Shown: in pieces, positions 1 through 47,473 of the stretch
Layout: each line of letters starts with the position of its first letter
How positions within the stretch are numbered: position 1 is the first letter of the stretch
IMG/VR virus record: IMGVR_UViG_3300002835_000322
Span: 1 to 47,473 of that record
Strand: one strand, 5' to 3'
Source of the DNA: a virus
Length of the DNA stretch: 47,473 bases
Position numbers and translations under genes: made by a program
The notes under the pieces: model-generated
What the model saw: only the letters and a program-made list of their open reading frames with translations
What the model was told of the DNA's origin: nothing
The model's database searches: none

Positions 1-43
1 TTTGGGTACATAGTGTAAAATATTATTATATTATGCACCCAAA
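1..43. repeat. Imperfect inverted repeat upstream of gp32
   Basis: TTTGGGT at 1-7 pairs with ACCCAAA at 37-43, and CATA at 9-12 pairs with TATG at 32-35, leaving one A/C mismatch and an AT-rich loop. It could be the end of an upstream terminator or part of the gp32 control region. The window edge prevents a firm choice. Confidence 0.4.
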
Positions 44-47
44 TAGG

Positions 48-76
48 TTGTAAATACATTGCACATGAGTTATAAC
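48..76 (+). promoter_or_regulatory. sigma70-type promoter for gp32
   Basis: TTGTAA (48-53), a 17-nt spacer and TATAAC (71-76) give a reasonable host-type promoter about 90 nt before the gp32 start. A TAAATAC string at 51-57 resembles the phage late box and could add late transcription, as in T4 gene 32, which is transcribed from several promoters. Confidence 0.5.
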
Positions 77-90
77 ATAACTTGTGTGTA

Positions 91-105
91 GTTATCTCCG
101 ATAAC
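91..105 (+). promoter_or_regulatory. Hairpin in gp32 leader
   Basis: GTTATC (91-96), loop TCC, GATAAC (100-105) form a perfect 6-bp stem in the 5' leader of the gp32 message. T4 gp32 represses its own translation by binding a leader pseudoknot and the adjacent unstructured RNA. The AT-rich unpaired stretch from 106 to 150 would suit the same mechanism, but this is inference. Confidence 0.4.
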
Positions 106-163
106 GAAACATAAAAACACTTACAAAGCTCAACTTAGGCACATTTTAAAAGGAGATTATACA

Positions 164-1201
164 ATGGCAAGTCTAGCAGAAATCCGGGCACGTTTAGCAG
201 CCCAAGAAAACAAGGGCCAAAATAACGGCGCCCGCACACAATCAGATAACGCAATCTATCCCCACTGGAATATCAGCGAAGGTGCTACTGCAACCATTCG
301 CTTTCTTCCAGACGCTAACCCTAACAACGAATGGGGCTTCTGGGTAGAACGTCAGGTCATCAAGCTTCCGTTCAACGGCATTAAGGGTGATCCAAATGCA
401 AAGCAAATTACTGTACAAGTTCCTTGCGTAGAAATGTATGGCGATAACTGCCCCGTTCTTGCAGAAGTTCGTCCTTGGTACAAGGATGATACTCTTAAGG
501 AACTCGCTAACAAGTATTGGAAGAAGCGTTCTTATCTCTATCAGGGTTTTGTTCGCACTAACCCGCTCGGTGATGATCAGACTCCAGCTAACCCAATTCG
601 TCGCTTCATCATCAGTCCACAGATTCAAACTATCATTAAGGCATCTTTGATGGATCCTGAAATGGAATACTTGCCGACTGATTACACTAACGGTTTGGAC
701 TTCAACGTCAAGAAGACTTCAAAGGGCGGATACGCTGACTACTCAACTTCTAATTGGGCCCGTAAGGAATCCCCGTTGACGGAAGCTGAATTGGCAGCTA
801 TTGAAGCTCATGGTACGTATAATCTTGCTGACTTCTTGCCAAAGAAGCCAAGCGAAGCAGAACTTCGTATCATTAAGGAAATGTTTGAAGCATCTGTTGA
901 TGGTCGTCCTTATGATAATGATAAATGGGGTGCATACTATCGTCCGTATGGTCTTGCAGCTCCTGAGGGTGCAGCAGCACAACATACCGAGTCTGCTGAA
1001 ACCAGCTCTCCTGTTGCACCCAAGATAGTTGACTATGAACCAAGTCACGGTGCCCATTCACAGCCGGTATCAAACGATGTTCCTTGGAATGAAGATGAAA
1101 CTCCTGCTGCAAGCGATGCTGTTGTACTTCCGAAGTCCGATACATCAGGCGACAAGGCTCAGGACATTCTTGCAATGATCCGCGCCCGTCAGTCTAAGTA
1201 A
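164..1201 (+). CDS. gp32: Single-stranded DNA-binding protein gp32
   Basis: This 345-aa protein is the phage ssDNA-binding protein that coats single strands during replication and recombination and loads UvsX through UvsY. The N-terminus (residues 1-20) is a basic segment of the type used for cooperative binding in T4 gp32. The core (about 30-240) has the gp32-type order of aromatic and basic residues, including an N-P-I-R-R-F strand and a Y-R-P-Y-G end. The tail from about 265 is rich in Ser, Pro, Glu and Asp, matching the acidic interaction tail. The start has a strong AAGGAG 8 nt upstream. T4 gp32 is 301 aa, so this one has a longer tail. Neighbours uvsX and uvsY support the call. Confidence 0.93.
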   Translation: MASLAEIRARLAAQENKGQNNGARTQSDNAIYPHWNISEGATATIRFLPDANPNNEWGFWVERQVIKLPFNGIKGDPNAKQITVQVPCVEMYGDNCPVLAEVRPWYKDDTLKELANKYWKKRSYLYQGFVRTNPLGDDQTPANPIRRFIISPQIQTIIKASLMDPEMEYLPTDYTNGLDFNVKKTSKGGYADYSTSNWARKESPLTEAELAAIEAHGTYNLADFLPKKPSEAELRIIKEMFEASVDGRPYDNDKWGAYYRPYGLAAPEGAAAQHTESAETSSPVAPKIVDYEPSHGAHSQPVSNDVPWNEDETPAASDAVVLPKSDTSGDKAQDILAMIRARQSK

Positions 1202-1212
1202 TTGCTTAGTTT

Positions 1213-1236
1213 GGGGAGGCAATGCCTCCCCATTTG
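1213..1236 (+). terminator. Hairpin after gp32
   Basis: GGGGAGGC (1213-1220), loop AAT, GCCTCCCC (1224-1231) make a strong 8-bp stem 12 nt after the gp32 stop. It is followed only by ATTTG rather than a U-run, so it may protect the 3' end or attenuate rather than fully terminate. The next gene's GGAGG lies 8 nt downstream. Confidence 0.55.
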
Positions 1237-1249
1237 ACAGGAGGTTTAT

Positions 1250-1480
1250 ATGACATTACCAGATGAAAGATATAGAGCCTTGAAGCAAAGTAGAAAGCTT
1301 TTAGAAGAACTTTGCGACCCTGGCAAAACACCGAGAGTACCAAGCATCATTCGTGATCGTGCTAGAACTATTCTTCGTCATTATCCACACGATATTGATA
1401 TGGATCGATTGGCCGAAAACAATCCCGAAATGCTTGAAAAAAACTTACCCGGTGATAAATTAAAACAAATTGTAAGATAG
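1250..1480 (+). CDS. BPSL0761-like small protein
   Basis: This 76-aa cytosolic protein opens with M-T-L-P-D-E-R-Y-R-A-L and continues with a Leu-rich helix, P-S-I-I-R-D-R-A-R and L-R-H-Y-P. That order matches the small BPSL0761 family as I remember it from proteobacterial genomes. No function is known to me. The ORF has a strong GGAGG before the ATG and sits between gp32 and uvsX, so it is probably co-transcribed with uvsX. It may have been picked up from a proteobacterial host. Confidence 0.6.
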   Translation: MTLPDERYRALKQSRKLLEELCDPGKTPRVPSIIRDRARTILRHYPHDIDMDRLAENNPEMLEKNLPGDKLKQIVR

Positions 1481-1489
1481 GAATAAAAA

Positions 1490-2566
1490 TTGGCAAAACC
1501 ATTTGATATTAGTAAGTTCCGCAAGGACATCACCAAGGCTATTGACGGCCTTAGTATCGGATTTAATGATCCGACAGATTGGATTAGCACAGGCAACTAT
1601 GCACTCAACTACCGAATTAGCGGTGATTTTAATAAAGGTATTCCGCTCGGCAAGGTTACAGTATTTGCCGGCGAGTCAGGTGCAGGTAAATCCTACATCT
1701 GCTCAGGAAATATTGTAAAACATGCCCAGCAACAGGGCATCTATGTTGTACTAATCGACAGCGAAAACGCACTTGATGAATCATGGCTTCACGCTTTGGG
1801 TGTTGACACTGGCGAAGACAAGCTCCTCAAGATGAACATGGCAATGATTGATGACGTTGCTAAGACTATCTCTGACTTCATGAAGGGCTACAAGGCCATG
1901 AATGATGAAGACAAGCCTAAGGTTCTATTCGTCATTGACTCACTTGGCATGTTGCTCACTCCGACTGATGTTAATCAGTTCGAAGCAGGTGATATGAAGG
2001 GTGATATGGGTCGTAAGCCTAAGGCACTGACTTCACTCGTTCGTAACTGCGTTAATATGTTTGGTTCAAATAACGTTGGTCTTGTTGCAACTAATCACAC
2101 TTATGCATCACAAGATATGTTTGACCCTGATGATAAGATCTCAGGTGGTCAAGGCTTCATCTATGCATCATCTATTGTTGTTGCAATGAAGAAGCTAAAG
2201 CTTAAGGAAGATGAAGACGGTAACAAGGTCAGTCAGGTAAACGGTATTCGTGCTGCTTGTAAGGTCATGAAGACTCGTTACGCAAAGCCTTTTGAATCGG
2301 TTCAAGTCAAGATTCCTTATACTACTGGCATGAGTCCTTACTCAGGTCTTACTGATATGTGTGAAGCATTGAAGATGCTCAACAAGGAAGGTAACTCTCT
2401 TGTGTATAGCAAGCTTGATGGAACTATCATTAAGAAGTTCCGTAAGGGCTGGGAAGCAAATGACGATGGTTGTCTTGACGCTATCATGGAAGAATTCGAA
2501 CGTAAGAATTCTAAATTAATTGTTGCGGAAGAAGCAGCAGCAGTAGAAGAGGATGTTGCGGAATGA
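1490..2566 (+). CDS. uvsX: UvsX, RecA-like recombinase
   Basis: This 358-aa protein is the phage strand-exchange ATPase that forms filaments on ssDNA for recombination-dependent replication and repair. The Walker A G-E-S-G-A-G-K-S lies at residues 61-68, and the Walker B-type strand V-L-F-V-I-D-S at about 145-151. The L2-type region with N-H-T follows near 203. Length is close to T4 UvsX (391 aa). The start is TTG at 1490, preceded by AGGA; no ATG is better placed. The C-terminus is acidic. It overlaps the next gene by ATGA and lies in a gp32-uvsX-uvsY cluster, which fits a shared recombination role. Confidence 0.95.
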   Translation: MAKPFDISKFRKDITKAIDGLSIGFNDPTDWISTGNYALNYRISGDFNKGIPLGKVTVFAGESGAGKSYICSGNIVKHAQQQGIYVVLIDSENALDESWLHALGVDTGEDKLLKMNMAMIDDVAKTISDFMKGYKAMNDEDKPKVLFVIDSLGMLLTPTDVNQFEAGDMKGDMGRKPKALTSLVRNCVNMFGSNNVGLVATNHTYASQDMFDPDDKISGGQGFIYASSIVVAMKKLKLKEDEDGNKVSQVNGIRAACKVMKTRYAKPFESVQVKIPYTTGMSPYSGLTDMCEALKMLNKEGNSLVYSKLDGTIIKKFRKGWEANDDGCLDAIMEEFERKNSKLIVAEEAAAVEEDVAE

Positions 2567-2847
2567 GCTTATCTCTTATCAATGAAGTTTGGAAGCTATT
2601 GAAGCCGAGCATTGAAGCAGGTGATACTGACGGTGCTGCTGAAACTCTAGTCAACTATCTCGTTGAGGAAGAGATTGCTTCTGCACATGAAATTAAGTCA
2701 ACATTTCGAGGTGACAAGGATATCAAGGCTGCACTTGATTTTTACTTAGAAACTCCGGATTCTGGTCTAGTGCATGAATATGATGATGACCTAGACGAAG
2801 ATGACTACTACGACGATGACGATAATTATAACGACGATTACGAATGA
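2563..2847 (+). CDS. Small protein with polyacidic tail
   Basis: The 94-aa product has an alpha-helical N-terminal part (about 1-70) that looks like a compact helical domain. A tail of almost only Asp, Glu, Tyr and Asn follows (about 72-94). Such tails often mimic DNA or bind basic proteins. It overlaps uvsX upstream and uvsY downstream by four bases each (ATGA), so it is translationally coupled to both. A role in the recombination complex is possible but inferred only from position. I do not recognise a family. Confidence 0.8.
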   Translation: MSLSLINEVWKLLKPSIEAGDTDGAAETLVNYLVEEEIASAHEIKSTFRGDKDIKAALDFYLETPDSGLVHEYDDDLDEDDYYDDDDNYNDDYE

Positions 2848-3302
2848 CTTGGTACGGCAAAATCACTCAGGATTTGAGTCACATTCCTGATTTCATTACT
2901 CATTATGAGAATGAAATGATTTCCGCAAAAAATGATGTTAAGGTGTACGGTAATGTTGAAAAGAACATTGCCGCACTACCCGGAGTCACGGAGTATCGCT
3001 TTAATCAATTACAAGAGATTGAAGCGGTACTCAACTTCCTAAATATTCAGTTACGTAAAATAAAAAGAAACTATTTCAAAAAGTATCTTGAAAATTACAA
3101 CAGACAACTCACTCCTCGTGATGCTGAAAAGTATGCAGAGGGTGAAGATGATGTTATTGATTTTGAAGTGCTAATCAATGAAGTTGCCTTACTACGCAAT
3201 AAATGGTTAGGCATACTTAAAGGCATTGACGCAAAACAATGGCAATTAGGACACATTGTTCGTCTACGCACCGCAGGCATGGAAGATGTTACTATTGGGT
3301 AA
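2844..3302 (+). CDS. uvsY: UvsY, recombination mediator
   Basis: The 152-aa protein resembles T4 UvsY (137 aa), the hexameric mediator that helps UvsX displace gp32 from ssDNA. The N-terminal half is helical with many basic residues, including an R-K-I-K-R-N-Y-F-K-K-Y stretch near residue 72. The C-terminal segment aligns with the T4 ending in pattern: W-L-G-I-L then a helix ending R-T-A-G-M-E. It overlaps the upstream gene by ATGA and completes the gp32-uvsX-uvsY set. Similarity is from my reading, not a search. Confidence 0.8.
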   Translation: MTWYGKITQDLSHIPDFITHYENEMISAKNDVKVYGNVEKNIAALPGVTEYRFNQLQEIEAVLNFLNIQLRKIKRNYFKKYLENYNRQLTPRDAEKYAEGEDDVIDFEVLINEVALLRNKWLGILKGIDAKQWQLGHIVRLRTAGMEDVTIG

Positions 3303-3359
3303 CAAGTCTATTGCTTATTTCCAACAACTCATGTAGTGTGAAATAGTAAGGAGAACACG

Positions 3360-4076
3360 ATGAGAAATATGACAGCAATTGCTTGGGATGATTTAGTTGA
3401 TGCTTCGGAATCCAAAGATACCGAAGTCCGTTATAATTTCACGACAGACCCTTTGCTAATCAGTTGCACTCTTTATCGTTTGATAAAGGAGTCACGAGAA
3501 ACCGATTCCATATCGTATCTTAATTGGTCTTTAAACGAACACGCTGACAAGATTGTAAATAAAATTACCGATCAGGATCGTGTGTTTGCCGAAACCCTTA
3601 AATCATACTATATGTCTAAGTTGCTTATGGCTAAATTGCGCGGCGATGACTTCACTAAGTTTAAAACTGATTTGATGCAGTATCTACACGATTCTCCTAA
3701 TACTCTCACTTCACGTTTTATTGGTATGGTATATAAACTGCCTTACTTCTACGAATATGATATGAAGCTTGTTGAAATTTTTGGTGGAGAACGCAAAGAC
3801 CTTGGTCCTGCTAGACACCGTGATAGGGAAGACATTACGCTAACCTTTATTGCTAAAGCCGATAATGGACAGAAGCGTTCTCGTAACTATGAATACTGGT
3901 TTAAAGATGACACTGACACTCGCATTCTACTAGAAGTAGAAAAGCACAATCCCGTAAGAAATCTTTGGGAACAGAGCATTCAGGCTGGCAAGTTAAACGT
4001 TAATACTCTTTTTGAAAAGAAGCGTAGAGATAACCTAGAATTTTACGTTGCTAGGGCGTGGACTATCAATATCTAA
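3360..4076 (+). CDS. Conserved hypothetical phage protein
   Basis: This 238-aa protein is soluble, mixed alpha/beta and rich in charged residues, with no signal peptide or membrane segment. It has a strong AAGGAG before the ATG; a second Met at codon 4 is less well placed. A 57-nt spacer separates it from uvsY, and no promoter was seen there, so it probably reads through from uvsX-uvsY. I do not recognise a domain. Its position suggests a DNA-metabolism role, but that is only context. Confidence 0.75.
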   Translation: MRNMTAIAWDDLVDASESKDTEVRYNFTTDPLLISCTLYRLIKESRETDSISYLNWSLNEHADKIVNKITDQDRVFAETLKSYYMSKLLMAKLRGDDFTKFKTDLMQYLHDSPNTLTSRFIGMVYKLPYFYEYDMKLVEIFGGERKDLGPARHRDREDITLTFIAKADNGQKRSRNYEYWFKDDTDTRILLEVEKHNPVRNLWEQSIQAGKLNVNTLFEKKRRDNLEFYVARAWTINI

Positions 4077-4088
4077 AAGGAGACTATA

Positions 4089-4277
4089 ATGAAGGGTGAT
4101 AAACTAAAACTGCATATTGCAGAACTAAAGCACAAGCATCATCATTTAGAATTGGAAATAAACAAGCTTGTTTATCTACACGGTGACGAAATGAAAATCC
4201 AAGAGTTAAAAAAGCGTAAACTCAAATTAAAGGATGAAATAGAATTACACGAGTCTCAACTTAAAGATATCGGTTGA
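4089..4277 (+). CDS. DUF465/YdcH-like small helical protein
   Basis: The 62-aa product is almost entirely helical with alternating Lys and Glu/Leu. The arrangement H-H-L-E-L-E-I, a short turn, then L-K-K-R-K-L-K-L-K-D-E-I matches the two-helix hairpin of the DUF465 (YdcH) family as I know it. Function in bacteria is unclear. An AAGGAG precedes the ATG. The stop overlaps the -35 element of the next promoter. Confidence 0.65.
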   Translation: MKGDKLKLHIAELKHKHHHLELEINKLVYLHGDEMKIQELKKRKLKLKDEIELHESQLKDIG

Positions 4278-4302
4278 CATACATCCTATAATTTGCTATT
4301 GT
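4274..4302 (+). promoter_or_regulatory. sigma70-type promoter for the HD hydrolase
   Basis: TTGACA (4274-4279), 17 nt, TATTGT (4297-4302). A leader of about 20 nt with AAGGAG leads to the ATG at 4331. Confidence 0.75.
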
Positions 4303-4330
4303 TAATTATAGATAGAAAAAGGAGCAAAAT

Positions 4331-4777
4331 ATGAGAAAAGGTGAATTACTCGGCAAAGTCCTAGTTCTCGCTACTAATGCTCATGCAGGTCAATTTGACA
4401 GAGGCGGCAACCCTTACATTCTTCACCCAATCAAGGTGATGCATTATCTCAAGACTGATGATGAAGAATTGCAGTGCATCGCCCTATTGCACGATGTTAT
4501 TGAAGATACCAAAACTACTTGGCAAGACCTTCAAGATATCGGTTGTACTGCTCGTGTTATAGCAGGTGTACGAGTCCTTACAAAGATGCCCGGACAGACC
4601 TACGATGAATACAAGAAAGAGGTCTTCGCTAATTTTGATGCAATGCGAGTGAAGTCTTGTGACCTTCGTCATAACACTGATATCCGTCGTCTCAAGGGTG
4701 TCACGCAGAAAGACATTGACCGTATGGCAAAGTACAATCAATTCTATCTTGAAATTCAGTCACGACTGAACGGATAA
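4331..4777 (+). CDS. SpoT/Mesh1-like HD hydrolase (putative (p)ppGpp hydrolase)
   Basis: The 148-aa protein is a stand-alone HD-domain hydrolase of the SpoT/Mesh1 type, which removes the 3'-pyrophosphate of ppGpp in known members. Visible motifs are H18-A-G-Q-F-D-R-G-G followed by Y-I-L-H-P, the metal-binding H-D-V-I-E-D-T near residues 54-60, and K-S-C-D-L-R-H-N near 109-116. There is no synthetase domain. It has its own sigma70-type promoter and a good RBS, so it is likely made early. Lowering the host alarmone during infection is a reasonable role. Some phage members of this fold act on other nucleotides, so substrate is uncertain. Confidence 0.8.
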   Translation: MRKGELLGKVLVLATNAHAGQFDRGGNPYILHPIKVMHYLKTDDEELQCIALLHDVIEDTKTTWQDLQDIGCTARVIAGVRVLTKMPGQTYDEYKKEVFANFDAMRVKSCDLRHNTDIRRLKGVTQKDIDRMAKYNQFYLEIQSRLNG

Positions 4778-4782
4778 AAATC

Positions 4783-4816
4783 GTACCCGAGGTCATTTTT
4801 CGGTTGACTTCGGGTA
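4783..4816. repeat. Inverted repeat spanning a promoter
   Basis: GTACCCGA at 4783-4790 pairs with TCGGGTAC at 4809-4816. The right arm lies across the end of the -35 and the spacer of the next promoter. It could be a weak terminator for the HD gene or an operator. Confidence 0.5.
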
Positions 4817-4832
4817 CCCATTTTGCTATAGT
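4804..4832 (+). promoter_or_regulatory. sigma70-type promoter for the AAA+ ATPase
   Basis: TTGACT (4804-4809), 17 nt, TATAGT (4827-4832), then a leader with AGAGGAA before the ATG at 4863. Confidence 0.75.
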
Positions 4833-4862
4833 GAATTATAGAAACAGTACAGAGGAATCAAT

Positions 4863-5873
4863 ATGTCTCGCATTCTTATCAAGCAAGGTGAATATCGCAA
4901 CAACCCTGTTATCAACAGCCAGTTTACTCTCGTAAAGGGTTTCCAGACTACAAAGAAAGGTTCGTTTGTGACTGTCAAGAATGATGGTGTGTTTCCCGTA
5001 AACATCGATGAAGTTCGCATCAAGGTATCGGACCTTAATGATGTTGAATTTCTTGATGGTGATGCTGCACCGGTCACGGCTACGGTAGCTGAAACTGACC
5101 AAGAAGCAATGGACCGCATCGCTACTCGTTTTGAAATCCTCGATGAAATGTCTGCTGCGTGTATCAAAGGAGATATTCGTGCGATGATCGTTTCGGGTCC
5201 TCCGGGCGTTGGTAAGTCGTTCGGTGTTGAACAGCAGCTTGAGAAAGCATCGTTGTTTGACAAGATTGCTAACAAGCGTCAAAAGTATGAAGTTGTCAAG
5301 GGTGCAATGACTGCACTCGGTCTGTATGCCCAGCTGTATCGCTACAGCGACAAGGGCAACATCCTCGTGTTTGATGACTGTGATAGCGTGTTCGGTGACG
5401 AACTTTCGCTGAATATTCTTAAGGCTGCACTAGACAGCGGCAAGCGTCGGCGCATTTGCTGGAACTCGGACTCGCGCCTTCTGCGTGAAGAAGGTATTCC
5501 GAATGCGTTTGAATTCAAGGGTTCTGCTATCTTTATCACGAACCTCAAGTTTGAAAACGTTCGCAGCAAGAAGCTTCAAGATCACCTTGAAGCACTTGAA
5601 AGCCGCTGTCACTTTGTTGACTTGACCATCGATACCGAGCGTGACAAGATGCTTCGTATTCGTCAGGTCAATCGTGACGCACAGGGTGGCCTCTTCGGCG
5701 ACTACAGTTTTATGAATAACGAAGCCGAACTTATCCTAGACTTCATGGAAGCCAATCGCACTAAGCTTCGTGAATTGTCAATCCGTACCGCTCTCAAGAT
5801 TGCTGACCTTGTAAAAATGTCTCCGAATAAGTGGCAGGCTCTTGCTATGAACACGGTCATGCGTCGGGCATAA
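4863..5873 (+). CDS. AAA+ ATPase
   Basis: This 336-aa protein has a Walker A G-P-P-G-V-G-K-S at residues 112-119 and a Walker B I-L-V-F-D-D-C-D at about 167-174. An I-F-I-T-N sensor-1 strand follows at about 225 and a helical lid after it. The N-terminal 90 residues are a separate small domain with beta character. It acts in the cytosol as an ATP-driven remodeller; the partner is unknown. The codon choice is noticeably richer in G and C than in its neighbours. It has its own promoter. A short ORF and a terminator follow, so it forms a small transcription unit. Confidence 0.85.
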   Translation: MSRILIKQGEYRNNPVINSQFTLVKGFQTTKKGSFVTVKNDGVFPVNIDEVRIKVSDLNDVEFLDGDAAPVTATVAETDQEAMDRIATRFEILDEMSAACIKGDIRAMIVSGPPGVGKSFGVEQQLEKASLFDKIANKRQKYEVVKGAMTALGLYAQLYRYSDKGNILVFDDCDSVFGDELSLNILKAALDSGKRRRICWNSDSRLLREEGIPNAFEFKGSAIFITNLKFENVRSKKLQDHLEALESRCHFVDLTIDTERDKMLRIRQVNRDAQGGLFGDYSFMNNEAELILDFMEANRTKLRELSIRTALKIADLVKMSPNKWQALAMNTVMRRA

Positions 5874-5874
5874 C

Positions 5875-6000
5875 ATGAAGTTAACTCGCATCCCGCTAGA
5901 TACTAACAACCGCATGCTTCGCATTGGGTTTGGGAAGCATGACGGTCGTTGGTTTGCTAGAATTGATGTATGGTTTTTTGGATTAAGGATTACCCCATAA
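5875..6000 (+). CDS. 41-aa basic phage peptide
   Basis: ATG at 5875, one base after the ATPase stop, opens a 41-codon frame. It encodes L-R-I-G-F-G-K-H-D-G-R-W-F-A-R-I-D-V-W near the middle. The pattern, two short strands with a G-R-W-F turn, resembles small uncharacterised phage proteins I have seen. It is coupled to the ATPase, and the transcript ends at a terminator just downstream. Function is unknown. Confidence 0.6.
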   Translation: MKLTRIPLDTNNRMLRIGFGKHDGRWFARIDVWFFGLRITP

Positions 6001-6025
6001 TAATAAATGCCTTTCAACAAACTTT

Positions 6026-6051
6026 CGGGGACTTCGGTCCCCGTTTCTTTT
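6026..6051 (+). terminator. Rho-independent terminator
   Basis: CGGGGAC (6026-6032), a TTCG tetraloop, GTCCCCG (6037-6043) and a T-rich run to 6051. This is a textbook terminator ending the ATPase unit. Confidence 0.92.
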
Positions 6052-6060
6052 CCAGAACGC

Positions 6061-6088
6061 TTGCAAAAATACATAACGGTGCTATAGT
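6061..6088 (+). promoter_or_regulatory. sigma70-type promoter, leaderless geometry
   Basis: TTGCAA (6061-6066), 16 nt, TATAGT (6083-6088). Transcription should begin about 7 nt after the hexamer, at the ATG at 6095. Confidence 0.7.
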
Positions 6089-6094
6089 ATGAAT

Positions 6095-7093
6095 ATGACT
6101 AATAAGGAACAATTGCTATATTTCTTCCTGCAAGGTAAGATCAGCTTGAGTCAATATGACTACAAGTTTATGGCTAACCTACAAACTATAATCCAAAACA
6201 ATTCGCGGGTAACGAGCAACCAAGCTGACCTGTTCGATAAGCTTATCAGTAAGTATAAGAAGCAGCTTGCTAAGCAAGGACTTGTTAAGGAAGAACTTAA
6301 AGAACTTCCGTGGAAGACAATGATAGTCGAAAGCACCTCAGAGTACACAGGTGCGGTAGTATCATTGCGGGATAATGAACTTAACATTCGTGTTCCGTTC
6401 AACAAGTCATTTATTAGCGAGTTTCGTAATGTTCCAAACAATGCATTTGACTGGGACAAAGAAACCAAATCGTATTCGGCTCGGTTCGGCACTACCGCAT
6501 TAAAAGTTGCATATACTGCCCTTCCGAAGTTCTTCTCTACGGTGCGATATGATGACCAACTGCAAACTATCATCGATGAGTTAAAGCAGTACGAGGAGCT
6601 AATTTGGAATCCTACACTAACTAAATACAACGGTGAATTGATTGTTGCGGCAGCTAATCCTATTATAGCAGAATTAATTCAGGATACCGAGTTAACCTTG
6701 GAACCACGAACGATATTTAATTTGACTTGCATGGGGATAACTATTGATCCGAAGCTTTACGAAGCTTCTGAAAAATTAAGATTTGCAGCCAGTTCGGTGT
6801 ACGAAGTCGAGTTGACGGATGTGGAAAACACTATAGGATGGATGAAGAATGTCGGTTGCGAAAATGTTGTGATTGGTAGAGGATTGCGAAGCACTATCAG
6901 CCAAGAACATCTATCTAGCATGATTGAAAAGTATGGAATGAGGTCGTTAGGACCACTATCATATGGTACGTTGCCTGATGGTGTTTCTATGCTCATGCAG
7001 CATACAAGTAATGTCAACAGTCGAACTCCTTTCACTGGACAAATAACTAAAACAGTCGTGCTAAAAGATAGCCGACCAATCGAGGTCAAATGA
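6095..7093 (+). CDS. UvsW-associated protein, possible HARP-like domain
   Basis: I chose ATG 6095 because the promoter's -10 ends at 6088, so the ATG at 6089 would lie upstream of the predicted transcript start. The 332-aa product has a helical N-terminal region (1-70). Around residues 105-150 a segment runs R-V-P-F-N, then a W-D-K-E-T-K strand and a Leu-rich helix. It resembles the HARP/SMARCAL1-type accessory domain that accompanies annealing helicases. The gene overlaps uvsW by ATGA. A role in fork remodelling with UvsW is inferred. The domain match is by eye only. Confidence 0.75.
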   Translation: MTNKEQLLYFFLQGKISLSQYDYKFMANLQTIIQNNSRVTSNQADLFDKLISKYKKQLAKQGLVKEELKELPWKTMIVESTSEYTGAVVSLRDNELNIRVPFNKSFISEFRNVPNNAFDWDKETKSYSARFGTTALKVAYTALPKFFSTVRYDDQLQTIIDELKQYEELIWNPTLTKYNGELIVAAANPIIAELIQDTELTLEPRTIFNLTCMGITIDPKLYEASEKLRFAASSVYEVELTDVENTIGWMKNVGCENVVIGRGLRSTISQEHLSSMIEKYGMRSLGPLSYGTLPDGVSMLMQHTSNVNSRTPFTGQITKTVVLKDSRPIEVK

Positions 7094-8547
7094 ACGAAGC
7101 AAAAATCATAATTAAGGACGAAGTTAATGTAAAGATTGAGGGTCTAGAACTTTCAGATCGCCGTGCATTGATGAAGAAGTTTGAATACGAAAAGCCGGGG
7201 GCAAGATATTTGCCCGCAGTTCGTTTGGGTCGTTGGAACGGCAAGATTAGCTATTTTAGTCTTGCTGGTAGCACTTATCTAAACCTCCTAGAAGATGTTA
7301 TCACGTATCTGTATGATAAGAATTATGACATTGAATTAGTTGACCATAGGCAAAGTCACGGCAAGTTAGAGTTTGACCTAATCCGTGAAGATAGTTTTTC
7401 TGACACTGTATGGCCAAAAGGGCATGAACGTGAAGGTCAACCTATCGTGCTACGAGACTATCAGGTTGAGATTGTCAATAACTTTTTAGCTAATCCTCAG
7501 TGCTTACAGGAAGTCGCCACGGGAGCGGGCAAGACATTGATGACTGCTGCTCTATCTAAGTCCGTAGAGCATCTAGGACGCTCTCTAGTGATTGTCCCCA
7601 ACAAAAGTCTTGTTACACAAACAGAAGCAGACTACATCAACTTAGGATTGGATGTTGGCGTCTACTTCGGTGACCGTAAGGATTACGGCAAGACGCACAC
7701 AATCTGCACTTGGCAAAGCTTGAATAATTTATTCAAGAACACAGCCGAAGCTGGCGAAGAAAAACTAGATGAATTCTTTTTTGAAGATATTGCTTGTGTA
7801 ATCGTTGATGAGGTACATATGGCAAAGGCTGATGTTCTCAAGACAATGCTTACCGGAGTGTTCAGTAACATTCCTATTCGCTGGGGACTGACAGGAACCA
7901 TTCCTAAAGACAAGATGGATCAGGTATCATTGCTTGTATCCCTCGGTCCCGTCATTGGTAAGCTGTCAGCAAAAGAATTACAGGACAAGGGTGTACTCGC
8001 ACAATGTCATGTTAACATTGTTCAGCTTAAGGATAAGGTTGAGTTCACTAACTACCAGTCAGAATTGAAACATCTACTAGAAGATTCAAATCGCCTTGAT
8101 ACAATTGCCGCATTAATTGACAAAGTGAATCTGACTGGTAATACTTTGGTCCTTGTTGACCGAGTGAATGCAGGAAAAGAAATCGTAAGCAGATTAGGTT
8201 CCAATGCTGTCTTTGTAAACGGCGGCACTGGATTAACAGAAAGAAAGGCAGAATATGATGAGGTTGCCACGAGCGACGATAAAATTATTGTCGCAACGTA
8301 CGGCGTTGCGGCTGTCGGTATTAATATTCCTCGGATCTTTAATTTGGTTCTTATTGAGCCTGGCAAATCGTTTGTACGAGTTATTCAGTCAATAGGCAGA
8401 GGCATTCGTAAAGCAGAAGACAAGGACCATGTACAGATTTGGGATATCACATCCTCATGTAAGTTTGCGAAGCGTCACTTGACACAACGTAAGCAGTTCT
8501 ACAAAGAAGCCAACTATCCTTTCAGTATAGAGAAATTGGACTATTAA
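7090..8547 (+). CDS. uvsW: UvsW, superfamily 2 helicase
   Basis: This 485-aa protein is the T4-type RNA-DNA and branched-DNA helicase that unwinds R-loops and drives fork regression, shifting replication from origins to recombination. Motif I A-T-G-A-G-K-T is at about 143-149, motif II D-E-V-H at 240-243, and motif III L-T-G-T near 273. Motif VI Q-S-I-G-R-G-I-R-K lies near residue 435. The first 110 residues form the usual N-terminal DNA-binding domain. Length is close to T4 UvsW (about 500 aa). It is coupled to the preceding gene by an ATGA overlap. Confidence 0.93.
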   Translation: MNEAKIIIKDEVNVKIEGLELSDRRALMKKFEYEKPGARYLPAVRLGRWNGKISYFSLAGSTYLNLLEDVITYLYDKNYDIELVDHRQSHGKLEFDLIREDSFSDTVWPKGHEREGQPIVLRDYQVEIVNNFLANPQCLQEVATGAGKTLMTAALSKSVEHLGRSLVIVPNKSLVTQTEADYINLGLDVGVYFGDRKDYGKTHTICTWQSLNNLFKNTAEAGEEKLDEFFFEDIACVIVDEVHMAKADVLKTMLTGVFSNIPIRWGLTGTIPKDKMDQVSLLVSLGPVIGKLSAKELQDKGVLAQCHVNIVQLKDKVEFTNYQSELKHLLEDSNRLDTIAALIDKVNLTGNTLVLVDRVNAGKEIVSRLGSNAVFVNGGTGLTERKAEYDEVATSDDKIIVATYGVAAVGINIPRIFNLVLIEPGKSFVRVIQSIGRGIRKAEDKDHVQIWDITSSCKFAKRHLTQRKQFYKEANYPFSIEKLDY

Positions 8548-8551
8548 TATC

Positions 8552-8580
8552 TTGACATATACAGTAAAGGTTGATATAAT
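8552..8580 (+). promoter_or_regulatory. sigma70-type promoter, leaderless geometry
   Basis: TTGACA (8552-8557), 17 nt, TATAAT (8575-8580). Six nucleotides then the ATG at 8587, with no room for a Shine-Dalgarno sequence. Confidence 0.85.
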
Positions 8581-8586
8581 AACATC

Positions 8587-9087
8587 ATGAGAATACTTAC
8601 CCTTGAAAATACTTCGTATAATCTAGAGACATTGCCTGATGAAATAGATGATCTGCGATTTTCTATTTTAGATAACAGCGTCCCTGCTAATGTAGATTAT
8701 CATTTTATACCCCTTATCTTTTTAGAATCGTTTAATAGTCCTGCATTGGTATTGAAGATTGCAGATAAAGTGATTAAGATGCCGATGGATTGGCAAGTGC
8801 TAATTGGTGAACAAGAGCATGGAGATTTAGAAGCATTACCTCTTTCGAGTCTTAATGACAGAGGATTCAATGCCTTTCAATTTAATTCACTGACATCATT
8901 TGTCCCGACATTCTTGCCTATTGAGATTCTTGATATCTATCCAGAAGTTACATGGTATGCACCCAGATTGAAAAATGGTCAATTTTTAAGCGTCCCTATT
9001 GATGAAGGAGAAAAGCCCAGATGCGTGTATTTCATTAAAGAAGTCAGTAGAAACTGTGAAATTGTAGATTATTCTTTAGCTTACTAA
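8587..9087 (+). CDS. Conserved hypothetical phage protein
   Basis: The 166-aa protein is predicted soluble and mostly beta. A central region reads K-M-P-M-D-W-Q-V-L-I-G-E followed by L-P-L-S-S-L, which is like uncharacterised proteins of other T4-like phages in my memory. No catalytic motif is evident. It is transcribed from a near-consensus promoter whose start site coincides with the ATG, so it is probably a leaderless early message. It leads the epimerase/clamp-loader operon. Confidence 0.75.
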   Translation: MRILTLENTSYNLETLPDEIDDLRFSILDNSVPANVDYHFIPLIFLESFNSPALVLKIADKVIKMPMDWQVLIGEQEHGDLEALPLSSLNDRGFNAFQFNSLTSFVPTFLPIEILDIYPEVTWYAPRLKNGQFLSVPIDEGEKPRCVYFIKEVSRNCEIVDYSLAY

Positions 9088-9101
9088 AAGGAGACGTAGT
9101 G

Positions 9102-9245
9102 ATGACTGTATTGAAAGCTTACAAAAGGTGCGTTAAGCAGAAAAAAGAAGGTGATGTGATGGGTGTAGTGCGAACTTTATTCCCAAACATTCAAGTAGAA
9201 ACCTTTATCGAAAATCGCAAAATTAGTACGCAGATTAAAAAATGA
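9102..9245 (+). CDS. 47-aa basic protein
   Basis: An AAGGAG lies 11 nt before ATG 9102 (a GTG at 9099 in the same frame is closer). The product is 47 aa, highly basic (about a dozen Lys/Arg) with a hydrophobic middle. Its stop overlaps the epimerase start by ATGA, so it appears to be a real coupled gene. No family recognised. Confidence 0.6.
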   Translation: MTVLKAYKRCVKQKKEGDVMGVVRTLFPNIQVETFIENRKISTQIKK

Positions 9246-10156
9246 GAGTTCTAATTACTGGTCATAGCGGATTCATCGGGCAACATATTGTAGCACGACT
9301 AACAGATAAGCATGATTTATTTTTGCTTGAAAGCGACTTGCGGGATCATACCGCTGTTCGTGACGAGGTTCATGCTGCTGATCCGGAAGTGATTGTTCAT
9401 CTTGCCGCTCGGACCGAAGTAGAAAAATCTTTTTATGAACAGACTGTGTTCAGCGAGATTAACTATGTGGGCACGGTAAACTTGATTGAGGCCGCAAGCC
9501 AACTTTCAAATCTAAAGAATTTTGTGTTTGCTTCTACTATGGAAGTATATGGTTGGCAACCTATCAGTGACCTTATCAGAGACGGAAATGAATCTGAAAT
9601 TGAAGTCTTTGATGAAACTACAATTCCCAATCCCAATGCTCCGTATTCAGTAGCAAAATTTGCTTGTGAAAAGTATTTGGAATATGCAAGCAGAAGCTAC
9701 AACTTCCCGTATACTATCATTAGACAAACTAACGCATACGGTCGTAAAGATAATGACTTCTTTGTTACAGAACAAATCATCACGCAGATGCTAAAGAACC
9801 CAAATGAAATCAATTTGGGGTATGGGGTACCGTATCGCAATTTCTTGTACATCGATGACTTAATTGATGCTTGGGAAGTTATCATCGATAACCCAGGCAA
9901 GTGCGTAGGTCAATTGGTCTGCTTGGGTCCTAACAATGCAATTCGTATTTCAGACTACGTGGATATGATTGCAAAGAAGTTAAATTGGGAAGGTAAAGTC
10001 AACTGGAATACCAAACCAGCTAGACCCGGAGAGATTTATCTGCTAAACAGTAGTAATGCAAAGCTTACTAAAATGACTGGATGGGAACCCAAGATCTCAC
10101 TTAGTGACGGGTTAGATAGAACAATTGAATTTTGGAGAACACATTTAAATGTCTAG
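9242..10156 (+). CDS. NAD-dependent sugar-nucleotide epimerase/dehydratase
   Basis: The 304-aa protein is an extended short-chain dehydrogenase/reductase, most like UDP-glucose 4-epimerase or NDP-sugar dehydratases. The Rossmann motif G-H-S-G-F-I-G is at residues 7-13, L-A-A-R-T near 54-58, and the catalytic Y-S-V-A-K near 136-140 with an upstream Ser in F-A-S-T. The C-terminal substrate region contains R-P-G-E. It acts in the cytosol on a nucleotide sugar; the exact sugar cannot be read. It may alter host surface glycan or supply a sugar for modification. It sits in a replication operon, which is unusual placement. Confidence 0.88.
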   Translation: MRVLITGHSGFIGQHIVARLTDKHDLFLLESDLRDHTAVRDEVHAADPEVIVHLAARTEVEKSFYEQTVFSEINYVGTVNLIEAASQLSNLKNFVFASTMEVYGWQPISDLIRDGNESEIEVFDETTIPNPNAPYSVAKFACEKYLEYASRSYNFPYTIIRQTNAYGRKDNDFFVTEQIITQMLKNPNEINLGYGVPYRNFLYIDDLIDAWEVIIDNPGKCVGQLVCLGPNNAIRISDYVDMIAKKLNWEGKVNWNTKPARPGEIYLLNSSNAKLTKMTGWEPKISLSDGLDRTIEFWRTHLNV

Positions 10157-10289
10157 TGGTCATCATGCACACACAACACTCGGTCAGGCAAAGTACAACA
10201 GAACGATAGCAGGCACTCTACCCAGCCAAACTGTATTTAGGCTTGATTCTGCTAGAAATCGCAAGGTAAGAAAAGAGAAGGAAAAGAAG

Positions 10290-10580
10290 ATGGGTTGGTT
10301 AAAACGTAAGTTTGCACAATGGTGCCGCGAAGCATGGGAAAATTCTCGTCATGAGGATAGAACATATGCAGTAGTAGACTCTGTTCAATCTCGGAGCATT
10401 GATGCAAACAAGAGCATTCGCTTCACTATCTATCCAGCATCTGGAGGCTACGTGATTGAACATTACAAAAATGAACGTATGCGAGAAAGTGATGGGCCGA
10501 CGCTGACTATTGTTAACAACGGTGACAGTATTGGTCAAGCGATTGAACACGTTATTGCAGTTGAATCGTTGAAGGCATAA
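10290..10580 (+). CDS. Conserved hypothetical phage protein
   Basis: The reading frame is open from an ATG at 10149 that overlaps the epimerase. I prefer ATG 10290 because an AAGGAAA precedes it and the upstream part is low-complexity and basic. The 96-aa product begins M-G-W-L-K-R-K-F and has a helical basic N-terminus, then a small beta domain (F-T-I-Y, G-G-Y-V-I-E) and a C-terminal helix. This looks like small proteins found near replication genes in T4-like phages. Function unknown. The start could be 10149 if the extra 47 residues are real. Confidence 0.7.
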   Translation: MGWLKRKFAQWCREAWENSRHEDRTYAVVDSVQSRSIDANKSIRFTIYPASGGYVIEHYKNERMRESDGPTLTIVNNGDSIGQAIEHVIAVESLKA

Positions 10581-11167
10581 TGGCTAAAGAGAAACTATCA
10601 GCAGACGAAAAGTTTGAGAAGGTCGAGTTTGACCTTTTCGACGCAATTGCGGCTATTGACCGCAAAGACTATTCGTATTACGATAGATTGACTCCCGAAC
10701 AGCAGAAGAAGTTCGTGCCGTTTATGATGTTGCATTGGATTAGTGCAATTAAAGGTAGCGAAGGGCTATCACGCTATTACGTTATGAGTACAAACGAGTA
10801 TGCAAACAAATACTTGTTCAACGAAAATGTAATGAAGCATCCTAAACTACAGTGGCTAATGTTGTGTTCAGCAAGCCCGGGTATGGGAAAACAATTTCAT
10901 CAATGGATCCCTCATATTCGTGAGCGTGTCAGTAAGTTGAAAGAATCTCCTAAAACTAAAGAGATTAAGGATTATTACAAAAAGATATATCCTAAATCAA
11001 GTGATAGTGATCTTAACTTAGTAACTGATGTTTTTGTTGACAACCATAGAAAAAAGATGTATATTGCAGCTAAGTTCCCCGAAATGAAGTTTGATGAGAT
11101 TGAGTTGTTAAGTGAAATTATTACAGACGAAGATATCAAAAAATACGAAGAAGCCTTCGGTAACTAA
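10580..11167 (+). CDS. gp62: Probable sliding-clamp loader small subunit gp62
   Basis: The 195-aa protein is about the size of T4 gp62 (187 aa), which with gp44 loads the gp45 clamp. It shares the general plan: an N-terminal F-D-A-I-A-A-I helix, a middle segment with W-L-M-L-C-S-A-S-P-G-M-G-K, and a C-terminal helical region. The middle resembles the T4 Y-L-M-A-A-V-P-R-G-K-R stretch. No nucleotide-binding motif is expected for gp62, and none is seen. It begins one base into the preceding stop. gp44 and gp45 are not in the window, so the call rests on weak similarity. Confidence 0.6.
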   Translation: MAKEKLSADEKFEKVEFDLFDAIAAIDRKDYSYYDRLTPEQQKKFVPFMMLHWISAIKGSEGLSRYYVMSTNEYANKYLFNENVMKHPKLQWLMLCSASPGMGKQFHQWIPHIRERVSKLKESPKTKEIKDYYKKIYPKSSDSDLNLVTDVFVDNHRKKMYIAAKFPEMKFDEIELLSEIITDEDIKKYEEAFGN

Positions 11168-11843
11168 AACAGATTTCCAATGCGAATTCTGTAGTAGATA
11201 TTTTCTGAAGGAAAGAACTATGGTAAGCCATCTGTGCGAGACAAAGCGCAGGTGGCAAGACCGCGACATGCCAGGTAATCGTATCGGCTTTCAATCTTGG
11301 CTTGAATTTTACAAAAGAAATACTACAAGTAAAAAGCAAAAGACATATCAAGACTTTGCTAAGAGCGCATACTACATTGCCTTCGTCAAGTTTGGTCATT
11401 ACTGTGTTGATATTAAGTGTATCAATGTGCCTCGTTATGCTGATTGGCTTTTGAAGAACAACATCAAAATTGATAGTTGGTGTAGTGATAGCAACTATGA
11501 TAAATTTTTAGTTGAATGTCTCAAGCAAGAAGATCCGCTAGACGCAATCGCTCGTAGCATTGAAACTACAATTGACCATGCCAAAAATGAAAAAGTTCAA
11601 AGTAAGGACTATCTACGATATGGTAATAGAAATCGCATATGCAGTCTAGTAGTTAATGGCAAGATTAGTCCGTGGATGCTTTATCAGAGTGAAAGCGGTA
11701 TTCAGTTCCTTGAAGGAATAGATAGCACTCAACAAAAAATGATATTCGAATACATTAATCCAGAGCAATGGGCTATCAAGTTTAGACGTAATACTGAAAT
11801 GGTGACACAGGTTAAGGAACTGTTGAATGCCGCAGGCTATTGA
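11112..11843 (+). CDS. C2H2-type zinc-finger phage protein
   Basis: The first 40 residues carry a finger C-E-F-C, then twelve residues, then H-L-C, near residues 24-42, followed by T-K-R-R-W. The remaining 200 residues are helical with several Trp, and contain G-K-I-S-P-W-M-L-Y near 190. This architecture is shared by uncharacterised proteins of T4-like phages as I recall. The start is GTG 11112 inside gp62; no other start precedes the finger. A DNA- or RNA-binding role is inferred from the finger. It overlaps the first member of the tiny-gene array. Confidence 0.75.
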   Translation: MKLLQTKISKNTKKPSVTKTDFQCEFCSRYFLKERTMVSHLCETKRRWQDRDMPGNRIGFQSWLEFYKRNTTSKKQKTYQDFAKSAYYIAFVKFGHYCVDIKCINVPRYADWLLKNNIKIDSWCSDSNYDKFLVECLKQEDPLDAIARSIETTIDHAKNEKVQSKDYLRYGNRNRICSLVVNGKISPWMLYQSESGIQFLEGIDSTQQKMIFEYINPEQWAIKFRRNTEMVTQVKELLNAAGY

Positions 11844-12078
11844 TACTTACAAAGTAGTTCGTCGCGGCCAAAAATACTGCGTGAGAGTGCGTGGGGTACT
11901 TAACACTACTGATTCATTTAACTGGTGTAAAGAGCGTAACATGAGTTACCATATCAAGCGGCGGTTTAATGTAGGATATACTTGGGATAGTGAAGGACTC
12001 TATAGAAGCCGTTGGGACTATGACTTCATCTTTGACGAAAAGAAAGAAGCACTGACCTTTATCCTGGGGTATCTATGA
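11827..12078 (+). CDS. Tiny-array protein A
   Basis: This 83-aa protein is the first of eight short ORFs that look related. It has F-N-W-C-K-E-R-N in the middle and ends F-I-F-D-E then F-I-L-G-Y-L, fitting the shared plan of a W-[CAG] helix and a terminal F-x-L-x-[WY]. It overlaps the gene before by 17 nt and the one after by ATGA. Function is unknown; no signal peptide or membrane segment. Confidence 0.7.
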   Translation: MPQAIDTYKVVRRGQKYCVRVRGVLNTTDSFNWCKERNMSYHIKRRFNVGYTWDSEGLYRSRWDYDFIFDEKKEALTFILGYL

Positions 12079-12293
12079 ACAAGTTTTTTCATATGGATGC
12101 TAAACTTTTTGATACATGGACTGACCAACTGATTGATAAGTCCTACGATTACCGGCAGATTGGTATTTCAAATGAACACTGTAATCAGATATCCGAATCG
12201 GAATACGGTCTACGATTGGTTAACTGGCCCGATAAAGCATTTGAAGTTGTAGATGAACGTAAGTACACTGTCTTCCTACTGAGGCACCGATGA
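12075..12293 (+). CDS. Tiny-array protein B
   Basis: The 72-aa product is the most divergent member. It keeps a V-V-D-E-R-K-Y strand-turn and the terminal V-F-L-L-R-H-R, where His replaces the usual last Trp. Both ends overlap neighbours by ATGA. The array context is the best evidence that it is a gene. Confidence 0.65.
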   Translation: MNKFFHMDAKLFDTWTDQLIDKSYDYRQIGISNEHCNQISESEYGLRLVNWPDKAFEVVDERKYTVFLLRHR

Positions 12294-12481
12294 GGTTTAG
12301 TGTCTCTCCGCAACATATGAAGCCATTTGTCATTGTTGTTGACTACAAGTTTTATGTTAAGAATGAGCAAGAGATTACTGACTGGGCTAATAAATGCACT
12401 CCGGGCTGGGCATTAACCGGCATGGTGTTAGAGTTTAAGAATGAACAAGATAGGCTAGCATTTTTATTACGGTGGGACTAA
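12290..12481 (+). CDS. Tiny-array protein C
   Basis: At 63 aa this is the shortest member. It has I-T-D-W-A-N-K in the middle and ends L-E-F-K-N-E-Q-D-R-L-A-F-L-L-R-W-D, a clear copy of the shared ending. It is coupled by ATGA upstream and TAATG downstream. Function unknown. Confidence 0.7.
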   Translation: MRFSVSPQHMKPFVIVVDYKFYVKNEQEITDWANKCTPGWALTGMVLEFKNEQDRLAFLLRWD

Positions 12482-12684
12482 TGTATACGCTGTGTATAAA
12501 CGATAAGAACAATCAAACTCAGTCCTGGTGGTTTAACTTTTTGTTTAGCCTCGATGATACTGATGTAAAAACAGGATTAAAACAGTGGGGAGGAAGAGTT
12601 GAATATGACAGTACTGGATACAGCGATACTATTATATTTGACAGAGAAGAAGATATAGCATGGTTTCTATTAAAATGGACATGA
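12481..12684 (+). CDS. Tiny-array protein D
   Basis: I start this 67-aa protein at ATG 12481, which overlaps the previous stop as TAATG; a GTG at 12472 is possible. It has L-K-Q-W-G-G-R and ends I-I-F-D-R-E-E-D-I-A-W-F-L-L-K-W-T, one of the clearest copies of the signature. Function unknown. Confidence 0.7.
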   Translation: MYTLCINDKNNQTQSWWFNFLFSLDDTDVKTGLKQWGGRVEYDSTGYSDTIIFDREEDIAWFLLKWT

Positions 12685-13079
12685 TTAAACAACTTAAAGA
12701 ACGCTGGAAGGGTTACAAAGAGAAACGCTTCTTAGAAAACTATGGCTGCAAGACTTGGCGTGAATACGAACGCAAGTATGATCCTAATATTGGTTACAGA
12801 GCAAGATGGGCCCACACCTTTTATCACGGATACCCCCATCTAGTTCCAATAGAACCAATTGGTGTTGCACTGTATGGATTAAAATATCATGACCTAGTTG
12901 AGCAAATGATGGAATGGTGCGAACAGAATTGTCAAGGTAAGTGGCGCAATGATTGGCATCGCGGCTTTTGGGACCATCATGGCAACTACGAACTGAATAG
13001 CATTGGCGGTGGCGATATGATGTTCTTTGCATTCAAAGAAGATGCAGATTACATTTGGTTCAACCTAACCTGGCAATGA
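12681..13079 (+). CDS. Tiny-array protein E
   Basis: The start at ATG 12681 overlaps the previous stop (ATGA); an in-frame ATG at 12660 lies inside the previous gene. The 132-aa product is the longest member, with a basic N-terminal extension of about 55 residues. It then has M-E-W-C-E-Q-N-C, several Trp, and the ending F-K-E-D-A-D-Y-I-W-F-N-L-T-W-Q. Function unknown. Confidence 0.72.
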   Translation: MIKQLKERWKGYKEKRFLENYGCKTWREYERKYDPNIGYRARWAHTFYHGYPHLVPIEPIGVALYGLKYHDLVEQMMEWCEQNCQGKWRNDWHRGFWDHHGNYELNSIGGGDMMFFAFKEDADYIWFNLTWQ

Positions 13080-13315
13080 ATCACTATGATGAAAAGAATG
13101 GGTGGGAGCATACGAAGCCAGGTTGGTACGAGATAGTTATTCCAGCACGCCAATTTCGGGAGGCGGTGTACAAACACACTGTAATGTTAGGATGGATATA
13201 CGCTAACATAGGGAAATGTGAACATCATTGTAGATGGCAGTTTGACAATGATAGCTTAAAATACAAATTTAGATATGAAAGAGATTATATATGGTTCAAA
13301 CTAACATGGGGCTAA
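13076..13315 (+). CDS. Tiny-array protein F
   Basis: The 79-aa product starts at ATG 13076, overlapping the previous stop (ATGA). It ends Y-E-R-D-Y-I-W-F-K-L-T-W-G, nearly identical to the ending of member E, which suggests these two duplicated recently. The W-C helix is less clear here. Function unknown. Confidence 0.7.
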   Translation: MNHYDEKNGWEHTKPGWYEIVIPARQFREAVYKHTVMLGWIYANIGKCEHHCRWQFDNDSLKYKFRYERDYIWFKLTWG

Positions 13316-13572
13316 GACCCGTAGCAGAAGAAATTATTGATGTAGTTCCACAGTCTCAGAAGATTAAGAAGAAGATTGCGGTAGATGGTATCTGGGAAGA
13401 TAGAACATTCATTCGCATTCCTATAGGTTCAGAAAGAATGGGACCAAGCGAACTAGAAGTATGGTGTCGCAAAAGATTAGGGGGACCTAAATATTTAGGT
13501 GAGTGGTTCAAGGTATCGGGATATATAGTGCTTGACGAAAAAACATACATGTTTTGGAAGTTGTGTGAATGA
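13306..13572 (+). CDS. Tiny-array protein G
   Basis: I start at ATG 13306, which overlaps the previous gene by 10 nt; ATG 13291 in frame is the alternative. The 88-aa product has L-E-V-W-C-R-K-R-L-G-G in the middle and ends V-L-D-E-K-T-Y-M-F-W-K-L-C-E, with Cys in place of the final Trp. Function unknown. Confidence 0.68.
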   Translation: MGLRPVAEEIIDVVPQSQKIKKKIAVDGIWEDRTFIRIPIGSERMGPSELEVWCRKRLGGPKYLGEWFKVSGYIVLDEKTYMFWKLCE

Positions 13573-13919
13573 ATACTGAGGGATTAGAACTTAAGTTTAC
13601 TAAGCTAGATGGTAGGCATCGTGGGCACAATGAGTTTACTCATTATGTTAGTGTATTAGAAAAACCCACTAGCAAGTATTACCAACCAATTAAATATTCT
13701 GTTGCGGGGTTTTTTGCATTAAGATCACTGTGTTCAGAAACATGGGGACTTTCATGTGAACGAGAACTATATCTACAGTTAAAACCTAAGGTCGCTAATA
13801 GTGTGTCAGATGTGCCTCTCAATAATCATTGGGTATGGCATACCGATCTAAATAACAATCAGTATAGAATATATCTAAAAAGTGATGAAGAAAGAGCTTG
13901 GTTGTTATTAAAATGGTAA
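13569..13919 (+). CDS. Tiny-array protein H
   Basis: The 116-aa last member is coupled by ATGA to G. The ending I-Y-L-K-S-D-E-E-R-A-W-L-L-L-K-W fits the signature, with Leu replacing the Phe. The N-terminal 80 residues are unlike the others. It overlaps the oxygenase gene by 7 nt. Function unknown. Confidence 0.7.
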   Translation: MNTEGLELKFTKLDGRHRGHNEFTHYVSVLEKPTSKYYQPIKYSVAGFFALRSLCSETWGLSCERELYLQLKPKVANSVSDVPLNNHWVWHTDLNNNQYRIYLKSDEERAWLLLKW

Positions 13920-14605
13920 ATGAATTAACTGATGGCGAAGGTTATCTATTCTTTGAGAATATTATTCCTATAGACTTGATTGACACGTTCAATGATAAAT
14001 TAGATACCCTATATCCCGTCAGAGCAGTTAGTACTGATAGACAATATGCAGAACGAGATAAGATAAAAGAGCTACCGAATATAAACGTTTGGTGGAGTCA
14101 AATGGTTATGGATTGGCCAGAGGTACAAGCTATTAACGAAATTCTTATCTCCAAAATTAAGCTAGAACTTGCTGATGCTGTGTTCTATGCTAGTGATGTT
14201 GTAACTATCAGCGGTGACAGTAAATGGATAAATCCACATGTTGATACTCCTCATAGATTTAAACAATGGAATGAAGATGAAAGGTTATTAGGAGTACAGT
14301 GTATCGTTGCCTTACAAGACACTACTCCTGAGCAAGGTTCAACTGGATTTGTTCCTAGAAGTCAGATACAAGATTGGGATATTGATATGTGCTATAGCGG
14401 TGCATATAACAAATATTTCTACAGTTTGTCCGAACAGCGACATATGACTAAAGGAAGTGTCTTGATGTACAACTGTAGATTGTTGCATAGCAGTATGCCC
14501 AATTATTTACCCGAACCGCGACCTATGCTATTGCTTAATTACCTAAACGGTGCTATAGTAGAAGATGTAAAGAAGATAGACAACATTTGGAGTTCTAATG
14601 GCTAA
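13913..14605 (+). CDS. 2-oxoglutarate/Fe(II)-dependent oxygenase (PhyH-like)
   Basis: The 230-aa protein has the double-stranded beta-helix plan of 2OG oxygenases. The iron ligands appear to be H109-V-D111, with N-P just before, and H192 in L-L-H-S-S-M. R203 in E-P-R-P would hold 2-oxoglutarate. The N-terminus L-F-F-E-N-I-I-P is typical of phage PhyH-like members. Such proteins hydroxylate or otherwise oxidise small molecules, nucleic-acid bases or proteins; the substrate is unknown. The start ATG 13913 overlaps the preceding stop. It is the first enzyme after the tiny-gene array. Confidence 0.8.
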   Translation: MVNELTDGEGYLFFENIIPIDLIDTFNDKLDTLYPVRAVSTDRQYAERDKIKELPNINVWWSQMVMDWPEVQAINEILISKIKLELADAVFYASDVVTISGDSKWINPHVDTPHRFKQWNEDERLLGVQCIVALQDTTPEQGSTGFVPRSQIQDWDIDMCYSGAYNKYFYSLSEQRHMTKGSVLMYNCRLLHSSMPNYLPEPRPMLLLNYLNGAIVEDVKKIDNIWSSNG

Positions 14606-15152
14606 TCATATTATGATCGATATGGAAACACTCAGTACCGACGTTTCCACAGTAATACTTACAATTGGTGCTGTGCGTTTTGATCCTCGTGGGGTTGGCG
14701 TAATTGAGAAACTTGAGCTTCGTCCAACTATGGATGAACAAACTGAAACATTTAATCGCACAATCAGCGATGATACTCTGCGTTGGTGGGGTGAACAAAG
14801 TCCCGAAGCAATTGAAGAAGCTATGGGCGACCGCGACCGTATCAGCTATCGTGAAGCAATGGAAAAACTTTATCAGTTCTGCTGGAACCGCGGTGATAAA
14901 GTTTGGTCTAACGGATCTGGCTTCGACATCGTTATTGCAGAAAGTGCATTCCGTGACCTTGACATGAAGTATCCTTGGCAGTTTTGGAATGTGCGTGATT
15001 GTCGCACTGTTTATGACCTTGCCGGCGTCTCGTTGAAAGACGGCGGACACGTTACAAGTCACAAAGCAGTAGAAGATGCCGAGCGTCAGGCTATTGTTGT
15101 GCAAAAAGCTTATCAGAAGCTTATTCAAGCGGGTATGACTCACATTCGATGA
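14598..15152 (+). CDS. dexA: DexA-like 3'-5' exonuclease (DEDDh)
   Basis: This 184-aa protein is a DEDD-family exonuclease. It has D-M-E-T at residues 8-11 (motif I), G-F-D in motif II near 113-115, and a motif III-like H-K-A-V-E-D-A-E near 151-158. That gives the D-E-D-D-h set. The F-N-R-T-I-S-D-D-T-L-R-W-W stretch near 50 is characteristic of the Rv2179c/DexA type. T4 DexA degrades ssDNA; some relatives act on RNA. It overlaps the oxygenase by 8 nt and the next gene by ATGA. Confidence 0.88.
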   Translation: MANHIMIDMETLSTDVSTVILTIGAVRFDPRGVGVIEKLELRPTMDEQTETFNRTISDDTLRWWGEQSPEAIEEAMGDRDRISYREAMEKLYQFCWNRGDKVWSNGSGFDIVIAESAFRDLDMKYPWQFWNVRDCRTVYDLAGVSLKDGGHVTSHKAVEDAERQAIVVQKAYQKLIQAGMTHIR

Positions 15153-15724
15153 GAATTGACTCCGATATTGATATTGACTTAGGTGACCGCGAAAAACTAC
15201 TAGCGGTCATCAAGCATACCCCTGCGTCAATGCGCAATATTACTCCTATACGCAAACATCCTAGCGGTATCTATGTATCTGACATACCATATGATCCAAC
15301 GTATGATATGGCGTCAATTGATTATACCGAAGCAGATAAAAGAGGATATTTCAAATTAGATATCCTAAATGTTCATGTGTATGAACTTGTAAAGAACGAA
15401 GAACATTTAGTTGAGTTAATGAGAGAACCAGATTGGTCTATCCTCAAGAACCGCTCTATAGTAGAGAAACTTATTCACCTTAACAACTCATTCAATATCA
15501 TGCAGCGTATGCCTGAACCAATTGATAGTATTCCTAGACTGGCAATGTTTCTAGCAGTAATGCGACCAGCTAAAAAACACTTGCAAGGCTTATCTTGGAA
15601 AGAAGTCTCACCCACAGTGTGGGAAAAAGATAACGATAATTATAGTTTCAAGAAAAGTCATGCTATTGCTTATGCACAATTGGTTGTCGTGCATATGAAT
15701 TTATTGAAGGAACAAAATGATTAA
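15149..15724 (+). CDS. Mini DnaE-like protein
   Basis: The 191-aa protein starts with S-D-I-D-I-D, continues with a D-Y-T-E-A-D-K-R-G-Y-F-K-L-D-I-L-N segment, and has M-F-L-A-V-M-R-P near 133-140. It ends F-K-K-S-H-A-I-A-Y-A. The same motifs in the same order occur in DNA polymerase III alpha (S-D-P-D-I-D, L-V-K-F-D-L-L-G, A-L-x-R-P, F-x-K-S-H-A-A-A-Y) but spread over several hundred residues. Comparable short proteins occur in other T4-like phages as I recall. It cannot be a full polymerase at this size. A scaffold or clamp-related role is speculation. Confidence 0.7.
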   Translation: MRIDSDIDIDLGDREKLLAVIKHTPASMRNITPIRKHPSGIYVSDIPYDPTYDMASIDYTEADKRGYFKLDILNVHVYELVKNEEHLVELMREPDWSILKNRSIVEKLIHLNNSFNIMQRMPEPIDSIPRLAMFLAVMRPAKKHLQGLSWKEVSPTVWEKDNDNYSFKKSHAIAYAQLVVVHMNLLKEQND

Positions 15725-16250
15725 GAATTCTATTACCGAAATTAAAGATTGGCCCACTGAAGGCGTAAACTTTAAAGACCTTAGCAATGTGCTAACTAAG
15801 CCCGGCGACTTTCGTTGGGCATTAGATCGTCTTAAGATGTTTATGATGGTAAGCGGGGTAGATTGTATTGCATCACCTGATGCTAGAGGATTTATTTGGG
15901 GCGCGCCTGTCGCTGCTGAACTTGAATTGCCATTTCATATGATTCGTAAGCCTGGCAAGTTGCCGCCACCGATAATCAGTCAGTCATATGAATACGAATA
16001 TGATAGCGGAACATTAGAAATTAAAGGTAATACTGACATTGGTGAAGGTACTAAAGTTGGTATAATCGATGACGTTAATGCTACCGGCGGGACAGCACTA
16101 GCAACTATTCAACTATTAAGCAGAATTGGCGTAAAGCCGGAGGATATTTTTTATGCAAGTGTTATTGACCTCACGTATCTCAACGGGAGCAACAAGATTC
16201 GTGAAACAGGTGCAACAGTTCTATCACTTGTATCATATGAATCTGATTAA
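15717..16250 (+). CDS. apt: Adenine phosphoribosyltransferase-like enzyme
   Basis: The 177-aa protein matches type I phosphoribosyltransferases of the Apt group, which turn adenine and PRPP into AMP. The early W-P-T-E-G-V-N-F-K-D motif matches the family's P-x-x-G-x-x-F-x-D. The middle S-P-D-A-R-G-F-I-W-G is the adenine loop, R-K-P-G-K-L-P the flexible loop, and I-I-D-D-V-N-A-T-G-G-T the PRPP loop at about 117-127. Length is standard (about 180 aa). It lies two genes before a nucleoside phosphorylase-like gene. Confidence 0.9.
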   Translation: MIKNSITEIKDWPTEGVNFKDLSNVLTKPGDFRWALDRLKMFMMVSGVDCIASPDARGFIWGAPVAAELELPFHMIRKPGKLPPPIISQSYEYEYDSGTLEIKGNTDIGEGTKVGIIDDVNATGGTALATIQLLSRIGVKPEDIFYASVIDLTYLNGSNKIRETGATVLSLVSYESD

Positions 16251-16440
16251 ATGGTTAGGTACAACAGGCGTAATTGTAGCAACAATTCTTAGAGCGTTTG
16301 GTTACCACACAGAAGATATGATTGTTGGGTTCATGGGAACCGCATTGTGGGCGTATGCTTCTTACGTAGAACGTGACCGCGCACTGTTGACTTGTAACAT
16401 CTTTATTCTTGCTGTTTTATTATATGGGATTTTTACATGA
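16237..16440 (+). CDS. Small two-helix membrane protein
   Basis: I start at ATG 16237; the longer frame from 16153 is inside apt. The 67-aa product has two hydrophobic segments: about residues 6-33, broken by a short polar turn, and about 50-66. A Y-V-E-R-D-R-A loop lies between them. It is likely an inner-membrane protein with an unknown role. The size fits a small holin-like or transporter-associated protein, but nothing specific supports either. It overlaps apt and is coupled to the next gene by ATGA. Confidence 0.65.
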   Translation: MNLIKWLGTTGVIVATILRAFGYHTEDMIVGFMGTALWAYASYVERDRALLTCNIFILAVLLYGIFT

Positions 16441-16973
16441 ATGATATTATTTTATTAGCAATGCCAGAAGAGGCCCCCTCACTAGCAGGTAAGAGCAATG
16501 TATTCTACACTGGCGTTGGCAAAGTAAATGCAGCTATTGTTGCTGCTACATTAATTGAGCGACACAAGCCAACTCGTGTATTCAACTTTGGTACTGCTGG
16601 TGGCATAACCGCATCCCACGGTGGCATCTACAAGTGTACTAAGTTTACTCAGCGTGACGTTATTTTGGGTGGTTGTATTGTTGGACCACAGGCAGAAGCA
16701 TTACACGCACCCATTGTCATCGGTGATGATGGGTGGGTGTTGAGTACAGGTGATAACTTTGTAACTGACACATATAATATCAATGCTGACTTAGTTGACA
16801 TGGAAGCATTTGCTATTGCTAAAGCTTGTCAAGTAGCGAACGTGGAGTTTATCTGTCACAAGTATATCAGCGATATGGCTAACGATGAGGCGCCTGACCA
16901 TTTTGTAGAACATGTCCACAAAGGCGAAGACTATTATATTGAAATACTAAAAGAGTGTGGAGTACAGTTATGA
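16437..16973 (+). CDS. Nucleoside phosphorylase / MTA-SAH nucleosidase-like
   Basis: The 178-aa protein has the PNP/UDP phosphorylase fold signatures: Y-T-G-V-G-K-V-N-A near 24-32, N-F-G-T-A-G-G near 50-56, and V-D-M-E-A-F-A-I-A near 121-129, the purine/ribose-binding V-D-M-E motif. Known short members cleave 5'-methylthioadenosine or S-adenosylhomocysteine to adenine. Paired with apt it would feed adenine into AMP. It is shorter than MTAN (about 230 aa), lacking part of the usual middle. Coupled upstream by ATGA. Confidence 0.8.
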   Translation: MNDIILLAMPEEAPSLAGKSNVFYTGVGKVNAAIVAATLIERHKPTRVFNFGTAGGITASHGGIYKCTKFTQRDVILGGCIVGPQAEALHAPIVIGDDGWVLSTGDNFVTDTYNINADLVDMEAFAIAKACQVANVEFICHKYISDMANDEAPDHFVEHVHKGEDYYIEILKECGVQL

Positions 16974-17479
16974 ACCTAGCACTGCTTGAAGAAAATAATC
17001 CACAGCTACTTGAAGTCTCGGAAGAATGGGACTTTAGAATTGATGGTAGTCCCGAAGAACTTGTTAGGGCTATGTCAAAGTTTATGGCTGACAATGGTGG
17101 GGTAGGTCTTGCTGCACCTCAAGTTGGAATCAAGAAGCGTATCTTTATTATGGGTAACTTCACTAAGCTAGTTGCGTGTATCAATCCCAAAATTGTCTCG
17201 CTAGCCGAAGAACGTAAGAATGACCTTGAAGGTTGCTTGAGCTTCCCTGACTTGTTCATGAAGGTAAAGCGCCCCACTACTGCGGTAGTGCAATATTATA
17301 CAGTGTCAGGTGAATTAGTTGAGCGTGAATTGTCTGGATTTGAATGCAGAGTGTTCTTACATGAATATGATCATTTGATTGGAATAACGTTTGACCAACG
17401 GGTTGGTGATTTGTCGTTTAAGATGGCTAAAGATAAAAGAAAGAAAGAACTAAAGAAGGCAGCTAGGGCATCCGCTTAA
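16970..17479 (+). CDS. def: Peptide deformylase
   Basis: The 169-aa protein carries all three PDF motifs: G-V-G-L-A-A-P-Q-V-G at 44-53, E-G-C-L-S-F-P at 87-93 (Cys ligand), and H-E-Y-D-H at 131-135 (His ligands and Glu). It removes the formyl group from nascent protein N-termini. Phage PDFs are common in marine T4-like phages. The start ATG 16970 overlaps the preceding stop (ATGA); an upstream ATG at 16955 is less likely. The C-terminus is Lys-rich. It runs convergent into the next, minus-strand gene with a 17-nt overlap. Confidence 0.93.
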   Translation: MNLALLEENNPQLLEVSEEWDFRIDGSPEELVRAMSKFMADNGGVGLAAPQVGIKKRIFIMGNFTKLVACINPKIVSLAEERKNDLEGCLSFPDLFMKVKRPTTAVVQYYTVSGELVERELSGFECRVFLHEYDHLIGITFDQRVGDLSFKMAKDKRKKELKKAARASA

Positions 17480-17840
17480 CAAGTGTGATGCTTCTACGCT
17501 TACTGCGTTTCTTAGAGAAGTCAGACATTGATACTACAGGACCATGAATGACTTGTAAACCTTTGTTGTTAAATGTCTTGACGTATGGTTTAAATATACC
17601 CCACTCATCTTTCAAAAAAATATTGATGGGAATCGATCTATTTGACTCCCACCACCATATTTCACCTAATTCTAAAAACTTTGTTCTAAGTTCAGCTTGT
17701 GTGATTGCCCCGTAATCGTACATAGTGGTAACAGTGTCATCCCTATTCTGAATTATTCCGACATAGTCCTGATTGCTGTAGGAACATATGGTGATGAACG
17801 GATGGTTGTCACTCAGTTTTTTGAAAAATTCGTCATTCAT
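17463..17840 (-). CDS. Conserved hypothetical phage protein
   Basis: This 125-aa minus-strand protein has a central E-I-W-W-W-E-S-N-R-S-I-P-I-N-I-F-L motif and a V-G-I-I-Q-N-R-D-D strand, a pattern I recognise from uncharacterised proteins of T4-like phages. The C-terminus is basic. It is transcribed opposite to its neighbours. Two late-type TATTTA boxes lie just upstream at 17851-17856 and 17874-17879. No clear Shine-Dalgarno is present. Function unknown. Confidence 0.75.
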   Translation of the reverse strand: MNDEFFKKLSDNHPFITICSYSNQDYVGIIQNRDDTVTTMYDYGAITQAELRTKFLELGEIWWWESNRSIPINIFLKDEWGIFKPYVKTFNNKGLQVIHGPVVSMSDFSKKRSKRRSITLVKRMP

Positions 17841-17873
17841 AGCTGTATTCTATTTACACCGGTTTGCCCAAAC

Positions 17874-17879
17874 TATTTA
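17874..17879 (-). promoter_or_regulatory. Late promoter (minus strand)
   Basis: Read on the minus strand this is AAATAAATAG, fitting the T4-type late box, about 34 nt before the minus-strand ATG. Another TAAATA box at 17851-17856 is closer. Confidence 0.5.
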
Positions 17880-17888
17880 TTTTAGTAC

Positions 17889-17895
17889 TAAATAC
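17889..17895 (+). promoter_or_regulatory. Late promoter
   Basis: CTAAATAC, with the TAAATA core at 17889-17894. Transcription expected near 17900 leaves a short leader with AAGGAG before GTG 17915. Confidence 0.65.
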
Positions 17896-17914
17896 TTGAC
17901 AAGGAGAAACATTT

Positions 17915-18682
17915 GTGTACACTACATCAGTATTTACTTACGTAACCAGACAAATTGTAGTACTCCTGTCAGGAAATTCACCGAGGAAATATATGCCCCA
18001 ATATGCAAAGCCGCTAACTCTACATAAAGGCGTAGACAACAAGCTTCAGTTTCAATTCTTAAATCAAGAGCAGAAGCCAGTAGACATTACTGGTAAAAGT
18101 ATTACTTGTAGAATCCTGAATTATGATGCCACTGAAATCCTAGTCTCAAAGGCTCTTGATTTAGATTTTGCATTAACCGGCATCGCCAGTCTAAGTCTAA
18201 ATGCAGCAGACATTGAAGATATCCCTCAACAAAAAGCATACTACTCACTAGAAATACCTGTAGGTACATTTGACTATCCGGTGTTTGTTGACCAAAATGC
18301 CGGCGGACGCGGAGTAATGAACATTGTAGATTCTATATTACCTTCCTTTGTCCCTTCACAGATAGTAACCATTCCAACTGGTCAGGCATTCCCTAATATC
18401 AGTAACAGTAGCGGCAATACTAATCTTGTATACGATACGAGTATCATTAACACACAAGCTAATCCTATCTTAACCATTCAAACAAAGTATGAAGAATACT
18501 ACGGGAACGTCACTATATTAGGTTCCAGTATCGTAGACGGTGACTTCTATGTTATTGAAGAAGATAATGAACTAGATAATGTGTCTGAAACCAGAGGATA
18601 TACTATCACAGGATTTCACCCATATGTTAAGGTAGAGTTCACAAGTAATTCAGGTGCGGTAACCAATATACTTGCTAGATAA
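17915..18682 (+). CDS. Probable baseplate/fibre-associated structural protein
   Basis: The 255-aa protein starts at GTG 17915, 8 nt after AAGGAG. Residues about 35-135 run through short strands (V-D-N-K-L-Q-F-Q-F, K-S-I-T-C-R-I, I-A-S-L-S-L). This resembles the BppU-type N-terminal domain found in baseplate upper proteins and tail fibres. The C-terminal half is rich in Asn, Ser, Thr and Ile, typical of phage virion proteins. A late promoter precedes it. The exact virion position cannot be read. Confidence 0.65.
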   Translation: MYTTSVFTYVTRQIVVLLSGNSPRKYMPQYAKPLTLHKGVDNKLQFQFLNQEQKPVDITGKSITCRILNYDATEILVSKALDLDFALTGIASLSLNAADIEDIPQQKAYYSLEIPVGTFDYPVFVDQNAGGRGVMNIVDSILPSFVPSQIVTIPTGQAFPNISNSSGNTNLVYDTSIINTQANPILTIQTKYEEYYGNVTILGSSIVDGDFYVIEEDNELDNVSETRGYTITGFHPYVKVEFTSNSGAVTNILAR

Positions 18683-18700
18683 CACTAATCGTGTTATTAT
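18672..18700 (+). promoter_or_regulatory. sigma70-type promoter for primase
   Basis: TTGCTA (18672-18677), 17 nt, TATTAT (18695-18700). Nine nucleotides separate the -10 from ATG 18710, so the leader is absent or only a few bases long. Confidence 0.65.
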
Positions 18701-18709
18701 GACTACTTA

Positions 18710-19687
18710 ATGATTGATATCCTCACTATAATTCCGGGCAGAAAGAAGACCACAGCAAAAGGCTGGGTGAGCTTTAATGCTCCTTGCTGTCATCATTTTG
18801 GACATAAGCCTGATCGCAGAAGTCGCGGTGGCATAAAGTTCGATGGTGATGTCAATTGGAGCTATCACTGCTTTAACTGTCACTTTAAATGCGGGTTCAC
18901 TTTAGGAAAAACACTTAGTCAGAATCTAAGAAAACTATTGTCTTGGTTTGGTATAGATGAGCAACAAATAAACAAGTGGAGCTTTGAAAGTCTACAGCAC
19001 AAAGACCTTATTGAATTATATGTCAAAAAAAGAAAAAGTCTCAAGATTAATTTTGCTGAGACTCAGCTTCCGGAAGACGCTACCATCATTGATGAGACTG
19101 ACCCCAAGCATCTAAAGTTTGTTGAGTATATCAACAGTCGAGGCTTTTCGGTTACTGATTATCCCTTCATGATTACTCCCAATGAAGAAGGTAGAAACAG
19201 TAATAGAATAATCATACCCTATACTTTTGAAAATAAGATTGTCGGACACATAAGCAGGTATCTTGACAATCGTATTCCAAAATACATCAAAGAGCAGCAA
19301 ACGGGCTTCATCTTTGGCTATGATTTTCAAAAGCCGGAGTATGAAGTGTGTATTGTTGTAGAGGGTGTATTGGATGCGCTCAGCATTAACGGTTGCGCAC
19401 TAACACATGATACTATTAGTGACGAACAAGCGGAGCTATTGAGAAGGCTAAACAGAAGAATTATCGTAGTGCCAGACTTAGATAAGTCCGGTATAGCAAT
19501 CATTGACAGAGCAGTAGAATTAGGATTTGAAGTTGCAATTCCAAATTGGTCACCTGAAATAAAGGATACCAATGACGCTGTATTAAAATACGGCAAAGTA
19601 GCTACCCTACTAAGTATTCTACAACAAGCTACAAGCAGTAAGATTAAAATTGAAATGCAGAGGAAGAAAATTGCTCAAAGAATATAA
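18710..19687 (+). CDS. gp61: DNA primase gp61
   Basis: The 325-aa protein is the T4-type primase that makes RNA primers for Okazaki fragments with helicase gp41. The N-terminal zinc-binding part has C-C-H-H near 25-28 and C-F-N-C-H-F-K-C near 54-61. The Toprim core has V-V-E-G-V-L-D-A at about 215-222 and V-P-D-L-D-K-S-G near 256-263, then K-D-T-N-D-A near 289. Length is close to T4 gp61 (342 aa). It immediately precedes the helicase, as expected for the pair. Confidence 0.93.
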   Translation: MIDILTIIPGRKKTTAKGWVSFNAPCCHHFGHKPDRRSRGGIKFDGDVNWSYHCFNCHFKCGFTLGKTLSQNLRKLLSWFGIDEQQINKWSFESLQHKDLIELYVKKRKSLKINFAETQLPEDATIIDETDPKHLKFVEYINSRGFSVTDYPFMITPNEEGRNSNRIIIPYTFENKIVGHISRYLDNRIPKYIKEQQTGFIFGYDFQKPEYEVCIVVEGVLDALSINGCALTHDTISDEQAELLRRLNRRIIVVPDLDKSGIAIIDRAVELGFEVAIPNWSPEIKDTNDAVLKYGKVATLLSILQQATSSKIKIEMQRKKIAQRI

Positions 19688-21068
19688 CACTGATATACAA
19701 CGTCTATTCCTTCAGATGATGGTCACGAATTCCGAGTTGTATACTCGTGTCATGAACATCATGAATCCAGAAAACTTTGATCGTAGTCTAAGAAACGTTG
19801 CAGAATTTATTGTAGAGCATACTGCCAAATATAGCATTATGCCTGACATAACGCAGATTAAAGCAACCACTGGTGAAGCAATTGACCATATCGAAGACTT
19901 GTCTGATGGACATTACGAATGGTTCTTGGAAGAATTTGAGTCATTCACTAAGCGACAAGAACTTGAACGAGCAATTCTTAAAGCAGCAGATATGCTTGAG
20001 AAGGGTGAATTTGACCCGGTCGAACAACTAATCAAGGACGCTGTTCAAATCAGTCTACAACGTGATATGGGAACAGATTACTTTGCTGACCCTAAGGATC
20101 GATTGAACAAGTATTTCAACGCAGGTGGTCAGGTGTCTACTGGCTGGCCGCAGCTTGACAGAGTTATGTATGGTGGAATGAGTCGCGGCGAGTTGAACAT
20201 CTTTGCAGGTGGTTCTGGTTCTGGTAAGTCGCTTGTTATGATGAACATCGCTCTTAACTGGTTGAGTCAAGGACTTAGTGGAGTCTACATCACTCTCGAA
20301 CTTTCAGAGGAATTGACATCGCTTCGTACTGATGCTATGTTGACTAATATGAGTACTAGAGACATTCGAAAGAATTTGGACGATACTGAATTGCGAGTCA
20401 AGATGGCTGGTAAGAAGTTTGGTAAGTATCGTGTTAAAGCATTACCCGCACAGAGTAATGTGAACGCTATTCGTTCATACATCAAAGAAGTGCAGATTCA
20501 GACTGGTATCAAGGTTGATTTCGTAATGATTGACTATCTTGATTTGGTCATGCCGGTAAGTGTCAAAGTTAATCCTAACGACCAGTTCATCAAGGACAAG
20601 TATGTATCAGAAGAACTTCGCAATTTGGCGAAGGAACTTGGTGTTCTTCTCATCACGGCATCGCAGTTGAATCGTAGTGCAGTTGAAGAAATTGAATTTG
20701 ATCACAGTCACATTGCAGGCGGTATTTCTAAGATTAACACTGCTGACTATGTGTTCGGTATCTTTACATCACGTTCTATGAAAGAACGTGGTAAATATCA
20801 GATTCAGTGTATGAAGTCTCGTAGTTCTACTGGGGTTGGTCAAAAGATTGACTTAGAGTACAATATTGATACTATGAGAATCACTGATGAGGATCCGGAA
20901 GAAGGTAGAACTCATCAACACACCCCTACACAACTAATGAACCAACTTAAAACTACTAGCTCAGTAAGCGATGTTGTTAACAATCTTCCAACTACTGAGG
21001 CAAAAATATCTGCTAATGTGGAGGGTGCAAAGCTAAAATCATTGTTGAATTCTCTCAAGAAAAACTAA
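19671..21068 (+). CDS. gp41: Replicative DNA helicase gp41 (DnaB-like)
   Basis: The enzyme unwinds DNA 5'-3' at the fork and works with primase gp61. I start at TTG 19671 because AGGAAG lies 5 nt before it; TTG 19650, seven codons earlier, is possible. The protein is then 465 aa (T4 gp41 475 aa). The N-terminal helical domain is at 1-130. The RecA-like core has G-G-S-G-S-G-K-S at about 180-187, a Walker B V-M-I-D-Y-L-D near 285, and T-A-S-Q-L-N-R near 326. It overlaps primase by 17 nt. Confidence 0.93.
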   Translation: MLKEYNTDIQRLFLQMMVTNSELYTRVMNIMNPENFDRSLRNVAEFIVEHTAKYSIMPDITQIKATTGEAIDHIEDLSDGHYEWFLEEFESFTKRQELERAILKAADMLEKGEFDPVEQLIKDAVQISLQRDMGTDYFADPKDRLNKYFNAGGQVSTGWPQLDRVMYGGMSRGELNIFAGGSGSGKSLVMMNIALNWLSQGLSGVYITLELSEELTSLRTDAMLTNMSTRDIRKNLDDTELRVKMAGKKFGKYRVKALPAQSNVNAIRSYIKEVQIQTGIKVDFVMIDYLDLVMPVSVKVNPNDQFIKDKYVSEELRNLAKELGVLLITASQLNRSAVEEIEFDHSHIAGGISKINTADYVFGIFTSRSMKERGKYQIQCMKSRSSTGVGQKIDLEYNIDTMRITDEDPEEGRTHQHTPTQLMNQLKTTSSVSDVVNNLPTTEAKISANVEGAKLKSLLNSLKKN

Positions 21069-21075
21069 AGAATGA

Positions 21076-21083
21076 ATAAATAC
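21076..21083 (+). promoter_or_regulatory. Late promoter
   Basis: ATAAATAC, a good T4-type late box. It would start transcription near 21088, ahead of the ATG at 21106, and marks the change from replication to late genes. Confidence 0.75.
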
Positions 21084-21105
21084 TCTATAGGATCTTTATT
21101 ATACT

Positions 21106-21351
21106 ATGCAAAAGAAAACAAAAAGCCTTCTTGAGGAATTACAATCTTTTGGTGACACTAGGGATATGAATCACATCATTGAGTCCCGTGCCTCCAATAT
21201 TATTACCAGTGCCATCAATCTTATTGAATTGATGCAAAAACAATATTCTCCTGACAAGGCTGAACTACTCGAAAAGAAGCTTTTGAGTGCTATCAAGGGT
21301 AAAGATCAAGAAAGATTCGCCAAATCGTTAAGGAAGAAAAATGAAGATTAA
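21106..21351 (+). CDS. Small conserved hypothetical protein
   Basis: The 81-aa product is mostly helical. Its C-terminal L-L-E-K-K-L-L-S-A-I-K-G-K-D is like small late proteins of T4-like phages I have seen. A late promoter lies just upstream. It overlaps the next gene by 11 nt. No function is known; a minor virion component is possible. Confidence 0.7.
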   Translation: MQKKTKSLLEELQSFGDTRDMNHIIESRASNIITSAINLIELMQKQYSPDKAELLEKKLLSAIKGKDQERFAKSLRKKNED

Positions 21352-22030
21352 TGAATTCAAACAATCTAAAAACATTGCTGAAGGTGCATTACTTGACATT
21401 TTGCTAGGGCCTAAGGCCGCTTCATACTTCGCTAAGGACGATGATAGACACCAAGAAGCACTTAAGGTCTTTTTGAAAGATTTCATCGGTGATGCTACTG
21501 TATCATTGAGCAACGGGATCCAATCAGGATTAATAGATGCAGAAAAATCTGCTACTAAACCTGACGCATCCGCGGAAGCCGGAGCTAGTGCTGGGGTAAT
21601 AGAATCTAGATATCAAAAGCTAAACGCTATCTTTGAAAGTATAGTGGAAGCTGATGGTGCTGATAGCATCACTGAATACATGACTACATGGTTTGATATG
21701 TATATGAAGGGAGTCGATTGGAGAGCTAAACAGAATGTTGTTATGCCAATTATCCAAGAAATTGAAAAAACATATGCTACAGATCAAGGCCGCGCCGCAA
21801 TCGAAAAATTAGGACGAGTGGCATTTTCTTTATCGGGTCCAGCAAAACAGCCCCCGGCTGGTGCAAGAGACGCAAAAGACGCATCGCCAGAACCGAAGGC
21901 ACCGCCGGCTCCGAAACCAGCTCCGAAACCAGCTACAAAAAGTGCAGATGAAGTAGCTAGAGATTTACTAGCATTGAGTGCTACGGATCGAGCAGCAGCA
22001 ATTGCTAAAGCAGAGGCTGCCGGTAGATGA
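21341..22030 (+). CDS. Hypothetical protein with Pro/Ala linker
   Basis: The 229-aa protein has a helical N-terminal region (1-65), then an Ala-rich patch and a second helical domain (about 85-165). A linker built from Pro, Ala, Lys and Glu follows (about 168-200), ending in a short Ala-rich helical tail. Such layouts occur in virion or packaged proteins. It is in a late-promoter operon and overlaps the nucleotidyltransferase by ATGA. I do not recognise a family. Confidence 0.7.
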   Translation: MKINEFKQSKNIAEGALLDILLGPKAASYFAKDDDRHQEALKVFLKDFIGDATVSLSNGIQSGLIDAEKSATKPDASAEAGASAGVIESRYQKLNAIFESIVEADGADSITEYMTTWFDMYMKGVDWRAKQNVVMPIIQEIEKTYATDQGRAAIEKLGRVAFSLSGPAKQPPAGARDAKDASPEPKAPPAPKPAPKPATKSADEVARDLLALSATDRAAAIAKAEAAGR

Positions 22031-22893
22031 CGACCCTACTAGAAGGCGGCGCAATGGACGGTGTAGGTGCAATCCACACTGATGAAATTGGCCCTACCCT
22101 AGACAGTCTAGAAAAGATTTTAGGCATTGACCTAAAGAACAACACCTTAGGCAGCGTAGGTAAGAAAGAGTTTTCAGGAGACATTGATATCGCTCTTGAC
22201 ATTGCGCCGGAAGATATCCCTGCATTTGTAGAAAAACTTAAGAGCATTCCTGAGGTATTGGACTTAGCTAAAAGTTCTGTAATCATGACTAAGGTTAAGA
22301 TTGCAGACTATGACCCAAACAAGCAAGTACAAGGGAAACCAAGAACAGGCTATGTTCAAGTAGATTTTATGCCCGGCGATCCGGGCTGGCTCAAGACATT
22401 CTATCACGCTCCCCACGAAAAAGATAGTAAGTACAAGGGTGTTTTTAGAAACATTCTTATGTCTAGTATTGCGGCACATTTAGATCGTAGAGATTCTGAA
22501 CAGAAAATTAGCGATGGTAGGCCAGTACAGTCAGAAAGATATATGTGGAGCCCAACTGACGGATTGATTAAGGTATTAAGAACTCCTGAGCCTAATAAGA
22601 AAGGCGATGGATATACTAAGAAGAATAGCAACAAAATTATTGACGGTCCATATAAGAATCCAGATGAGATTGCAAAAGTTCTACAGCTAGATTCAGCCGA
22701 TGACTTGTACTCTTACGAAACACTAAGAAAAGCAATGGACAAAAACTATTCGCCTAATCTAGTTGCTGCAATGCTAAAAGACTTTGCAGAAAATTCAGTG
22801 ATACGAGACGTAGGTGTACCTACTGATATTAAACTCAGTGAAAGCGTGGGCACTAGTGATTGGTTCAGAACAATTCTGGATATTGTAAAATGA
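22027..22893 (+). CDS. Pol-beta-like nucleotidyltransferase
   Basis: The 288-aa protein carries the nucleotidyltransferase signature G-S-V-G-K at 42-46 followed by S-G-D-I-D-I at 50-55, which gives the two metal-binding Asp (D52, D54). A third Asp lies in V-Q-V-D-F at about D113. These enzymes transfer nucleotides to RNA ends, proteins or small molecules; the target is unknown. The N-terminal E-G-G-A-M-D-G is also typical of this phage family. It is coupled by ATGA to the ligase-like gene downstream, so the two products likely work together. Confidence 0.8.
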   Translation: MTTLLEGGAMDGVGAIHTDEIGPTLDSLEKILGIDLKNNTLGSVGKKEFSGDIDIALDIAPEDIPAFVEKLKSIPEVLDLAKSSVIMTKVKIADYDPNKQVQGKPRTGYVQVDFMPGDPGWLKTFYHAPHEKDSKYKGVFRNILMSSIAAHLDRRDSEQKISDGRPVQSERYMWSPTDGLIKVLRTPEPNKKGDGYTKKNSNKIIDGPYKNPDEIAKVLQLDSADDLYSYETLRKAMDKNYSPNLVAAMLKDFAENSVIRDVGVPTDIKLSESVGTSDWFRTILDIVK

Positions 22894-23984
22894 GATTTTT
22901 TGAAATAATAAAAGAATCAATCTATTTGACTGAGGCTGCAAATCCTCGCACTCCGCATCCTGAAGACTCAGTTTTTGCTGGTTTAGGTGCTGCTAAAGAC
23001 GCAGTTGATTCAATGTATTATGTGATTGAAAACCCAGAAACACTCACTATCAAGTGGGACGGATTCCCCGCTCTTATCTTTGGATACGATGATAAGGGAC
23101 AGTTCACTGTATCAGACAAATATATGTTTGATAAGGGTCCTGAATATTTAGGAACAAGTCCTAAGTTTTGGCAAGAGTATGATGCTAGTAGAGGTAAAAG
23201 TCGCCCTGAATTATATCAGAAGTTGAACAACATTTGGAATGGGTTGAAAGCAGCAGTAGGTAGTAGCAAGGGCTTCTTTTGGGGAGACTTGATGTGGGGA
23301 GACCAACTAGCTAATCAAAACGGCAACCTAGTATTCAAGCCAAACACCGTAACATACGCTGTCCCTGCAAACAGTGATTTAGGTAAGACTATTGCAGGAA
23401 CTAAAGGTGGCGTAGCAGTTCATCAATACTTTAGTGAAGTCGGAGGCAAGCCTTCACCCTGGAATAGTCAGGGTCTTGAAGGAAATAAAGAAGTCGCTAT
23501 TCTTACTCCTAACATGGGTATTGATTTTAGCTTGACTGCTCCTAACAATGAAGTATCTAAAGTCAATCAGGCACTCTCACAGAATAGTCAATTAGATGAA
23601 TTCTTAGGTGGCATGGACGGAGTTGCTAGAAATGCGTTGCAGAAATATCTAGGGCATATCGCAACTAATCAAACAAATCTTCCAATAGATCAATGGCTAC
23701 AAAACAATGTCAGTGGCAAGCAATATCGGTTCTTAGTTGGTGACGGTGATGGTTATCTCGTTGAGAATAAAAAGCAGCTTGACGCACTAATGAACTTGTA
23801 TTTTGCTATTGCTAATCTTAAAAATAGTTTGGCTGACCAACTAGAGCAACAGGTTCAAGGGGTAGAACAGTCAATTAACGATAGACCCGGCGGCGAAGGT
23901 TTTGTGTTCAATACACCCAATGGACTAGTCAAATTAGTCAATCGTGGTGGCTTTAGTGCTGCTCATTTTGGTAAGAAAAAGTAA
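22890..23984 (+). CDS. Ligase-like covalent nucleotidyltransferase (KxDG)
   Basis: I start at ATG 22890, overlapping the previous stop by ATGA; a GTG-initiated extension to 22860 is unlikely. The 364-aa protein has K55-W-D-G58, the lysine motif of DNA/RNA ligases and capping enzymes. A motif III-like G-F-F-W-G-D-L lies near 130, and E-G-F-V-F with L-V-K-L-V-N-R near the C-terminus fits motifs IV and V. Known members form an enzyme-AMP and seal nucleic-acid ends. It is shorter at motif I than classic ligases, with Pro after F in place of the usual Arg. I recall uncharacterised relatives in T4-like phages. Role untested as far as I know. Confidence 0.7.
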   Translation: MRFFEIIKESIYLTEAANPRTPHPEDSVFAGLGAAKDAVDSMYYVIENPETLTIKWDGFPALIFGYDDKGQFTVSDKYMFDKGPEYLGTSPKFWQEYDASRGKSRPELYQKLNNIWNGLKAAVGSSKGFFWGDLMWGDQLANQNGNLVFKPNTVTYAVPANSDLGKTIAGTKGGVAVHQYFSEVGGKPSPWNSQGLEGNKEVAILTPNMGIDFSLTAPNNEVSKVNQALSQNSQLDEFLGGMDGVARNALQKYLGHIATNQTNLPIDQWLQNNVSGKQYRFLVGDGDGYLVENKKQLDALMNLYFAIANLKNSLADQLEQQVQGVEQSINDRPGGEGFVFNTPNGLVKLVNRGGFSAAHFGKKK

Positions 23985-24012
23985 CCCAAAACCAAGTTTT
24001 TTTCTGTCAGGC

Positions 24013-24020
24013 ATAAATAC
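24013..24020 (+). promoter_or_regulatory. Late promoter
   Basis: ATAAATAC with the transcript expected to start near 24025. Confidence 0.85.
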
Positions 24021-24025
24021 TTATA

Positions 24026-24039
24026 TGAGCTTCGGCTCA
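24026..24039 (+). promoter_or_regulatory. 5'-end stem-loop of a late message
   Basis: TGAGC, a TTCG tetraloop and GCTCA form a stable hairpin one base after the predicted transcript start. A hairpin at the extreme 5' end usually protects mRNA from decay. TAAGG for ribosome binding follows. Confidence 0.65.
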
Positions 24040-24060
24040 CTTTTATAAGGAAAATACAAA

Positions 24061-24450
24061 ATGGCACAATTCACAAAAGTAAATGGCGATTTCAAGCCAG
24101 TTCTACGTTTAGACGCAGCATCATACACCAACACTGGTATCAATGCTGTTACTTCAGCAGCTACAGTTCAGCCTCAGGGCCCAAAGCTTGAGTACTACAC
24201 TGTAACCTTCACTGGTACAGGTACAACTGGCGCTCAGATCGCTGCTGCATTTGAAACTATTCAACAGCTTTCAACAATCTACATCTATGAATTCACTACT
24301 GATACCAACGACACACTAGCTGTTGCTGCATATCCAGTTGGTGCATGGGGCGATGTAACTGCAACTGCTGCTGGAAGTCTTGACGCTGCATTGACTGCGG
24401 CATGTGGCGAAGCAGTAAGCATTGCTGCAACTGCAACTTTCACTAACTAA
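24061..24450 (+). CDS. Small Thr/Ala-rich structural candidate
   Basis: The 129-aa protein is rich in Ala, Thr and Val with few charges. It is probably all-beta, as in decoration or tail-associated proteins. It sits alone between a strong late promoter with a 5' stem-loop and a terminator, and has a good RBS, so it is likely made in large amounts late. I do not recognise a family. A capsid decoration role is a guess from composition and expression layout. Confidence 0.75.
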   Translation: MAQFTKVNGDFKPVLRLDAASYTNTGINAVTSAATVQPQGPKLEYYTVTFTGTGTTGAQIAAAFETIQQLSTIYIYEFTTDTNDTLAVAAYPVGAWGDVTATAAGSLDAALTAACGEAVSIAATATFTN

Positions 24451-24477
24451 TAGTTAGTTAAACTTACTACAACAAGG

Positions 24478-24510
24478 ACCCGGAGGATTTTAAATTCTTC
24501 GGGTTTTTTG
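24478..24510 (+). terminator. Rho-independent terminator
   Basis: ACCCGGAGGA (24478-24487) pairs with TTCTTCGGGT (24495-24504, two G-U pairs), followed by a T-run to 24509. Confidence 0.85.
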
Positions 24511-24515
24511 TTGCT

Positions 24516-24523
24516 CTAAATAG
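24516..24523 (+). promoter_or_regulatory. Late promoter, leaderless geometry
   Basis: CTAAATAG; the TAAATA core ends at 24522 and the ATG begins exactly 6 nt later at 24528. Confidence 0.6.
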
Positions 24524-24527
24524 ATCT

Positions 24528-24971
24528 ATGTCACAGAGAATTTGTTGCTATACCCTATTCAACATAACCGAAACAGGGGTAATGAATAGGTCCAAACCAG
24601 CGCTGGACAACATTGAAGACTGGATACATAAACGAAATTCACAATGTAATTTTGACACGGTACTTCAAGTAATTTCACTAAGGTCACAGCCTGATGTAGT
24701 GAAGTTACCGGTGAAGAAAATACTACAAGAAGAAGATTTAGAAAAGTTTGGATTTTTGTTTAAATACAACGAAGACATTGAACAGTATTATTGGAAATTT
24801 GAATTTGAAGTCCATCATACTAGTGTTTTTGAAAATGGCATAACTGAATTCGGTGCATTGTATAGTGATTGTTCAGGTGTGCCGATGATCGTATTCGACA
24901 ATCAACCGCAGTCATTAGTTGACTTTTTAAATATTAGTGACGAGCTTAAAAATATTCACTTTGAGGGGTAG
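24528..24971 (+). CDS. Conserved hypothetical late protein
   Basis: The 147-aa protein begins with C-C-Y-T-L-F-N-I-T-E-T-G-V and contains K-R-N-S-Q-C-N-F-D-T and I-S-L-R-S-Q-P, a pattern I associate with late proteins of T4-like phages of unknown function. There is no Shine-Dalgarno sequence. The late box is placed so that the message would begin at the ATG. Soluble; no catalytic motif seen. Confidence 0.75.
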   Translation: MSQRICCYTLFNITETGVMNRSKPALDNIEDWIHKRNSQCNFDTVLQVISLRSQPDVVKLPVKKILQEEDLEKFGFLFKYNEDIEQYYWKFEFEVHHTSVFENGITEFGALYSDCSGVPMIVFDNQPQSLVDFLNISDELKNIHFEG

Positions 24972-24972
24972 T

Positions 24973-25452
24973 ATGAAGACATCATCTAAATTAGCTAAGT
25001 TTTTCGACAACGCACTATCAAATGATGCTAGAACCGCATTAATTACTAGTGCTAATGGTGAATATACTGTGTATGGTAGATATTACATTAAGCCGTACAA
25101 CAACGAGTATGTGATTCGTGACATTAAATCCGACCGACGAATTGTTTTAGGAACGTTGAAACATGCCATGTCATGGTGTACGTTAATAGATTGCAATAAG
25201 TATTCAGAAGCTATGCGACTAGAAAGACTAGATTTAAAACTAGTTAGTTTACAACTGGATATGGTCATTCACAGGAAACTGATAAAATCAGTAAATAATC
25301 ATGACAAATTGGTATGTGTGATTAAATTGCAAGAAGATTCATACAAGAAAAAGGAAGTGTTGCTAGCAATTGAAGACATCATAAATAAGTCAAAGAGATT
25401 ACAAGAACGCCGATTCCAAAAGCCAAAACGAAATAAATTTAGCTATCGGTGA
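24973..25452 (+). CDS. Conserved hypothetical late protein
   Basis: I start at ATG 24973, one base after the previous stop, with GAGGGG upstream; the frame also extends to 24937. The 159-aa product has a small beta domain (about 25-70: Y-T-V-Y-G-R-Y-Y-I-K) and a long charged helix in the C-terminal half ending in basic residues. It may bind nucleic acid or be virion-associated. No family recognised. Confidence 0.7.
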   Translation: MKTSSKLAKFFDNALSNDARTALITSANGEYTVYGRYYIKPYNNEYVIRDIKSDRRIVLGTLKHAMSWCTLIDCNKYSEAMRLERLDLKLVSLQLDMVIHRKLIKSVNNHDKLVCVIKLQEDSYKKKEVLLAIEDIINKSKRLQERRFQKPKRNKFSYR

Positions 25453-25459
25453 TAAATAC
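25452..25459 (+). promoter_or_regulatory. Late promoter
   Basis: ATAAATAC overlapping the end of the previous gene, about 25 nt before ATG 25484. Confidence 0.75.
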
Positions 25460-25483
25460 AATATAAAGATGGAACAATGACCT

Positions 25484-26194
25484 ATGAGACTTACTGATTT
25501 AGATAATAAAAACACCCAGGTGAAAGCATTGAAAGAAAACTTTGCTATGGACTTTGATGTGTCAACTTTAGACAAGCCAAAGACTGCTGCTATGCTCAGC
25601 AAGGTAAAGAAACTCATTGGTGAATCAAAAAGATCACCTGAATTTCACCAAGCTCAGAAAAACCCTGCTTATTTAAAGCTAATGTTTATGGAGCAAGCGT
25701 TACGTACACATATGAAGGTCGCAAAGAGTCCTCGTATTGTTCTAGAAAATGAAGAAGTTGAAAAGTCACAGGTAATTCTTGCTGCACAAGACATGATTGA
25801 TACTGTGCAGAAAATGTACGAAGATATCAATGATATGTTGGTAAAAGAACTTCCTGCTCTTGTTGATTCAATTCAGAGCGAAATCGGCGTTAATGAAAGC
25901 GACCAGTTTAATCAAGCTGCTAATCAAGCACTAACTACATTAAATGCATCATTACAAGAAGCACAGACTGGACTTAAGAGCGCATTAGGCGGATTGACTG
26001 GCCAAGGCGGAGGCGACGCATTTGCTTTAGGCGCACCTGAAATGGATGCAGATCTTGGTGCAGAAATGGGTGCAGATGCAGCAGTAGATTTGGACACTGA
26101 TATGGAAGAGCCTAGTCTAGATCTTCCTCCTATTCCAGATATGGATGACGAAGAAGAAGGTCCACTAGCATCGGCAGGCCGCCCCAAAAGATAA
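25484..26194 (+). CDS. Hypothetical late protein with acidic tail
   Basis: The 236-aa protein is helical through residues 1-165, including long stretches likely to form coiled coil. It then has a Gly-rich region and an acidic Asp/Glu-rich tail with Pro. This layout resembles scaffold or core components of phage proheads, but no protein of that kind is proven here. Homologues in T4-like phages are known to me as hypothetical. Late promoter upstream; TAATG overlap with the next gene. Confidence 0.7.
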   Translation: MRLTDLDNKNTQVKALKENFAMDFDVSTLDKPKTAAMLSKVKKLIGESKRSPEFHQAQKNPAYLKLMFMEQALRTHMKVAKSPRIVLENEEVEKSQVILAAQDMIDTVQKMYEDINDMLVKELPALVDSIQSEIGVNESDQFNQAANQALTTLNASLQEAQTGLKSALGGLTGQGGGDAFALGAPEMDADLGAEMGADAAVDLDTDMEEPSLDLPPIPDMDDEEEGPLASAGRPKR

Positions 26195-26529
26195 TGTTTC
26201 TATTTGAATTTGATCAGGATGCTGCACTCGTTTCAAAGATTGTAGCTCTGACTAATCAGCTTGAGCAAGATTTGGAAGACGGTAGAATCGGAACTGATTA
26301 TACCGTCGACCAACTTTTGGATTACTTTCAAAACTATGATGTTATCTTAGATGTTAATGACCTCTATAATATGATCAGAGTTCCCCCTCTCAAATCAGTC
26401 ATCAAGAACATTCAAGGTGACAAAGTTGTCTTTGTTGGCCAAGAAGAAACTAAGAAAAAATACGATACTGCGGCAGGCGACGATAAGAAAACGGTTGCCG
26501 CAATGGCTAAAAGAGCTATGCGAACTTAA
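26194..26529 (+). CDS. Conserved hypothetical late protein
   Basis: The 111-aa protein is helical in the first 70 residues (I-V-A-L-T-N-Q-L, then D-Y-T-V-D-Q-L-L-D-Y-F). A basic Lys/Ala-rich C-terminus follows. It is translationally coupled (TAATG) to the preceding coiled-coil protein, so the two may interact. Similar late proteins occur in T4-like phages from memory. Function unknown. Confidence 0.72.
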   Translation: MFLFEFDQDAALVSKIVALTNQLEQDLEDGRIGTDYTVDQLLDYFQNYDVILDVNDLYNMIRVPPLKSVIKNIQGDKVVFVGQEETKKKYDTAAGDDKKTVAAMAKRAMRT

Positions 26530-26538
26530 CTATCATTT

Positions 26539-27300
26539 ATGTTAGATATTTCTCACTTAGTAGTAATAGGGTGTAGTCTTTCATACGGCACTGGCTTAGC
26601 TAACCCAAAGGAAGACAGTTGGGTAGGAATTCTATCCAAAAAATTAAATGTACCCGTAGTCAATCTCAGTTCCCCCGGCAGCGGCAACGATAGGATAATG
26701 CGAAGATTATTTGAGTACCATTTCTTAAATTCATCTAAAAACAATAATCCATTCTATATACTCCCATTTTCTCATTCGTCAAGGAGAGAGGAATACATGA
26801 GAGCAGCTAATGATTATTTGGTAATGAGTATGAAACCTACTCCTGCAATGATGGAAAAAAATACTTATTCGTCTTTGTTTCTCCTCAACTATGATTCTTT
26901 TATCGCATCTAGAAGAAAGTTGATGTTTAGATCATATGTATCAGATTTCCTTAACATCAATAATATAAATTATTTGGTTACTGATTTTATACCGGATAGA
27001 GAAGACCAATTAAAAAGTCTCCGTGAGATTTATCCTATAGTATATGAAAAAATATACACTGATAAGTATAGACTAAAGAATCTAAGTGAAATTTCTATCA
27101 AATATCCTAGTCTTCCGGACGGGCACGATGGCGTAGAAGCGCAACTAGAAATGGGAAACTATATACATGATGAGTTGATTGTTCGTTATAACGAACCTAA
27201 TATAAAAATACAAGATTATACCACACGGCTAGAATACATTGCTCATTATTATCCCGATAGTTTTAATAAAGGATTTATATCTGAATCTGAATGGCTATAA
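26539..27300 (+). CDS. SGNH/GDSL-like hydrolase
   Basis: The 253-aa protein opens with V-V-I-G-C-S-L-S-Y-G, fitting block I of SGNH hydrolases with Ser in the nucleophile position. G-S-G-N-D lies near residues 48-52 (the Asn block). A D-G-H-D stretch near 192-196 could serve as the Asp-His pair, although the usual spacing D-x-x-H is not exact. Known members are esterases acting on acetylated sugars or lipids. A second, shorter relative lies at 40194-40817. No signal peptide, so cytosolic or virion-borne. Confidence 0.65.
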   Translation: MLDISHLVVIGCSLSYGTGLANPKEDSWVGILSKKLNVPVVNLSSPGSGNDRIMRRLFEYHFLNSSKNNNPFYILPFSHSSRREEYMRAANDYLVMSMKPTPAMMEKNTYSSLFLLNYDSFIASRRKLMFRSYVSDFLNINNINYLVTDFIPDREDQLKSLREIYPIVYEKIYTDKYRLKNLSEISIKYPSLPDGHDGVEAQLEMGNYIHDELIVRYNEPNIKIQDYTTRLEYIAHYYPDSFNKGFISESEWL

Positions 27301-27329
27301 CAAATAAATTTAAAATTTAACCATAATAG

Positions 27330-27357
27330 TTGCTTTTTTGTAACAATATGCTATTAT
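27330..27357 (+). promoter_or_regulatory. sigma70-type promoter, leaderless geometry
   Basis: TTGCTT (27330-27335), 16 nt, TATTAT (27352-27357). Only five nucleotides separate the -10 from ATG 27363. Confidence 0.7.
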
Positions 27358-27362
27358 GATAT

Positions 27363-28049
27363 ATGGCATTAATTAACAAATTCCCCTATAAAGAAATGAA
27401 GCGTGAAACGACTACAGAAGGTCGTAAGTATGTTGCACCCGATGGCGAGAAGCTTCCAAGCGTTACTACTATCCTTGACGCAACAAAACCAATTGAAGCA
27501 AAGAAAGCACTCATTGAATGGCGCCGCAGAGTAGGCGAACAGAAAGCTAAAGAAATCACCGCAGAAGCTGCCGGAAGAGGCACCAGAATGCATAAGTATC
27601 TAGAGAACTATGTTCTTACAGGAGAAACAGGTGAGCCCGGAAGCAATCCGTATAGCAAGCAATCACATCAGATGGCGCATACAATCATATCTCAAGGCCT
27701 ATCCAACTGCCCCGAATTCTGGGGCACGGAAGTATCTCTATATTTTCCTAAAATTTATGCTGGGACCACAGACTTAGTAGGTCTGCACAATAGCGATGAA
27801 GCTATTCTTGACTTCAAGCAGACAAACAAGCCCAAGAAGCGTGAATGGATTGAAGACTATTTCCTTCAGTTGACTGCTTATGCTAATGCTCACAACGAAA
27901 TATATGGTACAAAGATACGCAAGGGCGTAATCCTTATGTGTAGTGCTGATAATCAATATCAAGAGTTTATTGTAGAAGGCAATGAGTTTGATACTTGGTC
28001 AGATAACTGGTGGAAACGAGTAGAGGAATACTACACTAAGTTCCTATAG
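27363..28049 (+). CDS. PD-(D/E)XK nuclease, RecB/Cas4-like
   Basis: The 228-aa protein is a RecB-like exonuclease. The N-terminal G-R-G-T-R-M-H-K-Y-L-E motif near 71-81 supplies the His. G-T-T-D-L-V-G near 137-143 supplies the Asp, I-L-D-F-K-Q near 151-156 the D-x-K, and a Q-L-T-A-Y-A helix near 171-176 the Q-x-x-x-Y motif. Relatives degrade ssDNA or dsDNA ends with metal ions. It has its own early-type promoter inside the late region and no Shine-Dalgarno, so it is probably read from a leaderless message. Confidence 0.85.
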   Translation: MALINKFPYKEMKRETTTEGRKYVAPDGEKLPSVTTILDATKPIEAKKALIEWRRRVGEQKAKEITAEAAGRGTRMHKYLENYVLTGETGEPGSNPYSKQSHQMAHTIISQGLSNCPEFWGTEVSLYFPKIYAGTTDLVGLHNSDEAILDFKQTNKPKKREWIEDYFLQLTAYANAHNEIYGTKIRKGVILMCSADNQYQEFIVEGNEFDTWSDNWWKRVEEYYTKFL

Positions 28050-28068
28050 AGTTTATAAAGCGTAAAGC

Positions 28069-28076
28069 ATAAATAA
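28069..28076 (+). promoter_or_regulatory. Late promoter
   Basis: ATAAATAA, 29 nt before the tail-fibre ATG. Confidence 0.75.
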
Positions 28077-28105
28077 GTGTAATCGGATAGGTAAAGATTA
28101 CACTT
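28075..28105. repeat. Perfect inverted repeat at fibre gene start
   Basis: AAGTGTAATC (28075-28084) and GATTACACTT (28096-28105) are perfect 10-bp arms ending right at the ATG at 28106, with an 11-nt loop holding the SD-like GGATAGG. The left arm straddles the predicted transcript start near 28081, so it may act as DNA dyad as well as RNA. Confidence 0.8.
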
Positions 28106-30502
28106 ATGAGCATTATTCAAATCTCAAAAATACAGCAGCGTTCCGGCAACATTGTGGACCTGCCCCAATTAGATGAAGCCGAATTCGGTTGGGCCTCAGA
28201 TACCAAACAACTTTTCATTGGTAAAACTACACCTAATGAAAACGTTGAAGTACTTACTTCATATTCACAAATTAATTTTGATCAAATCAATGGCACTGTA
28301 GGTAATATTAATATTACCCCATCTACTGTGGGTAATGGTCAAGTACTTGCATATGACGGTACTAACTGGGTAAACAGAGGCGGAACCGCCGGTGGTCTTA
28401 TTAATTTAGGCGAAGTGTCTAATGTCAAAATATCGGGCGGTGCTATTGGCTACGTTCTTGAGACTGATGGATTAGGTAATCTATCTTGGACTCCTAAATC
28501 TAGCATCATATCTTTTATTCAAACCGTATCAAAAGCCAGCCCGGCTGTAGTTACAACTTCACAAGACAACTTCTTAACTGATGGATTAAGAATCACCGTT
28601 ACCAATGCGCAGGGAATGACGCAGCTTAATGGTAATACGTATTATGTTAACGTATTGACTTCTAATACGTTTGCTCTTTATACCGATGCTGGTCTAAGTA
28701 CCGCGGTAAATTCTACTGGATACACAACTTATTCATATACTTCGGCAGCAAGTACCACTGCTTCTACTAACGTTATCACTGTAGGTGACTCATCAGTACT
28801 TTCAGTAAACCAAGAAGTAGAATTCTTAGGTGGTTTAGGAAACAGTTCGTTAGTAACCAATACACCTTATTATATTAAAACTATTCCTAATGGCACTACA
28901 ATTACAGTTTCCGAAACGCTACTAGCAAACGGTGTAGCCGGCGATGTTAAACCTCTAGTAACTGCAACATTGACAAGTGCTAACGTTTATGGTACGGGAG
29001 GTAGAGTCATCGCCACTGTTAGTGGTAGTGGGTCAACTACTGCCGCACAAGGAAGCGAAGGGTCCGTTCAATACTATGCAAGTGGCCTGTTACAAGGAGA
29101 TGCAGACATTGTTTGGAATACTGCTGCATCGCCAAAGACATTAACTGTTACAGGAAATACCAACACAGGAAATGTGAATGCGACCGGAGTTATTACTGCA
29201 CCGCAATTAACGTCAAACATCGCAACAGGTACCGCTCCATTAACAGTTACTAGTACTACACGAGTTGCTAACTTAAGTGTTAATTATGCCAATGTTAGTG
29301 ATTTTGGTGTTGTTACTAATCAAACTACTGGAACGTTTTTTCCAGTATTCGTAAATAGTAGCGCAACCGGAAATCGTGCTTTAGGTGCTAACGCAAATGT
29401 CTCATTCAACGCTGCTACTGGGGCTTTAATTTCTACCCTATATACCGGTACACTCACAACTGCCGCGCAGCCAAACGTCACTAGCTTAGGCACACTAACA
29501 TCATTGGGTGTTAATGGCACGGTGACCGCTGTAGCATTCACTGCTAACACAGGCGTATTCACAGGTAATGCTAGTGGATTGTCTGAGATTAATGCAAGCA
29601 ACTTATCAAGCGGAACTGTTCCTACAGCGAGACTAAGCGGCGGTTATCCAATTACGGTGACAACTGCTGCACAACCAAACATCACAAGTGTTGGTACGCT
29701 TACCGGTCTAACGGTCGGTAATGCAACAGCTAATGCGGTATTTGGCAATGGCACCATTACTCTTAACTCTGGACTTATCACTGGTAATGGTAATGGATTA
29801 AGTTCAATCGTCGGTGCTAATGTCACCGGAGCAGTAGCATTCGCTACAACAGCCAATGCAGTAGCAGGTGCTAATGTCAGCGGAGCAGTAGCATTCGCTA
29901 CAACAGCCAATGCAGTAGCGGGTGCTAATGTTTCAGGTACTGTCGCTAGTGCAACTACGGCCGGTACTGTAACAACAGCAGCACAACCAAACATCACTAG
30001 TGTTGGTACATTGACCAGTCTCGCTGTAACTGGGGCATTAACTACTACGCAAATTACAGCAGGTGCAAACACTACAGCGGGTAACATAACAGGTAACTGG
30101 ACATTAACTGATGGATCAAGAATGCAAGCTACTTACGCTGACCTTGCAGAATACTACGAAGCTGATGTAAAATATCTACCTGGCACTGTCTTAATGTTCG
30201 GCGGAGAGAAAGAAGTCACACTAGCAGAAGACGGTACAAGTAGAGTAGCAGGCGTAGTCTCTACGAACCCAGCATATGTAATGAACTCTACATGCCCAGG
30301 ACTATTGACAGCAGTAGCACTGCAGGGTCGTGTACCGTGCAAAGTTCGCGGTAATATCAGTAAAGGTGATATGCTCATCTCAGGTGGCAACGGATTTGCA
30401 AGACCAAATCAGTTCCCTTCTATGGGTACAGTAATAGGTAAAGCTCTGCAAGACTTTGATGGCTATGAAGGCGTCATTGAAGTTGCAGTTGGAAGACTAT
30501 AA
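28106..30502 (+). CDS. Tail fibre protein
   Basis: The 798-aa protein resembles phage receptor-binding fibres. The N-terminal I-Q-I-S-K-I-Q-Q-R-S-G then D-E-A-E-F-G-W-A-S-D-T-K-Q-L-F-I-G matches the Mtd-type N-terminal domain that anchors fibres. The body (about 90-680) is low-charge, rich in Gly, Thr, Asn, Val and Ala, with repeats such as T-T-A-A-Q-P-N-I-T-S-V-G-T-L. The C-terminal domain (about 680-798), starting with M-Q-A-T-Y-A-D-L-A-E-Y-Y and ending in a beta-rich G-D-M-L-I-S-G segment, resembles the trimeric tip domains of other fibres. Late promoter and dyad upstream. Confidence 0.82.
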   Translation: MSIIQISKIQQRSGNIVDLPQLDEAEFGWASDTKQLFIGKTTPNENVEVLTSYSQINFDQINGTVGNINITPSTVGNGQVLAYDGTNWVNRGGTAGGLINLGEVSNVKISGGAIGYVLETDGLGNLSWTPKSSIISFIQTVSKASPAVVTTSQDNFLTDGLRITVTNAQGMTQLNGNTYYVNVLTSNTFALYTDAGLSTAVNSTGYTTYSYTSAASTTASTNVITVGDSSVLSVNQEVEFLGGLGNSSLVTNTPYYIKTIPNGTTITVSETLLANGVAGDVKPLVTATLTSANVYGTGGRVIATVSGSGSTTAAQGSEGSVQYYASGLLQGDADIVWNTAASPKTLTVTGNTNTGNVNATGVITAPQLTSNIATGTAPLTVTSTTRVANLSVNYANVSDFGVVTNQTTGTFFPVFVNSSATGNRALGANANVSFNAATGALISTLYTGTLTTAAQPNVTSLGTLTSLGVNGTVTAVAFTANTGVFTGNASGLSEINASNLSSGTVPTARLSGGYPITVTTAAQPNITSVGTLTGLTVGNATANAVFGNGTITLNSGLITGNGNGLSSIVGANVTGAVAFATTANAVAGANVSGAVAFATTANAVAGANVSGTVASATTAGTVTTAAQPNITSVGTLTSLAVTGALTTTQITAGANTTAGNITGNWTLTDGSRMQATYADLAEYYEADVKYLPGTVLMFGGEKEVTLAEDGTSRVAGVVSTNPAYVMNSTCPGLLTAVALQGRVPCKVRGNISKGDMLISGGNGFARPNQFPSMGTVIGKALQDFDGYEGVIEVAVGRL
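29813..29932 (+). repeat. 54-bp tandem repeat in the fibre gene
   Basis: Units begin at 29813, 29867 and 29921. The first two are nearly identical and encode an 18-residue unit starting G-A-N-V. The third keeps only its start before diverging. Length change by slippage or recombination in steps of 18 residues is possible without breaking the frame. Confidence 0.9.
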
Positions 30503-30512
30503 GGATAATAAA

Positions 30513-31031
30513 ATGGCATCATATGTATATACAGGTAATTTAGTATCACAGCAATCAGCAGTTATTGCTACCGATAAGATTAGAATATCAACTACTGGTA
30601 CTGGCATTCATGCTGTTACAGGCTACCCTAGAGTAGCAGGCACTGGAACAGCCACAGCAGCAACTAACTCAGTAACAGTTACTGGTGTAGGAACTGCATT
30701 TAACACTCAGCTAGAAATCGGCGCTTGGATAGGAAATACCACTGGAACAACAGTAGGAATTGTAGCAAATATTGCTAATGCTACTAGTTTGACGCTAACT
30801 GCAAACGCAGGAGTAGCCCTATCAAATGTTGCATACACTTTCAATAATGCAGGAGTTCCTTACGCAATTGCTACTCAGCAGTCAGCGATTTATTCTGCTA
30901 ATGACAGCTATAATAGCGTTTATTGTGGCCAAGGCAATGTAGTAGCATTTCTAACAACTGGCAGCGGAGCCGGATCAGAATTCAGTATTACAGAATTAGG
31001 CATGCCACATGCCAATACAGGCACCGAATAA
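30513..31031 (+). CDS. Structural protein, fibre-associated
   Basis: I start at ATG 30513, after AAGGATAA and 10 nt past the fibre stop; the frame also extends to 30456. The 172-aa product is low-charge and rich in Thr, Ala, Gly and Val, with repeated strands such as N-S-V-T-V-T-G-V-G-T-A-F, typical of virion proteins. It is probably a fibre accessory or tip protein given its place after the fibre gene. No family is firmly recognised. Confidence 0.72.
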   Translation: MASYVYTGNLVSQQSAVIATDKIRISTTGTGIHAVTGYPRVAGTGTATAATNSVTVTGVGTAFNTQLEIGAWIGNTTGTTVGIVANIANATSLTLTANAGVALSNVAYTFNNAGVPYAIATQQSAIYSANDSYNSVYCGQGNVVAFLTTGSGAGSEFSITELGMPHANTGTE

Positions 31032-31044
31032 TTACGCAAAAAAG

Positions 31045-31052
31045 CTAAATAC
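31045..31052 (+). promoter_or_regulatory. Late promoter
   Basis: CTAAATAC, with transcript start expected near 31057. Confidence 0.7.
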
Positions 31053-31059
31053 TTTATAT

Positions 31060-31105
31060 GTTCTCATGAGGAGAACTTATGCAGTACCCACTGCGTAGCG
31101 ACTAG
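31060..31105 (+). promoter_or_regulatory. Structured leader with short ORFs
   Basis: Two tandem hairpins lie just after the late transcript start: GTTCTC/GAGAAC at 31060-31076 and GCAGT/ACTGC at 31081-31094. GAGGAG precedes ATG 31079, opening an 8-codon frame that ends at TAG 31105; another short frame runs from ATG 31066 to TAG 31098. The main gene starts at 31135. Confidence 0.5.
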
Positions 31106-31134
31106 AACTCGCATATAACATTAAGGAAAAACAA

Positions 31135-32496
31135 ATGGGACGTCCACTAAAAATCGCAAAGGCTCAAGCAGTCTTGACAGTAACTAATACTACTGCAACA
31201 ACAAATATCGTAACAGTTTCTCAAAATTTAAGCTCACTAGGTGTTATTGCTGGTATGCCGTTCGTACCTAGCATCACAACTGGTACAAACTTGACCGCTG
31301 CTACAACCTTCTATATTCTAGCAATCACTGGTGCATCAACATTCACTGTTTCTGCAACTCCACTAAACGCTAACCCAACATCTACTCCGGTTACATTGAC
31401 TACCGGTACAACTGCATCAGCATTGTCAGTTGGTGTAGTTGATGCATACTTCAACAACCCAACCGGACCTCAATGGCCAGCAACAAACGCAAATACTTAC
31501 TCAGTAGTCGGTGGTAACACTGCAATCTTCGGTAAGCAAGTTCTTGCTAACGTTGCTATTGGTGTTAATGGTACAGGTACTCTGTATACTGTTTCTACTT
31601 CAAGCACTAAGGTAGGCGGTCTCGGTACCAGTTTTTCTACTATTGGTGCTGCAAGCGTCATTCAGTACATCCCAGCAAACGGTGTTCCAACTACACTTGG
31701 TTATGTAAGCAGCAACGCTCAGCCAAACATTGAAATCTCAAATGCAACTGCAACCGGTAATTTCTTGACTACTGTTGGCAACGCACAAACTCTTACTGCA
31801 AATCTTCCAGTAATTCTTGACACTGATATCGGTGGATTGACTGCTGGTACTACTTACTTTGTTAAGACTATTGCTAATGCTGCTGCTTTCAGTGTTTCAA
31901 CTACACCCGGCGGCGCTAACGTTGGTCTAACTAACGAAGATGCAGAATCATATGCAACTCAGGATGTTATTACTTTAGCATCTAACGCAACTGCTGCTAT
32001 TACTGCTGGTTCAGCATTCATTTATGCAACTCCAGAAGCAGGCTTCATTGTTCGTCAAAAGGGCAAGACAAAGTATCTCGTAACTGGTACAACTTCTGGT
32101 CTAACTGGCGCGGTTTATACTGCAAACGTTGCAAATACTGCATTGCTTCCAAACACAATGTCAATCAGAGCAACTAACGCAGCTTCTGGCGTACAATTTG
32201 TTTCCAGCGTGAATGATCATAGCTCAGAACTATTCCCAGCAACAGTTGCGGCAGGCTCATTGTCAGCAGGTACTGTATATACAATCTACAGTGCAGGTAC
32301 TACTGACTGGACAGCAGTTGGCGCAATGGCTAGCATGACTGGTATCACCTTTACTGCTACTGGAACTGGTTCTGGTACAGGTCTTGCAGTATTAGCTAAC
32401 GTTAACCCTGATGTCATTTCATCGTTCAACTCAGCCGCAGTTGCAAACGTAGACAATGGTCAGCCAAATCCGATTGTTACAATCGCAAGCGCATAA
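31135..32496 (+). CDS. Large Thr/Ala-rich structural protein
   Basis: The 453-aa protein has low charge and high Thr, Ala, Gly and Val. A segment near 370-415 reads G-T-V-Y-T-I-Y-S-A-G-T-T-D-W-T-A-V-G-A then G-S-G-T-G. It matches a short module common in phage tail and structural proteins. The start G-R-P-L-K-I-A-K is basic. Together with the late promoter and structured leader this points to a virion component made in large amounts. The exact part is unknown. Confidence 0.75.
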   Translation: MGRPLKIAKAQAVLTVTNTTATTNIVTVSQNLSSLGVIAGMPFVPSITTGTNLTAATTFYILAITGASTFTVSATPLNANPTSTPVTLTTGTTASALSVGVVDAYFNNPTGPQWPATNANTYSVVGGNTAIFGKQVLANVAIGVNGTGTLYTVSTSSTKVGGLGTSFSTIGAASVIQYIPANGVPTTLGYVSSNAQPNIEISNATATGNFLTTVGNAQTLTANLPVILDTDIGGLTAGTTYFVKTIANAAAFSVSTTPGGANVGLTNEDAESYATQDVITLASNATAAITAGSAFIYATPEAGFIVRQKGKTKYLVTGTTSGLTGAVYTANVANTALLPNTMSIRATNAASGVQFVSSVNDHSSELFPATVAAGSLSAGTVYTIYSAGTTDWTAVGAMASMTGITFTATGTGSGTGLAVLANVNPDVISSFNSAAVANVDNGQPNPIVTIASA

Positions 32497-32506
32497 GGAA
32501 TAAAAG

Positions 32507-32824
32507 ATGGCTCAGGCTTCTACAGTTCAAAAGATGAAAGAAACTGAGACAGAAATCGCAGTCCTTCAGGTACAGTATGGATATCTAAATGAAAAAATGG
32601 ATGATATCAAAACTGACCTGAAGGGTTTGCGCACTCATATTGATGGCCACGCAGCCGCAGCACAACAACTCATTACAAACTTCCAAGAAGAAAATAAAGA
32701 ACAACACGCAAAGGTTGAAAAGAAAGTATCTGCTCTAGAAAAATGGAGATGGATGCTTATGGGAGCTGGCATTCTAGCAGGTGCAATTGGATTCCCTTTT
32801 GTAGAGAAACTTCTCGGAATGTAA
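32507..32824 (+). CDS. Coiled coil with C-terminal membrane helix
   Basis: The 105-aa protein has a long heptad-like region (about 7-78), then W-R-W-M-L-M-G-A-G-I-L-A-G-A-I-G-F-P as a transmembrane helix near 80-98. The plan is like small holin-associated or XhlA-like membrane proteins of phages. The topology suits a membrane-bound accessory in lysis, but no lysis partner is visible nearby. It ends directly against the convergent Nudix gene with no spacer. Confidence 0.68.
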   Translation: MAQASTVQKMKETETEIAVLQVQYGYLNEKMDDIKTDLKGLRTHIDGHAAAAQQLITNFQEENKEQHAKVEKKVSALEKWRWMLMGAGILAGAIGFPFVEKLLGM

Positions 32825-33256
32825 TCAAGTAAGACTATTCAACTTTTCAATCACAATATCAATATTAATCGTAGAAAATAAACCAGGATGAAGCGGCTTA
32901 GGATATAGGCCGCGCCTTACCCATGCATAACCAAAGTGTTCGTCATTGAGCATAGGCACGAACTCATCATCTACTTTACAGAAGAAAGTATGATATATGA
33001 AATTGTTGTTGACAAATTTTTGAATAGGAATTAATTTGTAAGAGCTATCAAAGAATCCAATTTCTTCACTACATTCTCTTTCAATGCCGTCAAATAATGT
33101 CTCACCATCTTCAACTTTTCCGCCAGGTATACTCCATGTAGGATTTTTACTATCTGCTCTTAACAAATATAGATATCTGTCAGTACTATTACTATAGAAA
33201 AAGACACCAGCAGCTTGGGTTGTATTAGATGACAATTGAGTAGTCACCTTCGCCAT
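32825..33256 (-). CDS. Nudix hydrolase
   Basis: The 143-aa protein has a complete Nudix box, from G-G-K-V-E-D-G-E through R-E-C-S-E-E-I-G, at about residues 45-67. Nudix enzymes cleave nucleoside diphosphates linked to another moiety (such as ADP-ribose, oxidised dNTPs, RNA caps); the substrate is not evident. It is the last gene of the minus-strand gp14-gp15 operon, overlapping gp15 by 32 nt, so it is made late. T4 has NudE, but this one is not clearly the same. Confidence 0.9.
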   Translation of the reverse strand: MAKVTTQLSSNTTQAAGVFFYSNSTDRYLYLLRADSKNPTWSIPGGKVEDGETLFDGIERECSEEIGFFDSSYKLIPIQKFVNNNFIYHTFFCKVDDEFVPMLNDEHFGYAWVRRGLYPKPLHPGLFSTINIDIVIEKLNSLT

Positions 33257-34601
33257 ACCAACCTTCGTAACTCTTTATCCACATTCCGTCTCCGGGAACA
33301 TATCTATATTGAATATTAGTGGTTAGGTTAGTTACAAATTCTACAGTAGTTGCTTCATCAGCAGAGAATGCAATTTCCCATTCGCCGGAACTTCCGTTAT
33401 ATTCAATAATATCATTTGCCTGTGCAACTAAGGTTCCCCAAGAAACAGTATCATCTGCATCGTTTCCGATGTCTTCAACTATAAGATATCTAGCTCCAGG
33501 CCAAGGTCCCGGTAAACCTGCATTGGGTCCGGTTAGTTGGGGATTAATAATAGCATCAATTGGATCAAGTGTGTTTTGCGGTAAAGTGTCAGGGTCAATG
33601 TTATAGATTAAGAATCTATCATCAACTGGATTGGGAACAATAGTACCTACGATATCATCTTCCAAATATGGATTTTGTAGCCAAATTTGACTAATACCCG
33701 GTCTTATTGCACCGTACACATTTAGTAAACTACTCCAATACAAATCACTATTGGGGTTTACGGGTTGCTCAAGTGAACTATTGGGAGGATAAAATGCAGT
33801 AGCTTGAGGCAATAGCTGCAATTGATTACCCATCAGTAGTAGCTTATATCCATATGGACTAATTTTTTGTCTAGTTCCTAACAGTAAATCTTCATCTTCA
33901 ATGTCATCTAATGCAGTCCCTTTGAAAATACTAGCAATAACTTTATGAATAACACCTAGCTTTTTCAGCTTACTTGATGTAGTGATCCAAATTGGCATAT
34001 AGAATTTCCAAGTCAGAACATCAATAGGATTACCGGTACCTTGGGGAATTTGTCTACTAGAAAAGTTTATTCCATCCTGAAAAACTGCACTCAATGAAGT
34101 CCAATCAACAAAGTTATCAGTACTTTGTAATTCTAATGCTGGGTTAAACAGTGTACCCAATTGTTCAATAATCTCTAATTTCTGTTGATAATTAGTAGTC
34201 CAAAAATCTACACTAATACGCAGAGTATACGGCACTGGCATTATTCGCTCAATAGTAAATGCTTGGCCTTGCGTTGTGTCATAACTTTGTGTTTCTTGAT
34301 TATAAGCCCGTTGCCGAACATTTATCTTATCAACGAATGTTGGGTCTTGCGTCCATTTTTGATTATACTCAAGACCGCTGATATAGTAGGTAATTAATGG
34401 TGCCGACGGTAAATTACTCGCACTGTTGTTTGCGATTATAGTGGATGCTTGTCTACTGCTATCACCGTACATAATTGGTACACGAACAAGAATGTCGTTT
34501 CCATTAGGGTCTTTACCTTTAGTAACATACCAGTTACTAAAGATTTTAGCAAACTGAATTAAGAACCTTCTTATTTGATTATCGTAAAAATATTGTGCCA
34601 T
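33225..34601 (-). CDS. gp15: Tail completion/sheath stabiliser gp15
   Basis: The 458-aa protein resembles T4 gp15 (272 aa), which caps the tail tube and sheath and joins the head. The N-terminal Y-F-Y-D-N-Q-I-R-R-F, with R-V-P-I-M-Y-G about 40 residues on, matches the T4 start in order. The P-Y-T-L-R-I-S-V-D-F then Q-Q-K-L-E-I-I-E-Q region also matches. About 190 extra residues follow in the C-terminal half, including W-x-x and Y-N-G-S-S-G-E-W type segments. It is downstream of gp14 on the minus strand. Confidence 0.82.
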   Translation of the reverse strand: MAQYFYDNQIRRFLIQFAKIFSNWYVTKGKDPNGNDILVRVPIMYGDSSRQASTIIANNSASNLPSAPLITYYISGLEYNQKWTQDPTFVDKINVRQRAYNQETQSYDTTQGQAFTIERIMPVPYTLRISVDFWTTNYQQKLEIIEQLGTLFNPALELQSTDNFVDWTSLSAVFQDGINFSSRQIPQGTGNPIDVLTWKFYMPIWITTSSKLKKLGVIHKVIASIFKGTALDDIEDEDLLLGTRQKISPYGYKLLLMGNQLQLLPQATAFYPPNSSLEQPVNPNSDLYWSSLLNVYGAIRPGISQIWLQNPYLEDDIVGTIVPNPVDDRFLIYNIDPDTLPQNTLDPIDAIINPQLTGPNAGLPGPWPGARYLIVEDIGNDADDTVSWGTLVAQANDIIEYNGSSGEWEIAFSADEATTVEFVTNLTTNIQYRYVPGDGMWIKSYEGWYGEGDYSIVI

Positions 34602-34604
34602 TTA

Positions 34605-36326
34605 TTATACTTCCGGGGGTACTGGGTCTAGGGTAGGTTGCAACACAGACGATAGTGGTTGTGCTTGAGGAACAACTTCTCCCGCATTATTTAGATAGAT
34701 TTCACCCTGGTTGTTAATAAAGCCGGACAATAGTGATGTGTCCTCAGCAGTAAATCCAGTATCAGTTCTTACATTTTCACTAATACGAATCCACAGCTTG
34801 CCGTCCCAGCGATATAATATTTGCGGCATATAATCAATACGTAAGAAATAGTCACCTACTTGTGGATTTTGCGGGAAAGCAATACCGGCACCAACGGGGA
34901 AACCATTTGGTGCTTCGCCGTCACCCGTCAGGTAACCTGTGCTATATCCAAATGATCTAGGACTTGATCTAGTAATATACTGAAATCCAGGATCACAGTC
35001 TGCACGATAGTCCATATTTTGAGTTATATCACCCGTAAAGCCCGGCAGTTCTGGATTTTGGTCTGCGGTTGCGTAAGTATTGTCAGCCGTACCATATGGA
35101 CCCGTGATTATACCCAATGACTGTACTGCGAGAGACTTGGTAGTTTCTACTGAGCCAGAACCGCTCCCTATTAAAACAGGTGCTTCTTCTACCATGTTCA
35201 GACTTGCCTGAACAAATTTATCAAGTTTGTCTGACATATCTGCATCAGCAGTCATATCCCAAATACTAGTTAGGACTTCTTTCTTGATTTTGATTCCTGC
35301 ACTAGCATTTTTATATTTTTTACTACGCATAAACACTACAGTTCCCTCTACTGGAATAGCAGTTCCTGTATTGCTTGAAGTGATTACGTTAATTGGTGGA
35401 GCCGGCTCATTTATCTTACCTGATGGAACATTATTTGATTCTAATGCACCATAAGTAGGAACAACGTATAGTTTGCTCGAATCATATCCGGCTTTGGGAA
35501 CAATACGTTTAGCTTCTTCAAGTTGGGCGTTGTTGATTGCTATGTTTTTGTTATAGGTAGATAATATGTCAGCTAAGCTACTATTACCAGTAACTAGCTG
35601 CCAGTATGTTGCATTCGGCGGCGCAACACCTGCCGGGACTTCGCTGATAGATTCGTAGATAGTATCACCAAAGGTAATTGTGTAGCCTGGCGGATAAGTT
35701 CTATCTCTGTCCCAGTTACCGAGATAGTTGTCTTGATTGATAGGTTCTTTGAGAATGTCATCAAATTCTTGACTACTGACAAGCGGTTCACATTTGATAC
35801 GCCACAAGTGCGGGAACCAAGTTTGAGTAAACCCTTCACTTGCATAGTTAGCATCGGTGATTTGCATGAATCTTTTCAACGCTACAGGTATAGCCTCATT
35901 GAGTGGATTGTAATCAATCAAGTGTGGTAGTTCCAGTACGTCACCGACCATAAGTTTTCTACCTACAAGATCTATCATATCGTTGTAGTGGACAGTGATA
36001 AAGATTATATCATTATTCAGGAACAAACCAAATTGGCTTAAGTCAAAGTCCAAGTTCTGTACATTATAGTGTCCGCGCAAACGATAGATATTCTTGTCAT
36101 ATACTCGGTCACGGTTCTCTAAGAACAGCAAATCTTGAATGTTTAGTGGATCAAGTGCATCATAATTAGGCTGCGTGAAGTCTGTGGAAGTAGTCCCCGT
36201 CTGCGGACCTAAGTATTTGTGAATATACAGATCGGTACCTCCGACCGTAAGCTGTTCGGAAATAGTTCTGTCTAAAAAACGATAATCGTCTTGTTTATTA
36301 GGGCGATAGAGACTTAATCTTGGCAT
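34605..36326 (-). CDS. gp14: Neck protein gp14, enlarged
   Basis: The 573-aa protein has a core near residues 95-160 that resembles T4 gp14 (256 aa): S-Q-F-G-L-F-L-N-N-D-I-I-F-I-T-V, then G-R-K-L-M-V-G-D-V-L-E-L-P. gp14 forms the head-tail neck with gp13. The C-terminal 300 residues look additional and carry a module V-G-D-Y-F-L-R-I-D-Y then Y-R-W-D-G-K-L-W near 485-515. It lies on the minus strand while gp13 is on the plus strand 5 kb away. The late box is exactly 6 nt before the ATG. Confidence 0.78.
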   Translation of the reverse strand: MPRLSLYRPNKQDDYRFLDRTISEQLTVGGTDLYIHKYLGPQTGTTSTDFTQPNYDALDPLNIQDLLFLENRDRVYDKNIYRLRGHYNVQNLDFDLSQFGLFLNNDIIFITVHYNDMIDLVGRKLMVGDVLELPHLIDYNPLNEAIPVALKRFMQITDANYASEGFTQTWFPHLWRIKCEPLVSSQEFDDILKEPINQDNYLGNWDRDRTYPPGYTITFGDTIYESISEVPAGVAPPNATYWQLVTGNSSLADILSTYNKNIAINNAQLEEAKRIVPKAGYDSSKLYVVPTYGALESNNVPSGKINEPAPPINVITSSNTGTAIPVEGTVVFMRSKKYKNASAGIKIKKEVLTSIWDMTADADMSDKLDKFVQASLNMVEEAPVLIGSGSGSVETTKSLAVQSLGIITGPYGTADNTYATADQNPELPGFTGDITQNMDYRADCDPGFQYITRSSPRSFGYSTGYLTGDGEAPNGFPVGAGIAFPQNPQVGDYFLRIDYMPQILYRWDGKLWIRISENVRTDTGFTAEDTSLLSGFINNQGEIYLNNAGEVVPQAQPLSSVLQPTLDPVPPEV

Positions 36327-36330
36327 ATAG

Positions 36331-36338
36331 TTATTTAT
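36331..36338 (-). promoter_or_regulatory. Late promoter, leaderless geometry (minus)
   Basis: Reads ATAAATAA on the minus strand. The last A of the TAAATA core is at 36332, so the expected start is 36326, the A of the gp14 ATG. Confidence 0.75.
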
Positions 36339-36350
36339 CGAAAAAAAAGG

Positions 36351-36379
36351 TTGACAAGGTTAGCCAAAACCTTTATAGC
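36351..36379 (+). promoter_or_regulatory. sigma70-type promoter for HNH gene
   Basis: TTGACA (36351-36356), 17 nt, TATAGC (36374-36379). Its flanks GGTTGACA and CCAAAAC recur at 38718-38738. Confidence 0.8.
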
Positions 36380-36415
36380 GAAGATATCAACAACAGAATT
36401 GAAAGGTTGATTAAC

Positions 36416-36793
36416 ATGCATATTCGTCCTATTTGTATTAATCATGGTTGCAATCGTCCGGTCGCACATTCAGGTACACGTTATCGCCCGGTGTGTGGGC
36501 TTTGTCATCAAGCAGGATATAACAAAATTCCATTTAAATGGGGTGTTACGCCATTCCGTACAGGGCGCTGTAGCAACACCGACAGTCATTTAGGCTTTAC
36601 CTGTGCAATTGATTATGATAAGGCACCCTGGACACTTGGCAAAACCCACGTTGATCATATCGACGGTAATCATTTGAACAACGTATTATCTAATGTAGTT
36701 GAACTATGTCCGCTTTGTCATCAGCATAAGGGTATGCTCGCCGGCGACTTCAAGAATCAAGGTGTGTATCACTATAACAAAAATAACGGTTGA
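36416..36793 (+). CDS. HNH endonuclease
   Basis: I start at ATG 36416, with GAAAGG 9 nt before it and downstream of the promoter; a longer frame from TTG 36320 overlaps the promoter. The 125-aa protein has zinc-binding Cys (C7, C12, C27, C30), then H-V-D-H-I-D-G-N-H-L-N-N and a C-P-L-C-H-Q-H-K knuckle. This is the HNH core with metal and catalytic His. It cleaves DNA in known members; as a free-standing phage gene it may be a homing-type nuclease. It sits directly before the TonB receptor in the accessory island. Confidence 0.88.
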   Translation: MHIRPICINHGCNRPVAHSGTRYRPVCGLCHQAGYNKIPFKWGVTPFRTGRCSNTDSHLGFTCAIDYDKAPWTLGKTHVDHIDGNHLNNVLSNVVELCPLCHQHKGMLAGDFKNQGVYHYNKNNG

Positions 36794-36818
36794 CAAGGTT
36801 CTATAAACATGTTATAAC
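36790..36818 (+). promoter_or_regulatory. sigma70-type promoter for TonB receptor
   Basis: TTGACA (36790-36795, overlapping the HNH stop), 17 nt, TATAAC (36813-36818). This near-consensus promoter gives the receptor its own transcript. Confidence 0.85.
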
Positions 36819-36846
36819 TATACTTCAAGTAAGAAAGGAAATTATT

Positions 36847-38676
36847 TTGAAAACATTTAAACTTTTTGCCACCACCGCAGCATTAATGCTTTCGTCTACA
36901 ACTTATGCACAGACAGAAATCGTAGTGACTGCATTGCGCACTCCTACAAATATAGCAAATACCGGTACTCAAGTTACTATAGTTGATAGTAATGAAATTA
37001 CAAATAGGCAGACTGCAACTATTGCAGAACTACTTGCCACTCTCCCAGGTATTACGATTGACCGTTCGGGCAATACCGGAAGCGTTTCCAGTGTTAGAAT
37101 TCGCGGAGCAGAAAGCGCACAGACTCTAGTATTGCTAGATGGTGTGCGAATGAACGATATTGCGAATCCAGCAGCTAGCTTTGACTTTGGCAGTTTGGTC
37201 ACTGGCAATATTGACCGTATTGAGGTATTACGCGGCCCCAGTTCTGTTCTTTGGGGAAGCCAAGCAGTTGGCGGAGTGGTAAGTTTGACTACTCGTGCTC
37301 CTAGCGATAATCTTACTAGTCGTGTTCGCGGAGAGTATGGCTACTCTGATACTGCTCGTGCATATGCTGACCTTAGCGATACTGTCGGCGCTGTCTCTTA
37401 TCTGATAGGTGGCGGACATGAACGCAGCGATGGTATTTCTGCTGCTGCTAATGGTAGTGAGCGTGATGGCTTCAAGGCTAGTGCAGCAAATGCTAAAGTA
37501 GGCATTCGTCTATCTGATAATGTCAATATTGATTTGCGTAGCAATTATCTAGAAACTCGTTTCAGTTTTGACGGCTTCCCTGCTCCTCGCTATATTCTTG
37601 CTGACACCGGTGAGTATTCAAATACTGATAGCCTAAGCGGTTACGCTGGTATTAATGCTTCGTTTTTTGATGGCAAGTTCAAGAATCGTGCATCACATAG
37701 CCGCGTAAAGCTAAATCGCTACAACTATGAAACCAATAACACTGAAAACTTTCGCAGTGCAGGAATCAATGAGCGATTTGAATATCAGGGTACAGTTGAT
37801 TTAGGTTCTAACAAAGCTATCTTTGGTTACGAACACGAGGCAAATGACTTTGAAACTAAGTACAACTATTCTGGCTTTCGTGGTGGTAATCAAGCTACAG
37901 CAAATATTGATAGCATCTATGGCCAACTTGCAACTCAGCCACTATCTAATCTATCAGTTAATGCTGGTGCCCGCCGTGATTGGCATAGCGGTTACGGAAA
38001 CGAAACTACCTTTGGTGCCGATGCTGTATATGCGTTAGGTGATACTACTCTACGAGCAAGCTATGGTGAAGGCTTCAAGGCCCCTACTCTCTATCAATTG
38101 TACGGAGACTATGGAAACGATGACCTTCTTGCAGAAACAGCAAAGGGTTTTGATGTAGGAGTCACCCATAAGTTCAATGAACAGTTTGATGTTACTGCTA
38201 ACTATTTTAAGCGCAACACTAACAATCAAATTGATTTTGATCTTGGGACCTACACTTACAGTAACCTAGGTACTACATCAGCACAGGGCGCAGAAGTCAT
38301 TGCTACGATTGTTCCATTGACTAATCTAGCGGTGTCTGCGAACTACACCTACACTGAATCTACTGACAAGGATACTGGACTTGACCTTCCTCGTCGTCCA
38401 CGACACTCTACCTCAATTCGTGTCGATTATACATGGACGAACGGACTTGCAACAGGTGCAACCATTCGTTACGTGGGTAAGGCTTGGGAGAATGCTGCTA
38501 ATACAAACAAAATTGATTCTTATGTATTAGTAGACGCAACTGTTCGTTATCCCTTGACTGCATCGCTTGAATTGACCGGGCGTGTTGAAAATGTCTTCAA
38601 TGAAAGTTATGAGACTGCAAAGGGATATGGTACATATCCTAGAGCAGGGTATATCGGCATTAGAGCAAAGTACTAA
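36847..38676 (+). CDS. TonB-dependent outer-membrane receptor (BtuB-like)
   Basis: I start at TTG 36847, after AGAAAGGA; the frame also extends upstream over the promoter. The 609-aa protein has a signal peptide (M-K-T-F-K-L-F then a hydrophobic core) with likely cleavage after A21. A TonB box T-E-I-V-V-T-A follows at 23-29. The plug (about 30-160) has V-R-I-R-G-A-E, L-L-D-G-V-R-M-N-D and E-V-L-R-G-P-S-S-V-L-W-G. A 22-strand type barrel follows, ending in the aromatic residue Tyr as outer-membrane proteins do. Family members import vitamin B12, siderophores or sugars with TonB energy. It appears intact. Confidence 0.93.
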   Translation: MKTFKLFATTAALMLSSTTYAQTEIVVTALRTPTNIANTGTQVTIVDSNEITNRQTATIAELLATLPGITIDRSGNTGSVSSVRIRGAESAQTLVLLDGVRMNDIANPAASFDFGSLVTGNIDRIEVLRGPSSVLWGSQAVGGVVSLTTRAPSDNLTSRVRGEYGYSDTARAYADLSDTVGAVSYLIGGGHERSDGISAAANGSERDGFKASAANAKVGIRLSDNVNIDLRSNYLETRFSFDGFPAPRYILADTGEYSNTDSLSGYAGINASFFDGKFKNRASHSRVKLNRYNYETNNTENFRSAGINERFEYQGTVDLGSNKAIFGYEHEANDFETKYNYSGFRGGNQATANIDSIYGQLATQPLSNLSVNAGARRDWHSGYGNETTFGADAVYALGDTTLRASYGEGFKAPTLYQLYGDYGNDDLLAETAKGFDVGVTHKFNEQFDVTANYFKRNTNNQIDFDLGTYTYSNLGTTSAQGAEVIATIVPLTNLAVSANYTYTESTDKDTGLDLPRRPRHSTSIRVDYTWTNGLATGATIRYVGKAWENAANTNKIDSYVLVDATVRYPLTASLELTGRVENVFNESYETAKGYGTYPRAGYIGIRAKY

Positions 38677-38686
38677 GACGAAAGAA

Positions 38687-38717
38687 AATAGCCTCATTCA
38701 TTTGAGGCTATTTTTTT
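38687..38717 (+). terminator. Rho-independent terminator after TonB receptor
   Basis: AATAGCCTCA (38687-38696), a 6-nt loop, TGAGGCTATT (38703-38712) and a T-run to 38717. The receptor gene thus forms a closed transcription unit. Confidence 0.92.
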
Positions 38718-38719
38718 GG

Positions 38720-38748
38720 TTGACATGGTTACCCAAAACTGCTATAAG
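38720..38748 (+). promoter_or_regulatory. sigma70-type promoter
   Basis: TTGACA (38720-38725), 17 nt, TATAAG (38743-38748), with flanks very like those at 36349. Confidence 0.8.
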
Positions 38749-38772
38749 AAGATATAGCAAGGAGATAGTAAG

Positions 38773-38976
38773 ATGGGTTATCGTATTCTTCGTGATCGTG
38801 AAACTAAGTATCAACCGCGTAAGGGTCTTGAAGGTCCGTTCTTCTATCCTAATGGACGAGTGACGTACTACGATCCGAAAGAGGGTGCATATTGGGACCC
38901 TACTACAGACTTCTACCTCTCGTTTGAGGAACAAAACGAACTACAAAATATGATTTTTGACAAACTTAAGGCTTGA
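38773..38976 (+). CDS. Small hypothetical protein
   Basis: The 67-aa product begins M-G-Y-R-I-L-R-D-R-E-T-K and has a Tyr/Pro-rich middle (P-F-F-Y-P-N-G, then Y-Y-D-P-K-E-G-A-Y-W-D-P) and a helical end. It has its own promoter and AAGGAG. No family recognised; the island location after the receptor makes a linked role possible but unproven. Confidence 0.7.
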   Translation: MGYRILRDRETKYQPRKGLEGPFFYPNGRVTYYDPKEGAYWDPTTDFYLSFEEQNELQNMIFDKLKA

Positions 38977-39001
38977 CATTTCAAGCCTACCGTTGTATAG
39001 T
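38969..39001 (+). promoter_or_regulatory. Promoter with dyad over the -35
   Basis: TTGACA (38973-38978), 17 nt, TATAGT (38996-39001). The -35 lies within AGGCTTGA / TCAAGCCT (38969-38976 and 38981-38988), a perfect 8-bp dyad with a 4-nt loop, so a repressor site is possible. Confidence 0.75.
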
Positions 39002-39033
39002 GATATATAAGCTGATAATTCAGGAGATACAAT

Positions 39034-40194
39034 ATGGCTCGCCGCCCCGCAATCATTAAAGCTAAATCCACTAAGAAGACTACTCGTGCCCCTCGTCGCG
39101 GCGTCAATCGCTTTAGCTTGATGCCCACAGACAACTGGGATAAGGCAAGGTTCTTCGCTCACTATGATGTTGAGCGCAAAGATTGCGGCAACAAGGTTAG
39201 GGAATATATCAAGCAGAACTTTCCCAAAGATGTCTTGACTAAGGTCAATCGTCTTCCCGATTGGAAGGTTGATATGTATAGTCACTGGGCTGCTACCGCC
39301 CATCTGCTAGAAGTTAATCCTGACCTTGTTCCAGATGGCTACAAGACTGGCATTGTGAAGTGGATTGAGACCCTTGCTCTTGAAGGTGCTGCACTCACTG
39401 CTAAGAAAGAAGAAACCGAAGGCGAAGAAAAGCCTAAGAAGGTAGTCAACATTCAGGAAATCATGCGTGAAAAGGCTGATGAAGCCCTCGGCAACATTGA
39501 AGCACTGTTTGACGAATTTATTGATTCTGGCTTCTCTAAGGATTTCAGCATTGACAAGAAGGTCATCGGTGCATTGTCTTCCCGCAATGTTCTTCCCCAG
39601 CATCTTGCATCAGCTATCAAGCGTTGGAACACTCTGCTGAACGAATATCTTGAAGTTCAAGCAGGCAAGTGTGACCAGCTGAACGAAGGTTATAGCAACT
39701 ACAGCAAAATGCAGCTTCGTTATGCTATCAAGTTGATTGAGGATATCATTGCCGAATTCAATGGCTACATCAGTCTCAAGCAAGTTGCTAAGAAGCCTCG
39801 TGCTAAGAAGGCTGTGCCCGTTGAACGGGTCGTTGCTAAGCTTAAGCACTGCAAGTCGTTCAAGGACGATGCACTCATGCTTGAACTTACTGGTCTAAGC
39901 CCCGTCAAGCTTCATCAAGCAACAGAAGCTTGGGTCTATGACACTAAGAAGCGTAAGATGCACCACTACGTTGCAGACGCTTACAGCAAGTGCTTGCTAG
40001 TGAAGGGCAATACTGTCATTGGCTTTGATAAGAAGGAAAGCGGCATGAAGACGCTTCGCAAGCCCGTTGAACAGATTAAAGCTATCATGGGTAGTAAGCC
40101 TGCTGCTCGTAAGTATTTCAGTGAGATTAAGGCTGTTGAGGCTGTCCCGAATGGTCGCTTCAATATTGACATGATTATCCTTAAAGCATTTTAA
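39034..40194 (+). CDS. Conserved hypothetical phage protein
   Basis: The 386-aa protein has a very basic N-terminus (1-25, with Arg and Lys) of the sort that binds nucleic acid. A helical middle (about 125-240) follows, then a Lys-rich linker near 255 and a C-terminal domain with strands. Codon use is richer in C-ending codons than nearby genes, similar to the AAA+ gene at 4863. It has a strong early promoter. I do not recognise the family, though similar proteins occur in T4-like phages by memory. Confidence 0.75.
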   Translation: MARRPAIIKAKSTKKTTRAPRRGVNRFSLMPTDNWDKARFFAHYDVERKDCGNKVREYIKQNFPKDVLTKVNRLPDWKVDMYSHWAATAHLLEVNPDLVPDGYKTGIVKWIETLALEGAALTAKKEETEGEEKPKKVVNIQEIMREKADEALGNIEALFDEFIDSGFSKDFSIDKKVIGALSSRNVLPQHLASAIKRWNTLLNEYLEVQAGKCDQLNEGYSNYSKMQLRYAIKLIEDIIAEFNGYISLKQVAKKPRAKKAVPVERVVAKLKHCKSFKDDALMLELTGLSPVKLHQATEAWVYDTKKRKMHHYVADAYSKCLLVKGNTVIGFDKKESGMKTLRKPVEQIKAIMGSKPAARKYFSEIKAVEAVPNGRFNIDMIILKAF

Positions 40195-40817
40195 TGAGTA
40201 GATTAGTTCTGTTTGGATGCTCGTTGACATATGGGGAAGGGCTACCAGATTGCGTTACAGCAGCCGGTAGCCCTGGTTCTTCTCCTAGCAAAATGGTATG
40301 GGGCGAATTATTGGGAGAGCGGCTGGCCCTCCCTGTAGTAAATTGTTCGCTACCGGGTGCATCCAATCAACTGATATTAGATAGGATTTTAAACTTTGAA
40401 TTTGAGAATGAAGATAGAGTAATCGTACTTTGGTCCTTTTTTACTAGAGGTATGCTCTATCTCAAAGATGAAATGTGTAACATAGGTCCGTGGCAACAAA
40501 CCGATATCGCCAAACGGTATTATGAATTACATGATGACAATGACCTATATATGACAAGTTTACACGCCATACATCATGCAGGTTGTTATCTCAAAGATAA
40601 AAAAATAACAACAACTCACTTTGGTTTAGCCAAATATGGAACTGATAATCCTATAGCAATAACCGGAAAAGAACCAAAGTGGTTTACGACTAACGTAAAC
40701 TTACTTAACCTCTTTTCGTTTTATCTAGATATCTGTTCCGGATTTCACCCGGGACCCAAAAGTCAATACAAAATATGTGATTATATAGAAAAGGTAATTA
40801 TAAATGAACAACATTGA
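40194..40817 (+). CDS. SGNH/GDSL-like hydrolase, second copy
   Basis: The 207-aa protein opens L-V-L-F-G-C-S-L-T-Y-G-E-G-L (block I with Ser), has P-G-A-S-N near 54-58 (Asn block), and G-F-H-P near 182-185 with an upstream Asp (D-I-C-S-G-F-H-P). These fit the SGNH plan. It overlaps the previous stop as TAATG. It is shorter than the 26539 gene but shares the same opening, so the two are probably paralogues. Confidence 0.65.
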   Translation: MSRLVLFGCSLTYGEGLPDCVTAAGSPGSSPSKMVWGELLGERLALPVVNCSLPGASNQLILDRILNFEFENEDRVIVLWSFFTRGMLYLKDEMCNIGPWQQTDIAKRYYELHDDNDLYMTSLHAIHHAGCYLKDKKITTTHFGLAKYGTDNPIAITGKEPKWFTTNVNLLNLFSFYLDICSGFHPGPKSQYKICDYIEKVIINEQH

Positions 40818-41214
40818 TCTAAACAAGTACGCAGATTTCGTCCTTTCTGTATGCAGTGACCAAAGTAAGGACCTAACTGCACTCATTGAACACCTCAAGG
40901 AGCTTGATGCTAACACCAATGTCAATCTTGCATTGCTAATGACTGCAAGCACTGGTCTTGGTAGCGAAGGCGGAGAGTTTCAGGAGATTGTGAAGAAGAT
41001 TCTCTTCCAGGGTAAGCCCCTCAATGAAGAAAACATCTTCCATATGAAGCGTGAACTCGGTGACATTGCGTGGTACTGGGCTAACGCTTGTAACGCACTT
41101 GGACTTGACCCTAACGATGTTATTGCTGAAAACGTACACAAGCTGGAAGACCGCTATCCAGGCGGCAAGTTTGATGCACACTACAGCGAGAACCGTCAAG
41201 AAGGCGATTTATGA
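40804..41214 (+). CDS. MazG-like nucleotide pyrophosphohydrolase
   Basis: The 136-aa protein has the MazG helical plan: E-G-G-E-F-Q-E near residues 55-61 (E-x-x-E) and R-E-L-G-D-I-A-W-Y-W near 82-91 (E-x-x-D), the metal-binding set. Known members cleave NTPs or dNTPs to NMP and pyrophosphate. In marine phages they are thought to alter nucleotide pools. It overlaps the SGNH gene by 14 nt and the next by ATGA. Confidence 0.88.
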   Translation: MNNIDLNKYADFVLSVCSDQSKDLTALIEHLKELDANTNVNLALLMTASTGLGSEGGEFQEIVKKILFQGKPLNEENIFHMKRELGDIAWYWANACNALGLDPNDVIAENVHKLEDRYPGGKFDAHYSENRQEGDL

Positions 41215-41390
41215 AGCCTGATGACACCGATAGTAAGATTGTTAAATTGCACAAACGTACTTTAGCAAATCTTAAGCTAAAACTCAAAGGTTCAACATCT
41301 CCTGACATTAATGTTTTAGTAAAACGTGACATTGAAGAACTAGAAAAGAAAATCAAACGCATCATTGAGGCTGAAAAATTGCAGCAGTAA
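41211..41390 (+). CDS. 59-aa helical protein
   Basis: ATG 41211 overlaps the mazG-like stop by ATGA. The product is basic and helical, with heptad spacing and many Lys/Leu/Ile, suggesting a two-helix coiled coil like the protein at 4089. Function unknown. Confidence 0.65.
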   Translation: MKPDDTDSKIVKLHKRTLANLKLKLKGSTSPDINVLVKRDIEELEKKIKRIIEAEKLQQ

Positions 41391-41413
41391 ATGACGTTAG
41401 AACTACTGACATG

Positions 41414-41449
41414 ATTGTTTCCTGATAAATAAGATTAACAGGAAACAAT
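41414..41449 (+). promoter_or_regulatory. Late promoter inside a perfect dyad
   Basis: ATTGTTTCCTG (41414-41424) and CAGGAAACAAT (41439-41449) are perfect 11-bp arms around a loop that contains the late box ATAAATAA (41425-41432). The right arm carries the AGGAA ribosome site for ATG 41451. Confidence 0.8.
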
Positions 41450-41450
41450 T

Positions 41451-42236
41451 ATGGCAGCAGATTTACTAGCAACACCAACTAACCTTGACTTAACCCAACT
41501 TAAGGAAGGTCTCTTTGATAATCTTCGTCTACGTTTGGGCGGAGATATTATTGATCTTGAATTAGATCCGGATCACTATGAAGCTGCCTATAACTATACT
41601 ATCAAGTTGTATAGACAGAGAGCGCAAAACGCAACAGTAGAAAGCTACACTCTTATGAGAGTGGAGAAGAACGTTGAAATATACACGCTTCCATCAGAAT
41701 TCATCAACGTTAGGGCGCTTTTTAGGCGTACTGTGGGTCTTGAAACTGGTCCTGGTGCAACAGCATTTGACCCGTTTTCAAGCGCCATTCTCAACACCTA
41801 TCTGTTGAACTATAACTTTACCGGGGGACTAGCGACATATGACTTCTATGCTGGTTACGTTGAACTAGCTGCTCGTATGTTCGGTGGATATGTAACATAC
41901 ACGTTCAATCCCGTTACTAAGGCACTTAGAGTAGTAAGAGACTTCAAAGGCTCAGGAGAACGTATCTTAATTTGGGCAGATGTTCAACGTCCTGAAATTG
42001 AACTGCTTCAAGATCCGGGTGCTGGCGTTTGGATAGGGGACTACATTCTTGCTGTTCTTAAGGGCATCATCGGTGAAGCTCGTGAGAAGTTTGGTAGCAT
42101 TGCAGGACCAGGTGGCGGCACCACTCTCAACGGTACTGCGATGAAGGCTGAGAGTAAAGCCGATCAAGAGAGATTAATCCTAGAACTCAAGAACTACGTA
42201 GATTACAGCCAACCACTCACTTGGGTCCAAGGCTAA
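41451..42236 (+). CDS. gp13: Neck protein gp13
   Basis: The 261-aa protein resembles T4 gp13 (309 aa), which with gp14 seals the filled head and joins the tail. Visible features are an N-terminal helix pair with a Y-x-x-A-x-x-Y pattern, V-E-I-Y-T-L-P-S-E-F near 75-84, and a large middle with W-A-D-V near 175. A C-terminal G-G-T-T-L-N-G then a helix with E-S-K-A-D-Q-E follows. Preceded by a late promoter. Partner gp14 is on the other strand at 34605-36326. Confidence 0.8.
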   Translation: MAADLLATPTNLDLTQLKEGLFDNLRLRLGGDIIDLELDPDHYEAAYNYTIKLYRQRAQNATVESYTLMRVEKNVEIYTLPSEFINVRALFRRTVGLETGPGATAFDPFSSAILNTYLLNYNFTGGLATYDFYAGYVELAARMFGGYVTYTFNPVTKALRVVRDFKGSGERILIWADVQRPEIELLQDPGAGVWIGDYILAVLKGIIGEAREKFGSIAGPGGGTTLNGTAMKAESKADQERLILELKNYVDYSQPLTWVQG

Positions 42237-42391
42237 TGCTTGACGATAGAGAAACTATCGATAAACTTGTTGACCTACTAAATCAAGGACTAGCTGACGG
42301 TACCTTGACACCTGAACAAGAAGAAAATCTGCGTGACGAAATCAGCAGTCTCCAAATGAATCTGTTAGTCGGTAACTTACTACTAGATTAA
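42236..42391 (+). CDS. 51-aa acidic protein
   Basis: ATG 42236 overlaps the gp13 stop as TAATG. The product is acidic and helical, with D-K-L-V-D-L-L-N and a Leu-rich end. It is too short for the main gene list but has coupling and coherent codons. Function unknown. Confidence 0.6.
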   Translation: MLDDRETIDKLVDLLNQGLADGTLTPEQEENLRDEISSLQMNLLVGNLLLD

Positions 42392-42394
42392 GGC

Positions 42395-42423
42395 TTGACA
42401 ACACTCACTTCTTATGTTATAGT
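42395..42423 (+). promoter_or_regulatory. sigma70-type promoter, leaderless geometry
   Basis: TTGACA (42395-42400), 17 nt, TATAGT (42418-42423). ATG 42430 follows after exactly six nucleotides. Confidence 0.85.
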
Positions 42424-42429
42424 GTAATA

Positions 42430-43065
42430 ATGATAATAGGAATAACAGGTCTGATAGGATCAGGCAAAGACACAGCAGCAGATTATCTCTGCACATTTCA
42501 CGGCTTCAAGCGTATGAGCTTTGCTGGCGCATTGAAAGATGCCGTAGCAGTTATCTTCAATTGGGACCGTGAACTTCTTGAGGGTTCAACCAAAGCCAGC
42601 CGTGAATGGCGAGAAGAAATTGACACTTGGTGGGCAGAACGATTGGGTATCCCTAATCTGACTCCCCGTTGGGTATTGCAGCAATGGGGAACAGACGTTG
42701 CCCGCAAGAACTTTCATAACGATATCTGGGTGGCAAGCGTAGAGAATCGCTTACGGGGAATCAAGGATGATATCGTAATCACTGATTGTCGCTTTGCTAA
42801 TGAAGTACACGCTATCAAGAGTGCAGGTGGCGTTACTTTGCGAACGCATCGTGGGGCAGATCCTATCTGGCTTGAAATAGCAGAATTGCACACTACAGCG
42901 GATAACGACAAAGATAAGACATACTTTAAAGACTTGCTAGAACAGAATCATGATGTTCATGCTAGCGAATATAGCAGTATTGGACTAGATTACGATTATC
43001 ACATTGACAACACCGGAACGATTGACCATCTACACAAACAGATGGAATCAGTAATCAACCGTTAA
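42430..43065 (+). CDS. gp1: Deoxynucleoside monophosphate kinase gp1
   Basis: The 211-aa protein matches T4 gene 1 dNMP kinase, which phosphorylates dNMPs for phage DNA synthesis. It has a P-loop G-L-I-G-S-G-K-D-T at 7-15, a W-V-L-Q-Q-W-G-T-D-V region near 80-90, and D-C-R-F-A-N-E near 120-126. There is no Shine-Dalgarno; the promoter places transcription at the ATG. It converges with the minus-strand HNH-like gene, overlapping by 18 nt. Confidence 0.9.
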   Translation: MIIGITGLIGSGKDTAADYLCTFHGFKRMSFAGALKDAVAVIFNWDRELLEGSTKASREWREEIDTWWAERLGIPNLTPRWVLQQWGTDVARKNFHNDIWVASVENRLRGIKDDIVITDCRFANEVHAIKSAGGVTLRTHRGADPIWLEIAELHTTADNDKDKTYFKDLLEQNHDVHASEYSSIGLDYDYHIDNTGTIDHLHKQMESVINR

Positions 43066-43398
43066 GTCTCCCCTCTTCCATGTGACCTCTTTGCGCTTAA
43101 CGACTTCAATGCAGTTGAGACATATGGTTCGTAGATTACTGAATGCTATATTGTTCAAATCACCGTCAATATGAAAGACGGTCATCTGACTAGGATATAT
43201 ACTCTTGAAGCCGCAGATATCACACTGCGGTTTCTTTTTGTATCCGGCCTTTTTCCAACTGGGCACAATAGGTTTCTTCTTAGCCTTCTTTTTTCCGCAG
43301 TTATCACATATACTTCGGTAATAGGTTTTACCGTTGCGGATGTAGTTTATCGCACAATAGTTCTTATTACATTCCTTACATATGGGCCTTTTTAGCAT
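43048..43398 (-). CDS. Zinc-ribbon HNH-like protein
   Basis: The 116-aa protein has four C-x-x-C pairs (near 7, 31, 59 and 93), a Lys-rich linker, and a F-H-I-D-G-D-L-N-N segment in the second half that looks like an HNH core. It probably binds zinc and DNA and may cut it. On the minus strand, its late box is exactly 6 nt before the ATG. It converges with gp1. A homing-type or repair function is possible. Confidence 0.72.
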   Translation of the reverse strand: MLKRPICKECNKNYCAINYIRNGKTYYRSICDNCGKKKAKKKPIVPSWKKAGYKKKPQCDICGFKSIYPSQMTVFHIDGDLNNIAFSNLRTICLNCIEVVKRKEVTWKRGDLTVDY

Positions 43399-43402
43399 AA
43401 GA

Positions 43403-43410
43403 ATATTTAT
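43403..43410 (-). promoter_or_regulatory. Late promoter, leaderless geometry (minus)
   Basis: Reads ATAAATAT on the minus strand; the core's last A is at 43404, so the expected start is 43398, the A of the ATG. Confidence 0.7.
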
Positions 43411-43417
43411 GCATTTT

Positions 43418-43431
43418 AACCTTTAAAGGTT
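43418..43431. repeat. Palindrome in the divergent spacer
   Basis: AACCTTTAAAGGTT is a perfect 14-bp palindrome between the two oppositely directed late promoters. A further AACC...GGTTTTTT pairing to 43450 could act as a weak terminator toward the plus strand. Confidence 0.5.
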
Positions 43432-43460
43432 CGGTTAAACCAGGTTTTTTCACTTATACA

Positions 43461-43502
43461 CTAAATAATTATTAGAATCTTGATGTAATGTATATATCAA
43501 GA
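43461..43502 (+). promoter_or_regulatory. Late promoter and 5' hairpin of the sheath gene
   Basis: CTAAATAA (43461-43468) predicts a start near 43473. TCTTGAT (43478-43484) and ATCAAGA (43496-43502) form a 7-bp stem with an 11-nt loop near the 5' end. AAGGA precedes ATG 43542. Confidence 0.65.
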
Positions 43503-43541
43503 AGGTGGTAAACCTCAGAATCATACAAAGGAAATTAAATT

Positions 43542-46500
43542 ATGGCACTAGTATCCCCGGGCGTAGAAGTAACGATTACAGACGAATCGCAATATCTTCC
43601 AGCACCCACTAACTCAATTCCTTTTATTCTTCTTGCAACAGCAGAGAATAAAGCAAATCCAAATGGTACCGGAGTAGCTGTTGGTACTACCGCAGCTAAT
43701 GCTGGAAAACTATTTCAGGTAACAAGCCAACGTGATCTTGTGACTCTTTATGGAGAGCCGTTCTTCTATACTACTTCGAATGGGACTCCTATTCAGGGTT
43801 ATGAATTGAACGAGTACGGATTGCTAGCAGCGTATTCAGCACTTGGCATTACTAATCGTGCATTTTGCTTAAGAGCAGACATCGACTTAGCAAGTCTCGT
43901 AGGACAAACAGGTAGACCAAGTGGTGCACCTGAAGATGGAACTTACTGGTTAGACACTTCTATCACAACTTGGGGTATTAATGAGTTTGATTCAGTTACC
44001 GGTCAGTTTACACTACAGCAACCGATCGTAATCACTGATTCATCACTATTAGACGGCGGATTTCCGCTACAGTCAACCGGTGTTTTCGGCGACTACGCAG
44101 TAAACGCTATTCCAACTTATGAAGTACCTACTGCGGCTGATGCAGTTCAATTCTTCTATAAAAATGTTGACAATGTTTGGGTATCAATTGGTTCTCCGGA
44201 ATGGTTAGAATCATGGCCAACTATTCAAGGGGCTAATTCAGTAAGTACATTGACTGCAGGTGATACTCTTACTATTAACATCAACGGTAGTTTCGGCGCA
44301 ACACTTACTGTTCCAGCCGCACCTGATAATACTGTGAGTTATATGGCCTCACTAATCAATTTACTAAACTTCCAGTTCTTGTCGGCTAGAGCAGCAGGAA
44401 CAGGAACAAGCCAAAGTTTGCAATTGTTTTCTACTCAAAATGCTGGTCAATTGGGTGTAACTACACCATTTTCATTGACTGTTGCAGGAACAGGAACACT
44501 TCTTGCTGACTTGGGTATTTCTGCTGGTACATACTATCAGCCAGGTTTCGATTATGGAACTTCTGCTGAACAGCCACTTTGGACTACTGGTCAAACATTC
44601 CCTAGACCAAGTGGTTCAGTTTGGCTCAAAGTCGGAACAGCTGGATCTGGCCTAAACACTGCAATTTCTGTTTGGAATAGTACTTTAAATACTTGGGTAC
44701 CTAAAACAGTATCCTACGCTACTTCTGACGTTGCTGCTACTAATGCACTTGATTCAACTGGTGGTAAGAATATTCCAGCCGGAACAGTATATACTCAGTA
44801 TGATTTTAATGTAGCTACATTTGCTTCTCAGGCTTCTCCTCCTCTATATTATTGGGAAAGACTTGCAACCGGTCCAACGATAGTTACGGGCAGCGTTACT
44901 AATCCAACATTTACTGTTGGGCCCTATTCTCTTGAGGTGATAGTGTCTTTGCCGGGAACAGGAATTAGTGGCACTTACTCAATAACATTAGGTGATGACA
45001 CTGATGCTACAGATTTTGTAAATGAGTGGAATAGTACTGCTATCCCTTATACAACTGCTACTGTAACCGATGCAGGAGCAATTCAGATTACACATACCCA
45101 AGGTGGTGAAATCTACATGAATGATAGAAGCAACACCACAGGCTTGCCCACTACTCCATCATTACTAAGCGCCGCAGGATTCATTCCTGGATCAACATTA
45201 GGAGTGAAAAACGGATTTGGTGACCCTTTTGTCTTCCAGCCAGTGCAATCATCAAGTAGTGGATTAGGTGCAAACCTATCTATTAATGTTGGAACAGCTT
45301 ATGGAAAATATTACGTTAACCCTACAAGCTTTCCTAATGCAGGATCAGGTTTTGCAGTCGGTGATACCGTAACTTTCTTAGGAAGTGCTATGGGCGGCAC
45401 AGCGCCTACTAATAATCTTGTTGTTGAAGTAACAGCAGTTGTTTCTGGTGCAGTCACAGCTATTACACCAGTTAGTGGCGTAGCAGTAGCAAACTATACT
45501 ACTCAGTTATCAAACTGGGTTGAATTTGATATGACTGCAAACGAAGGTGCACCGGTAGCTGCTCCTGCTAACCTAACTAATTGGTTCTACTCAGTTGTTG
45601 ACGAAGTAGATATCATGGTTAACACATCAGCTGGATGGAGAGGATATAAGAATGTCAATTATGACGCTAGTGGTTTCCCACTCCCAAGCGGTACAAACTT
45701 AACGGATCCAAACGGACCAATCGTAAGTGCAAGTGAACCAACTGTACAATCAGACGGAACTGCTTTGGCATACGGCGACATTTGGATCGATACATCTGAC
45801 TTAGACAATTATCCAATCATTAATCGTTGGCAGCAAGTTGATACCGTTGATCAGTGGGTAAGAATTGATAATACTAACCAGACAAGTTCAACCGGCGTAG
45901 TATTCGCTGACGCTCGTTGGGCCCTTAACGGTACAACTAACCCAGTTGACGATCCTATCCCATCGATTGTGAGCTTGCTATCTAGCAATTATTTGGATTT
46001 GGATGCGCCAACTACGTCACTTTATCCAGTAGGTATGCTATTGTTCAACACTCGTCGTTCAGGGTACAATGTTAAGCAATACCGCACTAACTACTTTAAC
46101 ACAACTCAATTCCCGGATGAGACACTTCCAGTTGAGAAGGCCGCATGGGTTTCAGTAAGTGGTCTAGAGTCAAGCGGTGCTCCTTATATGGGTCGTAATG
46201 CCCAGAGAGCAATGGTTGTTCAAGCAATGAGAGCAGCAATTGATTCTAACGGTGCAATTCGTGATGATGACAATCCATTCAACTTGATTGCAACTCCGAA
46301 TTATCCTGAATTGCAACCTAACATGATTATTCTTAACAATGATCGTGGTCAAACTGGATTTATTATCGGTGACACACCAATGAGACTGCCAGATGACGCA
46401 ACTGCAATTCAAGCGTGGGCAACAAATGCTGCTGGCGTATCATCAACCGGAGAAGAAGGTCTAGTAACCCGTGATACTTATATGGGTCTATTCTATCCAT

Positions 46501-47153
46501 CAGGGATTACTAATGACTTGCGTGGTAATTTAGTAGCAGTTCCCCCATCACACATGATGATTAGAACTATTCTTCGCAACGATAGTATCGCTTATCCTTG
46601 GTTCGCCCCAGCAGGTACTCGTCGTGGGGTAATTGATAACGCAGCGTCAATCGGTTACATTGATTCAATTACAGGTGAGTTTGTTCCAATCAAGACAAGA
46701 ATAGGAATTCGTGACGTATTATATACTAATCAAATCAACCCACTCGTGTTCTTCACTGGAAATGGTTTGTTGAACTACGGTAATAAATCAAGCTTTAATT
46801 CACAGTCAGCACTTGACAGAATTAACGTTGCAAGACTTATTGCTTATCTTCGTCGTCAATTGACAGTCGCAGCAAGACCGTTCATCTTTGAACCAAATGA
46901 TGCGCTGACAAGACAAGAGATTTCAGGGGTTGTCCAAACACTTCTAGTTGATCTTGTTGCTAAGAGAGGCATCTACGATTATCTTGTAGTTTGCGACGAA
47001 TCAAATAACACTCCTGCCCGTATCGATAGAAACGAGCTTTGGGTAGATGTTGCAATTGAGCCAGTTAAGGCAATTGAGTTCATCTACATTCCGGTTCGTG
47101 TCTTCAATACTGGAGAAATTGCAGGATTAGCAAATGGGCTATCACAAGACTAA
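43542..47153 (+). CDS. gp18: Tail sheath protein gp18, very large
   Basis: The 1203-aa protein is the contractile tail sheath. The N-terminal V-S-P-G-V-E-V-T-I-T-D-E-S and the C-terminal half (about 850-1203) with S-I-A-Y-P-W-F-A-P-A-G, G-I-R-D-V-L-Y, N-P-L-V-F-F and W-V-D-V-A-I-E-P fit gp18. T4 gp18 is 659 aa, so roughly 500 residues are extra, mostly between residues 120 and 800 and probably displayed on the tail outside. That insert carries three W-[LI]-D-T or W-L-K type segments near residues 129, 356 and 743. A late promoter and 5' hairpin precede it. Confidence 0.9.
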   Translation: MALVSPGVEVTITDESQYLPAPTNSIPFILLATAENKANPNGTGVAVGTTAANAGKLFQVTSQRDLVTLYGEPFFYTTSNGTPIQGYELNEYGLLAAYSALGITNRAFCLRADIDLASLVGQTGRPSGAPEDGTYWLDTSITTWGINEFDSVTGQFTLQQPIVITDSSLLDGGFPLQSTGVFGDYAVNAIPTYEVPTAADAVQFFYKNVDNVWVSIGSPEWLESWPTIQGANSVSTLTAGDTLTININGSFGATLTVPAAPDNTVSYMASLINLLNFQFLSARAAGTGTSQSLQLFSTQNAGQLGVTTPFSLTVAGTGTLLADLGISAGTYYQPGFDYGTSAEQPLWTTGQTFPRPSGSVWLKVGTAGSGLNTAISVWNSTLNTWVPKTVSYATSDVAATNALDSTGGKNIPAGTVYTQYDFNVATFASQASPPLYYWERLATGPTIVTGSVTNPTFTVGPYSLEVIVSLPGTGISGTYSITLGDDTDATDFVNEWNSTAIPYTTATVTDAGAIQITHTQGGEIYMNDRSNTTGLPTTPSLLSAAGFIPGSTLGVKNGFGDPFVFQPVQSSSSGLGANLSINVGTAYGKYYVNPTSFPNAGSGFAVGDTVTFLGSAMGGTAPTNNLVVEVTAVVSGAVTAITPVSGVAVANYTTQLSNWVEFDMTANEGAPVAAPANLTNWFYSVVDEVDIMVNTSAGWRGYKNVNYDASGFPLPSGTNLTDPNGPIVSASEPTVQSDGTALAYGDIWIDTSDLDNYPIINRWQQVDTVDQWVRIDNTNQTSSTGVVFADARWALNGTTNPVDDPIPSIVSLLSSNYLDLDAPTTSLYPVGMLLFNTRRSGYNVKQYRTNYFNTTQFPDETLPVEKAAWVSVSGLESSGAPYMGRNAQRAMVVQAMRAAIDSNGAIRDDDNPFNLIATPNYPELQPNMIILNNDRGQTGFIIGDTPMRLPDDATAIQAWATNAAGVSSTGEEGLVTRDTYMGLFYPSGITNDLRGNLVAVPPSHMMIRTILRNDSIAYPWFAPAGTRRGVIDNAASIGYIDSITGEFVPIKTRIGIRDVLYTNQINPLVFFTGNGLLNYGNKSSFNSQSALDRINVARLIAYLRRQLTVAARPFIFEPNDALTRQEISGVVQTLLVDLVAKRGIYDYLVVCDESNNTPARIDRNELWVDVAIEPVKAIEFIYIPVRVFNTGEIAGLANGLSQD

Positions 47154-47165
47154 CATTATAATAAA

Positions 47166-47199
47166 TTATCAACGGGTGCTTTCGGGCACCCGTTGATAA
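47166..47199 (+). terminator. Perfect 14-bp hairpin after gp18
   Basis: TTATCAACGGGTGC (47166-47179) and GCACCCGTTGATAA (47186-47199) with a 6-nt loop form a very stable hairpin 13 nt after the sheath stop. No U-run follows, so it may protect the 3' end of the sheath mRNA as well as slow polymerase. Confidence 0.75.
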
Positions 47200-47203
47200 A
47201 AAG

Positions 47204-47211
47204 ATAAATAC
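47204..47211 (+). promoter_or_regulatory. Late promoter for tail tube
   Basis: ATAAATAC, expected start near 47216, then AGGAGA before ATG 47232. Confidence 0.85.
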
Positions 47212-47231
47212 TTATAACAGGAGAATACAAA

Positions 47232-47473
47232 ATGGCAACAGCCTCACAATCATTGTTCAACATGACCGTAGCATCTGACAACGCAGGCGGCAACCAAGGT
47301 CTGTTGATGCCTAAACTACAGTTCCGCTTTAGAGTCAATTTCTTGAACTTTGGGGTTGATGTCAACGGTGGTCTACAACTTACCAAACAAGTAGTAGATT
47401 GCACTCGTCCTAATCTTACATTCGATGAAGTTACGCTTAACGTATATAACTCAAGAATGTATGTAGCTGGTAA
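47232..47473 (+). CDS. gp19: Tail tube protein gp19 (partial)
   Basis: The first 80 codons of this gene lie in the window; the 3' end is cut off by the window edge. The product begins M-A-T-A-S-Q-S and contains K-L-Q-F-R-F-R-V-N-F, a C-T-R-P-N-L-T-F-D-E-V region and Y-N-S-R-M-Y-V-A-G. That order fits the N-terminal part of T4-like gp19 tube proteins. Position right after gp18 and a strong late promoter support the call. Confidence 0.82.
   Translation, partial: MATASQSLFNMTVASDNAGGNQGLLMPKLQFRFRVNFLNFGVDVNGGLQLTKQVVDCTRPNLTFDEVTLNVYNSRMYVAG

Follow-up and report, generated by a model that had tools for sequence, protein, structure and literature searches.

What do two overlapping genes for a nucleotide-adding enzyme and a ligase-like enzyme do near phage head genes, and at which point of the infection would their products work? 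The pair lies in the window, i.e. the whole 47,473-nt stretch of viral DNA analysed here (IMG/VR record IMGVR_UViG_3300002835_000322). The original prediction was of an end-repair or end-modification system, in which a nucleotidyltransferase (NTase) and a ligase act on RNA or DNA late in infection, perhaps in packaging. The enzyme classes are supported by the predicted folds, whereas the timing of action is unsupported: leaders, head genes and the protease of large relatives suggest otherwise. We propose, at roughly even confidence, that this PolX-like and ligase-like pair is packed via N-terminal leaders, injected, and repairs ends or gaps in nucleic acids soon after the next infection begins. 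The genes are as follows.

22027..22893, + strand: P0001, PolX-like nucleotidyltransferase of 288 aa (presumed catalytic residues D52, D54 and D113)
22890..23984, + strand: P0002, ligase-like covalent nucleotidyltransferase of 364 aa, DUF6267
Within P0002, residue codons: K55, 23052-23054; D133, 23286-23288; E336, 23895-23897; K348, 23931-23933

P0001 is a nucleotidyltransferase of the Pol beta superfamily. The G-S and D-x-D motifs already predicted for it are present (G42-S43 and D52-x-D54), together with a third acid, D113, on which the earlier reading was silent. In an alignment of 36 homologues, nearly all chosen for at least 85% coverage of the model (two NTases, L042 and L036, were manual additions), G42, G51, D52, I53, D54, Q111 and D113 are invariant and S43 is kept in at least 90%. 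The AlphaFold model (mean pLDDT 90.5) matched family X DNA polymerases in Foldseek with an E-value of 9.5e-6 and a probability of 1.00; 126 matches had E of 0.001 or less, and the 50 listed were all Pol beta or lambda entries. Structure comparison gave Z of 9.1-9.7 across the 50 matches listed, with a palm and thumb fold, and the aspartates of P0001 are in register with those of PolX in a profile alignment. On the other hand, the query TM-scores of the matches listed are only 0.34-0.40, which counts against our reading. By sequence, P0001 matched no Pfam family at E 1, and its pairwise profile comparison with PolX, though the best of 10 targets, was not significant (E 0.042). When 84,980 species genomes were scanned with a pattern, only one of 67 candidates was confirmed, on a 5.6-kb MAG contig.

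Members of the covalent nucleotidyltransferase superfamily carry KxDG in motif I, a glutamate in motif III, EG in motif IV and KxK in motif V. The K-W-D-G and the motif IV- and V-like segments predicted for the second gene are found in P0002 as K55, W56, D57, G58, E336, G337 and K348. Its longest ORF begins at 22860 (TTG), while homologues and the numbering of K55 fit the ATG at 22890. P0002 matched Pfam DUF6267 (PF19782) over residues 23-364 (E 7.4e-34; 118.1 bits against a curated cut-off of 27) and phrog_455 (E 2.6e-24), so that the reading of P0002 is not a matter of chance. The AlphaFold model has a mean pLDDT of 93.2, and all 46 listed structural matches with Z of at least 5 are ligases, the first non-ligase having Z 4.6. 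The best match reached Z 7.9, in the middling range for the method, with an rmsd of 4.1 over 183 residues; Foldseek against the PDB gave only E 0.65, which counts against our reading. The ligase adenylation domain, on whose presence the original prediction hung, is found in the model, and that prediction was not refuted by this test. As modelled, P0002 is a ligase-like covalent nucleotidyltransferase with an adenylation fold.

Among 88 homologues, nearly all chosen for at least 85% coverage of the model, K55, D57, G58, D133, E336, G337 and K348 are invariant and W56 is kept in at least 90%. In motif III the invariant D133 replaces E, i.e. the acid is kept and the residue changed, and motif V lacks its second lysine (V350 in at least 90%). 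Such alterations, and the structural genes near both P0001 and P0002, might suit non-catalytic enzyme folds retained as structural or core-filling proteins. We regard this as scarcely probable, because the residues just listed for P0002 (88 sequences) and D52, D54 and D113 of P0001 (36) are invariant.

Sequence-profile methods linked neither protein significantly to its structural relatives, which also counts against our reading, and single-sequence and profile searches against solved structures gave no usable link for either. FtsZ-like matches (E 0.06) and Pol lambda matches (E 2.2) from sequence search were set aside. In profile-profile comparison P0002 scored as well with an unrelated exonuclease family (E 0.057) as with RNA ligases (E 0.074), so the comparison settles nothing.

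Coupling of the two genes through ATGA had been proposed and is confirmed (ATG at 22890, TGA at 22891-22893; both reading frames are present), and it is further borne out by neighbouring and fused genes in relatives. When the count is limited to domains flanked by 2.6 kb on either side, a ligase lies within 2.6 kb of 33 of the 38 non-redundant NTase domains, 8 of these in one reading frame; ORFs holding both domains number 26 (23 distinct). Two results stand against our reading: 14 of the 49 non-redundant ligase domains have no detectable NTase, and the NTase had no match in 4 of the 11 records searched. The frequent pairing and fusion are best explained by one polynucleotide substrate.

A similar arrangement is found in the three distant NTase-bearing jumbo phages examined (Phosso, PA5oct and Atu_ph07), where a diverged ligase-like gene, recognised by motif, is found next to the NTase or at most 1.3 kb away. 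PF09414 stayed below cut-off for two of these genes (E 0.085, and 0.002 for Atu_ph07). A BFVD search with P0002 found a 446-aa PA5oct protein (E 9.0e-6) and a 324-aa Atu_ph07 protein named RNA ligase (E 8.4e-5), which have the same lengths as the NTase-adjacent genes. An ADP-ribosyltransferase guess for the NTase-to-ligase genes of L030 (phrog_12810) and the Atu_ph07 relatives was unsupported in Pfam, PHROGs and the PDB.

According to an excerpt of PMC7824862, the RlaP NTase and RNA ligase are a described pairing in jumbo phages. The pair here may likewise act, as unpackaged enzymes, within the infected cell and mend tRNA or other RNA that has been cleaved; the top structural matches of P0002 are RNA ligases, the Atu_ph07 protein just mentioned is named as one, and the examined jumbo phage and cyanophage relatives are leaderless. 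Nevertheless, we consider this unlikely. Neither P0001 at E 1 (profile-profile E 0.14) nor any of 9 related records matched RlaP (PF10127), a late promoter core and a head-gene setting are ill-suited to repair needed during infection, and the leaders would be left unexplained.

These leaders are disordered N-terminal segments of both proteins (pLDDT below 50 for residues 1-7 of P0001 and 1-17 of P0002), which by sequence resemble the capsid-targeting sequences of T4 and end in the gp21 motif L/I-x-E (slashes mark predicted cuts).

22027..22044, + strand: P0001 leader MTTLLE, predicted prohead-protease cut before GG (L-L-E/GG)
22890..22934, + strand: P0002 leader MRFFEIIKE/SIYLTE/A, predicted to be cut by the prohead protease after E9 and/or E15

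As excerpted from PMC9026906, T4 gp21 cleaves after L/I-X-E, and targeting needs no more than the first 10 residues of IPIII. The motif is short, single proteins often contain it, and it occurs in 21 of 68 helicase homologues too, which weighs against our reading. Since many ORFs of the window have one, its presence in one protein was dropped as evidence and only conservation against shuffles was used. Ahead of the conserved ligase domain, 107 of the 112 distinct segments without a fusion carry [LI]xE, against a shuffle mean of 47.7 and maximum of 62 (200 shuffles; 5' truncated ORFs and L105-L108 left out, identical segments merged), and one of the five misses (L213) is a misregistered fusion. 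It is also found at the domain boundary in all 23 distinct fusions, some of them closely related. As for the NTase, 126 of 205 hits fit the leader context pattern, giving 43 distinct contexts with E at P1 in all, L/I at P3 in 41 (F in 2) and a varied P2; the other 79 include shorter leaders (MLTE/GG), truncated ORFs, ligase-first fusions and the leaderless L103, L105 and L106. The motif exceeds every shuffle in the families of both proteins but not in the neighbouring primase, helicase and exonuclease families. The sequences behind the leader, coupling and promoter counts are related, so these counts are not independent events. Against our reading, no leader is present in the NTases of Phosso, PA5oct, Atu_ph07 and L103 or in DUF6267 of the cyanophages S-PRM1 and S-PM2. 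A gp21-family protease was detected in 5 of 12 related records, namely all five of at least 144 kb, and in none of the 7 below 100 kb, the 47-kb window among them.

The surroundings of the pair are as follows.

21075..21082, + strand: T4-type late promoter core AATAAATA (ATAAATA at 21076), 31 bases ahead of the unit's first gene
21106..21351, + strand: 81-aa protein with an L-x-E leader, phrog_11854 "head and packaging, virion structural protein" (E 1.8e-15)
21341..22030, + strand: ORF of a 229-aa protein, function not assigned, leader MKINEFKQSKNIAE/G
24012..24019, + strand: the late promoter core that comes next, CATAAATA, presumed to open the following transcription unit
25484..26194, + strand: 236-aa virion structural protein with a similar leader, phrog_14154 (E 2.5e-12)
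26194..26529, + strand: 111-aa protein with a similar leader

The late operon of the original prediction fits, as the unit 21106-23984 lies after the ATAAATA core at 21076. ATAAATA is not enriched (10 found, 14.9 expected), and enrichment was rejected as an argument; it is the placement of the sites that counts. In distinct regions that reach from 90 bases upstream of the ORF start to 40 bases past it, it is found for 58 of 115 homologues of the 81-aa gene (at least 5 just inside the ORF), and for none of 80 helicase and 56 primase homologues. For the 129-aa gene after the 24012 core, 51 of 57 distinct homologues have it as well, and it occurs in 18 of 83 regions of the 147-aa family (-21 to 12 bases from the ORF start), 5 of 108 of the NTase family, and none of 32, 34 and 139 of the 229-aa, 111-aa and ligase families, respectively. 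The leader motif recurs in 95 of 97 distinct homologues of the 81-aa protein (within the first 30 residues), 27 of 30 of the 229-aa, 68 of 78 of the 236-aa and 31 of 32 of the 111-aa protein.

Neighbours in relatives also bear similar leaders, one of them (in L042) with a GNAT domain. This would fit packaged and injected effectors that, in the manner of T4 Alt, add nucleotides to host proteins or tRNA with no repair of nucleic acid, and the motif III and V changes of P0002 could mean an altered reaction. In an excerpt of PMC5512222, polyvalent injected proteins include Pol beta NTases among their protein-modifying domains. We judge this decidedly unlikely, since the single polynucleotide substrate suggested by pairing and fusion argues against it, as do the best folds of P0001, which are DNA polymerases with palm and thumb.

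Late synthesis, packing, and use at the start of the next infection are suggested by the leaders, the nearby head genes and the gp21-family protease detected in large relatives. Both enzymes would be synthesised late, drawn into the prohead by their short capsid-targeting leaders, trimmed at L/I-x-E by a gp21-family protease, and injected along with the DNA; packaging of the leader-bearing form is likely. In the new cell the two enzymes would share one substrate, with missing nucleotide(s) added and broken ends or gaps sealed before phage gene expression. What they would act on is a guess, the incoming genome or RNA cut by host defences being the most likely. The late promoter core and head genes would also agree with action on phage DNA inside the prohead, e.g. 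trimming or closing of ends in packaging or head maturation, with no need after injection. This seems very improbable, because T4 ejects many of its internal proteins into the host (excerpt of PMC9026906) and ligation while a linear genome is packaged would have no evident use.

The original prediction knew such proteins only as uncharacterised in other phages, which fits: DUF6267 and phrog_455 carry no function, and DUF6267 was not named in the literature searched. Relatives are found in 75 phage records, 66 of them Synechococcus, cyanophage or Prochlorococcus phages, and are encoded by at least 588 viral-contig stretches. DUF6267 of S-PRM1 adjoins a cytidylyltransferase gene in a record without NTase match, that of S-PM2 is part of a 591-aa protein named cytidyltransferase-like in UniProt, and both sit near replication genes, which counts against our reading. 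In the notes of the PA5oct record, the leaderless NTase is detected by ESI-MS/MS and the ligase-like gp256 has no such label; as 14 of the 22 features shown are labelled, ribonucleotide reductase included, the label is a hint of packaging and no proof.

More tentatively, at somewhat below even confidence, we suggest a widespread set in aquatic T4-like phages: a virion-borne repair kit of PolX-like polymerase and ligase, made as single proteins or polyproteins, that would be sorted by leaders, cut by the protease and injected for gap filling and sealing before phage expression. If so, DNA or RNA repair joins the jobs of injected head proteins, and T4-like phages deliver enzymes as protease-processed polyproteins. 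The abundant DUF6267/phrog_455, function-less until now, gains a testable function, and with the leader other packaged enzymes in uncultured phages can be sought by a simple sequence rule.

Compared with known systems, P0001 has the modelled palm and thumb fold and presumed catalytic aspartates of family X DNA polymerases (Pol beta, lambda and mu), without a significant sequence match to them. P0002, a member of DUF6267/phrog_455 (mostly T4-like cyanophages), shares the adenylation fold and the order of motifs I, IV and V with Rnl5/Rnl2/REL-type RNA ligases and ATP-dependent DNA ligases; unlike these, it has D for E in motif III, no second motif V lysine, a mostly helical stretch ahead of motif IV (about residues 219-319), and an end 14 residues past V350. 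As in the RlaP and RNA ligase pairs (excerpt of PMC7824862), a Pol-beta-fold NTase goes with an ATP-grasp-type ligase, whereas P0001 has no RlaP match and the pair here is late, head-linked and leader-bearing. The short L/I-x-E leader is common to P0001, P0002, the T4 internal head proteins (IPI-III and Alt) and gp24. T4 IPI starts with MKTFKEFTSTTTPVSTITE/A, a short leader ending in L/I-x-E as in P0002, and gp24, a known gp21 substrate, starts with MAKINELLRE/S, against MRFFEIIKE/S in P0002. We know of no polymerase-ligase pair among the packaged proteins of T4 itself. In contrast to the T4 internal head proteins, the enzymes here also occur as polyproteins with sites between their domains.

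Sequence checks bore out the two reading frames, their ATGA overlap and the motifs quoted for them in the original prediction. The two proteins are:

22027-22893, plus strand: P0001, nucleotidyltransferase (NTase), 288 aa, with motifs G42-S43 and D52-x-D54
22890-23984, plus strand: P0002, ligase-like protein, 364 aa counted from the ATG at 22890, with motifs K55-W-D-G, a G-D133-L segment, E336-G337 and K348

D113 is the third acid of P0001. This protein matched no family at the thresholds used, E 1 for Pfam and NCBIfam and E 0.1 for PHROGs. P0002 matched two families to which no function is attached, phrog_455 (E 2.6e-24) and DUF6267 (E 7.4e-34), and by sequence it is assigned to the latter; it differs from the ligase norm in motif III and at the second motif V position. 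The window, a 47-kb virus record, looks like a T4-like myovirus by gene content, with a single-strand-binding phage family (phrog_1192, E 6e-59), a Toprim primase-like gene, a tail sheath and a weak N-terminal match to UvsW below the cut-off. The gene at 19650-21068 is called helicase from its position behind the primase, the arrangement of the jumbo phages PA5oct and Phosso. This phage record also bears a TonB-dependent receptor with a plug domain at 36790-38676 (PF00593, E 3.9e-43; PF07715, E 2.4e-26), which matches phrog_5687 (no function recorded).

AlphaFold models, built on alignments of 88 sequences for P0002 and 36 for P0001, reached a mean pLDDT of 93.2 and 90.5, respectively. The P0001 model matched family X DNA polymerases in Foldseek (E 9.5e-6, probability 1.00), and the best 50 of 126 matches at E <= 0.001 were all Pol beta or lambda entries, while a second structure comparison gave Z 9.1-9.7 across the 50 matches listed; query TM-scores were low (0.34-0.40). 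The P0002 model matched the ligase adenylation domain, as predicted: all 46 matches listed with Z >= 5 were RNA or DNA ligases, led by a Naegleria RNA ligase at Z 7.9 (183 residues, rmsd 4.1); the top non-ligase match stood at Z 4.6. Foldseek matches of P0002 in the PDB were weak, the strongest being an archaeal RNA ligase at E 0.65, and those in the viral library included proteins of PA5oct (446 aa, E 9.0e-6) and of another jumbo phage, Atu_ph07 (324 aa, named 'RNA ligase', E 8.4e-5). Sequence profile comparison gave no significant link for either protein; PolX came top among ten targets for P0001 (E 0.042, not significant), with the aspartates in register. We hold the two enzyme folds to be well supported and very probably correct.

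In a neighbour count limited to non-redundant domains flanked by 2.6 kb on either side, a ligase lay within 2.6 kb of 33 of the 38 NTase domains, in the same ORF in 8 of these 33. The five NTases without one were at L071, L254, L248, L232 and L244, the last in a 222-kb record that carries a ligase at another place. Conversely, 35 of the 49 ligase domains had an NTase nearby and 14 did not. When both profiles were run on 11 records, the ligase was matched in ten and the NTase in seven, with no NTase match in G002, G011, G012 and S-PRM1; a diverged NTase-like gene, judged by eye, adjoins the ligase in G002 (locus L050), and a cytidylyltransferase gene does so in S-PRM1. The two domains share one ORF, in either order, in 26 cases (23 distinct). 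Phage records held a DUF6267 relative in 75 cases and an NTase relative in 14, and in all three of the latter that were inspected (Phosso, PA5oct and Atu_ph07) a ligase-like gene, identified by motifs, adjoins the NTase or lies at most 1.3 kb off. PF09414 matches two of these three ligase-like genes below cut-off (E 0.085 and 0.002), and the P0002 profile reaches that of PA5oct at motifs IV-V (E 9.9e-4). Phosso has a second, weaker NTase match elsewhere in its genome (PV764938.1 118554-119129, E 1.3e-17). When 84,980 species genomes were scanned by pattern, one NTase was confirmed, L258, on a 5.6-kb Planctomycetota MAG contig that is phage-like by eye.

The N-termini are disordered in the models (P0002 residues 1-17, P0001 residues 1-7) and hold L/I-x-E, as MRFFEIIKE/SIYLTE/A in P0002 and MTTLLE/GG in P0001 (slash, predicted prohead-protease cut). 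According to an excerpt of PMC9026906, the T4 prohead protease gp21 cleaves after L/I-X-E, and the ten N-terminal residues of IPIII are enough for targeting; an excerpt of PMC9958956 describes removal of the first ten residues of T4 gp24. The gp24 start, MAKINELLRE/S, closely resembles P0002 and its relatives, for example MKISEVLNE/S. Across 43 distinct contexts of the NTase family, P1 was always E, P3 was L or I (41) or F (2), and eleven residues occurred at P2. The ligase family had L/I-x-E in 107 of 112 distinct unfused upstream segments (shuffle mean 47.7, maximum 62 in 200 shuffles). When the first 30 residues of every family were compared with shuffles, the motif exceeded every shuffle in the NTase (78/93) and ligase (120/130) families and in the 81-aa (95/97), 229-aa (27/30), 236-aa (68/78) and 111-aa (31/32) families of window-gene homologues, counts that are not independent events because the sequences are related. 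It did not do so in the helicase (21/68), primase (2/50), exonuclease (7/47), 147-aa (8/77) and 129-aa (1/48) families, and replication genes had it no more than shuffles. The leader is absent from the NTases of Phosso, PA5oct, Atu_ph07 and L103, and from the DUF6267 proteins of S-PRM1 and S-PM2, whose genes lie near replication genes.

In NTase-ligase fusions, L/I-x-E stands immediately ahead of the downstream domain in 23 of 23 distinct cases, which amount to a handful of independent architectures because many are close relatives. A stricter pooled count, with a shuffle mean of 5.8, found it in 14 of 15 distinct segments, the sole miss being a ligase-ligase fusion at L050. Long polyproteins with a C-terminal NTase have the junctions I-M-E/GG, L-N-E/GG, I-T-E/GG and L-M-E/GG, with the junction E at residues 336 to 969 (six measured). 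A domain-boundary position kept from residue 6 to residue 969 is the behaviour expected of a processing site, as we read it from sequence. The L050 fusion (7059-9008) is a single ORF of two tandem ligase-like domains (the first by eye), downstream of an NTase-like gene at 5977-7059 (phrog_19290). At L156:3918-6887, L167:5959-8928 and L178:590-3526, one ORF of about 980-990 aa joins the ligase, a second NTase-like domain (by eye) and the first NTase, with I-D-E/GG and I-T-E/GG ahead of the two NTase parts.

Further genes stand beside the pair. Two related phrog_12810 genes lie between NTase and ligase at L030:6482-8001, with leaders MKIKELLE/A and MKMKELLE/A, and in Atu_ph07 a gene of the related phrog_11975 lies 3' of the NTase and heads a tandem array, by eye. 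L042:6008-8013 has between the NTase and the ligase a kinase-like gene (by eye) with the leader L-S-E/A and a fusion of GNAT (E 4e-4) and an NTase-like part (by eye). Immediately upstream of the NTase at L254, a 1094-aa ORF with internal repeats (2658-5939) starts with a leader-like stretch followed by a HIGH-type nucleotidylyltransferase (by eye). A phrog_13937 homologue adjoins the pair in PA5oct (L106:6647-7666, E 1.3e-5) and DUF6267 in S-PRM1 (L107:9090-10016, E 2.1e-117); this family is a possible third partner.

The unit 21106-23984 starts 31 bases downstream of an ATAAATA late-promoter core, and the following plus-strand core is at about 24012-24013. The window has seven cores on the plus strand and three on the minus strand; of the seven, six precede an ORF start by 27-49 bases and one by 104. 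A GAGC-TTCG-GCTC hairpin (24027-24038) lies directly 3' of the core at 24012 and 5' of the 129-aa gene. In distinct homologue regions, ATAAATA occurred around the ORF start of the 81-aa (58/115), 129-aa (51/57) and 236-aa (49/81) genes, at other positions in 147-aa gene regions (18/83), and around no start of the helicase (0/80), primase (0/56) or exonuclease (0/49). The 81-aa (21106-21351) and 236-aa (25484-26194) genes belong to virion structural families. A search of 12 records for a gp21-family protease (PF03420) found one in five, namely all those of at least 144 kb. In PA5oct, the NTase carries a note of detection by ESI-MS/MS, as do 14 of the 22 features listed there, ribonucleotide reductase among them; the ligase-like gene has no such note.

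The leader-bearing form is predicted, with fair confidence, to be packaged in the head. Our best guess for its putative function is repair of nucleic-acid ends or gaps, and DNA of the incoming genome is placed ahead of RNA as the substrate, given the similarity of the NTase to gap-filling polymerases and the late promoter core ahead of the genes. DUF6267 was named by no paper in the literature searched, and of the papers listed in searches on packaged NTases, on family X polymerases or ligases of phage virions and on T4-like ejected polyproteins, with subscription papers mostly outside them, none describes such a system by its title and abstract. Our classification keeps the pair apart from family X polymerases, RlaP pairs and standard ligases. 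By analogy, the pair may work like a gap-fill-and-seal system.

Follow-up and report, generated by a model that had tools for sequence, protein, structure and literature searches.

Why should a T4-like phage carry a complete outer-membrane transporter gene among the genes for its virion? The question is raised by a 47,473-base IMG/VR virus record (IMGVR_UViG_3300002835_000322), analysed here over its whole length and referred to as the window. Its genes are of the T4 type, and include those for an ssDNA-binding protein, UvsX, UvsY, a UvsW-like helicase, a replicative helicase, and a primase, together with a gp15-like tail-sheath stabiliser, a neck adaptor, MazG, and a dNMP kinase. Within its T4-type neck/tail module sits a gene for a TonB-dependent receptor, and the answer favoured here is that it is probably an early, riboswitch-free B12 uptake gene of a T4-like phage lineage, encoding a BtuB-type receptor that came from, or from near, the Sphingomonadales. 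The receptor gene and the features that surround it are as follows:

34605 to 36326, minus strand: gene for a virion structural protein (phrog_11591) that bounds the variable locus on the left (PHROG, locus comparison)
about 36339 to 36332, minus strand: T4-type late-promoter-like motif GATAAATA of the phrog_11591 gene
36349 to 36793, plus strand: gene for an endonuclease of the HNH (homing) type, under a GGTTGACA promoter of its own, 5' of the receptor (PHROG HNH matches, PADLOC homing endonuclease)
36790 to 36818, plus strand: sigma-70-type promoter TTGACA-N17-TATAAC with GG just before it, left joint of the cassette (sequence, eight representative phages)
36847 to 38676, plus strand: predicted BtuB-type TonB-dependent outer-membrane receptor, 609 aa, TTG start (Pfam, PDB sequence search, NCBIfam, AlphaFold2, Foldseek)
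about 38682 to 38716, plus strand: intrinsic terminator, hairpin and T run, with the next promoter directly 3' (fold, alignment with relatives)
38718 to 38747, plus strand: promoter of the next gene, GGTTGACA-N17-TATAA, right joint of the cassette (alignment, pattern count)
38773 to 38976, plus strand: conserved small gene (67 aa) that closes the locus on the right in relatives with an empty site (locus comparison, alignment)
39034 to 40194, plus strand: conserved phage gene phrog_11903, 386 aa, right-flank anchor (PHROG, locus comparison)

The longer start proposed by the ORF finder, at 36790, reads through the receptor promoter; the true frame begins at the TTG codon at 36847, which is the start codon in all phage receptor copies inspected and follows an AAGGAA ribosome-binding site by about 7 bases. 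By inspection, the protein holds a signal peptide (residues 1–21, ending ...MLSSTTYA before QTE), a TonB box (24–29, EIVVTA), and a C-terminal Tyr. An earlier note on this DNA had described a complete receptor with an RBS, signal peptide, TonB box, plug, barrel, and aromatic C-terminus, under its own promoter and closed by a clean terminator; every one of these elements was found, the last two as the TTGACA-N17-TATAAC promoter and a hairpin of -20.7 kcal/mol (z -6.3). Two faults considered in that note, chimeric flanks and a broken frame, are both absent. The frame is unbroken in 12/12 aligned full-length homologues and also in L034, a relative with a 77%-identical receptor. The receptor occurs in 17 further IMG/VR contigs, making 18 records with the window, from many metagenomes and 77–100% identical, and wherever flanks are present among these they carry the same phage genes. 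Four contigs of other metagenomes encode the identical protein; three of them cover both flanks, with genes 97–100% identical, and the fourth starts within the cassette. With intact copies on 17 further contigs, the receptor is therefore not an assembly chimera, and the probability that the region is chimeric or a misassigned bacterial fragment is practically nil, given 18 records from many metagenomes, shared phage flanks, and the clean empty sites described below.

The identity of the protein was established at several levels. Both the plug (PF07715, 92.9 bits; cut-off 23.9) and the barrel (PF00593, 149.2 bits; cut-off 27) are recognised by Pfam, and of the structures solved, BtuB from E. 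coli is nearest in sequence, matched over its full length (4.7e-42) at about 25% identity. Among the NCBIfam models, the best is TonB-B12 (TIGR01779), where the 292.1 bits obtained miss the equivalog cut-off of 599.7; NF007926 gives 223.5 bits against a cut-off of 836, and the second-best family is a siderophore subfamily model (180.8 bits). Two riboswitch-linked Sphingomonadales relatives scored on TIGR01779 miss its cut-off too (307 and 324 bits). Since the equivalog cut-off is missed, the protein is labelled BtuB-type rather than BtuB.

The predicted fold agrees with this label. An AlphaFold2 model built from a 27-row alignment (pLDDT 84.6, pTM 0.86) exhibits 22 barrel strands and a plug, and the top ten fold matches in the PDB with Foldseek are all BtuB from E. 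coli (TM 0.79–0.91, best E 3.1e-49). Sequence and modelled fold alike point to a receptor of the BtuB type, as the earlier note had proposed. The phage protein shares with E. coli BtuB (TIGR01779/NF007926) homology over the full length, the predicted 22-strand barrel with its plug, the TonB box, and the acidic loop positions, whereas it differs in its low identity, in scoring below the equivalog cut-off, in being phage-borne, and in the absence of a cobalamin riboswitch. Among the predicted viral structures of BFVD, the sole other full-length TonB-dependent receptor is the marine-phage SusC A0A8D9FQQ5, which bears out the claim of the earlier note that such an accessory gene is unusual in a T4-like phage.

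As for its origin, a first scan of genome contigs with rigid patterns returned no close cellular gene, and an alignment-based second scan found a Sphingomonas gene encoding a protein 41% identical. The closest cellular relatives found are BtuBs of the Sphingomonadales, 38–48% identical over their full length and holding the same conserved positions; among 301 sampled genomes from the order to which Sphingomonas sp. JC676 (L017/L037) belongs, no match exceeds 48%. Samples taken across the class and the phylum yielded best matches nearly all from genomes already in the Sphingomonadales sample. In the database search and tree called for by the earlier note, the phage receptors form one clade (100/100) beside the Sphingomonadales genes, on a stem branch of 0.68. 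One phage clade with a long stem in this position makes a single, old acquisition from or near the Sphingomonadales the simplest reading, the exact donor being absent from the sample. On the viral side, a broader family profile scan of IMG/VR returned the lineage of the window alone, and the best matches in the phage collection are bacterial contigs or unverified fragments, rather than isolate phage genomes encoding the receptor.

These relatives also suggest that the host belongs to the Sphingomonadales. A 333-kb relative of the window phage encodes a different TonB-dependent receptor of 791 aa (L259 5254–7629; IMGVR_UViG_3300032242_000723, approximately 85,253–87,628), 62% identical to a receptor of Sphingomonas sp. 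JC676 and with its other good matches mostly in the same order. That two unrelated phage receptors both point to the Sphingomonadales supports such a host. The 791-aa receptor, for which no close viral relative was found, adjoins genes for Hsp20, a ClpS-like protein, ClpP, and a primase.

The clearest difference between the phage gene and its cellular relatives lies upstream of the coding sequence. A cobalamin riboswitch precedes 20/20 near cellular loci scanned, as well as the Sphingomonas sp. JC676 gene (L017), whereas none was found at the phage gene when positions 36300–36860 were scanned, even at E<=1. In four phages (L007, L010, L011, and L034), only 81–85 bases separate the receptor from the divergent virion gene, a gap too short for an aptamer of approximately 190 bases. 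The riboswitch is lost in the phage copy, and its position is occupied by the sigma-70-type promoter. The cassette is framed by a sigma-70-type promoter and a terminator, unlike the Sphingomonadales genes with their cobalamin riboswitch.

This promoter is kept in 8/8 representative phage copies. The window holds 12 occurrences of the pattern GGTTGACA-N17-TATAR (with at most two mismatches), compared to 2.7 +/- 1.6 in shuffled sequences, and 0/100 shuffles reach 12. Motifs of another type, GATAAATA or CATAAATA, stand just 5' of genes at window positions 24012, 25451, 28068, 41424, and 47203 on the plus strand and 36339 on the minus strand; several of the genes behind them are virion genes, and the motifs probably serve this phage as its late promoter of the T4 type, in which G or C replaces the first T. 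Since the receptor has a host-type TTGACA/TATAAC promoter while the adjoining virion genes have late-type motifs, it is predicted to be expressed early in infection.

Comparison of 119 loci holding both flanking genes, which represent 69 distinct site versions, clarified the limits of the cassette. The receptor is present in eight distinct versions and missing in 61, counts that do not amount to a frequency because the sample was partly selected by similarity; versions with swapped cargo also exist. Empty sites (L144, L141, L105, and L093) read ...TTATTTATCGAAAAAAAAGGTTGACAC..., running directly into the promoter of the next gene, and the promoter at 38718–38747 is the sole one remaining in these relatives. 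Filled sites read ...AAGGTTGACA-[receptor]-terminator-TTTTTTTGGTTGACA.... From the empty and filled sequences, the cassette is one promoter–gene–terminator unit with GGTTGACA at both joints. The terminator hairpin is also found in L034, with a different stem sequence. In the window, the HNH gene forms a second promoter-led unit of the same type 5' of the receptor; it is also found in near-identical relatives and in L006/L030, and is absent from L007, L010, L011, and L034. Nested directly 5' of the receptor cassette, this unit may aid the spread of adjoining DNA. In L032, the receptor cassette is joined in the same variable locus by two small genes and an HNH gene, and homologues of rIIA and rIIB (7189–10310) lie 3' of all of these.

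The cassettes appear to move independently of their surroundings. In L006/L030 a receptor of 94% identity adjoins a virion gene of 70%, and in L009/L032 these values are 91% and 99%; this independence of receptor and flank identity indicates that cassettes are exchanged. A terminator stem-loop is joined to an early-type promoter (TTTTTTTGGTTGACA) at variable gene joints, which is the arrangement of the PeSL promoter–terminator cassettes that Arbiol 2010 and Comeau 2014, as cited in PMC4503421, describe for T4-like phages. Those cassettes likewise place an early-type promoter directly 3' of a stem-loop terminator where genes meet and are tied to module exchange, whereas the window has the host-type promoter GGTTGACA-N17-TATAA and an outer-membrane receptor as its cargo.

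The coding sequence is under constraint. Comparisons of the window receptor with the other phage copies give dN/dS values of 0.08–0.11, indicative of purifying selection. The alignment of 45 cellular homologues has 74 positions conserved to at least 95%; the window receptor retains 70 of them, and 68 are kept in all phages. Residues E205, D207, D242, and D253, present in 9/9 phage copies and in 44–45 of the 45 cellular proteins, align with D193, D195, D230, and D241 from E. coli BtuB, which we take to be calcium-binding residues of that protein; the position of E. coli D179 is Ser in phages and cellular relatives alike. Variable positions amount to 16% in the plug, 29% in the extracellular loops, 33% in the strands, and 70% in the periplasmic turns, and since the loops do not vary more than the strands, there is no sign of fast surface change. 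This pattern, mapped onto the predicted fold, agrees better with a functional transporter than with a decoy. Host-derived, intact, under purifying selection, and flanked by virion genes in many contigs, the receptor gene has the properties of an auxiliary metabolic gene.

A possible demand for the vitamin emerges from the candidate hosts. In 29 Sphingomonadales genomes with the cellular gene, MetH scored over its cut-off in 29/29, MetE in 5/29, and CobJ in 1/29; with CobJ as the sole marker, most of these bacteria are without B12 synthesis, and they depend on MetH for methionine. Class II ribonucleotide reductase did not exceed the cut-off of the one model used (NF005122) in any of the 29. The related 333-kb phage encodes a class Ia ribonucleotide reductase (NrdA/NrdB), and no phage enzyme that depends on B12 was found. 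A class II reductase is thus not supported as the cause of a B12 demand, the host side of this argument being a weak one, drawn from a single model. With MetH-dependent relatives mostly without B12 synthesis and no class II reductase match, the likeliest benefit would be a supply of methionine and SAM during infection.

Taken as a mechanism, the favoured reading would run as follows. An ancestor of the T4-like lineage would have acquired a BtuB-type cobalamin receptor once, from or close to the Sphingomonadales, and retained the gene between virion genes as a self-contained promoter–gene–terminator cassette. The bacterial gene would be off under its cobalamin riboswitch when B12 is plentiful, whereas the riboswitch-free phage copy, with its host-type promoter, would be transcribed early irrespective of B12. 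Once exported to the outer membrane, the receptor would draw on the TonB system of the host to import B12, and the imported vitamin would sustain MetH-dependent methionine and SAM synthesis while the phage multiplies. B12 uptake also requires the host TonB and BtuCDF. The earlier note had left two choices: import of B12 or of siderophores, and nutrient uptake or a changed receptor display. On the first, the riboswitch at the cellular relatives and the kept residues argue for B12 and disfavour a siderophore. On the second, uptake is favoured because of the riboswitch-linked cellular relatives, the conserved ligand-side residues, and the non-diversifying surface loops, and receptor display is left with a lower probability.

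Surface remodelling, in which the receptor would displace BtuB-like receptors of the host, or win against them in competition for TonB or surface space, or lack the epitopes bound by rival phages, cutting superinfection, is rather unlikely. TonB-dependent receptors, BtuB among them, are classical phage receptors (PMC8624392), a host-type promoter would suit early action, and the rIIA/rIIB genes lie at the receptor locus in L032. Moreover, T5 and BF23 encode a receptor-blocking lipoprotein (PMC8624392), and Cor of phi80 and N15 acts on FhuA (PMC11436027); these also concern TonB-dependent receptors. However, they block the receptor of the host, and known exclusion factors are small blockers and not complete receptors, whereas the window gene encodes a complete receptor itself and so does not belong among receptor-blocking superinfection factors. 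An extra receptor would, in addition, normally raise adsorption, and a role in display alone sits poorly with the retention of the plug, the TonB box, the acidic loop residues, and 70/74 conserved positions, as well as with extracellular loops that are not fast-evolving.

A change in specificity, by which the receptor would import some other scarce nutrient through TonB, be it a siderophore, a different corrinoid, or a further cofactor, is doubtful. The stem branch is long and the closest cellular BtuB found is no more than 48% identical, so the substrate could have changed, and the siderophore subfamily model ranks second. Against this, every cellular neighbour tested has a cobalamin riboswitch, the residues aligned with the calcium/cobalamin loop region of BtuB are kept, and the ten top structural matches are all BtuB. 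We would give a similarly small probability to a B12 receptor that, while still importing the vitamin, serves the phage as a competitive or social tool: displayed on infected cells and on the membrane fragments they release, it would alter which phages adsorb, for instance by soaking up rivals or exposing neighbours.

Far less probable is a virion or adsorption component, or a selfish cargo without benefit that spread with the neighbouring homing endonuclease. The receptor does lie between neck and tail genes, with the HNH gene directly 5' of it in the window, and the TonB-dependent receptor of the pelagiphage Polarivirus skadi, also encoded near virion genes, is tied to adsorption by its authors (PMC10504331). 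Nevertheless, the window receptor has an export signal and a host-type promoter separate from the late-type motifs of the adjoining virion genes, and strong purifying selection is seen in lineages without the HNH gene.

Phage TonB-dependent receptors were known before from two reports, the only ones met in a search of the open-access literature, in which a BtuB encoded by a phage did not turn up. One is the SusC-type receptor of the marine megaphage Mar_Mega_1, proposed to raise nutrient uptake (PMC9723777). Like the BFVD entry, it is a TonB-dependent receptor encoded by a phage, but it belongs to the SusC (carbohydrate) subfamily and to a marine megaphage lineage, and the BFVD entry is 13% identical to the window receptor. 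The other is that of Polarivirus skadi, which differs from the window phage in being of the HTVC010P type and in the adsorption-linked reading of its receptor (PMC10504331). If the favoured reading is true, a virus would override a vitamin-sensing RNA circuit and make vitamin supply part of infection. To our knowledge, the phage metabolic genes described to date work mostly inside the cell. Among aquatic bacteria, many of which have to scavenge B12, the receptor would also give viruses a part in the economy of the vitamin, and if it affected adsorption too, it would bear on how phages handle surface receptors after entry.

Several minor observations concern the same genomes. The family phrog_5687 carries the label 'unknown function', but since it has matches to each of the two phage receptors (E 1.5e-50 and 8.9e-21), it is a TonB-dependent receptor family. 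The Rfam motif freshwater-2 (RF02980) is found at 31060–31137 (+) of the window, directly 5' of a gene for a 453-aa protein (31135–32496) without PHROG or Pfam match; its presence in the related phages L030, L031, and L034 as well indicates that T4-like phages are among the carriers of this orphan motif. Finally, the window encodes at 9242–10156 (+) an NAD-dependent sugar epimerase/dehydratase resembling GDP-mannose dehydratase, possibly a gene for surface or DNA sugars.
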